From NCBI RefSeq assembly GCF_000633355.1, contig NZ_AYMQ01000081.1, positions 1 through 34,885 of the forward strand: a stretch of 34,885 nucleotides of DNA, read 5' to 3'. This document shows positions 1 through 34,885 of this stretch, in pieces. The position numbers were made by a program, and so were the translations under genes. The notes below the pieces were generated by a model. That model was given only the letters and a program-made list of their open reading frames with translations. It made no database searches and had not been told where the DNA came from. Source of the DNA: Serratia sp. H1w (lineage in GTDB: Bacteria; Pseudomonadota; Gammaproteobacteria; Enterobacterales; Enterobacteriaceae). The first letter of the stretch is position 1. The number at the start of each line of letters is the position of its first letter.

Positions 1-1020
1 CCATTTATCGCGCGCGGCATCACCACGGGCAGCCAAGCCACTTACTGGCAGCAAAGTGGATCACAGCACAGCATGCAGATTGGCTATAGCAACTTCTGGC
101 GCAATCTCAGCTACTCCCTTTCAGTCAACCGCACGCTGAGCAGCCGGAGCAATGAAAATTCAGGCAATACGGCGGGGGATCGGCGGGAAACCCAGTATGC
201 ACTGACTCTTTCGCTCCCATTAGGCTCTAGCCCCCAAGCGCCAACGCTCAGCATGACGGGAACCACTGACAGCAAAGGCAGTACGGGCCTTATCGGGATA
301 TAGGGCAATGCGGGTGAACAGAGCCAGTTCAATTATGGCGTCAGTGGCAGTCGTAACACGGCAGGCAATAGTAACGTCTTTAGCAGTAACGTAGGCTACC
401 ACGCCTCCTTTGCCAACATGGGTGCCTCCTTCAGCTCCAGCCAGGGTAGTCAACAGTTTTCTGGCAACCTGGATGGGGCCATCGTCGCCCACCGAGGTGG
501 AATTACGCTGGGGCAAGCCCTCGGCGAAACCGGCGGTTTGGTACGAGCACCGGGAGCCAAAGGTGCTCGGGTCACCAGTGCTTCCGGGGTGCATATCGAC
601 CGTTTTGGCTATGCAATTGTACCTTACCTTCAGCCTTACCATCTCAATCAGGTGGATATCGACCCGAAAGGGAGTTCACAGAACGTGGAATTGCTGTCCA
701 CCAGTAACCAGGTTGCCCCGCGTGCGGGTGCGTTGGTGCTGCTGGATTATCAGACCAAACAGAGCGTGGTGACCTACATCAAGGCCAAACGGCCAGACGG
801 AACCCCACTCCCCTTTGCGGCCAACGTCTATGACGGGCAGAACAATACTGTCGGCATCGTCGGCCAAGCCAGCCTGGTAATTGCCAACGATCTTGCTCAG
901 ACGGGTGTGTTACAGGTGCGATGGGGTGACACCCAGGCAGAACATTGTGACATCCATTATTCGCTGCCACCCACATCGCCTGAAGAGAGCAAACAGGTGA
1001 TCCAGGGCGTCTGCCAGTGA
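1..1020 (+). pseudogene. Fimbrial outer-membrane usher, C-terminal part, interrupted by an in-frame amber codon
   Basis: Frame 1 is open from the first base and encodes the end of a PapC/FimD-type usher, the outer-membrane pore that assembles chaperone-usher fimbriae. Alternating polar and aromatic beta-strand sequence (residues such as NFWRNLSYSLSVNRT) is typical of the usher barrel. The last ~200 residues look like the plug-distal C-terminal domains, with RAGALVLLDY and a final cysteine pair around EHCDIHYSLP. A TAG at 301-303 interrupts the frame. Reading resumes in the same frame on the other side with no shift, so this is a single nonsense change and not a frameshift. The gene starts upstream of the window. 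The downstream adhesin begins 16 bases after the stop, as in one operon. It could still be expressed if the amber codon is suppressed or is a sequencing error; otherwise this fimbria is probably not assembled. Confidence 0.82.
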
Positions 1021-1036
1021 CCGAATACCTACACTA

Positions 1037-2164
1037 ATGAGAACCCAAATGGCACCAAGAATCGCCTCAGGAACCGTCACCACTCTGATGCTATGTTGCG
1101 CAATGTATGCACAGAATACGCTCGCAGCGGCGGGTTGCGACTGGGATAGCAGCTCAGCGGTCAATTCTCCGCTGGACACCCGTTTGACTATCGGAGGGTA
1201 TATTACCGTGGGAGAAGATCTGCCCATCGGCAGCGTGGTCTATTCCCAGCGCATCCAGACCAATGGCAACGGTGCCAAACTGCTGTGCCGTATCGGCGTT
1301 TACGATCTGGTCAGCACCTTAACCAGCGCTCCGCATGGTCAATCCAGCTATCGTGATGCCACCTTCCCCATCGTATTCAATACCAGTATTTCCGGCATTG
1401 GGGTGGCGCTGTGGCAAGGCACGCCTGATGGCAGCGGCGGCTCCCGCCTGTTTAATCCAGGCCGACTCACATCCTATCTTTCGAGCAGCAGCAACAACGT
1501 CATCAATCTAACCAACCAAGACGATGCCACGATCAGCTTTAACGTGGCCTTTATCAAGACCGCCGCCAACATCGGTAGCGGTTCCATTGGTAGCAGTGAC
1601 TTACCCAAATTCCAAACGTCCTTCGACGGTAATGGTGAGAGCTTTGTTTATCAACGCACCGCTATCGTTGGCAACCTGACGGCAATCCCGGCCACCTGCA
1701 ACGTGGGCAGCAATTATTACCTGCCACTTGGGGAACACTTCCCCGATGAGTTCAACGGTATTGGCAGCACGGCAGGCAGTGCCGAGACCCAGATTGTGCT
1801 GTCGGGTTGCCCCGCTTTCTACGGTTCAACTTCTTACGGCGTGTTCAAACCCAACGTTATCAGCCTCAGGCTGACGCCACGTAACGGATTTGTCGATGCC
1901 GAGCAGGGGATCTCGCAGCTCAATACCGAAGCCGGTGATGCCGCCTCTGGAGTCGGTGTCCAACTAAGTTTGCAGCAGGAGAACGGCAACTACCAACGGG
2001 CCAAATTCAACCATGACATCAATCTGGCCAATTACATTAGTTTCCTTGAGGAGCGTGGCGGTGATTACCACCTGGGTGTCAAGGCGACCTACGTGCAAAC
2101 CTCAGCCCTAATCCGGGCAGGTAAGGCCGATGCCCAAATCGAATTTATGATCACTTACCAATGA
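1037..2164 (+). CDS. Fimbrial adhesin-like protein (two-domain tip subunit)
   Basis: This 375-residue secreted protein follows the usher. An N-terminal hydrophobic stretch ending in NTLAAAG looks like a signal peptide. Its length is about twice that of a pilin, as expected for a tip adhesin with an N-terminal receptor-binding domain and a C-terminal pilin domain. The C-terminal half has paired cysteines (ATCNVGSN and LSGCPAF) and ends in a beta-strand-like IEFMITYQ, the usual chaperone-recognition tail. The start may instead be the ATG at 1052, since no strong ribosome site separates the two. The receptor cannot be predicted from sequence by eye. If the upstream usher is truly broken, this protein may have no route to the surface. 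Confidence 0.75.
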   Translation: MRTQMAPRIASGTVTTLMLCCAMYAQNTLAAAGCDWDSSSAVNSPLDTRLTIGGYITVGEDLPIGSVVYSQRIQTNGNGAKLLCRIGVYDLVSTLTSAPHGQSSYRDATFPIVFNTSISGIGVALWQGTPDGSGGSRLFNPGRLTSYLSSSSNNVINLTNQDDATISFNVAFIKTAANIGSGSIGSSDLPKFQTSFDGNGESFVYQRTAIVGNLTAIPATCNVGSNYYLPLGEHFPDEFNGIGSTAGSAETQIVLSGCPAFYGSTSYGVFKPNVISLRLTPRNGFVDAEQGISQLNTEAGDAASGVGVQLSLQQENGNYQRAKFNHDINLANYISFLEERGGDYHLGVKATYVQTSALIRAGKADAQIEFMITYQ

Positions 2165-2177
2165 CCGGGAGCGGAGC

Positions 2178-2720
2178 ATGAAGATAACCACTACGCTGGG
2201 CCTATTTGCTCTGCTGACGCTGATTGGCGGCGGGCAACACGCAGAGGCCGCCTCCACTGGAGTACTAAACGTGACTGGTTCCATCAAGATCGCCACCTGT
2301 TACTTCGACAGCGTCGAGGGACAAGACCATAAAGACTACGATTGGGCGATGCCAACGGTTTCTGTGGGGAACTTGCATACTGCGGGGATGGCTCATGGCC
2401 GGTCACAAGGCAGCATCTCGATTGGCGGCGTGCATTGTACCAACGGGTATACCCCCTATATCACGCTGGCCAACGGGGCGACGGTCAGTGCCGATAGCGG
2501 CAATCTGCTCAATACGCTGAATGGCGAGGCCGAAAACGTCGAAATCAGGCTGCTGATGAACGACAGTCCGTTGGATTTACGCACCAGTCCGCGCGTTGGC
2601 TGTGCAGTGATTGTCAATAATCAGAGCCAGTGTGATATCAGCTACGAATATTATGCGACAGGACGCGCAACGCCCGGCAAAGTGAAAAGCGCAATACGGT
2701 TTGATATCACTTATGACTGA
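2178..2720 (+). CDS. Fimbrial minor pilin-like subunit
   Basis: This 180-residue protein has a clear signal peptide (MKITTTLGLFALLTLIGGG, then HAEAAS). The body has pilin-like beta-strands, a cysteine pair (IATCYFD and GGVHCTNG) and a second pair (VGCAVIV, SQCDIS). The C-terminus IRFDITYD matches the alternating hydrophobic pattern with a penultimate tyrosine that periplasmic chaperones recognise. It starts 13 bases after the adhesin stop, with GGAGCGG just upstream, so it is translated from the same message. It may be a minor or terminator subunit. The major pilin and the chaperone are presumably upstream of the window. Confidence 0.75.
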   Translation: MKITTTLGLFALLTLIGGGQHAEAASTGVLNVTGSIKIATCYFDSVEGQDHKDYDWAMPTVSVGNLHTAGMAHGRSQGSISIGGVHCTNGYTPYITLANGATVSADSGNLLNTLNGEAENVEIRLLMNDSPLDLRTSPRVGCAVIVNNQSQCDISYEYYATGRATPGKVKSAIRFDITYD

Positions 2721-2864
2721 CTCCTCTGCGCTATTCGGCAATATTGGCGCAGAATGAAAACATGAATGAATAGAGCGAAAACTTGACGGTTTTGTGGGTA
2801 ACTCAGGTTTGCCTGACTCGATATGATGTATAGCTCTTGCATATCAGCAACCTGGAGAGCTTCA

Positions 2865-3422
2865 ATGCACCCTTTAGCCATCAAACTGGCCTTACCCTTC
2901 ATCATGTTTGCCTGCACATCGGCCATGGCGGACGCATTTAAATTATCAAGCACGGACATTAGCCATGGCAAAGAGATGAGCCAGTCGCAAGAATTTCAGG
3001 GATTTGGCTGTGATGGCAAGAATCTTTCACCACAGCTATCCTGGTCTGGGGCTCCTCAAGGAACCGCAGCCTTTGCCGTTTTCGCCTATGATCCCGATGC
3101 ACCAACAGGCAGCGGCTGGTGGCATTGGCAGGTCGTCAATATCCCGAAAGACGTTACCAGCCTGCCTACGGGAGCCGGTAATGTGAGTAAGCCCGTATTG
3201 CCTGTCGGCAGTAGCCAGATGAATAACGATTTCGGTCAACGAGGATTCGGTGGGGCCTGCCCTCCTGAAAAGCACGGCATGCATCGCTACCAGTTTACGA
3301 TCTACGCGCTGTCCCAAAAAGTACAGCTGCCAGAAAATGCCTCCGGCGCATTGACGGGTTATATGGTTCACGCTCATACACTGGGCTCAAGCACGATTGA
3401 AGCCTTGTATAAACGTGATTGA
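2865..3422 (+). CDS. Secreted YbhB/YbcL-family protein (Raf kinase inhibitor-like)
   Basis: The 185-residue product is very like E. coli YbcL, with conserved YDPDAPTGSGWWHW near the middle, FGGACPP, and a late GYMVHAHTLG. These form the phosphatidylethanolamine-binding-protein fold. The start at 2865 is chosen because GGAGAG lies about eight bases upstream and it gives a signal peptide (MHPLAIKLALPFIMFACTSAMADA). The protein is therefore periplasmic or released. YbcL of uropathogenic E. coli dampens neutrophil migration; whether this one does is unknown. It stands alone between the fimbrial genes and an AraC regulator, with its own ribosome site. Confidence 0.85.
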   Translation: MHPLAIKLALPFIMFACTSAMADAFKLSSTDISHGKEMSQSQEFQGFGCDGKNLSPQLSWSGAPQGTAAFAVFAYDPDAPTGSGWWHWQVVNIPKDVTSLPTGAGNVSKPVLPVGSSQMNNDFGQRGFGGACPPEKHGMHRYQFTIYALSQKVQLPENASGALTGYMVHAHTLGSSTIEALYKRD

Positions 3423-3528
3423 TAGACTTATCATTTAAATATTAAGTAGTTATACTTTAAATCTCGCGCTCACTGGTGGTTATACGTTGTGAGCATTTGG
3501 AAAAGCGGTAGTCAGGGGGAGTGTTCAG

Positions 3529-4347
3529 GTGAAGGTAATGGACGATATCATGCGCCTTATCCAGCAACACCAGTCGACCGATCTGGACCTCCCTTATTTT
3601 GTTTATTCGTCAACTTATGAACAGAATATTTTAAACATTCCGGTCGCCAAACCGTTGCTAATCTTTGTGATTAGTGGTGAAAAGAAAATTGGCAGAGATT
3701 TAGAATTAACCTGCCAGACGGGCAGCTTTATTTTTCTGTCGGATAACCCTTCCGTCCACATGCGGAACATCCCGAACAAAAAGAAATACATCGCCATCGT
3801 TATCGAGTTTAATCATCATGACTTCGCAGGGCTGCCCATAAGTCACACTGACCACAAGATTGACTGCTTGGTGGGTAAGACAACCGATGAAATAGAGCAT
3901 TGCTTGCGGCAATTCATCGAAATATCAGCCTGGGCTCCACAGAGTATTGTGTCATCAAGAAAAAAAGAGCTCTTGCTGTTGCTTTACCATCTGGGTCACC
4001 AAGACGTTGCCCTCATGGTGGGAAGGCCCAAGGTCAGTCTTAAAATACATGAGCTGCTCATCAAACGTGATTTTCATGAGGTGACGACAGATAAAATATG
4101 CGCCACCCTGGCAATGAGCGAGTCGACGCTACGCCGCAAACTGAAAGCAGAAAATACCTCCATCAAGGAAATCAAAGACAGGGCGCGATTAGGCCTTGGC
4201 CTGCATCTGTTACAAACCACAGAGCAATCCATCAACTTGATCGCGGAACAGTGTGGATACCTGTCTCAATCACGTTTTACTCAGAATTTTAAGCAGCGTT
4301 TTGGCTTAACCCCCACGGAGCTGAGAAGAACCAAAAGGTTGGCTTGA
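3529..4347 (+). CDS. AraC-family transcriptional regulator, virulence/fimbria-activator type
   Basis: The 272-residue protein has a beta-rich N-terminal half and an AraC DNA-binding domain in the last ~100 residues. The first helix-turn-helix contains LAMSESTLRRKLKAE and the second IAEQCGYLSQSRFTQNFKQR, ending FGLTPTELRR. The spacing and wording of these motifs resemble the Rns/PerA/GadX group, which often control fimbriae. A GTG start is preferred because GGGGGA lies eight bases upstream. The in-frame ATG at 3538 would be too far from it. The gene is visibly richer in A and T than the NRPS genes nearby, which hints at separate acquisition. It converges with speD, with only seven bases between the stops. 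It could regulate the fimbrial operon, ybcL-like gene or siderophore genes; the sequence does not decide. Confidence 0.85.
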   Translation: MKVMDDIMRLIQQHQSTDLDLPYFVYSSTYEQNILNIPVAKPLLIFVISGEKKIGRDLELTCQTGSFIFLSDNPSVHMRNIPNKKKYIAIVIEFNHHDFAGLPISHTDHKIDCLVGKTTDEIEHCLRQFIEISAWAPQSIVSSRKKELLLLLYHLGHQDVALMVGRPKVSLKIHELLIKRDFHEVTTDKICATLAMSESTLRRKLKAENTSIKEIKDRARLGLGLHLLQTTEQSINLIAEQCGYLSQSRFTQNFKQRFGLTPTELRRTKRLA

Positions 4348-4354
4348 ACTTATC

Positions 4355-5137
4355 CTACGGCATCTGCGGGATGTTCTTGCCAGAGTAAATTTCCCTCATC
4401 TCTTTGCACAACAGATTGGTGATCCTTTGCTGCTTTGCCTTGCTGAAGGCTTCCGGCCGGACGTTGAACAGGTAATGGTTCAAGTCGAACGCTTTCATCA
4501 ACATCTTGGTATGGAAGATATTTTCCTGATAAACGTTGACATCCACCAAGTGGTATAACGACTTTATCTCTGCCGAGATGAAATTTTGGATCGAATTGAT
4601 CTCATGATCGATGTAATGCTTTACGCCATTCACATCCCGGGTAAAACCTCTGATCAGATAATCTATCGTGACAATATCCGACTCTAACTGATGGATCAGG
4701 TAGTCAAGGGCCTTCAGTGGCGAAATTACCCCGCAGGTTGAAACTTCAATATCGGCGCGAAAGGTGCAAATCCCACTGCCAGGATGACTTTCCGGGTAGG
4801 TGTGTACGCAGATATGGCTTTTGTCCAAATGCGCCACGACGGAGTCTGACTGGGGTGCCTTAACGCTGCTTTGGCCAATAGGCTCCTCACTGGCGAGGAT
4901 CGCCACGCTGGCACCTTGGGGTTCATAGTCCTGATGAGCAATATTCAGCACATTGGCACCAATCAGCGAACAGGTTTCGACCAGGAGCTCAGTCAGCCGG
5001 TTGGCATTGTATTGCTCGTCTATATAGGCAATATAGCTGTCGCGCTCTGCCACCGTTTCAGCGTAACAAATATCGTAGATACAAAAACTCAGGCTTTTGG
5101 TCAGATTATTGAATCCATGCAGCTTTAACCCAGGCAA
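4355..5137 (-). CDS. speD: S-adenosylmethionine decarboxylase proenzyme
   Basis: The 260-residue protein matches E. coli SpeD along its whole length, starting [19 protein letters not shown] and ending [11 protein letters not shown]. It decarboxylates S-adenosylmethionine to give the aminopropyl donor for spermidine. The self-cleavage site that makes the pyruvoyl group is visible as Lys106-Ser107-His108, followed by [11 protein letters not shown]. The start is a TTG with GGGAGG about ten bases upstream; no ATG fits. It lies 23 bases after the YncE-like gene in the same direction, so it is the last gene of a siderophore operon. Its usual partner speE is absent. This suggests either a second, pathway-dedicated copy or a relocated only copy. 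Confidence 0.95.
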
Positions 5138-5160
5138 TTTACTTTACCTCCCTTGTCCCT

Positions 5161-6303
5161 TCACTCGCGCAATGACATACGGGCAACACATTCCGGCAGC
5201 CCTGCCTTAATCATCGTTTCATCGTTTTTAACGGTAATAAACAGGCTCTGTTTATCTCCATCAAATGCCAGGCTATTGGGATGCGGGGCCATCGCTACGG
5301 TCTGGACCAGGTGATAATTGGCAGTATCAAACACCGTAAGCGTCCCTTCACCTTTCTCGACGCGAATCCCCTTGCGATTGGCGACGTAAAGCCTTTGCCG
5401 CTCGCTATCCCACACCAGGCCGATCGGTACTTCATCCGTTGCCATACGCGCGATAACCTCGCCACTCTCCGCATTCAGAACGAAAACCTGATGACCCGCG
5501 CTGCGAGCAATATAATCTCGTGCCAGATGGTTGTTGCGCCAATCACTGCGGTCAATGCCCTGATCGACGCCAAAGATGCGGTTTTGCTGCGGGTCATAGA
5601 CCATATTCAATAACTGATCGACGTCGATCTCCTTGCGGGAAACGATCTCCAGACTATCTGGATCAACGACAAACAGTTGGCCCTGCATGTTAGAGACAAA
5701 GACACGACGCCCGGTTTCGTCCAGCGTAATCCCCACCACGTTATAACCGAAACCGTGAATGATTTTCTCCAGCCTGCGCTTACGCGTATCCACCACAAAC
5801 AGCACGCTATCGATACCTAGCCCCAGCCCCGGCAAGAACAACCGCTCGCTGCGCGGATCGAAAACCAGCTCCCGCAGCTTCCAGGGAAAGCCTTCGCTCA
5901 CGCCAAAGCGCTCCAACTCTCGCATCAAGAACGCCTGCCGCGCTCCGACAATTCCCTCCCGTTGGTACAGGTCATGGAAAGTAATCTCCTCCATCAGCGG
6001 AATGGTCGCAATGAGCCGATTGGCAGCGATATCCACCACGGCGGCGGTACCGTTGAACCCTTGTGACAGGTAAAGATGCCCACGGCGATCGTCCAGGGCT
6101 ACGCCAAACCCTTTGACCGGTAACGGGATCGTTACCTCAACGGTCAAGGTCTGCGGGTTGATCCGCAGTATGCTGGATTGCCCTTCATCCTCCCAATCGG
6201 GAGAGCTGACAAATAACGCCTGTTGCGAGGCGCTATAAACCAGCTCTACCAACGTTTTGGCCGGGTAGATACGTTGAATATCGGTCAACTGCGGCTGTTT
6301 CAT
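5161..6303 (-). CDS. YncE-like beta-propeller protein without a signal peptide
   Basis: The 380-residue protein is built of repeated blades of the YncE/YVTN type, for example VVDIAANRLIATIPL, FVVDPDSLEIVSRKEID, FVLNAESGEVIARMA and TVFDTANYHLVQTV. Its ATG overlaps the stop of the upstream NRPS gene by four bases (ATGA), so the two are translationally coupled. E. coli YncE is an iron-repressed periplasmic protein encoded beside the TonB receptor YncD, which fits this setting. The version here starts MKQPQLTDIQRIYPAK with no signal peptide and the overlap leaves no room for one, so it should be cytoplasmic. It could act on the siderophore or its iron complex inside the cell. No catalytic residues can be assigned. 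Confidence 0.8.
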   Translation of the reverse strand: MKQPQLTDIQRIYPAKTLVELVYSASQQALFVSSPDWEDEGQSSILRINPQTLTVEVTIPLPVKGFGVALDDRRGHLYLSQGFNGTAAVVDIAANRLIATIPLMEEITFHDLYQREGIVGARQAFLMRELERFGVSEGFPWKLRELVFDPRSERLFLPGLGLGIDSVLFVVDTRKRRLEKIIHGFGYNVVGITLDETGRRVFVSNMQGQLFVVDPDSLEIVSRKEIDVDQLLNMVYDPQQNRIFGVDQGIDRSDWRNNHLARDYIARSAGHQVFVLNAESGEVIARMATDEVPIGLVWDSERQRLYVANRKGIRVEKGEGTLTVFDTANYHLVQTVAMAPHPNSLAFDGDKQSLFITVKNDETMIKAGLPECVARMSLRE

Positions 6304-8510
6304 AGCATGCTCCTGTTATGGCGTAGCGCAGCAAGACATACCGGCGGTTGGCCCACCGAGCTGGCCATAACGCCAAACAACTGACGCGTCGTTTGGATGA
6401 TTTGTTGCACCTGCGCGTATGAATAGCGATCGGTGCGATAACTCATCATGACACGCACGGCAGATTCACCGTCGATCTGCTCTTCCATCACCTCAAACTG
6501 CAACCCCAGCACCGACTCTGTCTTTGCGGGATCGATCTGGCGGAAGCGGACCAACTGACCATCGGCCAAGCTAAAAGCCCCATTGAGCTTATTTTTGGCA
6601 TGGAGTTGAATGAAGACCTCAAACATATGGCTGTCAGGCGGTGCGTTGTCACCAAACAGCCCTTCTTCCACCAGATCGATCGGAATGTCGGTAAACGGCA
6701 TCGAATCATTTATCTGCCGTTTTACATCATCGATCAGCGCATCGAGCGTGGTGTCATCGGCAAAAACGATGCGATGGGCGACCACGGTGGTGAAGTACCC
6801 GATGGTATCGAAAAACTGCGCGTCATTGCGTCCAGAGGCAGAAGTGCCAATGACCAGTTCCTTCGCGCCGCCAAGCAGGTGCAACGCCGCAGCAATCCCG
6901 CTGTAAACCACGTTAAACAGCGACGCGCCCTGCTGTTTGGCCAGGCGGTAAAGCCCATAGGAAATCGCATGTTCAAGCTTGAACTCGACCCAATTACCGC
7001 TGAGATCCGACAGGGTGGTTTGCTCAGTGGTTGAGAAAATCGGTGCCGCTGGCGGTGCGTTGCGCAGACGTTCCAACCAGAAGGCAAGATGGCGATCGTT
7101 AAACCCGGCTTGCTGCTGTTGGATCGCGAAGGCGTGGAAGGGGACGGGAATCTGCTGCCACTGCGGAGCTAAGCCGGCGGAGCGGCTGGCCATCGCCTGA
7201 GCCAGCTCATCCATCAGGATATTCACCGACCACTCGTCCAACACGATATGGTGGAACAGCAGCGAAACCACCTGTTGGTGATTTTCTTCATCTCTCAAGA
7301 AGGTGATGCGTACCGGTAATTCATCGTCTAGCGCAAAGTGGTGTTCAGCGGCGCGCTGTAACGCGTCACGCAGCGGAATACCCTGCGGCTGCGAGTGCCA
7401 GAACCATTCATACTGAGACAGCATTTCCGCGGGGATAACCTGCTGATAAACCTCATCGGAGATAGCGACAAACAGGGTGCGCAGGGCCGGATGGCGCAGC
7501 AAAATATCCTGAAAAGCCAGGAAGAACAGCCCTTCATCAATCGGATCGATAAAGCGTAGAGCAAAGGGGATGTTGAAGGCCTCGCCGCAACCAAGCGCCC
7601 GATAGATTTTCCACAAGGAGCGTTGCGCCAGCGATAAAGGAGCCTGCGGGCTTAGCGAGGCCAAACTCTCCGTTGGCTTAGCCGATGAAGCAGGCAAAGG
7701 ATTAGCGATGCGGGCGTAATGCGCCAGTTGAGCCGCGCTGGGGTGGCTGAAGAGGTCGTTAATATTGATCTCAAGCTGATGCTGGCTCTTCAGGCGGCCA
7801 ATAACGCGTGTGGCAATCAACGAGTGCCCGCCGAAATCGAAGAAGTCATCATTTTCTCCCATCGTAGGCGCTGCGAGCGCCTCCTGAAAAGCGTGCAGGA
7901 TATGTTGTCGTATCTCACCCTCTGACGGTAATGCGAGCGGAGTAATAATGATGTCTTCCAAATGCAGCGACGGTGTTAAATCGAGGCTTGACGAACGGCT
8001 CTTCAGTGGCACAGATGCTGTTGGGGTAACCTGCTGCTGATACAGTGCACTGACGGTATGCAGGATATCTTGCCAACTCAGCGTCGCAGACAAAATGCGA
8101 TGCACCGCAATCCCCAATACGCCTTCCCTATCGGCGCGAAACAGCATAAAACGCAGCGGTGGCGCTTGCTCCAGATCGAAAGGCGTTTCTTTGGTGTGCA
8201 GCAGAGCACCAATGGCTTCCCGAGGATAGTGGATTGTCTGAATTGCCACCGGAGGCTGTGAGCGCGGCTGGTTGTAGCGCACCAGTCCGTTATCACTATA
8301 AACATAACGGGCATTTGCTCCGGGCAATTGCCGTTGGCTTTGTTCCAGAGCGCGGATCAATCGCTCATAATCCACGGCACCGGTTAACTGCCAGGCCTGC
8401 ACCTGTTGGCCCTCTCCATGCAGTTGTTGCTGATGTTCGAACCAGGCCTGCTGTTCGAAATCGCTGACCGCCTCTTCATCACCGGTAAATTCGCTAACAA
8501 TACTGTTCAT
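6300..8510 (-). CDS. Siderophore NRPS, condensation remnant - carrier - condensation (VibF C-terminal half-like)
   Basis: The 736-residue protein has three parts. Residues ~1-170 resemble only the N-lobe of a condensation domain; the HHxxxDG site is degraded to VHRILSA (137-142), so it is probably inactive. Residues ~195-270 are a carrier domain with the phosphopantetheine serine in DFGGHSL (Ser230). Residues ~290-736 are a full condensation domain with HHIVLDE (His420-Asp425; the usual final Gly is Glu). This is the order of the second half of VibF (C1-PCP-C2), where C2 transfers the aryl-oxazoline to a polyamine amine and no thioesterase is needed. The ATG at 8510 is preferred over the upstream TTG because GGGAGAAG lies just before it. 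It lies downstream of the receptor gene and is coupled to the YncE-like gene. It probably works with the Cy-Cy-A protein encoded at 14185-18528. Confidence 0.85.
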   Translation of the reverse strand: MNSIVSEFTGDEEAVSDFEQQAWFEHQQQLHGEGQQVQAWQLTGAVDYERLIRALEQSQRQLPGANARYVYSDNGLVRYNQPRSQPPVAIQTIHYPREAIGALLHTKETPFDLEQAPPLRFMLFRADREGVLGIAVHRILSATLSWQDILHTVSALYQQQVTPTASVPLKSRSSSLDLTPSLHLEDIIITPLALPSEGEIRQHILHAFQEALAAPTMGENDDFFDFGGHSLIATRVIGRLKSQHQLEININDLFSHPSAAQLAHYARIANPLPASSAKPTESLASLSPQAPLSLAQRSLWKIYRALGCGEAFNIPFALRFIDPIDEGLFFLAFQDILLRHPALRTLFVAISDEVYQQVIPAEMLSQYEWFWHSQPQGIPLRDALQRAAEHHFALDDELPVRITFLRDEENHQQVVSLLFHHIVLDEWSVNILMDELAQAMASRSAGLAPQWQQIPVPFHAFAIQQQQAGFNDRHLAFWLERLRNAPPAAPIFSTTEQTTLSDLSGNWVEFKLEHAISYGLYRLAKQQGASLFNVVYSGIAAALHLLGGAKELVIGTSASGRNDAQFFDTIGYFTTVVAHRIVFADDTTLDALIDDVKRQINDSMPFTDIPIDLVEEGLFGDNAPPDSHMFEVFIQLHAKNKLNGAFSLADGQLVRFRQIDPAKTESVLGLQFEVMEEQIDGESAVRVMMSYRTDRYSYAQVQQIIQTTRQLFGVMASSVGQPPVCLAALRHNRSML

Positions 8511-8595
8511 ATTCTTCTCCCAGGGCAAAAGCCTGCTTCACCAGCCATTGGCGCTAAATAACTGTGTTTAATATCGCTACACCCCAAACCCGAGA

Positions 8596-8703
8596 CAGGC
8601 GGGGAGCATGCAGGTTAGCCGACCGTTGAGCGCAGGGATGCGCGATTTCGAGCCTCCATGGACGGATTTACGGCGTGTCGGCGTTCTGCATGCTCCCCAC
8701 CTG
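8596..8703. repeat. Palindromic intergenic element (~108 bp) between receptor and NRPS genes
   Basis: The 18-base ends, 8596-8613 and 8686-8703, are inverted copies matching at 17 of 18 positions. Between them lie shorter sequences (around CGCAGGGATGCGCG and CATGGACGGATTTACGG) that look like intergenic repeat elements of enterobacteria. The element carries no ORF and could form a long hairpin in the transcript between the receptor and the downstream NRPS. It may be a MITE-like insertion or a processing or attenuation site. Confidence 0.65.
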
Positions 8704-8735
8704 TAGCACTATTAAGTGCAGCTATTTAGATAGCC

Positions 8736-10835
8736 TTAGAAATCCAATTGAACGACAGCACCCACCAGGCGCGGCCGCTGAATAACCGCCGTCGAAACGT
8801 CGTTATTCATCACCATGATGCGTTTGTCCGAATCAAACAGGTTTTGCGCAAACACGCTGACGCGTCCTTGCTTGAAGGTGTAAGCCAACTGCATATTGGC
8901 AATCGCTTTGGAGGGGATTTTCCCGCGTTGATCGTTGTCGTATTGGGAATAATAGGTATCGGAATACGTCACGTTGCCGCTTAATTCCAACCCGGGCATA
9001 AGATTATATTTCGCCCCCATATTGGCGGTGACTGCTGGAGCGCGCGGTAATTCATGCCCATCGATCCTGCTGTCGGAGAATTTCTTGATTTTGGTTTTTA
9101 ATAACCCCACCGAGCTATTCAACTCAAAATTCCCCGTCGGTTTCCAGATAGCCCCAAGCTCAGCGCCATAGGTTTCGACCTTATCTGCATTGCGGATCAT
9201 CATTGAACTCATGTTGGAGTCCAGATAATACGGCAACTGCATGTCTTTGTAGTCGTTATAGAACAGGTTGGTGATGATCTCGATATCAAGATCCCTGATG
9301 CCATGGCGGCTATACAGCTCATAGTTCCAGACATATTCGGGATCGTAGGTATAGTTGATCAACGGCGCGGAAAACGTCATCCCAGCACCACCGCCGTTAT
9401 AGCCGCGGGCCACTTTGGCGCCAAAGGTTTGTCGCGATGAAGGCTTCCACGCGACATCCAGTTTGGGCAGGAACACATCCCAGGTTTCATCGAAATCGAC
9501 CTTACGCGCCTTGCCGCCTTTGCGTTGACGGTGCTCTCTCTCCACCCGGCTGGCGACGGTAATATCAATATGGGGTAACGCAGCCCAGGTCATTTCACCA
9601 AAGGCGGCGTAGGTATCTGTTTTATCCTTGAACGGGCTACCGCCTGGAAACAGGTTCACAAACTCATCCTGTGAGGCATGGAAGTAACGGGCACCAACCA
9701 GACCGCGCCAACGATCGTTTGGTGTACCAAACAGCACCAGCGGCTCTACTTGCCACTCTTTCCCTTCAATGTCGGCCCACGGCAGCGTTTCGACGGTGCG
9801 GCGATGGTTATTAAAATCAGTATAAATCAGCTTGTTCTGGACGCTTAACTGCTCCGAAGGCTCCCAGGCGATATCCCAGATACCACTGGTGGATTGGGTC
9901 TCAATAACCGGGCGACGCCGGTCAAAACGGGCACTGACATGGTTGGCCGGGCTTAACGCTTCATTCTGCGGCGCTTGGCTCTCATAGTGATTTATCGCAA
10001 GCTTGGTGGTGAGATCGCGCAGCCCGGCCGGGTTGTACAACAGCTTTCCACGGACGTTGGTCACTTCGATTTCACGCGGATTACCCACCGGATCGTAGGA
10101 GATCAGATCGACAAAACTCTCACGCCGCTGGCGATCGGCGCTCAGACGAAACGCCAGTTGATCCTCAACAATCGGTCCCGATAGCATGGCGGAAGTTTGA
10201 GTCGTGTCCTGATTACCGCCCCCGGCCCTGACCGCCGACGTCCAGTCAAACGTCGGATCCTTGCTGCTCATCACCACGGCACCAGCAATCGCGTTGCGCC
10301 CCTGAATGTAGTTCTGCGGCCCTCGATAGACTTCGACCCGTTCCATATCCCACAGGGATTGCGGCCCGACGGCCAGTTCGTTGTAGGTAAGGGAACGCCC
10401 ATCCAATGAGAGGTTCATGCGTGGCCGCGTACCGCTCAGGAAGGCGTTGGCACCATTGGCTGGCCCTGAGCCATCAATGCCACGAATGGTTGGGATATCG
10501 TTGCCAATACCGGTATCCACGACGTTGACCGTCATTTTTAATAAGTCAGACACCTGCGCTGCACCGGGCAGAGAATCGATCCTCACATCATCAAATACCT
10601 CAATACTTGAGCTGGTATCGTAAATAGTGCGCCTTACTTTTTCGCCGGTGACAATAATGGTGTCTGGCTCGTTATTCTCACTGCGTATTGGGGGGGCATC
10701 GGCAGCAATAGCCTCTGCGGCAACAAAGACACATAACCCCAGAACGGCAGAGGGAATATCATATTTTTCAGTAATACGGTGAGGCAGGTTACCTAGTGGA
10801 GCCGAGATTTTCTTATCACCCTTTAGTTCGCTCAT
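8736..10835 (-). CDS. TonB-dependent outer-membrane ferric-siderophore receptor
   Basis: The 699-residue protein carries a TonB-box-like DTIIVTGEKV near residue 60. A plug domain follows (PTIRGIDGSG, VEVYRGPQNYIQGRNAIAGAV), then a long beta-barrel ending in the expected terminal phenylalanine (GAVVQLDF). It should import the iron complex of the siderophore made by the adjacent NRPS genes. The ATG at 10835 has AGGAG eight bases upstream and is preferred over an upstream TTG. The N-terminus has about 30 polar residues before a hydrophobic core (SAVLGLCVFVAAEAIAADA), a long n-region for a signal peptide. A Fur-box-like site lies upstream at 10992-11010. It heads the minus-strand run receptor, NRPS, YncE-like, speD, though a 225-base gap with a palindromic repeat follows it. 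Confidence 0.93.
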   Translation of the reverse strand: MSELKGDKKISAPLGNLPHRITEKYDIPSAVLGLCVFVAAEAIAADAPPIRSENNEPDTIIVTGEKVRRTIYDTSSSIEVFDDVRIDSLPGAAQVSDLLKMTVNVVDTGIGNDIPTIRGIDGSGPANGANAFLSGTRPRMNLSLDGRSLTYNELAVGPQSLWDMERVEVYRGPQNYIQGRNAIAGAVVMSSKDPTFDWTSAVRAGGGNQDTTQTSAMLSGPIVEDQLAFRLSADRQRRESFVDLISYDPVGNPREIEVTNVRGKLLYNPAGLRDLTTKLAINHYESQAPQNEALSPANHVSARFDRRRPVIETQSTSGIWDIAWEPSEQLSVQNKLIYTDFNNHRRTVETLPWADIEGKEWQVEPLVLFGTPNDRWRGLVGARYFHASQDEFVNLFPGGSPFKDKTDTYAAFGEMTWAALPHIDITVASRVEREHRQRKGGKARKVDFDETWDVFLPKLDVAWKPSSRQTFGAKVARGYNGGGAGMTFSAPLINYTYDPEYVWNYELYSRHGIRDLDIEIITNLFYNDYKDMQLPYYLDSNMSSMMIRNADKVETYGAELGAIWKPTGNFELNSSVGLLKTKIKKFSDSRIDGHELPRAPAVTANMGAKYNLMPGLELSGNVTYSDTYYSQYDNDQRGKIPSKAIANMQLAYTFKQGRVSVFAQNLFDSDKRIMVMNNDVSTAVIQRPRLVGAVVQLDF

Positions 10836-10991
10836 TGATTTCTCCTTTGCCAAATGCGCACTAAATTTTTAGTTTTTCAACTGAGCGACAAAGAACACAC
10901 TGCTTAATAGCTGGCCTTTACGGCCTTATTATTCGTCATCGACTGGCATTTCCCGAGGTACGTCAACCAGAAGGCAAACACATTTATAATC

Positions 10992-11010
10992 ACAAACGAT
11001 AATCATTTAC
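10992..11010. promoter_or_regulatory. Fur box upstream of the TonB receptor
   Basis: The core GATAATCATT matches positions 7-16 of the 19-base Fur consensus, and 13 of 19 positions match overall by hand count. It sits about 160 bases upstream of the receptor start in the gap between the receptor and the FepG-like gene. It predicts repression by iron-loaded Fur. Confidence 0.65.
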
Positions 11011-11062
11011 AAAATTGAATGCAAACCAATTTGATCAAAAATGCGACAAACATCCCCAAGCC

Positions 11063-12049
11063 TTAACGGGGGCCACCGCGCAGCAACAGAACCAATAAAT
11101 ATCCACCACCTATCACCCCAGTCATTAATCCAACCGGCATCGTCAGCCCTGATGGCTGTATCTGAGCGGCAATGTCAGCCCCTAACAGTAGGCATCCGCC
11201 CACCAGCCCCGCGCTGACCACCGGCAGGTTTGGGCTACGTGTCAGGCGCATTGCCAACTGTGGTGCCATGAGTGCGATAAAAGCGATTGGCCCCGCAGCA
11301 CTGGTTGCCACCGCAGCCAGGATCACCCCACAAAACGTCATGACCTTACGGATCAGCTGTACACGTACCCCCAGTTGGTTGGCAACCTCATCCCCCATTC
11401 TTATGATGTTCTGCTCCCTGGCACACATCAGCACCACCGGCAATAACAACGCAATGCTGGTAGCCACCGGGATAACGTGCAGCCAGTTTCGTCCCTGAGT
11501 GGTCCCCGCCAGCCATAGCGTAGCCATCACGGCATTATCAATATCGCCCTTAACCAACAACAGGCCATTCAAGGCACTGAGTACCGCGCCGACGCCAATG
11601 CCCATCAATATCAGGCGGTATCCCTTTACCACACCGCGATGGTGGGCTAACCAGTAGACCAACAGTGATGTTGCCAACCCCCCGACCACTGCCGACAACA
11701 CAATCGCTATAGCGTTACCGTTGAGCAGTACAATCTGCACAATCGCACCGGTTGCCGCACCGGTGGTAAAGCCGATAACGTCTGGCGACCCAAGCGCATT
11801 ACGCGATACCGACTGAAAAATCGCCCCAGAAATGCCCAAAGCGCAGCCCACTAAAATCGCGGTCAACACACGCGGCAGGCGGATCGCTCTGACAATTTGC
11901 TGCGCCATGGGGTTGCCCTCCCCGCTTATGGCCTGCAAAACGCTCGATACCGGCAGCGTAAAGCGCCCTACCGTCAGCGCGAACATGGCAGCAACCAGCA
12001 GCAGAGAGACCAAAACCAGGCACACTAGCACCGCCCTGTTGGCGCTCAT
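11063..12049 (-). CDS. FepG-like ferric-siderophore ABC transporter permease
   Basis: The 328-residue protein is a FecCD-family inner-membrane permease with about nine to ten hydrophobic helices. The motif SGAIFQSVSRNALGSPDVIGF and a late AAGPIAFIALMAPQLA are close to those of FepG. The start at 12049 is chosen because its ATG overlaps the upstream permease stop by four bases (ATGA). An earlier in-frame start would intrude further into that gene. It should pair with the FepD-like subunit to move the ferric siderophore from periplasm to cytoplasm. No ATPase gene follows; the region after it is the receptor promoter. Confidence 0.9.
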   Translation of the reverse strand: MSANRAVLVCLVLVSLLLVAAMFALTVGRFTLPVSSVLQAISGEGNPMAQQIVRAIRLPRVLTAILVGCALGISGAIFQSVSRNALGSPDVIGFTTGAATGAIVQIVLLNGNAIAIVLSAVVGGLATSLLVYWLAHHRGVVKGYRLILMGIGVGAVLSALNGLLLVKGDIDNAVMATLWLAGTTQGRNWLHVIPVATSIALLLPVVLMCAREQNIIRMGDEVANQLGVRVQLIRKVMTFCGVILAAVATSAAGPIAFIALMAPQLAMRLTRSPNLPVVSAGLVGGCLLLGADIAAQIQPSGLTMPVGLMTGVIGGGYLLVLLLRGGPR

Positions 12050-13041
12050 ATCCGCTCCCCCTGCCAACGCTTCACCAACCACACAAAGCAGGGGCCACCG
12101 ATCAACGCCACCATGATGCCAACGCTGACCTCACCGGGATAACCAATCACGCGTCCCAGAATATCGGCCAGCAACACTACCACGGCAGAAAACAACATGG
12201 CCCAGGGCAATAGCGCTCGATGCTGTGATCCGGCAACGGCACGGGCAAAGTGCGGCGCGGTCAGGCCAACAAAGACGACTGGCCCAGCGGCTGCCGTGGC
12301 CGCACCGGCCAGGATCACGATAATTAACGCGGACATCGCCAACAGCCAGCGTGGATTAACGCCGAGCGCCTGGCCGCTCTCCGAGCCGAGCGCCGCGATG
12401 TCCAACATTTTGCTGCCTGCCAGCGCCAGCAATAGACCCACGCCGACCAACATGGCAACCGGAAGCAGTACGTCGAATCCTCTTCCCTGTAACGAGCCAA
12501 TCACCCAGTGCCGAAAGCGATCGAACGCCTGCGTGTCACTATTGATGATGACAAGCTGCGTCAGGCTAAGCAGCACAATGGTTAGCGCCGCCCCGGCCAA
12601 CACAACCTTCACCGGATTATTGCCATCAATGCCACCAATCAGTAACACCGCAATGCTGACCAGCGCCGCACCAGCCATACCAAACCACATCGTGCTAAAG
12701 ACATCCGTCACGTTAAACAGCCCAATCGACAGGACGATCGCCAATGTGGCACCGGCATTCACACCGAGTAAGCCAGGATCGGCCAGAGGGTTACGGGTAA
12801 GCGTCTGCATAATGACACCGGCCGCGCCAAGTGCCGCGCCAACCACCATCGCTAATAAGGTGCGCGGCAACCGCAGATAGCAAACCAGCAAATGCTCGCT
12901 ATTGAGGGGATCAAACTGCGTAAGCGCCTGCCAAACCACCGCAGGAGCAATGGCACGAGCACCGAAATAGAGGCTGAAGAAGCCGAGAGCCAACAGCAAA
13001 ACCAGGCCTGGGATCAGGCCAGCCTGTCGCCAAGCAAGCAT
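12046..13041 (-). CDS. FepD-like ferric-siderophore ABC transporter permease
   Basis: The 331-residue FecCD-family permease has the hallmark MQTLTRNPLADPGLLGVNAG, nearly identical to FepD, and AAAGPVVFVGLTAPHFAR. The start at 13041 (MLAWRQAGL) lies immediately after the stop of the binding-protein gene, separated by one base, which fixes it. The longer open frame upstream only overlaps that gene. Multiple hydrophobic helices place it in the inner membrane. It is the middle gene of a three-gene binding protein-permease-permease operon that lacks the ATPase. Confidence 0.9.
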   Translation of the reverse strand: MLAWRQAGLIPGLVLLLALGFFSLYFGARAIAPAVVWQALTQFDPLNSEHLLVCYLRLPRTLLAMVVGAALGAAGVIMQTLTRNPLADPGLLGVNAGATLAIVLSIGLFNVTDVFSTMWFGMAGAALVSIAVLLIGGIDGNNPVKVVLAGAALTIVLLSLTQLVIINSDTQAFDRFRHWVIGSLQGRGFDVLLPVAMLVGVGLLLALAGSKMLDIAALGSESGQALGVNPRWLLAMSALIIVILAGAATAAAGPVVFVGLTAPHFARAVAGSQHRALLPWAMLFSAVVVLLADILGRVIGYPGEVSVGIMVALIGGPCFVWLVKRWQGERI

Positions 13042-13042
13042 T

Positions 13043-13996
13043 TCACCGCTCCTGCATTGGGGGGTTGGGAAAATGACGGACAATTTCTGCCACCATCTCA
13101 CTGGCACTGTAGTAATCCACCCGGAACGCATGTGCACCCAAGCTGAAAACCCTGCGTTGTTGTACCGAAGGCAAACGCTGGAGCAGCGGGTCATGCAAAA
13201 ATTCGTTGATCCTGACATCACCTGCGCTCAGCAGAAACGTGGTGCCAGCCGTTAACTGCGTCAGATTCTCATATTCGGCCCAGATAAAGTCACCGGAGCG
13301 GGTAAGATTGCTTTGCCATGCCGGATTGGGTGCTTCGATCGAAAACCCCAGCGACGCCAGTAAACGAGCATGGACGCTCTCGGGTGTCGCAATGGGGTTA
13401 ACCGTTCCCGGGCCGTTAAAATTGATAATATTGGCTTGCCCGTCAGGAATGCGGATCTGCTGGCGGGCATTGGCAAGTCGCGCGTCAAAACCCGCAATAC
13501 GTTGTTCAACCTGCGCCTCAAGGCCCAGCGCGGTTCCCAGCTCACGGGCCAACGCTTGCCAGGTCTGGTTGCCGTAATTGACGATAACCACCGGTGCAAT
13601 AGCCCGTAACTCCGCCAGATGGGCAAAGGATGAATCCGCGCCATTGATTGAGACGATGATTAAATCAGGCGCTATGGCATAGACCTGCTCAAGATCGATG
13701 CTGCCAGCGGGCCAAATCTTGGCGATCTTCCGCTCTTCAGCCACCGCGGCCCACTGACCGAAGAATTGACCGTTCACCGCAGTCGCGCTGGCGACAACCG
13801 GCGCATCGATCGCCAGTAGCGTTCCGGTGACGCTGACGGAGGTAGAGAGGATACGCAAGGGAGGCGCCAGGATCTGGGTTACAGAACCCTCCGCGTTGTG
13901 AAACTCCCGTGGCCAGCCTTGCGCAAAGCTTTGGCTACAGGCCATAATCCAGGAAAATAGCAATAAAACCATCCATTTATCCAGTAAAAACCTCAT
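13043..13996 (-). CDS. FepB-like periplasmic ferric-siderophore binding protein
   Basis: The 317-residue protein has a signal peptide (MVLLLFSWIMACSQSFAQG). The body closely follows FepB, with STSVSVTGTLLAIDAPVVAS, APDLIIVSINGADS, and a C-terminal FRVDYYSASEM (FRLDYYSA in FepB). FepB binds ferric enterobactin-type catecholates in the periplasm, so the ligand here is probably a catecholate too. The ATG has AAGGAG upstream. It is the first gene of the transport operon and reads away from the Cy-Cy-A NRPS, sharing a 188-base intergenic region that contains a Fur-box-like site. Confidence 0.9.
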   Translation of the reverse strand: MRFLLDKWMVLLLFSWIMACSQSFAQGWPREFHNAEGSVTQILAPPLRILSTSVSVTGTLLAIDAPVVASATAVNGQFFGQWAAVAEERKIAKIWPAGSIDLEQVYAIAPDLIIVSINGADSSFAHLAELRAIAPVVIVNYGNQTWQALARELGTALGLEAQVEQRIAGFDARLANARQQIRIPDGQANIINFNGPGTVNPIATPESVHARLLASLGFSIEAPNPAWQSNLTRSGDFIWAEYENLTQLTAGTTFLLSAGDVRINEFLHDPLLQRLPSVQQRRVFSLGAHAFRVDYYSASEMVAEIVRHFPNPPMQER

Positions 13997-14108
13997 CTGC
14001 TGCTTGCTCCTTGTGCATGACTCCGAAGTGCGATATCAACGACCGACGGCGTGAACCCATAGGCTTCACCTAACCTTACTCTGCTCAATGTATCGCCAAC
14101 AACATAAA

Positions 14109-14127
14109 AGTAATAATTTTCATTCGC
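14109..14127. promoter_or_regulatory. Fur box in the divergent promoter of the FepB-like and Cy-Cy-A NRPS genes
   Basis: Read on the minus strand this site matches the 19-base Fur consensus at 13 positions by hand count, around GAATGAAAATTATTA. It lies in the 188-base region between two divergent genes, so one site could control both transport and synthesis. Confidence 0.6.
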
Positions 14128-14184
14128 ATTAAGGTTTGCTATATATTTATACGGCTTCCGTGGGCAATTCAGGAACGATATGCA

Positions 14185-17100
14185 ATGAAATCATTGACTC
14201 CAATGCAGGCGGCTTCATGGGTAGGCAAGCAATCTCCGCAGGCATTAGGCGGCGTTGCCGCGCATTTGTACGCAGAATTCGATGGCGCGATCACCGACAT
14301 CCCCCGCTTTCGTCACGCAGTGGACGCTCTCTATCATGCCAACCCAATGCTGCGTCTGCATGTCACCGCCGAAGGGCAACAGCATGTGGTTGCCCATCAC
14401 CCGCCGCCGGACGTTGATGACTTTTGCCACCACTCACCAGCGGAAGTACAACGGTTGCTGGCTGACAAGCGGCGGCGGATGGAGAACCAACAGTTGCTGC
14501 GGGATAAAGGCTATCCCTGCGAAATCAGCCTGACGTTATTGCCCGGCCAGGCCAGCCGGCTGCATATCGATCTGGATATGATCGCTGCCGATGCCATCTC
14601 CTTTCGCATCGTGGTGGAAACTCTCGCCCGCTTCTACCAACAGCCACCGCCTTACTGCGCCCCAGTGATGGAGGTGGCCTGGTTTCGCTACCTGACTCAG
14701 CGCACCAGCGATCCTCTGCTGCTCAGCGCCAGAGAGCGGGATCGCACCTGGTGGCGGCAGCGTTTATCCGACATACCCCCTGCTCCCCCCTTAGCGGGTA
14801 CGGACGGGCTATGTCAGACCCGCAGAATGGCAATCCCGCTGACACCTCAAACCAGCCATGCCTTGCAGAACTGCGCGCGCGAGCACCATCTGACGCTAAG
14901 CTCGCTGTTCCTCGCGTTGTTCACCCTGACAATGGTTGAAGGCTTCCAGCAGCCCGCGTTGCGTATCAATGTACCGACTTTTTTCCGTGATCCAGAGATA
15001 GCAGGCGCTGCTGACATCGTCGGTGATTTTTCCGATCTGTTATTATTCAGTGCCGATGTACACCCCAACCAAACGCTGCTGCATCATTGCCAGCGCACCA
15101 TGGCGCAGTTGCACACAATCATCAGCCATGGCGGCTATTCCGGAGTGAGCGTGATGCGCGATCTTTCGCGTCTGCATGGCCAGTTGCAATATTCGCCCAT
15201 CGTCTTTACCGCCGGGTTCGGCATTCCCGGAGGCGTATTGTTCTCTGAGCGGGTCGACAAACAGTTGGGTGAGTTGGGGTGGGTTATCTCTCAAGGGCCG
15301 CAGGTCGCGTTAGACGCGCAAGTGGCCTGGATTGGCGATCAAATACTGATCAACTGGGACGTCCGTGAAGACGCATTTCCCCCTGGCCAACTGCATCAGC
15401 TTTTTACACGCTTTCATGCGTTCGCCGAACGCTTGGCTGTCGTACCACAGCACCTTCATGACAACGTTTCCCACTGGTTGGCGGTGCCGCACCGGGCAGA
15501 GGGAATGGGGAAACCATTAACGGCGCTCCAAGTGGCCTATCTGCTGGGAAGAGGTGAACAATGGCCACTCGGTGGCGTTGCCATGCACGATTTCAGAACC
15601 TTTCGGGGGCACATCGATCCAGCGCATTTTCGCCGTCGGCTGGCAGAGTTAGTCAATCACTTCGCAGCGTTGCGCACCCGGATCGATACACAAACCCAGC
15701 GGCAGCACATCCTGCCTGATCTGGAACCTCATCTGGAAGAGATCGACCTGTGCGATGCCAGTGAAGAAGAGGCGGCGAAGCAAATACGTCAGCTACAACA
15801 GCATTACCAACAACTATGCCACGATCCGTCCTCGCCTCCCTGGCGGATCATTCTGATTACTTTACCCGGCGCAACGGAGTCCCTGATATTCACCAGCTTC
15901 GATGCACTGATCCTCGACGGGCAAGGGATCTCACATATTATCGCCCGACTATTTGATCGGCAGCCACTTAAGGCATATGCGCATGACCAAGCGCCACTGC
16001 GAGAAGATGAAAAACAGCGGGAACGGGCAAAAGCGTGGTGGCATGACAAACTGGCACAGGCCGTTACGCCTTCCCCGCTTCCCTGGCAGCAACCTTTGGG
16101 CGAGATCGTACATCCCCGCTGGCGGCGCGAACAACAAACCCTAGATGCCAGTCACCTGAAGCAACTCACGCGCCTTGGCACGTCCCAGGGATTGTTTGCC
16201 AACACGACGCTGTCAGCTATCGTGCTCGACACGCTGGCGCTGTGGTCGGAAGATGAGGCGCTCACAGTCGGCATACCTGTTGCCTTCCCGGCCAAAGAGG
16301 GGCAACCCGCCAATCGATCAACGTTTATTGCCATTCACTACAGCCGTCTTCGTCAGACATTTGACGACAGTGCCCAACGTTTGCAGGAAGATATTCTCGG
16401 CGGATTGCAAAACCTTGCCTGGTCGGGTGTCGATCTGGCTCGTCAGTTAACACCGCGAGCTGCACGTGCACCGGCGCTCTCGGTGATCCTGACCAACTGC
16501 CTGAACTGGGAAACATTACCAGCCAACGCACCAATCCGTGCCGAAGGTGGCCTGACCCAAACGCCGCAGGTCGCTCTGGATATTCGCCTGATGCATGATG
16601 AGCAGCGTAATCTGCTGCTGATTGCCGATTATGTTGAGCAGGCGCTGGCACCCGGGCAGGTCAGCGTTATGCTAAGTGCCATCCATCAACGCATGCTGCG
16701 TATGATCTCTCAAGGTTCGCTGGATGTTCCCGCCCGCGAGGCGATGAATTACCCGCATTACCGGGCTAATACGCCCATTGGCACCGCCGTGAGCGATGAT
16801 TTTCTGGGCCGTATCGCAGAAAATCTCTATTCCGGGGCTCGCGATGGGGTGGCGGTGATCTGTGGGGAGCAACAATTACGCTGGCAGGCGCTGGGTGAAC
16901 TCGTCGCCAGCATGGCCAACGGACTGCTCGCGCGTCAGTTGGGTGTGGAAAGCGTGGTAGCGATTTACCTGCCGCGTAGCCTGGAACATATCGCTATCTC
17001 GCTAGCCTGCGCGCTATTAGGGATAGTCCGGGTGCCGATAGATATCAATTCGCCAGCGGAACGGACGCGTTATTTACTGGAAAATTGTCAGCCACAGCTG

Positions 17101-18528
17101 GTGATAGGTGAGGAAGACGCTGCGCTCCCTGGCTCAGTTACGCCTGAAGCGCTGAAATCCACTGATGTCTGTCCACCTCGGTTTAACGCTCAGAGCGACA
17201 GCAATCAGCCCGCCTATTATCTCTATACCTCCGGCACCACGGGCAAGCCAAAGTGCGTCGTACTGAATAACCGGGCGACGGCCAACGTGCTTGGGCAAAC
17301 CCTTGCGCACTGGCAGATTACCGAACGGGATGTCTTTATCTCAGTGACACCGTTGCACCATGATATGTCGGTCTTTGACGTGTTTGCCTCGCTCAGCGTT
17401 GGGGCAACGCTAGTGCTACCCGCCAAGTGCGAGGAGAAAGACGCCATCAGTTGGGGCCGCCTGGTTGAACAACACCGGGTCACGCTATGGTGTTCCGTGC
17501 CGGCGATCCTGGAAATGCTGCTGGATTGTGCGACTCCAAGCCAGCTCTCTTCGCTGCGGCTAGTGGCTCAGGGCGGTGATTACATTAAACCGGCAACGAT
17601 CCAGCGCTTACGGGCAAGGCATCCTCATCTGCGGCTGATTTCACTCGGCGGCCCGACGGAAACAACCATCTGGAGTATCTGGCACGAGATCACTGCCAAC
17701 GACGTGGCCCCCATTCCCTATGGCACACCGCTGGTGGGCAATCAGTATTTCATCTGCCATGACAGCGGTGAACACTGTCCTTGCGGCGTATCAGGGCGTA
17801 TCCATACTGCCGGAGTTAATCTGGCCTGTGGCTATCTGGAAAATGGGGTCTTGGTGCAGCACGACTTTGTTAACATTATGACGCCAGAAGGCGTTAGCGA
17901 ACGAACGTTCCGCAGCGGGGATATTGGCTATTACCGGCCAGATGGCGTCATCATGTTTGCCAACCGCATTAATGGCTATGTCAAGATTCGCGGCGTGCGG
18001 GTTTCACTGCCGGAAATCGAGGAGGCATTGCGCCAACATCCAGCCATTGACGATATTGTGGTGCTTGATTACGCGGTGGACGACACAGAAGATAAATCGC
18101 TGGGCGCAGTCTATTTATCCTGTGAGCAAACGCCGCTCAACGCGTCGGAGCTACGCAACTTTGCGCGGCGCTATTTGCCTGGAACTCACATCCCTGGCCG
18201 CTTCATACGGCAAACTCACTTCCCCCTCTCGGCGAATGGCAAAGTCGATCGCCATGCGCTGCGTAGCCAACTCGAGCAATCTCATTCAACAACGCCAACC
18301 CCCTTTACGGCACCACAGCAAAAAGTGCTGGAGATCTATAGCTCCGTGATGGGTCAGCCGTTACGGCCTGAATGGCATCAACAAACCGCGTTTCTCGCCA
18401 TGGGTCTGAAATTCAGCCATCTGCCAACGCTGGCAGAGAAACTCAACTCGGCATTTAGCGTCTCGCTGTCAGTGGCAGCGTTGATAAAGTGCAAAAACGC
18501 CGCAGACGTTTGTGCGCTGCTGCAATAA
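14185..18528 (+). CDS. Siderophore NRPS, Cy-Cy-A with a degenerate C-terminal carrier (VibF N-terminal half-like)
   Basis: The 1447-residue protein has two heterocyclization domains. The first (~1-430) contains the DxxxxD motif as DMIAAD; the second begins near residue 442 (LTALQVAYLLGRGEQ) and contains DALILD. An adenylation domain spans ~870-1370 with YTSGTTGKPK, LGGPTETTIW, FRSGDIGYYRPDG, GYVKIRGVRVSLPEIE and the catalytic lysine in ANGKVDR. HDMSVFD supplies the aspartate that binds an amino-acid amino group, so it loads an amino acid and not an aryl acid. Threonine is likely by analogy with VibF. The last ~70 residues look like a carrier, but the serine position reads GLKFSH, with Phe1410 where Ser is expected. 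The A3 motif has Cys in place of the usual Gly (KPKC). The aryl-oxazoline would then be built on the carrier of the protein encoded at 6300-8510. Confidence 0.88.
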   Translation: MKSLTPMQAASWVGKQSPQALGGVAAHLYAEFDGAITDIPRFRHAVDALYHANPMLRLHVTAEGQQHVVAHHPPPDVDDFCHHSPAEVQRLLADKRRRMENQQLLRDKGYPCEISLTLLPGQASRLHIDLDMIAADAISFRIVVETLARFYQQPPPYCAPVMEVAWFRYLTQRTSDPLLLSARERDRTWWRQRLSDIPPAPPLAGTDGLCQTRRMAIPLTPQTSHALQNCAREHHLTLSSLFLALFTLTMVEGFQQPALRINVPTFFRDPEIAGAADIVGDFSDLLLFSADVHPNQTLLHHCQRTMAQLHTIISHGGYSGVSVMRDLSRLHGQLQYSPIVFTAGFGIPGGVLFSERVDKQLGELGWVISQGPQVALDAQVAWIGDQILINWDVREDAFPPGQLHQLFTRFHAFAERLAVVPQHLHDNVSHWLAVPHRAEGMGKPLTALQVAYLLGRGEQWPLGGVAMHDFRTFRGHIDPAHFRRRLAELVNHFAALRTRIDTQTQRQHILPDLEPHLEEIDLCDASEEEAAKQIRQLQQHYQQLCHDPSSPPWRIILITLPGATESLIFTSFDALILDGQGISHIIARLFDRQPLKAYAHDQAPLREDEKQRERAKAWWHDKLAQAVTPSPLPWQQPLGEIVHPRWRREQQTLDASHLKQLTRLGTSQGLFANTTLSAIVLDTLALWSEDEALTVGIPVAFPAKEGQPANRSTFIAIHYSRLRQTFDDSAQRLQEDILGGLQNLAWSGVDLARQLTPRAARAPALSVILTNCLNWETLPANAPIRAEGGLTQTPQVALDIRLMHDEQRNLLLIADYVEQALAPGQVSVMLSAIHQRMLRMISQGSLDVPAREAMNYPHYRANTPIGTAVSDDFLGRIAENLYSGARDGVAVICGEQQLRWQALGELVASMANGLLARQLGVESVVAIYLPRSLEHIAISLACALLGIVRVPIDINSPAERTRYLLENCQPQLVIGEEDAALPGSVTPEALKSTDVCPPRFNAQSDSNQPAYYLYTSGTTGKPKCVVLNNRATANVLGQTLAHWQITERDVFISVTPLHHDMSVFDVFASLSVGATLVLPAKCEEKDAISWGRLVEQHRVTLWCSVPAILEMLLDCATPSQLSSLRLVAQGGDYIKPATIQRLRARHPHLRLISLGGPTETTIWSIWHEITANDVAPIPYGTPLVGNQYFICHDSGEHCPCGVSGRIHTAGVNLACGYLENGVLVQHDFVNIMTPEGVSERTFRSGDIGYYRPDGVIMFANRINGYVKIRGVRVSLPEIEEALRQHPAIDDIVVLDYAVDDTEDKSLGAVYLSCEQTPLNASELRNFARRYLPGTHIPGRFIRQTHFPLSANGKVDRHALRSQLEQSHSTTPTPFTAPQQKVLEIYSSVMGQPLRPEWHQQTAFLAMGLKFSHLPTLAEKLNSAFSVSLSVAALIKCKNAADVCALLQ

Positions 18529-18538
18529 ATAGCCTATC

Positions 18539-18566
18539 TCCGCCAACAGTGAACACTATTGGCGGA
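18539..18566. terminator. Stem-loop between convergent NRPS and condensation-enzyme genes
   Basis: A 13-base stem (one non-Watson-Crick position) closes a two-base loop: 18539-18551 pairs with 18554-18566. It lies between the two convergent stops and could end transcription from both sides. No strong T-run follows on either strand, so it may act mainly as a 3' end stabiliser. Confidence 0.55.
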
Positions 18567-18571
18567 AGACC

Positions 18572-19891
18572 CTATGGGTTTAGCAGCGGGTAAACCGGTT
18601 GCTGCCCTTCGTGCATCATCGCCCTGCGCAGGAAGTTGTCCAGATGGATGAACATCTCCTCAACGTCCTGCCCGGCATATATCTCCGGATCGGCATCAAT
18701 ATCGATGTGCAACTCACTGGCATCCGTGCGGCCACGCCAGGTAATGTTAAAACCATCCCCAGGGCCGCTTGCCATCACTTCGCGTTCGACTGCACAACCG
18801 GCAAACTGCGGAGGATCGAAGGGGAGCACATTGATTAACGGCGAGAAGAAATAGCGCGTCCCCTTCCCTAGTCCCTGATCGGTGGCCAAGGTTTCAATGC
18901 GATAGCGTCCGTGAGCCCGCAGGTCACGCAACGTTTTCGCGATGCGTTTGACATAGTCGGCCACCCGTTCCTGCGGTTCGATTTGAATAAAAAGCGGCAG
19001 AATATTCACCGCCAGCGCCGGCACACAGGCTGCGACCTTGCCCCGCCGATTCATCACTGGCACCCAGATGGGATGAACCTCTGCGCAATCCTCGCCATAA
19101 AGCTGAAACGTCAGCCAGGCCGCGGAAAGCGCCAGCAGCAAATCCGGCCAGCCGATGCCACAATATTCGGCGAAAGCGCTCAGTTGCTGGCTAAAATGGA
19201 TCGGTAGCATCGCTTCACTGTGCAGGCACTCCGCACCGTAGTCCTCTCCTCCCTTTTGCAATACGGGCAGCGAAGGCCCATCAGTCACATACCGCCGCCA
19301 ATACTCCGCGTCCTGCCGAGATTTTTCGCTATCGGCGTACTGCTGCTCTTCGGCCAGAAAAGCATAAAACGCGCCGAATGGCTGACTAGCGACTGTTTTT
19401 TGCCGCAGAGTGCGATAAAGCTCGGCGAGGCGATGTTCAATCAGCGCCATGCCAAAGCCATCAATAATGATGTGATGCGCCCGGATATAAACCGTGTAAT
19501 GCCCGGGAGAAAAGCGGAACAGCCAAACGGCCGCCAGCGGTTGACTCAACAAGTTGAGCTGGCCCTCGATATCGGCCTGCATCATCAATGTGGCAACGTC
19601 AGCCTGCTGTAACTCAATCAGGCGTACTTGAGGACAGCGTTGGGGATTGCAGCGCTGTAGCGGTAAAGCCTCGCGATCGGGCAGTTGAAACTGGATGGCA
19701 AAAACATCGGTTTCAACCGTCACCTGTTGCAACGCCGCCAACAATGCCTGTTCATCCAATTCACCGCGTAGTGTAATACAGTGGGCAACGGTCGATACGG
19801 GTTGATGCGGGTGAAAGGTAAACTCTTCCCAGAAATCAAATTGCGCTGGCGTCAGTGGCATCCAGCGGAGTGACTGAACAGTTTCCAACAT
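18572..19891 (-). CDS. Stand-alone condensation enzyme (VibH-like) of siderophore synthesis
   Basis: The 439-residue protein is a single condensation domain. It begins LTPAQFDFWEEF, like the first domain of EntF and like VibH, and has an intact active site HHIIIDG (His139-140, Asp144). No carrier or adenylation domain follows. VibH joins 2,3-dihydroxybenzoate, held on an aryl carrier, to the free polyamine norspermidine; the same role with another amine is likely here. The start at 19891 is supported by AAGGGATGG just upstream. A longer frame upstream has no such site. A strong Fur-box-like sequence lies 160-180 bases upstream. The aryl carrier and activating enzyme (EntB/EntE type) are not in the window. 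Confidence 0.87.
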   Translation of the reverse strand: MLETVQSLRWMPLTPAQFDFWEEFTFHPHQPVSTVAHCITLRGELDEQALLAALQQVTVETDVFAIQFQLPDREALPLQRCNPQRCPQVRLIELQQADVATLMMQADIEGQLNLLSQPLAAVWLFRFSPGHYTVYIRAHHIIIDGFGMALIEHRLAELYRTLRQKTVASQPFGAFYAFLAEEQQYADSEKSRQDAEYWRRYVTDGPSLPVLQKGGEDYGAECLHSEAMLPIHFSQQLSAFAEYCGIGWPDLLLALSAAWLTFQLYGEDCAEVHPIWVPVMNRRGKVAACVPALAVNILPLFIQIEPQERVADYVKRIAKTLRDLRAHGRYRIETLATDQGLGKGTRYFFSPLINVLPFDPPQFAGCAVEREVMASGPGDGFNITWRGRTDASELHIDIDADPEIYAGQDVEEMFIHLDNFLRRAMMHEGQQPVYPLLNP

Positions 19892-20053
19892 GTTCCATCC
19901 CTTTTCAGTTTTATCAGTGTGGTGACACAGCGACGTTGGTTCACCATCCGGTAAACGCCCAGCCTCGCTGCAGAAAACACCCGACATACTCAGCACTGAA
20001 ATTGAAAAGAATAGTTTGCTCGATCTGACTGGATGAGTAGTCCATCCATTGGT

Positions 20054-20072
20054 TTAAATAATAATCATTATC
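20054..20072. promoter_or_regulatory. Fur box upstream of the stand-alone condensation gene
   Basis: The stretch ATAATCATTATC is a perfect end-half of the Fur consensus, and 15 of 19 positions match by hand count. This is the best of the three Fur-like sites. It lies in the ~307-base gap between the condensation gene and tRNA-Asp. Apart from this site and the tRNA terminator I see nothing else in that gap. Confidence 0.75.
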
Positions 20073-20160
20073 ATTGATGAATGAAATAGCTTTAATACGC
20101 TTTCAGCTAACGCTGACAATGGGGGAAAACCGAAGGGGGGAGGATGCTGCAGAAAAGACG

Positions 20161-20190
20161 AAGCCCTGAGTTATTGCTAACTCAGGGCTT
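20161..20190 (-). terminator. Intrinsic terminator of tRNA-Asp (aspV)
   Basis: A 13-base perfect stem around AAGCCCTGAGTTA and its complement lies just past the tRNA 3' end. On the minus strand it is followed by CGTCTTTT. The same stem sequence, shortened, follows the second tRNA-Asp. Confidence 0.8.
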
Positions 20191-20198
20191 CTGAATGT

Positions 20199-20275
20199 TG
20201 GCGGAACGGACGGGGCTCGAACCCGCGACCCCCTGCGTGACAGGCAGGTATTCTAACCAACTGAACTACCGCTCC
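20199..20275 (-). tRNA. aspV: tRNA-Asp (GTC), aspV position
   Basis: The 77-base gene read on the minus strand starts GGAGCGGTAGTTCAG, has the anticodon GTC in CCTGTCACG, and ends CGTTCCGCCA with CCA encoded. It matches E. coli tRNA-Asp almost base for base. It sits beside dnaQ as aspV does in E. coli. A second identical copy lies at 34613-34689. Confidence 0.97.
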
Positions 20276-20307
20276 GCAACGTTCCCTCTTGCGGGGGAAC
20301 GAGCCGA

Positions 20308-20336
20308 ATATTACGGTTGCCTCGCCGTTCCGTCAA
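20308..20336 (-). promoter_or_regulatory. Sigma70 promoter of tRNA-Asp (aspV)
   Basis: On the minus strand TTGACG (20336-20331) and TAATAT (20313-20308) are separated by exactly 17 bases, followed by a GC-rich discriminator. This is what is expected for a strongly expressed, stringently controlled tRNA gene. A seven-pair hairpin (20280-20301) lies in the leader. Confidence 0.8.
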
Positions 20337-20397
20337 CGTCTTTTCTTATAAAAAGAGTCGTTTGCACAGTTTTTCAACGAACCTTAACTCGAGCGCA

Positions 20398-20487
20398 GCA
20401 TGCGGCGCCCCGACGTAGTGCACACATAACCAGCCAACGACGCTGAACTGGCTCCCTCGCCCTTTGGGAGAGGGTTGGGGTGAGGGG
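20398..20487. repeat. Dispersed intergenic repeat element, copy 1
   Basis: This ~90-base sequence contains CCCTCGCCCTTTGGGAGAGG and GGTTGGGGTGAGGGG at one end and GCATGCGGCGCC at the other. It recurs in inverted orientation at 34353-34443 with high similarity. It ends three bases from the dnaQ stop codon. It is non-coding and looks like a short mobile or REP-type element. Confidence 0.75.
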
Positions 20488-20490
20488 ACG

Positions 20491-21237
20491 TTATTCAGCC
20501 TCTGCACCACCACGCCACAGGCAACTGCCGCCCTTCTTGAGCACCAGATCCAGACGGGCTTCATGGGCCTGCAATTCTTCGTCACTGGCATAAATCACTT
20601 TCATCGCCGTCGCTGGGCGCTGGATGCGTTGAATATCCTGGGTGGAGTCCGTCTGCTGGGTGTCCCCTTCCATCTGGAAAGCCATCGAAGTCTGACCACC
20701 GGTCATCGCCAGATAGACTTCCGCCAGGATCTCGGCATCGAGCAAAGCGCCATGCAGCGTTCGCTTGGTGTTGTCTATCTCGTAACGGTTGCACAGGGCA
20801 TCGAGGTTGTTACGCTTGCCCGGGAACAGGCGGCGCGCCATCAACAGGCTATCGGTGATGGTGCAGAACGTCTCCGTCTTCGGGATATCGCGCTGCAACA
20901 TGCGGAATTCGTGATCCATAAAGCCGATATCGAACGACGCGTTATGGATGACTAACTCACCGCCACGGATAAAGTCGATAAATTCAGCGGCGATCTGATC
21001 GAAAGTGGGCTTGTCCGCCAGGAACTCATCGCTGATCCCGTGCACGCCATAAGCTTCCGGATCCACCAGCCGATCGGGCTTGACGTAAACGTGGAAGTGG
21101 CGCCCGGTCAGGCGGCGGTTGATCACCTCAACGGCCCCGATCTCAATGATGCGGTGCCCTTCGTAGTGAACCCCTAGCTTGTTCATACCGGTAGTTTCGG
21201 TATCGAGAACGATCTGTCTGGTTGGTGTAACGATCAT
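20491..21237 (-). CDS. dnaQ: DNA polymerase III epsilon subunit (3'-5' proofreading exonuclease)
   Basis: The 248-residue protein is DnaQ, the proofreading subunit of the replicative polymerase core with DnaE and HolE. The three exonuclease motifs are visible: DTETTGMN (ExoI), [14 protein letters not shown] (ExoII) and [15 protein letters not shown] (ExoIII with the conserved His and Asp). The C-terminal [18 protein letters not shown] matches the DnaE-binding tail. It ends GGAEAE, a few residues longer than E. coli DnaQ, right beside a repeat element. It diverges from rnhA across a 72-base shared promoter region, as in E. coli. Confidence 0.98.
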
Positions 21238-21309
21238 ATTGATGTGCTCGTAGCGCTGGTTTATGTCAGACTTGGCTTTTATAAAACTGATAGGAAGAGT
21301 CTACCAGAG

Positions 21310-21777
21310 ATGCTTAAACAGGTAGAAATTTTCACCGACGGCTCTTGTCTCGGTAATCCAGGCCCCGGCGGTTACGGCGCAATTCTGCGCTATAAGCAGC
21401 ACGAGAAATTGTTCAGCGCGGGTTATTACCTGACGACCAATAACCGTATGGAGCTGATGGCCGCAATTGTGGCCCTAGAAGCCCTGACCACCCCTTGCGA
21501 AGTGGTGCTGAGCACCGATAGCCAGTACGTGCGCCAGGGGATCACCAGTTGGATCCATAACTGGAAAAAGCGCGGCTGGAAAACCGCCGATAAAAAACCG
21601 GTGAAGAACGTCGATCTCTGGCAGCGTCTGGATCTGGCAATTGCCCGCCACACCATCCGCTGGGAGTGGGTCAAAGGCCATGCTGGACACCCGGAAAACG
21701 AACGCTGCGACGTGCTGGCTCGCGATGCGGCGGGCAGCCCAACTCAGGATGACGTTGGCTACAAACCCGAAGCTTAA
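21310..21777 (+). CDS. rnhA: Ribonuclease HI
   Basis: The 155-residue protein is RNase HI, which cuts the RNA strand of RNA-DNA hybrids. The catalytic acids are present in [21 protein letters not shown] and [10 protein letters not shown], and the active-site loop in [14 protein letters not shown]. The start MLKQVEIF at 21310 gives exactly the E. coli length; the frame is open further upstream but has no matching sequence. The stop overlaps the end of yafS by four bases (convergent). Confidence 0.98.
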
Positions 21778-22493
21778 GGCAGTTTACGATAGCTCTTGGT
21801 CGCGCCTACTGCGCGGCCGAGAGACTGTTTCCTCGCCCCCATTTTCATCGGCGTTGGCGTCAGTGGCAGGGTTCTCTTACGGGCCACAATCACGCTCATA
21901 CAGCCAAGCGCCGGTAAATGCGTACTCAAGAAAGTGCCCCCCTTACGCTGCCAGGGCAACACGTGGAAACGCGTCTGCTCCAACACTTCATAATTAAGCA
22001 GGCTGAGCCAATCCAACAGGCGCATCTGGGTAAACATCCGGCTGACGTAAGGCTGGCGTTTGCGCAACAGGGGGATCAGCTTGCCTAAGCCAAGCAGGCT
22101 GAAGGGATTGAAGCTGCTGATCACCAGCCAACCATCATCGATCATCACGCGATCGACCTCACGCAACATGCGGTGCGGGTCATCGGCGTAGGAGAGCGTA
22201 TGGGCCAGCAGGCAAGCATCGACGGATTTGGCGGCAAAAGGCAACTGATAGGGATCGGCCAGCACATGCAGGTTTTCCCCGGCCAATCCCACGTTAACCT
22301 GATGCGAGATAGCACAGATTTCCGTATCCAGCTCGGCACTGAGATTGCCAATCTTCAGCAGATGGAAACCAAACATCTTGGACCACCAGGGCTGCAACTG
22401 TTGCTCCAGCGCGTCACGATAGTATTCCCCCCACGGCAACCCGGCCCAGGAATAAGGGCTGGTGAGCTTTTGTAGAGTCTGGGCTGGTTTCAT
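21774..22493 (-). CDS. yafS: YafS, SAM-dependent methyltransferase-like protein
   Basis: The 239-residue protein has a class I methyltransferase fold. An acidic loop follows strand two ([17 protein letters not shown]), and [24 protein letters not shown] with [17 protein letters not shown] is typical of UbiE-like enzymes. The classic glycine-rich motif I is weak ([11 protein letters not shown]), so activity is uncertain. Its substrate is unknown in E. coli as well. Its place between rnhA and gloB, divergent from gloB by 43 bases, is the conserved enterobacterial order. Confidence 0.93.
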
Positions 22494-22536
22494 GCTTAAG
22501 TGTCTCTTTCAAACCGTTGCCTACGAGAGGTGTTCC

Positions 22537-23292
22537 ATGAATCTTATCAGCATTCCCGCTTTTCAGGACAATTACATTTGGTTATTGGCTGACCAGCAAG
22601 GGCGCTGCGTGATCGTCGATCCTGGCGAAGCTGGCCCGGTACTGAAGGCGCTGTCCCAGCAACAACTCACGCCCGATGCCATATTATTGACCCATCACCA
22701 CCACGACCATGTCGGCGGCGTGGCGGCAATCGTTGCGCAATATCCGGATCTGCCGGTTTACGGACCGGAAGAAACCGCCAATAAGGGGGCAAATCGGCTG
22801 GTTCACGATGGCGATATTCTCGAAATTGGTGGACGCCGCTACACCACCATCGCGGTTCCCGGGCATACCCTGGGTCACGTGGCATTCTACAGTGAGCCTT
22901 ATCTTTTCTGTGGAGATACGCTTTTTTCTGCGGGCTGCGGGCGGCTGTTTGAAGGAACTGCGGAGCAAATGTACCACTCATTTCAACGGCTCGCGCAACT
23001 TCCCGATGAAACCCTGATTTGTTGCGCACACGAATACACGCTCTCAAATCTTAAGTTTGCCAGGACAATATTGCCGCAAGATCGCCAAATTGAAACATAT
23101 CAGCAACAAATAGAGCAATCAAGGGCAAAAGGAGTGTCTAGCCTGCCCACAACGCTGCATTTAGAGCGTAAAATTAATCTATTTTTACGTTGCCATGACA
23201 CTGATTTACAAAAAGAATTAGGCTTTAATTCACCACCAAAGCAGCTTCATTCAGTTTTTTCCGAATTACGCCTGCGCAAGGATGCCTTCTAA
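22537..23292 (+). CDS. gloB: Hydroxyacylglutathione hydrolase (glyoxalase II)
   Basis: The 251-residue metallo-beta-lactamase-fold enzyme hydrolyses S-lactoylglutathione to lactate and glutathione, the second step of methylglyoxal removal. The metal site [11 protein letters not shown] (His53, His55, Asp57, His58), VPGHTLGH and [18 protein letters not shown] are all present. A C-terminal lysine and arginine-rich region should bind glutathione. The start MNLISIPAF is fixed by GAGAGG upstream and by homology. Confidence 0.98.
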
Positions 23293-23363
23293 GCTTTTAG
23301 TTGTGTTTTTTGATTAAGCAAAGTATCCTTGCTCGTCTTTTAAGCAACTATATTGACACACAC

Positions 23364-24737
23364 ATGAAGGCTAAAGCGATACTTCTCGCCTCGGTCTTGT
23401 TGGTGGGTTGCCAGTCATCCAGGCAGGATGCACCGGCACCAACGCAGCATGCACAGAGTCTGTCTTCGGCAGGTCAAGAAAGTGAAGCAGGAGAGTACAC
23501 AGCGAGTTCGGCACGGTGGCTAGACAGTAACAGTAGCGCCACTCAGCAGAACCTGTGGAACTTCATTAGCGACGAGCTGAAGATGGAGGTTCCGGAAAAC
23601 GACCGGATCCGTGAACAAAAAAGAAAATATTTAAAAAGTAAGAGCTATCTCCACGATGTAACACTACGGGCAGAGCCGTACATGTACTGGATAGTCGGGC
23701 AGATTAAGAAACGCAATATGCCGATGGAACTGGTACTGCTACCCATAGTGGAGAGCGCTTTTGACCCTCACGCCACGTCAAGTGCCAATGCCGCAGGGCT
23801 ATGGCAGATCGTGCCGCAAACGGGTCGCAATTATGGTTTGAAAAACAATCAGTGGTATGACGGGCGCCGTGATGTTGTGGCCTCGACAACCGCTGCGCTT
23901 AACATGATGGAGCGTTTGAACCGCATGTTTGACGGTGACTGGTTACTGACCATCGCCGCGTATAACAGTGGTGAAGGCCGAGTCATGCAGGCGGTTAAGG
24001 CGAATAAACGTCAGGGTAAGTCCACCGAGTTCTGGGCATTGTCGCTTCCGCGTGAAACGTCAATCTATGTCCCGAAAATGCTGGCACTGAGCGATATCAT
24101 CAAGCACAGCAAAAAGTACGGCGTCAAGTTGCCAAAAACTGACGAAACCCGTGCACTGGCGCGTATTGATGTCGGGCAGCAGATCCAGTTGACTCAGGCG
24201 GCAGAGATGTCTGGGCTTTCACTCACCAAGATGAAAGCTTACAACCCTGGCTACAAGAAAGGCGTTACGGCACCTAATGGGCCCCATTACATCATGGTTC
24301 CCAAGAAGAATGCCGCACAGTTGAAAGACTCGTTGGCCGACGGACAGATAGCTGCGACATTACCAACGACCCAGTTGGCGAAGAACAGCGGCCTGTCAGG
24401 CGGAAGTGCGTATAAGGTTCGCTCCGGCGATACGTTATCCACCATCGCCAAACGCTTGAACGTTAAGACCAGCGATTTGCAGAGTTGGAACAATTTGCGT
24501 GGCAAGAGCACGCTGAAAGTTGGGCAAACCCTGCAAGTGGCCAGCAATGCCAGAGATAACAGCAGCATCACCTATCAGGTACGTAAAGGTGATTCGCTCT
24601 CCAGTATTGCACGTCGTCACGGCGTCGAAATTAACGACGTGATGCGTTGGAACTCAACGCTCGGCAAAGGCAGCAGTCTGCAACCCGGTGTGAAACTTAC
24701 CCTGTTTGTCAGCAACAAATCGTCGCCGGAAACCTAA
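23364..24737 (+). CDS. mltD: Membrane-bound lytic murein transglycosylase D
   Basis: The 457-residue lipoprotein has a lipobox LLVGC with lipidated Cys16. An SLT transglycosylase domain follows, with catalytic Glu130 in VESAFDPHATS and GLWQIVPQTGRNYGL. Two LysM peptidoglycan-binding repeats (YKVRSGDTLSTIAKRLNV and YQVRKGDSLSSIARRHGV) end the protein. It cleaves glycan strands in the periplasm during wall turnover. The start at 23364 gives the proper lipoprotein signal. A strong terminator follows. Confidence 0.97.
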   Translation: MKAKAILLASVLLVGCQSSRQDAPAPTQHAQSLSSAGQESEAGEYTASSARWLDSNSSATQQNLWNFISDELKMEVPENDRIREQKRKYLKSKSYLHDVTLRAEPYMYWIVGQIKKRNMPMELVLLPIVESAFDPHATSSANAAGLWQIVPQTGRNYGLKNNQWYDGRRDVVASTTAALNMMERLNRMFDGDWLLTIAAYNSGEGRVMQAVKANKRQGKSTEFWALSLPRETSIYVPKMLALSDIIKHSKKYGVKLPKTDETRALARIDVGQQIQLTQAAEMSGLSLTKMKAYNPGYKKGVTAPNGPHYIMVPKKNAAQLKDSLADGQIAATLPTTQLAKNSGLSGGSAYKVRSGDTLSTIAKRLNVKTSDLQSWNNLRGKSTLKVGQTLQVASNARDNSSITYQVRKGDSLSSIARRHGVEINDVMRWNSTLGKGSSLQPGVKLTLFVSNKSSPET

Positions 24738-24748
24738 GCATTCGCCAC

Positions 24749-24777
24749 AAAAAAAGCATCCCTCGGGATGCTTTTTT
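24749..24777. terminator. Bidirectional intrinsic terminator between mltD and yafD
   Basis: GCATCC and GGATGC flank a CTCG tetraloop, with a run of A before and T after the stem. It can therefore stop transcription from both convergent genes. Confidence 0.9.
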
Positions 24778-24792
24778 ATTGCCCAGATTTCG

Positions 24793-25587
24793 CTACCAGA
24801 CCGGCTTATCGGTTTGCGGATGGAACTCTACCAGCAGCGGATTATGATCCGAGGCCTGAGTCACCAGTACCGATGCCTCGGTGACGCCCAGGTTGCGGTA
24901 AAAGATAAAGTCCAGCGGGCGACCGAAGGCTTTGCGGCGATGATCGTTGGCGAAGTTCACTTCGTGCAACGCCATGTCGCTGGCAAACTGATACAGCGCA
25001 TTGATGCGCTTGCGGCTCCAGGCGTTAAAATCCCCCGCCATGATCACCGGCCCCCGATGCAGGGCGATCTGCTCGCCAATCGGGTCGAGCTGTTTACTGT
25101 AAACATCGACCCCCAGGCTAAAGTTCACCGCGTGGATATTCACCACCATCAACAGCTCGCCGTTGAACAGCGGGTAAACGGTGATCAACGCCGACTTAGC
25201 CAAACGCAGCAGCGGCTCCCGCTCACGCAACGGGCAGCAATACACCGGATGCGCGGCCGACAGCGTCATCACACCGGAGGGATGTTGCGGCAACACAAAG
25301 GCAGGCACCTGATCGGCGGCCAGATAGTTAGAGGTGGCAAAACTGACCAATTCCGGCGTGGTCTGCGCTTCTTGCAACAGCACCAACTGGGCATCTTTGC
25401 CGAAGTCTTTCAACACCGACAGCCAATCGGCACGCTGCTGCTTGAAAATATTCCATACCATCACCCGCAGCGCACCGGACGTAGGCAACGCGGCCCCGGG
25501 CGGCAGCGGCTGATTGATAGCACCAGGGAAAATCCGTTCAACTGGCTGGCCAGCAACATACCTCATTGCATAAGTTCGTTTCGGCAC
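24793..25587 (-). CDS. yafD: YafD, endonuclease/exonuclease/phosphatase-family protein
   Basis: The 264-residue protein is nearly collinear with E. coli YafD. It shows the EEP-fold motifs [40 protein letters not shown] and [11 protein letters not shown], which hold the metal and phosphate groups. Its substrate is not established. The start is a GTG, with an in-frame ATG 21 bases later; the GTG version matches the E. coli N-terminus ([11 protein letters not shown]). In E. coli yafE lies between yafD and mltD; it is missing here. Confidence 0.94.
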
Positions 25588-25784
25588 GTTATTCGCCTAT
25601 TTCCCATTTGGATGAACATCAAGTTGGCAGCAACATCGCTACCGGGATTGAATTGAGTATACGCCTGAGCTGCGCGACCAGCATGGCTTTTGACATTATG
25701 TTATAGGGGCGAGGTGGGTTGAATTCAATTGATCAAGCGTATAGGTCTGTAAAGGTTAGCGCTAAAAAGTGATAAATGCGAAAA

Positions 25785-25802
25785 GGCCCGCAGATGCGGG
25801 CC
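25785..25802 (-). terminator. Intrinsic terminator after the MFS transporter gene
   Basis: GGCCCGCA and TGCGGGCC form a perfect eight-base stem with a short loop. On the minus strand TTTT follows. It lies 23 bases past the MFS stop. Confidence 0.85.
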
Positions 25803-25825
25803 ACGAACAAGAGGGCTAGAGGAGC

Positions 25826-27001
25826 TTAAGCAAACTGCCGTTGGTATTGTTTATCCAAACGACCGCTAAGACCAATCAACAACAGCGCTCCCACCACAAT
25901 CAGCGCACCAATCCATGGCGTTTGTGCCAGCCCCAGCGAGGCGACGGTCTGCCCGCCAACCACCGAACCCAACGCAATCCCTACGTTGAACGCCGCGATA
26001 TTCAGGCCAGAAGCCACGTCTACCGCATTCGGCGTGTACTGCTCGGCCTTCTGCACCACATAAACCTGCAAACCAGGGACGTTACCAAAGGCAAATACTC
26101 CCATCACGACCACCGTCAGCAGCGCGGCAACGCTGTGGCTGGCAGTAAACTGAAACACCAGCAACAAGGCGGCTAATGCGGCAAAGATAAAGCTCAGCGC
26201 CCGCACCGCACCATGACGATCGGCCAGTTTGCCCCCCCAGATATTACCAATGGCAACCGCAATGCCGTAGGCCAGCAAGATCCAACTGACCGCCGGGGCT
26301 GAGAAGCCAGCCAGTTCCTGCATCATAGGAGCCAGGAAGGTAAAGGTGGTGAACACGCCGCCGTAGCCAAGCGCGGTAACGGCGTAAATCAGCAGCAGAC
26401 GTGGGTGAGTCAGCACTTGCAGCTGATCGCGGATGCTGGCGCTGGCCTGATTTTTGATGTCGTTCGGGATCAGGATCAGGCTGGCAATAATCGCTATCAT
26501 GCCAATCAATGACACCGCCAGGAAGGTCTCACGCCAACCAAAGTGCTGGCCGATAAAGGTACCTAACGGTACGCCGGTCACCAGTGCAACGGTCAAGCCA
26601 CCAAACATGATGGCGATAGCTGAAGCCGCCTTCTCTTTAGGTACCAGGCTGGTCGCAATGGTAGATCCCACCGAGAAAAACACCCCATGCGCCAGGCCAG
26701 TCAGTAAACGAGCGACCACCAGCGATTCATAGCTCGGTGACTGCCAGGCCAGCAGGTTGCCAAGGGTGAACAACACCATCAGGCCTACCAGCAACATCTT
26801 GCGCGGCACGCGGCCGGTCAACGCGGTCAAGACCGGCGCACCAATCGCCACCCCAATGGCATAGAGGGTCACCAGTAGTCCTGCAGATGGCACGGTGACG
26901 TTCAACTGCTCTGCGATGGTCGGGATCAGTCCGACAATCACAAACTCCGTGGTGCCGATGGCAAAGGCACTGATGGTCAAGGCAAGTAAAGCGAGTGGCA
27001 T
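25826..27001 (-). CDS. MFS transporter, DHA1 drug/sugar efflux type
   Basis: The 391-residue protein has twelve hydrophobic segments. It opens with LLALTISAFAIGTTEFVIVG, a signature of the YdhP/AraJ/SotB group of exporters, followed by RVPRKMLLVGL (loop 2-3 motif) and GGKLADRHGAVRAL in the second half. The ATG at 27001 has GGAG just upstream and is preferred over an upstream TTG. It is divergent from the LysR gene yafC across ~100 bases. It is not part of the E. coli yafD-yafC neighbourhood, so it is an insertion or a lineage-specific gene. The substrate cannot be told; control by YafC is a reasonable guess from position. Confidence 0.88.
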   Translation of the reverse strand: MPLALLALTISAFAIGTTEFVIVGLIPTIAEQLNVTVPSAGLLVTLYAIGVAIGAPVLTALTGRVPRKMLLVGLMVLFTLGNLLAWQSPSYESLVVARLLTGLAHGVFFSVGSTIATSLVPKEKAASAIAIMFGGLTVALVTGVPLGTFIGQHFGWRETFLAVSLIGMIAIIASLILIPNDIKNQASASIRDQLQVLTHPRLLLIYAVTALGYGGVFTTFTFLAPMMQELAGFSAPAVSWILLAYGIAVAIGNIWGGKLADRHGAVRALSFIFAALAALLLVFQFTASHSVAALLTVVVMGVFAFGNVPGLQVYVVQKAEQYTPNAVDVASGLNIAAFNVGIALGSVVGGQTVASLGLAQTPWIGALIVVGALLLIGLSGRLDKQYQRQFA

Positions 27002-27104
27002 AGCTAACTCCAAAAACGTTCGGGTTGATGGCGCTGATTATCTGCCTATGCTTAAATGATAAAAATGCTCAAAATTTCAAATAAATTTTGCTGATGGAGC
27101 AACA

Positions 27105-27995
27105 ATGAAGGCGAATTCGGATGAACTGATCACCTTTGTCACGGTGGTGGAAAGCGGTAGCTTCAGCCGCGCAGCGGAACGCCTGGAACAGGCAAACTCG
27201 GTGGTCAGCCGCACGGTGAAAAAGCTGGAGAGTAAATTGGGAGTCACGCTGCTCAATCGCACCACCCGCCAGATCAGCCTCACGCAGGAGGGGGAGAGCT
27301 ATTTCCGCCAGGTGCAGAAAGTCCTGAGCGATATGGCTGCGGCGGAAAACGCGCTGATGGAAAGCCGCTTGCAACCCCGAGGTCTGTTACGCATCGATGC
27401 CGCAACGCCGGTCGTGTTACACGTGCTGACTCCCTTGGTGGGCGAGTTTCGTGCTCGCTACCCGGAAATGTCGCTCTCACTGGTTTCCTCAGAAACCTTT
27501 ATCAACCTGATCGAGCGTAAGGTCGATATCGCCATCCGCGTGGGGGAACTGACAGACTCAAGTTTGAAGGCGCGTAAACTGATGACCAGCTATCGAAAAA
27601 TAGTGACGTCACCGGCCTATCTGAAGCAGTTCGGTACCCCGCAAACCGTGGAGGAGTTGACGCATCACTGCTGCATCGGCTTCAACGATCTGCCCAACCT
27701 GAACCGCTGGCCATTAGCCTGCGCCGACGGCCGGCAGTTGGAGATCACGCCAGGGCTGACCACCAACAGCGGAGAAACCCAGCGCCACCTGTGTCTGCAT
27801 GGTAACGGCATCGCCTGCCTGTCGAACTTTATGATCGATGAAGACATCCAGCGCGGAGATTTAGTCCCGATCCTGGTCGAGGAAACGCTGCCGGTAGCCG
27901 TGCCGGTCAATGCGGTGTATTACAGCGATAGCGCCGTGAGCAACCGCCTGCGCAGCTTTATCGATTTTCTCAGCGAGAATCTGGCCCCCCGCTAG
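27105..27995 (+). CDS. yafC: LysR-family transcriptional regulator YafC
   Basis: The 296-residue protein has an N-terminal winged helix-turn-helix ([46 protein letters not shown]) and a periplasmic-binding-like effector domain with [18 protein letters not shown]. It follows E. coli YafC closely along its length. Its place between yafD and dkgB also agrees with E. coli, although extra genes now lie on both sides. Its stop overlaps that of the next, convergent gene by four bases. The divergent MFS gene is the most likely target. Confidence 0.92.
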
Positions 27996-28864
27996 TCTTG
28001 ACGATGCAGCAACCAGAATGCCGCTGGCGTCAGGTCACCCAGTTTCTTCTGCGGCCACTGTTGGTTGTAGTGAGTGCAGATTGCTTGCAGCACGGCATCC
28101 AGCGAGAGGTGTTCCGCCGCCGGGAGTACCTGCATCAGTTCGCTTTCAAGCCGCAGCACCCGCTCCATTTGCGGGTGCTCGGGCTGTTGCAACGTCAGCC
28201 CTTGCTCCTGACACCATAGCTGTAACGGATGTGTCTGAGATTCACTGTTGCCGAACAGCTTTTTATTTTCAGTCTCAATAGATTGGATACCACCAGGGCA
28301 GTGCGATAACAGTTCCTTCAGCCAGTTAACCACCAGCACCGGCGAAGCGCCCGCAAAGGCTCGCGCGCTCAACCAACCGCTGACCTTTTCCTCAGCCCAC
28401 AATAAGTGTTGCTCACCGCCATCTGCGGCCAATAGGCTAATTCTTTGATAATAAAGGGCGAGAGTCCCAGGCCGTGCACCGGCTTTCAACGCCTTCTTCC
28501 CTCGCAGCGCTCTGCCCTCATCCTCACTACGCTGGCCAACGCCACGCAGATAGCGATCCAACCCCGCACGAGAGATTGGCTGCTGCATGCCCTGATTCAC
28601 CACCACCAGCAACTCATCCAGCGGCAACTGCAATTTTTGTCTCAGCCAGTTGATCAGCAGGCTCTGCTCATCCGTCAGCACCTTGCGGGTCGTTTTGGGC
28701 ACCGTATGACGATCGGCAACGTCCTGCCGCTGCCGCCAGCGACGCACCGTCGCCACGGAAATGCCCAGTTCTTGCGCCAATTCACGATCGCTTTTGGCCG
28801 ATTGCTGGATATAACGCCGTACCCGCGGGGTCGTGGTCGCATTGGCATGCAGCTTGATTTCCAT
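27992..28864 (-). CDS. IS481-type transposase-like protein with a degraded catalytic core
   Basis: The 290-residue protein opens with [16 protein letters not shown] and a helix-turn-helix ([20 protein letters not shown], about 26-45), then [10 protein letters not shown]. This is the standard N-terminus of IS481-family transposases. The remaining part still follows the DDE core in outline ([11 protein letters not shown], a [12 protein letters not shown] block, and a final [20 protein letters not shown]). The first catalytic Asp is lost (RIS at 141-143), and the TDNG motif reads TENK (198-201). No terminal inverted repeats or target duplications are visible next to it. The ATG at 28864 follows TGGAG. 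It is divergent from the PTS operon. It may be a domesticated DNA-binding protein; it is unlikely to transpose. Confidence 0.75.
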
Positions 28865-28937
28865 CTTTAACTCCACACTGAAACGGATGCTTTATCATAA
28901 CTAATCTTGTGAGATATTTTATAAATTCGCCTCACAC

Positions 28938-28980
28938 TGTGAACTGATTCACCTTTCTTTAAAATCCATTGACTGATAAT
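28938..28980 (+). promoter_or_regulatory. CRP-activated promoter of the PTS-glycosylasparaginase operon
   Basis: TGTGA-N6-TCACC at 28938-28953 matches nine of the ten conserved CRP bases. A -10-like GATAAT lies at 28975-28980. A start near 28987 would place the CRP centre at about -41.5, the class II arrangement. The operon should need cAMP-CRP. The -35 region is poor, as expected for such a promoter. Confidence 0.65.
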
Positions 28981-29043
28981 CCCAATCAATAAATCGCCAC
29001 CCTTACCTGTTTTTCTCCAATCAGCCTACCTACGGGGTTTAGC

Positions 29044-30330
29044 ATGAACAACGTTCTGGGATTTCTTGAAGCCAAGCTGATGCCACTGGCGGCCAAGGCC
29101 GCACAACAGCGGCATTTGTGTGCCATCCGCGGTGCCTACGTTTCCTTTATGCCGTTCATTATTGTCGGCTCGATCCTGCTGGTGATTTCGTCATTCCCCA
29201 ATCAGGGTTACCAGCAGTTTATGGCGGGCCTGTTTGGCGCCAGTTGGAGCAATATCATCGAGATCCCGTTTAACGCGGTGTTCTCCACCATGTCGCTGTT
29301 CGTCAGTTTCCTGACAGCTTATCGCCTGGCGGAACATTATGACGAGGATCGCGTCTCCAGCGGCATTCTGTCACTGGTATGTTTCCTGATCTTGACGCCG
29401 TTTATCAAAGTGGAAGCTCTGGGTAACGTCAGCGTGATCCCGACCGAATGGATCGGCAGCAAAGGGCTGTTTGTCGCCATGATTGGCTCACTGCTGTGGA
29501 CCGAACTGTTCTGCTACCTCAAGCGCCGCAAGCTGATCATCAAAATGCCAGAAGGTGTGCCACCAGCGGTACAGGAATCCTTCGCCGCCCTGCTGCCTGC
29601 ACTGTTCGTGATTATTCTGGTGCTGGTGATCCGTATTCTGTTCGAGCACACCAGCTACCAAACTATTCACCAGTTTATTTATAACGTGGTCGCTACGCCA
29701 GTACGTCACTTTGGCACCTCTTATATCGGTGCACTGCTGACGGTATTGAGTATCACCATTCTCTGGTCGGTCGGCATCAACTCCGGTTCGATGGTTAACG
29801 GCATCATTCGCCCGCTGTGGATGGAAAACCAGACCGACAACATCGCCGCTATCCAGGCCGGGGTCACGCCACCGCACATCGTTACCGAACAGTTCTTCGA
29901 TATGATCTGGATGGGCGGTGCCGGGGCAACTCTGTCGTTGGTGATCGCCATCCTGTTCTTCGCCCGTAGCAACAGCATCCGCGAAGTGGGCCGTATGGGA
30001 GCAGCGGCTTCAATCTTCAACATTAATGAACCCATCCTGTTTGGCCTGCCGGTGATCATGAACCCCATTATGTTGATCCCCTTCAACCTGGTACCGGTGG
30101 TGCTGGTGACCGTGCAATACGTAGCGATGAAGCTGGGAGCGGTAGCCGTCACCACCGGGGTATTTATCCCCTGGACGCTACCGCCAGTGATCAGCGGATT
30201 TATCGTGACCGGCCATTTGAGTGGCAGCCTGATGCAGATCGTCAACCTGCTGATCGGTGCCATGCTGTATCTGCCTTTCCTGCGCATTCTGGATAAACAG
30301 TATCGCGCAGCCGAAACATCAGGAGTTTGA
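29044..30330 (+). CDS. PTS lactose/cellobiose-family permease, EIIC
   Basis: The 428-residue membrane protein resembles ChbC/CelB. It has about ten hydrophobic segments, the GVPPAVQESFAALLPA block and the FNINEPILFGLPVIMNP loop with the substrate-binding glutamate (Glu329). It transports and, with the IIB and IIA subunits encoded downstream, phosphorylates a sugar or glycoside. The family's GIHG motif reads GINS here (Asn246 for the His), so substrate contacts may differ from chitobiose or cellobiose transporters. It is the first gene of a five-gene operon and stops two bases before the next start. Confidence 0.93.
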   Translation: MNNVLGFLEAKLMPLAAKAAQQRHLCAIRGAYVSFMPFIIVGSILLVISSFPNQGYQQFMAGLFGASWSNIIEIPFNAVFSTMSLFVSFLTAYRLAEHYDEDRVSSGILSLVCFLILTPFIKVEALGNVSVIPTEWIGSKGLFVAMIGSLLWTELFCYLKRRKLIIKMPEGVPPAVQESFAALLPALFVIILVLVIRILFEHTSYQTIHQFIYNVVATPVRHFGTSYIGALLTVLSITILWSVGINSGSMVNGIIRPLWMENQTDNIAAIQAGVTPPHIVTEQFFDMIWMGGAGATLSLVIAILFFARSNSIREVGRMGAAASIFNINEPILFGLPVIMNPIMLIPFNLVPVVLVTVQYVAMKLGAVAVTTGVFIPWTLPPVISGFIVTGHLSGSLMQIVNLLIGAMLYLPFLRILDKQYRAAETSGV

Positions 30331-30331
30331 T

Positions 30332-31297
30332 ATGTGGGGAATGATTGCAACCTGGCGTATGGCGCTGGAAGGTGTCACGCAGGCCAGTAGCACGCTGAAA
30401 GCCGGAGCTAGTGCCGCACAAAGCGTGGTCAGCGCGGTTGCTGAAGTGGAGGACTTTCCGTTTTATAAATCCGTCGGCTTCGGCGGTCTGCCGACCGAAA
30501 ACGGTGAGGTAGAACTGGATGCCGCCTTTATGGATGGCGATACGTTGGCTTTCGGCGCCGTTGGCAACCTGGTGGATATCGCCAACCCGGTGAAAGTTGC
30601 CCAGGCACTGAGCCGCGAGCGCTTCAACAGCGTGCTGGTAGGAACTGGCGCGCGCGAATGGGCTCTTAGCCAGGGCTTTGCCAATAAGACCATGCTGACC
30701 GAACGCGCGACCCAGCACTATCGTAAACGCTGCCGTGAAACCATCGACAAGGGCCTTAGCCCCTATGATGGACACGATACCGTCGGCATTATCGGCCTCG
30801 ATCTGCATGGCTCAATGAGCGTAGCCACCTCGACCAGCGGGCTGTTTATGAAACGCCGTGGCCGCCTGGGGGATTCACCGGTGATCGGCTCCGGCTTTTA
30901 CTGTGACAGCCAGATCGGTGCCGCCACCGCCACTGGCGTGGGTGAAGACCTGATGAAAGGCTGCACCAGCTATGAAATCGTGCGCCGCATGCAACAGGGT
31001 ATGACCCCACAGCAAGCCGCTGATTCGGTCGTGTTTGAATTGGAAGATCGGTTGATCGCCCGCTTTGGCAGGGTGGGCGATCTCTCGGTGGTTTGCATGA
31101 ATCGGCAAGGAGAGTTTGGCGTTTCTACCAATATCAAAACCTTCTCATTTGTGGTCGCCAGCGCTATCCAGCCACCGACGGTATATCTGGCAGAACGCCG
31201 TGCCGAGCATACCCACTACATCCCAGCCAGCGAGCAATGGCTAACCGACTATGCCGAGCGCATTCGCGCGCCGATTGAGGAGATCCATTTTGATTAA
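30332..31297 (+). CDS. N4-(beta-N-acetylglucosaminyl)-L-asparaginase-type Ntn-hydrolase
   Basis: The 321-residue protein belongs to the glycosylasparaginase / isoaspartyl-peptidase family, which self-cleaves to expose a catalytic threonine. That residue is Thr150 in GHDTVGIIGLD. GRLGDSPVIGSGFYCD and GAATATGVGEDLM supply the substrate-binding residues of the family. It hydrolyses the bond between a sugar and asparagine, or related amides. No signal peptide is present, so it acts in the cytoplasm on imported, probably phosphorylated, substrate. The ATG at 30332 follows AGGAG. Its placement between PTS subunits strongly suggests that the PTS brings in a glycosyl-asparagine or glycopeptide. Confidence 0.9.
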   Translation: MWGMIATWRMALEGVTQASSTLKAGASAAQSVVSAVAEVEDFPFYKSVGFGGLPTENGEVELDAAFMDGDTLAFGAVGNLVDIANPVKVAQALSRERFNSVLVGTGAREWALSQGFANKTMLTERATQHYRKRCRETIDKGLSPYDGHDTVGIIGLDLHGSMSVATSTSGLFMKRRGRLGDSPVIGSGFYCDSQIGAATATGVGEDLMKGCTSYEIVRRMQQGMTPQQAADSVVFELEDRLIARFGRVGDLSVVCMNRQGEFGVSTNIKTFSFVVASAIQPPTVYLAERRAEHTHYIPASEQWLTDYAERIRAPIEEIHFD

Positions 31298-32750
31298 TTA
31301 CCGGCTTCAGAGTGAAATATCCACATGGGATGTCAGCAACCATGTGATCAGCTACCCTGGCAGCACGTTGCAATTGCCCTGTAATCCTACCCTGCTACAG
31401 GAACTGCAAACCACCGCTCAGCAGCAAACTGCCGACTGTGCCTACGGCTGCGCTCCGGCAGGTCGTGTCACGCTGTTGCCAAAAACGTTCTGGCTTGATG
31501 AGCACACCAGCAAACTGATCACCGCACTGCGCCCCCTACTACGCAGCGGTAACAGTACGCAGTTGATCGTCGACTTGACGTTGTTTGATCACGGCAGCCT
31601 ACCGGTGCTGAACCCTCTGCTACATTTCCTGTTCAACCTGGATTATCAACTGAGCGATCTCGGCCTGAAACAGGCACAGGAGATCCCTGCGCCACGTATT
31701 CAGGAATGGGTGTTCTATTGTCAGCCGCAGCAGCTAACAACGCTTGAACCGCTTCTGTCGCAAGCGGCAGCCACAGCCATGGGAATGAAGGCGGCGCGGC
31801 GCATTGCCGACCTGCCAAGCGATCGTTGCGCCCCGGCGTTTTTCGCCAGCGAGATTGCCCGGCAGATTGCACACTATCCTAGCCTGAGTTGTGAAGTGTT
31901 GGATGAACAGCAGATCGCAGAACAAGGCCTGGGTTTGTTACAGGCTGTCGGTAAAGGTGCCGATAATCCGCCGCGTCTGGTGGTGATACGCTATCAGGGA
32001 AGCGATAGCGGCCCCTACAGCGCCTACGTAGGCAAAGGCATCACCTTTGATACCGGCGGCTTATGGTTAAAGGGCGGCGATGGCATGTACACCATGAAAT
32101 ATGACATGTGTGGTGCTGCTAATGTCTTTGGCCTGATGCTGGCTGTCGCAGAACTCAAACTACCTGTACGTCTGGTCGGCGTGCTGGCACTGGCGGAAAA
32201 TATGATTGGCCCGGCAGCAATGCGCCCTGGAGATGTCGCAACCAGCTACAGTGGCCTGACCGTCGAAATCAACAACACCGATGCCGAGGGGCGACTGGTG
32301 TTGGCCGATGGCATCGCTTACGCCAGCAGGTTGACTCATAACGATCAATTACCGGAATACGTGATCGATCTGGCCACGCTCACCGGTGCGGTGGTCAAAG
32401 CCTTGGGTTACGATCTTAGCGGCCTGATGACCGAGGATGAGAACCTGCGTCACGCGCTTACCCAGGCAGGCCTGCACAGTGGCGATCCTCTGTGGTCTTT
32501 GCCGTTAGGTCCACGCTTCGGCAAGCAGGTAGAAAGCACTATTGCCGACCTGTGCAACACGCCTACCAACAATGCGGCGATCAGCACTTCTGCCGCCTAT
32601 TTCCTAAGCCGTTTCAGCCCGGCGGATATCCCCTGGGCACACCTTGATATCAGTGGCACCGCACTATGGCGCGAAAATGGCCGTAGCGTCGCTTCTGGCC
32701 GACCGATCCCGCTTTTAATCCAGCACTTGCTGGAACGCCTGGAGAAATAA
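31290..32750 (+). CDS. M17 leucyl aminopeptidase-family metallopeptidase
   Basis: The 486-residue protein has the catalytic C-terminal domain of M17 peptidases. VGKGITFDTGGLWLKGG (Lys near 249), YDMCGAANVFG and NNTDAEGRLVLADG (near 328) carry the two-metal site and the active lysine and arginine. The N-terminal ~170 residues are divergent. A TTG start at 31290 is chosen because it overlaps the previous stop by eight bases and GAGGAG lies just upstream; no ATG fits. It should release amino acids from short peptides in the cytoplasm. Lying between the glycosylasparaginase and PTS IIB genes, it may trim peptides left after or before deglycosylation. Confidence 0.9.
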   Translation: MINYRLQSEISTWDVSNHVISYPGSTLQLPCNPTLLQELQTTAQQQTADCAYGCAPAGRVTLLPKTFWLDEHTSKLITALRPLLRSGNSTQLIVDLTLFDHGSLPVLNPLLHFLFNLDYQLSDLGLKQAQEIPAPRIQEWVFYCQPQQLTTLEPLLSQAAATAMGMKAARRIADLPSDRCAPAFFASEIARQIAHYPSLSCEVLDEQQIAEQGLGLLQAVGKGADNPPRLVVIRYQGSDSGPYSAYVGKGITFDTGGLWLKGGDGMYTMKYDMCGAANVFGLMLAVAELKLPVRLVGVLALAENMIGPAAMRPGDVATSYSGLTVEINNTDAEGRLVLADGIAYASRLTHNDQLPEYVIDLATLTGAVVKALGYDLSGLMTEDENLRHALTQAGLHSGDPLWSLPLGPRFGKQVESTIADLCNTPTNNAAISTSAAYFLSRFSPADIPWAHLDISGTALWRENGRSVASGRPIPLLIQHLLERLEK

Positions 32751-32751
32751 T

Positions 32752-33063
32752 ATGAAAAAGATCCTGTTAGTGTGCGATTTAGGTATGTCCACCAGTCTGA
32801 TGGTGAAGAAGATGCAGGAAGCAGCCAAGGCGCGCGGTATTGACGCCGAGATCTGTGCCAAGTCGATCCGTGAATACAAAACGGCAGTGGCAGAATTCGA
32901 CGTCGCGCTGCTGGGGCCACAGATCCGTTATAAGTTGGCCGAATGCGAGAAGATTGCCCACGAGCACAACAAGAAAGTCGCCTGCATCGATATGATGGCC
33001 TACGGCACTATGAAGGGTGACAAGGTATTGGATCAGGCGTTAGCGCTGATTGAGGAAGCCTGA
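32752..33063 (+). CDS. PTS lactose/cellobiose-family EIIB
   Basis: The 103-residue cytoplasmic protein starts MKKILLVCDLGMSTSLMV. Cys8 is the phosphorylated residue in the family P-loop, which in this group usually reads C-x-x-G-M-S-T-S. It takes phosphate from IIA and passes it to the sugar bound by IIC. It begins one base after the peptidase stop and is followed one base later by IIA, so the operon is tightly coupled. Confidence 0.95.
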   Translation: MKKILLVCDLGMSTSLMVKKMQEAAKARGIDAEICAKSIREYKTAVAEFDVALLGPQIRYKLAECEKIAHEHNKKVACIDMMAYGTMKGDKVLDQALALIEEA

Positions 33064-33064
33064 A

Positions 33065-33376
33065 ATGGATCTGGAAAACGAAGTGATGGAGCTGATTGCC
33101 AATGCGGGTTACGCCCGCAGTCTGGTATTTCAGGCCATGCGTTGTGCACGCGAAGACGAAGATTTCGTACAGGCCGAACAGTATATGCAACAAGCGCAGG
33201 AGGCACTCTCTGGCGCTCATCACGTGCAAACCAAACTGATCGAAATGGACGAAGGCAGCGGTAAGATCCCGGTCCACCTGGTGATGGTCCATGCACAGGA
33301 TCATCTGATGAACGCGATTATGCTGATGGAAATGGGCCGCGAGATTATCGCCCTACACCAAAAGTTCGCTCGTTAG
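33065..33376 (+). CDS. PTS lactose/cellobiose-family EIIA
   Basis: The 103-residue helical protein carries the active histidine (His76) in MVHAQDHLMNAIML, the signature of the lactose/chitobiose IIA group, which form trimers. It receives phosphate from HPr. The start MDLENEVMEL lies one base after the IIB stop; the longer frame upstream only overlaps IIB. It is the last gene of the operon, followed by a stem-loop. Confidence 0.95.
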   Translation: MDLENEVMELIANAGYARSLVFQAMRCAREDEDFVQAEQYMQQAQEALSGAHHVQTKLIEMDEGSGKIPVHLVMVHAQDHLMNAIMLMEMGREIIALHQKFAR

Positions 33377-33386
33377 CATGAGCTCG

Positions 33387-33416
33387 GCCGTCTGTGGCCT
33401 CAGAACCACAGACGGC
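33387..33416. terminator. Stem-loop between the PTS operon and dkgB
   Basis: An 11-base perfect stem (GCCGTCTGTGG with its complement) closes an eight-base loop between two convergent genes. It is followed by AAAA on the plus strand and by no T-run on the minus strand, so it is a likely 3' end but not a textbook terminator. Confidence 0.6.
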
Positions 33417-33427
33417 AAAATCAACTA

Positions 33428-34231
33428 TCAATCCCAGTTTGGTGCCAGACCTTCCGGGCTAACCAGGCGACCATTGCATTCCAAAGCGGCAATCTCGGCC
33501 ATTTCTTCGTCAGACAACGTCAGTTGTTGAGCCAGCAGGTTACTTGCCAGGTTTTCACGCTTGGTAGAGGACGGGATCACCGCATAACCCAGTTGCATCG
33601 CCCAAGCCAGGATCACCTGAGCCGGGGTCGCGTTACGGCGCTGCGCGATGCTTTTGATAACCTCATCCTGCAATGCTTTGCCATAAGCCAATGTCATATA
33701 AGAGGTGATGGCAATACCATGTTGTTTAGCAAATTCAACCACCTGACGGTTTTGCAGATACGGCGAGAGCTCGATCTGGATAGTCGCGATCGCATCGGCA
33801 CCCACGGCGTCGATAGCGCGCTGCATCAACTCGGTGGTGAAGTTGGAAATACCAATCTGGCGTGTCAGCCCCAGTTCTTTTGCCTTGACCAGTTCGGCCA
33901 TAGACTCGGCAACCGAGACTTCATCGTTCGGTGACGGCCAGTGGATCAAGGTCAGATCAACATAGCCGGTTTGCAGCTTTTCCAGGCTTGCTTGCAGGCT
34001 TGGGATCAGTTGGTCTTTGCCCAGATTGGCGCTCCAGATCTTGGTAGTGATGAATAACTCTTCACGCTTAACGCCACTGGCTGCGATAGCTTGGCCAACA
34101 GCCGCTTCATTCTCATAGATTTGTGCGGTGTCGATGGCACGGTAACCCAGTTCCAGAGCGGTGCTCACTGAATCGATCACCACTTGGTCTTGCAGACGGA
34201 AGGTACCTAAGCCAAATGCAGGGATGCTCAT
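33428..34231 (-). CDS. dkgB: Aldo-keto reductase, 2,5-diketo-D-gluconate/methylglyoxal reductase B
   Basis: The 267-residue protein has the same length as E. coli DkgB and follows it closely. The NADPH-dependent aldo-keto reductase motifs are present: [14 protein letters not shown] with the catalytic Asp and Tyr, ITTKIW with the Lys, LIHWPSPND with the His, and [14 protein letters not shown] for cofactor binding. It reduces 2,5-diketogluconate and methylglyoxal. It lies between the accessory operon and aspU; in E. coli it adjoins yafC directly. Confidence 0.96.
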
Positions 34232-34352
34232 AATTATGTTCTCTTGGTTTGTTTACGAAACGGTATGCAGAGATTATGGCAGCAGTTTTGTTGATCAAAA
34301 ACGCCCTATTGTGCATAAGACTTTTGATTATCAGGCAACAGTAGGGTTCAAT

Positions 34353-34443
34353 CCCCTCACCCCAACCCTCTCCCAAAGGGCGAGGGAGCTGTTCTGCGTC
34401 GTTGGCAGCTAATGTGGCACTGCGTAGGGGCGCCGCATGCTGC
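34353..34443. repeat. Dispersed intergenic repeat element, copy 2 (inverted)
   Basis: This ~91-base sequence is the reverse-complement homologue of 20398-20487. It starts CCCCTCACCCCAACCCTCTC and ends GGGGCGCCGCATGC, with a few substitutions and small indels in the middle. It lies in the ~380-base gap between dkgB and tRNA-Asp, which otherwise holds a third related fragment and a terminator. Confidence 0.75.
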
Positions 34444-34490
34444 GCCCATGTTAAGGTCAGATGCGGGAGTAAAATTGTGGCGCATTCGGC

Positions 34491-34524
34491 ACCCTCTCCT
34501 GGGGGAGAGGGTTAGGGTGAGGGC
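34491..34524. repeat. Related palindromic repeat fragment
   Basis: ACCCTCTCCTGGGGGAGAGG then GTTAGGGTGAGGGC is a short inverted repeat related to one end of the neighbouring element, in the opposite orientation to copy 2. Such CCCTCTCC/GGAGAGGG units are typical of dispersed repeats in Serratia-like genomes. Confidence 0.6.
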
Positions 34525-34572
34525 TATCACTCAACTCAAATTGGCCCGCATTCAGCGCGAATTTTGCATATG

Positions 34573-34602
34573 AAAAAGCCCTGAGTCAGAGACTCAGGGC
34601 TT
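34573..34602 (-). terminator. Intrinsic terminator of the rRNA operon / tRNA-Asp (aspU)
   Basis: AAGCCCTGAGTC and its complement form a 12-base perfect stem with a three-base loop. On the minus strand the stem ends in a run of five T. It lies ten bases beyond the tRNA 3' end. Confidence 0.88.
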
Positions 34603-34612
34603 ATCAATTAAG

Positions 34613-34689
34613 TGGCGGAACGGACGGGGCTCGAACCCGCGACCCCCTGCGTGACAGGCAGGTATTCTAACCAACTGAACTACCGCTCC
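34613..34689 (-). tRNA. aspU: tRNA-Asp (GTC), aspU position, downstream of 5S rRNA
   Basis: This is identical over 77 bases to the copy at 20199-20275, with the GTC anticodon and encoded CCA. It lies about 92 bases after the 5S gene on the same strand, as aspU does in the rrnH operon of E. coli, and is probably cotranscribed with it. Confidence 0.97.
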
Positions 34690-34706
34690 ACCGATTCTTT
34701 TACGTC

Positions 34707-34746
34707 GCATCTTGCGATGCGGGCAAAACCACCTTGGTGATTTTGC
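34707..34746. other. Hairpins in the 5S-tRNA-Asp spacer
   Basis: Two inverted repeats lie here: GCATC-TTGC-GATGC (34707-34720), and an 11-base stem with one mismatch at 34723-34733 and 34736-34746. They are likely processing structures between 5S rRNA and tRNA-Asp in the precursor. Confidence 0.45.
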
Positions 34747-34781
34747 ACATTACCAGATGTCATACTGATAACGTTTAATTG

Positions 34782-34885
34782 ATGCCTGGCAGTGTCCTAC
34801 TCTCGCATGGGGAGACCCCACACTACCATCGGCGCTACGGCGTTTCACTTCTGAGTTCGGCATGGGGTCAGGTGGGACCACCGCG
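34782..34885 (-). rRNA. rrf: 5S ribosomal RNA, 3' part (5' end outside the window)
   Basis: On the minus strand the sequence reads GGTGGTCCCACCTGACCCC, then CCGAACTCAGAAGTGAAACG and ends GCCAGGCAT. These are the standard enterobacterial 5S rRNA blocks. About 104 of the usual 120 bases are inside the window; the 5' end lies beyond the right edge. The upstream 23S and 16S genes should follow outside. Confidence 0.97.

Follow-up and report, generated by a model that had tools for sequence, protein, structure and literature searches.

Which siderophore is specified by the gene islet beside the aspV tRNA gene of Serratia sp. H1w, and on which polyamine is it built? The window analysed here is the whole 34,885-nucleotide stretch of contig NZ_AYMQ01000081.1, and the H1w genome is designated G000 in the genome comparisons, which include its congeners G337 and G078. 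Positions 4355..19891 are a horizontally acquired islet for a catechol siderophore of the vibriobactin/serratiochelin kind. The best explanation, which is fairly probable as a whole, is that the islet directs the synthesis and uptake of a catechol-oxazoline polyamine siderophore, with a captured S-adenosylmethionine decarboxylase gene (speD2) as gateway and spermidine as the most likely backbone.

Organization of the locus

The following genes and sites were recognized.

4355..5137, minus strand: speD2, E. coli-type S-adenosylmethionine decarboxylase (TIGR03331, 434.7 bits; equivalog cut-off 255.8)
5161..6303, minus strand: YncE-like beta-propeller gene (NF052280, 173.5 bits, under the cut-off of 400)
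6300..8528, minus strand: SchF3-like C1 remnant, PCP (GGHSL) and C2 (HHIVLDE) (Pfam, alignment)
8736..10853, minus strand: TonB-dependent siderophore receptor (TIGR01783, 232.8 bits; cut-off 223.5)
10992..11016, strand not given: weak Fur-box-like site upstream of the receptor gene (13/19, second match 6 bp on)
11063..12082, minus strand: FepG-type FecCD permease (PF01032; NF007759, 290.7 bits, under the cut-off of 422; mechanical ORF limits)
12046..13221, minus strand: FepD-type FecCD permease (PF01032; NF007760, 255.7 bits, under the cut-off of 428; mechanical ORF limits)
13043..13996, minus strand: FepB-type ferric-catecholate binding protein (NF008200, 348.8 bits; cut-off 205)
14103..14127, strand not given: weak Fur-box-like site between fepB and the Cy-Cy-A gene (13/19, second match 6 bp on)
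14185..18528, plus strand: SchF1F2-like Cy1-Cy2-A with a carrier-like tail without serine (profile matches, alignment)
18572..19891, minus strand: VibH/SchH-like amide synthase (HHIIIDG; phmmer to VibH 1l5a; listed ORF extends to 19996)
20054..20078, strand not given: Fur-box-like site upstream of the VibH gene (15/19, second match of 14/19 6 bp on)
20199..20275, minus strand: tRNA-Asp (aspV; ARAGORN), beside which the islet starts

The real start of the FepD-type permease probably lies further inside its listed reading frame, and the minus-strand synthetase likely starts at ATG 8510 rather than TTG 8528. The YncE-like gene overlaps the latter gene by 4 bp.

The split synthetase and the VibH homologue

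The first-pass annotation of this DNA had proposed a VibF split on opposite strands, with Cy-Cy-A on the plus strand, a condensation remnant, a carrier and a condensation domain on the minus strand, and a separate VibH-like enzyme at the right end. Domain matches bear out this arrangement throughout. The plus-strand protein contains two cyclization domains with DxxxxD, which we take to be the motif of such domains, and an A domain. The minus-strand protein, whose AlphaFold model is weak overall (mean pLDDT 63.2, built from 7 sequences), contains a dead C1 remnant, a serine-bearing PCP and a final C domain, so that two proteins on opposite strands stand in place of the single six-domain VibF chain. 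The best PDB match of the VibH homologue is VibH itself (1l5a, E 1.6e-69, 238.3 bits; next best 138.8), and its HHIIIDG agrees with HHIxxDG, the motif of free-standing VibH-type amide synthases according to excerpts of PMC7962358.

The full-length, inactive C1 domain of VibF aids dimerization (excerpts of PMC5577590). Here, the N-terminal part of C1 alone is left, with HRILSAT, and 235 residues stand ahead of the PCP motif, compared with 404–441 in the E. coli, Citrobacter and G042 clusters. The locus offers a natural example of a VibF-type enzyme with a shortened C1. In the alignment, the carrier-like tail of the plus-strand protein has a serine one position past the expected place in 3 of 12 proteins, including that of the window; this counts against the best explanation with its carrier acting in trans. 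The A-domain pocket residues, located with a position map that we presume to apply, are identical in the window and four aligned Serratia proteins. These residues first hinted at a cysteine-activating domain, a candidate that was rejected because Serratia, which uses threonine, has the same ones. In the Serratia system, threonine is placed on SchF3, as described in excerpts of PMC7962358.

Relationship to serratiochelin and other systems

Novelty of the split was rejected, as SchF1F2F3 of serratiochelin precedes it and was already known as a split VibF (excerpts of PMC5635690). The annotation's kinship with the serratiochelin locus was well founded: serratiochelin cluster p2 (schF1F2F3, schH) of S. 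plymuthica has the same strand layout, with F3, the receptor and SchH on one strand and F1F2 opposite, together with the split VibF, a YncE-like gene beside F3, and DHB from an ent-type cluster elsewhere. The annotation had left the choice between that locus itself and a relative making a different product. By its sequence the locus is a sister subtype and not the serratiochelin locus; the relative is the better guess, favoured mainly because of the SpeD in the locus.

Several differences separate the window from Serratia. Cy2-A identity is ~55% to Serratia and ~65% to the Citrobacter and E. coli clusters, and the Cy2-A tree, which left out the E. coli chromosomal copy, groups the window with Citrobacter, G042 and two E. 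coli plasmids as one clade (support 100/100). Cy1 and Cy2-A occupy separate frames in four of five Serratia genomes (G170 has one 1604-aa frame), whereas the window has one chain, and fepBDG, present in the window, had no match in any of the seven named Serratia loci. The Serratia genomes searched, a set without strain V4, have one SpeD each compared with two in G000. Dat, which supplies 1,3-diaminopropane for serratiochelin, is over its cut-off in 6/6 of them, whereas the best match in G000 (257 bits) is under the cut-off of 401.6; G337 has Dat over the cut-off and, next to it, a pyridoxal decarboxylase interpreted as ddc.

The plasmid and chromosomal clusters of E. coli and those of Citrobacter amalonaticus S646 and G042 share the one-chain Cy-Cy-A, fepBDG, receptor, C-PCP-C and YncE-like genes with the window, but have a longer C1 and no SpeD in the locus. 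In Serratia, Citrobacter, G042 and E. coli loci, the gene for C-PCP-C has the YncE-like gene as its neighbour. Two sister clusters, those of E. coli T309.Ta3 and Citrobacter, have a gene for an AroFGH-type DAHP synthase next to VibH. The vibriobactin enzymes of Vibrio cholerae, VibF and VibH, likewise provide Cy-Cy-A, an inactive C1, PCP and C2 with a free-standing amide synthase, although VibF, whose sequence was not in the alignment, is one chain, whereas the window encodes two proteins, with most of the C1 domain missing. Agrobactin and parabactin are spermidine catecholates with the backbone proposed here. The Agrobacterium and Paracoccus denitrificans loci, presumed to make one or the other, show 48% and 46% identity in Cy2-A respectively; unlike the window, the Agrobacterium plasmid locus has its own DHB genes on board and the Paracoccus synthetase is one 1917-aa frame without C1.

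A search of the genome for entCEBA-type genes, suggested by the annotation, located an ent cluster on a separate contig of G000, encoding EntA, EntE, EntC, an isochorismatase-carrier protein and EntF (EntC and EntF under their equivalog cut-offs). Genes for DHB synthesis and loading are thus present. Neither a placement of the Cy and C domains with a different siderophore class nor a genome devoid of aryl-acid genes, the two outcomes named as fatal to the first reading, was found as far as the comparisons could be run.

Boundaries and iron regulation

The islet occupies the interval between aspV and fimbrial genes, which is without an islet in G078. No copy of the tRNA end as an att repeat (16–30 exact bases) was found in the left 20.3 kb of the window or in the G337 flank. 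For the Fur-box-like site ahead of the VibH gene, the resampling P is 0.002, and G337 has a 15/19 match in the corresponding interval; P is 0.064 for 14103..14127 and 0.053 for 10992..11016. Matches of 13/19 or better occur at 16 window positions, of which nine fall beyond the three promoter regions, and no Fur box was found in the 207 bp that precede the genes for C-PCP-C, the YncE-like protein and SpeD2 (best 11/19, P 0.31). Only the VibH-upstream site is convincing as a candidate Fur box, and the islet is probably under iron regulation.

A second S-adenosylmethionine decarboxylase

The SpeD at 4355..5137 is the most unusual part of the locus and was not named in the annotation. speD2 is intact and starts with TTG behind GGGAGG, 23 bp after the stop of the yncE-like gene, the last of the cluster. 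The housekeeping speD lies beside the single speE on contig C125, and its product is 95–96% identical to that of Serratia. SpeD matches were found in 220 of 392 sampled family genomes, with two matches in G000, G337 and G026, the G026 pair being weak (best E 4.4e-71). A second strong SpeD therefore occurs, among these genomes, only in G000 and G337, both of which have this locus. Two of seven genomes of the genus have a second SpeD, and the same two have the VibH gene; cluster-bearing genomes of other genera have one SpeD apiece (9/9). When 24 cluster or flank pieces were searched by tblastn, SpeD was detected in two, those of the window and G337. The two genomes have genus and locus in common and represent one evolutionary event, which counts against the best explanation.

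The cluster SpeD pair forms a clade (support 100/99) with a dN/dS of 0.158, compared with 0.031 for the housekeeping pair of the same two genomes; both cluster copies are, as judged from these sequences, under purifying selection. It is most unlikely that speD2 is a passenger, or a duplicate in decay at the edge of the islet, without a part in the siderophore. The gene is the final one before the flank, a position fit for a passenger that counts against the best explanation, and it is absent from other clusters of the subtype, but its frame is intact and under purifying selection in two species, and it has its own ribosome site beyond the short gap. Furthermore, the part of the empty G078 site that was read contains no speD; therefore, speD2 arrived with or into the islet.

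Of 191 alignment columns that show no variation among 17 housekeeping SpeD proteins, 14 are altered or deleted in both cluster copies. Together with the faster evolution, this is what would be expected if SpeD2 had a changed substrate, or if its decarboxylated S-adenosylmethionine served a non-polyamine use such as siderophore aminopropylation; a polyamine-independent role of the decarboxylase has reportedly been described, to judge from a reference title. Such a change is nevertheless very unlikely, as the cluster copies are 75–79% identical to the compared housekeeping enzymes, six of the 14 changes are confined to one loop (positions 85–98), and the cluster has no transferase gene. The residues [13 protein letters not shown], which we take to be the SpeD catalytic site, are also unchanged in both.

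Proposed pathway and polyamine backbone

Gene content, synteny, motifs, the second SpeD with its conservation, the vacant G078 site and the aryl genes were established by computation; we infer each catalytic step, the loading in trans, the iron control and the product. DHB from the ent genes would be loaded onto the EntB-type aryl carrier, and the VibH homologue would attach one DHB to a free polyamine. Threonine would be activated by the plus-strand A domain and, because the carrier-like tail lacks its serine, borne in trans by the minus-strand PCP. Cy2 and Cy1 would condense this threonine with DHB and cyclize the product to the methyloxazoline, which C2 of the minus-strand protein would transfer onto the DHB-polyamine. 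The iron complex would be taken up by the receptor and FepBDG. No ATPase gene is present in the locus, so FepC of the ent cluster probably serves as the ATPase for this import.

Amide synthases of the VibH family accept several polyamines, and their sequence has not revealed which, according to excerpts of PMC7962358. In this locus, the second polyamine-pathway gene suggests a product on spermidine or a related polyamine. SpeD2, under the same iron control, would raise decarboxylated S-adenosylmethionine, which the single SpeE would turn into spermidine; as gateway to this precursor, SpeD2 makes spermidine the most likely backbone and is the one gene that points to its incorporation as in the agrobactin/parabactin pathway. 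The cluster has no aminopropyltransferase gene, which counts against the best explanation. The product might instead be photobactin-like (putrescine) or serratiochelin-like (diaminopropane), with speD2 replenishing spermidine when putrescine is depleted in iron-starved cells. Calculated [M+H]+ values are 444.1765 for the putrescine product and 430.1609 for the diaminopropane product, compared with 501.2344 for spermidine bearing one DHB and one DHB-methyloxazoline, 637.2504 for two DHB and one oxazoline, and 720.2875 for one DHB and two oxazolines. S. plymuthica SchH uses diaminopropane and putrescine (excerpts of PMC7962358), the Citrobacter, G042 and E. coli sister loci are without SpeD (Citrobacter and G042 having one genome-wide), and dat is retained in G337. 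This alternative is unlikely, though far from negligible: it leaves unexplained why speD was captured and not a putrescine-making gene, and G000 has no Dat above the cut-off. Plain substitution of speD2 for diaminopropane synthesis was rejected, as G337 has both speD2 and dat.

The best explanation, a spermidine backbone with speD2 as captured gateway, finds a parallel in the DAHP synthase of sister clusters, which is likewise a gateway enzyme but serves the other building block. Against it count the two E. coli plasmid clusters, in which neither SpeD nor DAHP synthase was found. Tentatively, and at somewhat less than even chances, this may be an enterobacterial locus in which a dedicated iron-responsive SpeD feeds the synthesis of a spermidine catecholate resembling agrobactin, whereas sister copies took a DAHP synthase, each host's limiting precursor gateway having been captured. 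A polyamine gateway gene captured in the locus would be a readable clue to the backbone, and the speD-bearing and DAHP-synthase-bearing sister loci make precursor capture in siderophore islands testable.

Organization of the locus and its known relatives

In its chemistry the siderophore locus beside aspV (the islet) is an ordinary member of its family, and its S-adenosylmethionine decarboxylase gene (SpeD) is a real and unusual addition. The islet comprises the following genes, read leftwards from its right-hand boundary.

20199-20275: tRNA-Asp (aspV), the boundary
18572-19891, minus: VibH-like amide synthase
14185-18528, plus: Cy-Cy-A protein
Leftward of Cy-Cy-A: FepB-, FepD- and FepG-type import genes, then a TonB-dependent receptor
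6300-8528, minus: C1 remnant-PCP-C2 (C-PCP-C) protein
5161-6303, leftward of C-PCP-C: YncE-like beta-propeller
4355-5137, minus: SpeD, leftmost of the genes listed

The first-pass annotation had placed NRPS modules on opposite strands with a VibH-like enzyme at the right end; this was correct, and VibH (1l5a) is the top solved-structure match of the latter protein (238.3 bits versus 138.8 for the runner-up). The C-PCP-C synthetase gene overlaps the YncE-like gene by 4 bp, and the SpeD gene, with a TTG start and GGGAGG upstream, begins 23 bp behind the YncE-like gene. A YncE-like beta-propeller adjoins C-PCP-C in the viewed Serratia, Citrobacter, E. coli, G042 and G337 loci; the pieces from Yoonia, Pelagimonas, G195 and G138 showed none. 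A palindromic element (8595-8704; 19-nt arms, 95% complementary, 72 nt apart) lies between the receptor and C-PCP-C genes, a gap of only about 43 bp in the congener G337.

A scan of named genomes yielded 11 loci, from seven Serratia, Citrobacter amalonaticus S646, two Yoonia and one Pelagimonas, and 11 of 392 genomes in a family sample match at E <= 1e-100. Serratia plymuthica is described as making serratiochelins and photobactin via SchF1F2F3, SchH and an ent-like cluster (PMC7962358). Since SchF1F2F3 is given as the VibF counterpart (PMC5635690) and the Serratia loci share the strand layout of the window, the split VibF-type synthetase is an already known arrangement. The fepBDG genes between receptor and Cy-Cy-A are a feature of the subtype formed by the window, G337, G042, Citrobacter and E. 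coli clusters, whereas fepBDG had no match in the seven named Serratia loci.

Among 5426 complete E. coli genomes, 13 have a close match to the Cy-Cy-A gene of this subtype, at eight places on plasmids and five on chromosomes; eight matches stand at 99% or more and five at 80-90% of the plasmid query. The entire E. coli locus was viewed in three records (L083, L084, L107). The Cy2-A match in G138 (C15:267595-270750) contains one internal TGA, reflecting either decay of the cluster or a faulty assembly.

The aryl-acid genes, whose absence from the genome would have refuted the first-pass annotation, are present. Another contig, C67, encodes EntA, EntE, EntC, an isochorismatase with a carrier domain, FepB, EntS, two FecCD permeases, an ABC ATPase, Fes, FepA and EntF. 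Two of these matches fall short of a curated cut-off: EntF, which is full-length (1887 bits against 2400), and EntC (523 bits against the equivalog value of 624), the latter still exceeding the isochorismate synthase cut-off.

C1 remnant and probable loading of threonine in trans

Read by eye on the alignment, all 12 rows having the C1 region show a degraded HHxxxDG site (HRILSAT in the window, HDILAET in S. plymuthica, HDILSAS in Citrobacter); the Paracoccus row is without C1. Ahead of the PCP motif stand 235 residues in the window, 242 in G337, 236 in Yoonia and 205 in Pelagimonas, and 404-576 in eight E. coli, Citrobacter, G042, Serratia and G195 rows, the latter counted from open frames whose starts are not fixed. 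In a structure model that is weak overall, the C1 remnant (residues 21-160) has block pLDDT values of 62-88, with all but one of the 14 blocks reaching at least 72, and its predicted strand/helix alternation is read as an N-lobe. In VibF, C1 is described as having no catalytic activity and as strengthening binding between monomers, with Cy2 responsible for condensation, Cy1 for cyclization and C2 for the final amides (PMC5577590).

The carrier-like tail of Cy-Cy-A was aligned for 13 proteins, in a register set by our judgement and with the G138 row too short to read; all 12 readable proteins are without serine at the expected place. A serine one place further, in three of these including that of the window, is not conserved. 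Because the tail is without the expected serine, threonine is probably carried by the C-PCP-C protein and not by Cy-Cy-A, the same as reported for SchF3 in the Serratia system (PMC7962358).

Second SpeD and proposed precursor supply

The window's genome (G000) has two SpeD, one of which adjoins the sole SpeE. In the family sample 220 of 392 genomes match SpeD at E <= 1e-60, and only G000, G337 and G026 have two matches; the best SpeD in G026 (E 4.4e-71) is far weaker than a normal copy. A single SpeD is present in each of the other nine family genomes that bear the cluster, and among the 11 genomes of named loci, some of which also belong to the family sample, eight have one and three none. 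The chance of both strong two-SpeD cases falling among the 11 cluster-bearing genomes is 0.0023 if independent, an assumption that fails, since the two are one event in one genus. By tblastn, SpeD was found in two of 24 cluster or flank pieces, those of the window and G337. This pair is 82.5% identical and forms a 100/99 clade; by our own NG86 script its dN/dS is 0.158, versus 0.031 for the housekeeping pair from the same genomes. SpeD has 15 matching records in PLSDB, the best at 76.2%, and the two E. coli plasmids bearing the cluster are absent from them.

Dat, supplying 1,3-diaminopropane, scored above cut-off in seven of 14 genomes (all six Serratia and G337) and in none of G000, Citrobacter, G042, G195, G138, G078 and G273. 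Because G000 has no Dat above cut-off, a diaminopropane backbone is unlikely there on gene content, and putrescine and spermidine remain as candidates. The cluster SpeD suggests spermidine as the more probable of the two.

An AroFGH-type DAHP synthase adjoins VibH in E. coli T309.Ta3 (L107:20989-22023) and Citrobacter amalonaticus S646 (L008:15959-16978). The two are 70.9% identical, and the former scores above the TIGR00034 cut-off; within the 300 bp preceding it, the top Fur-like match has a raw, uncontrolled score of 16/19. None was found in the remaining loci compared, including the window, both E. coli plasmids and about 3 kb on the VibH side in G042. DAHP synthase opens the route to chorismate and DHB, and SpeD provides the aminopropyl group from which spermidine is made. 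Each of two branches of the subtype has acquired a gateway enzyme for one of the building blocks, a parallel that supports a probable precursor-supply role for the cluster SpeD. The role of SpeD in spermidine supply is documented (PMC8503589), and in-cluster amine supply has described precedents with other enzymes (the DesA lysine decarboxylase; odc for alcaligin). Among the literature matches listed, drawn mostly from outside subscription journals, no precedent was recognised for an S-adenosylmethionine decarboxylase inside a siderophore locus.

Fur-like sites and probable iron control

Scored against a Fur-box consensus with first-order resampling as control, the best Fur-like site of the window lies upstream of VibH (15/19, P 0.002); a 15/19 site also occurs in the corresponding interval of G337. 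The receptor is preceded by a 13/19 site (P 0.053), and another 13/19 site stands in the interval from FepB to Cy-Cy-A (P 0.064). With both strands scanned, 16 window positions score at least 13/19; seven fall in these three intervals, each of which holds two matches 6 bp apart, and the nine others are without such pairing. The 207 bp preceding C-PCP-C showed no Fur-like site.

Probable horizontal transfer and the insertion site

In a 19-row Cy2-A tree, the window and G337 group with G042, Citrobacter and two E. coli plasmids (100/100), and seven Serratia rows plus G195 form a separate clade (100/98); a long-branch warning applies elsewhere in the tree. The housekeeping SpeD of G000 shares 95-96% identity with that of Serratia and 87.7% with that of Citrobacter. 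The phylogeny of the locus departs from that of its host, which points to horizontal transfer.

The VibH gene occurs in two of seven genomes of the host genus. In the congener G078, fimbrial genes come immediately after aspV and its terminator; the islet stands between them in G337, and alignment to G078 picks up again beyond it. In a further genome, G403, aspV is followed by the region that in G078 stands beyond the fimbriae. In the window, an AraC-family gene and a PEBP-like gene (the latter named by eye) lie between islet and fimbriae. The stretch from aspV to dnaQ contains an interspersed repeat (20381-20489) for which about 40 further matches are listed in G000. After the fimbrial genes at the islet site, G078 and G337 carry genes for a TonB receptor and for aerobactin-type synthesis, named by eye.
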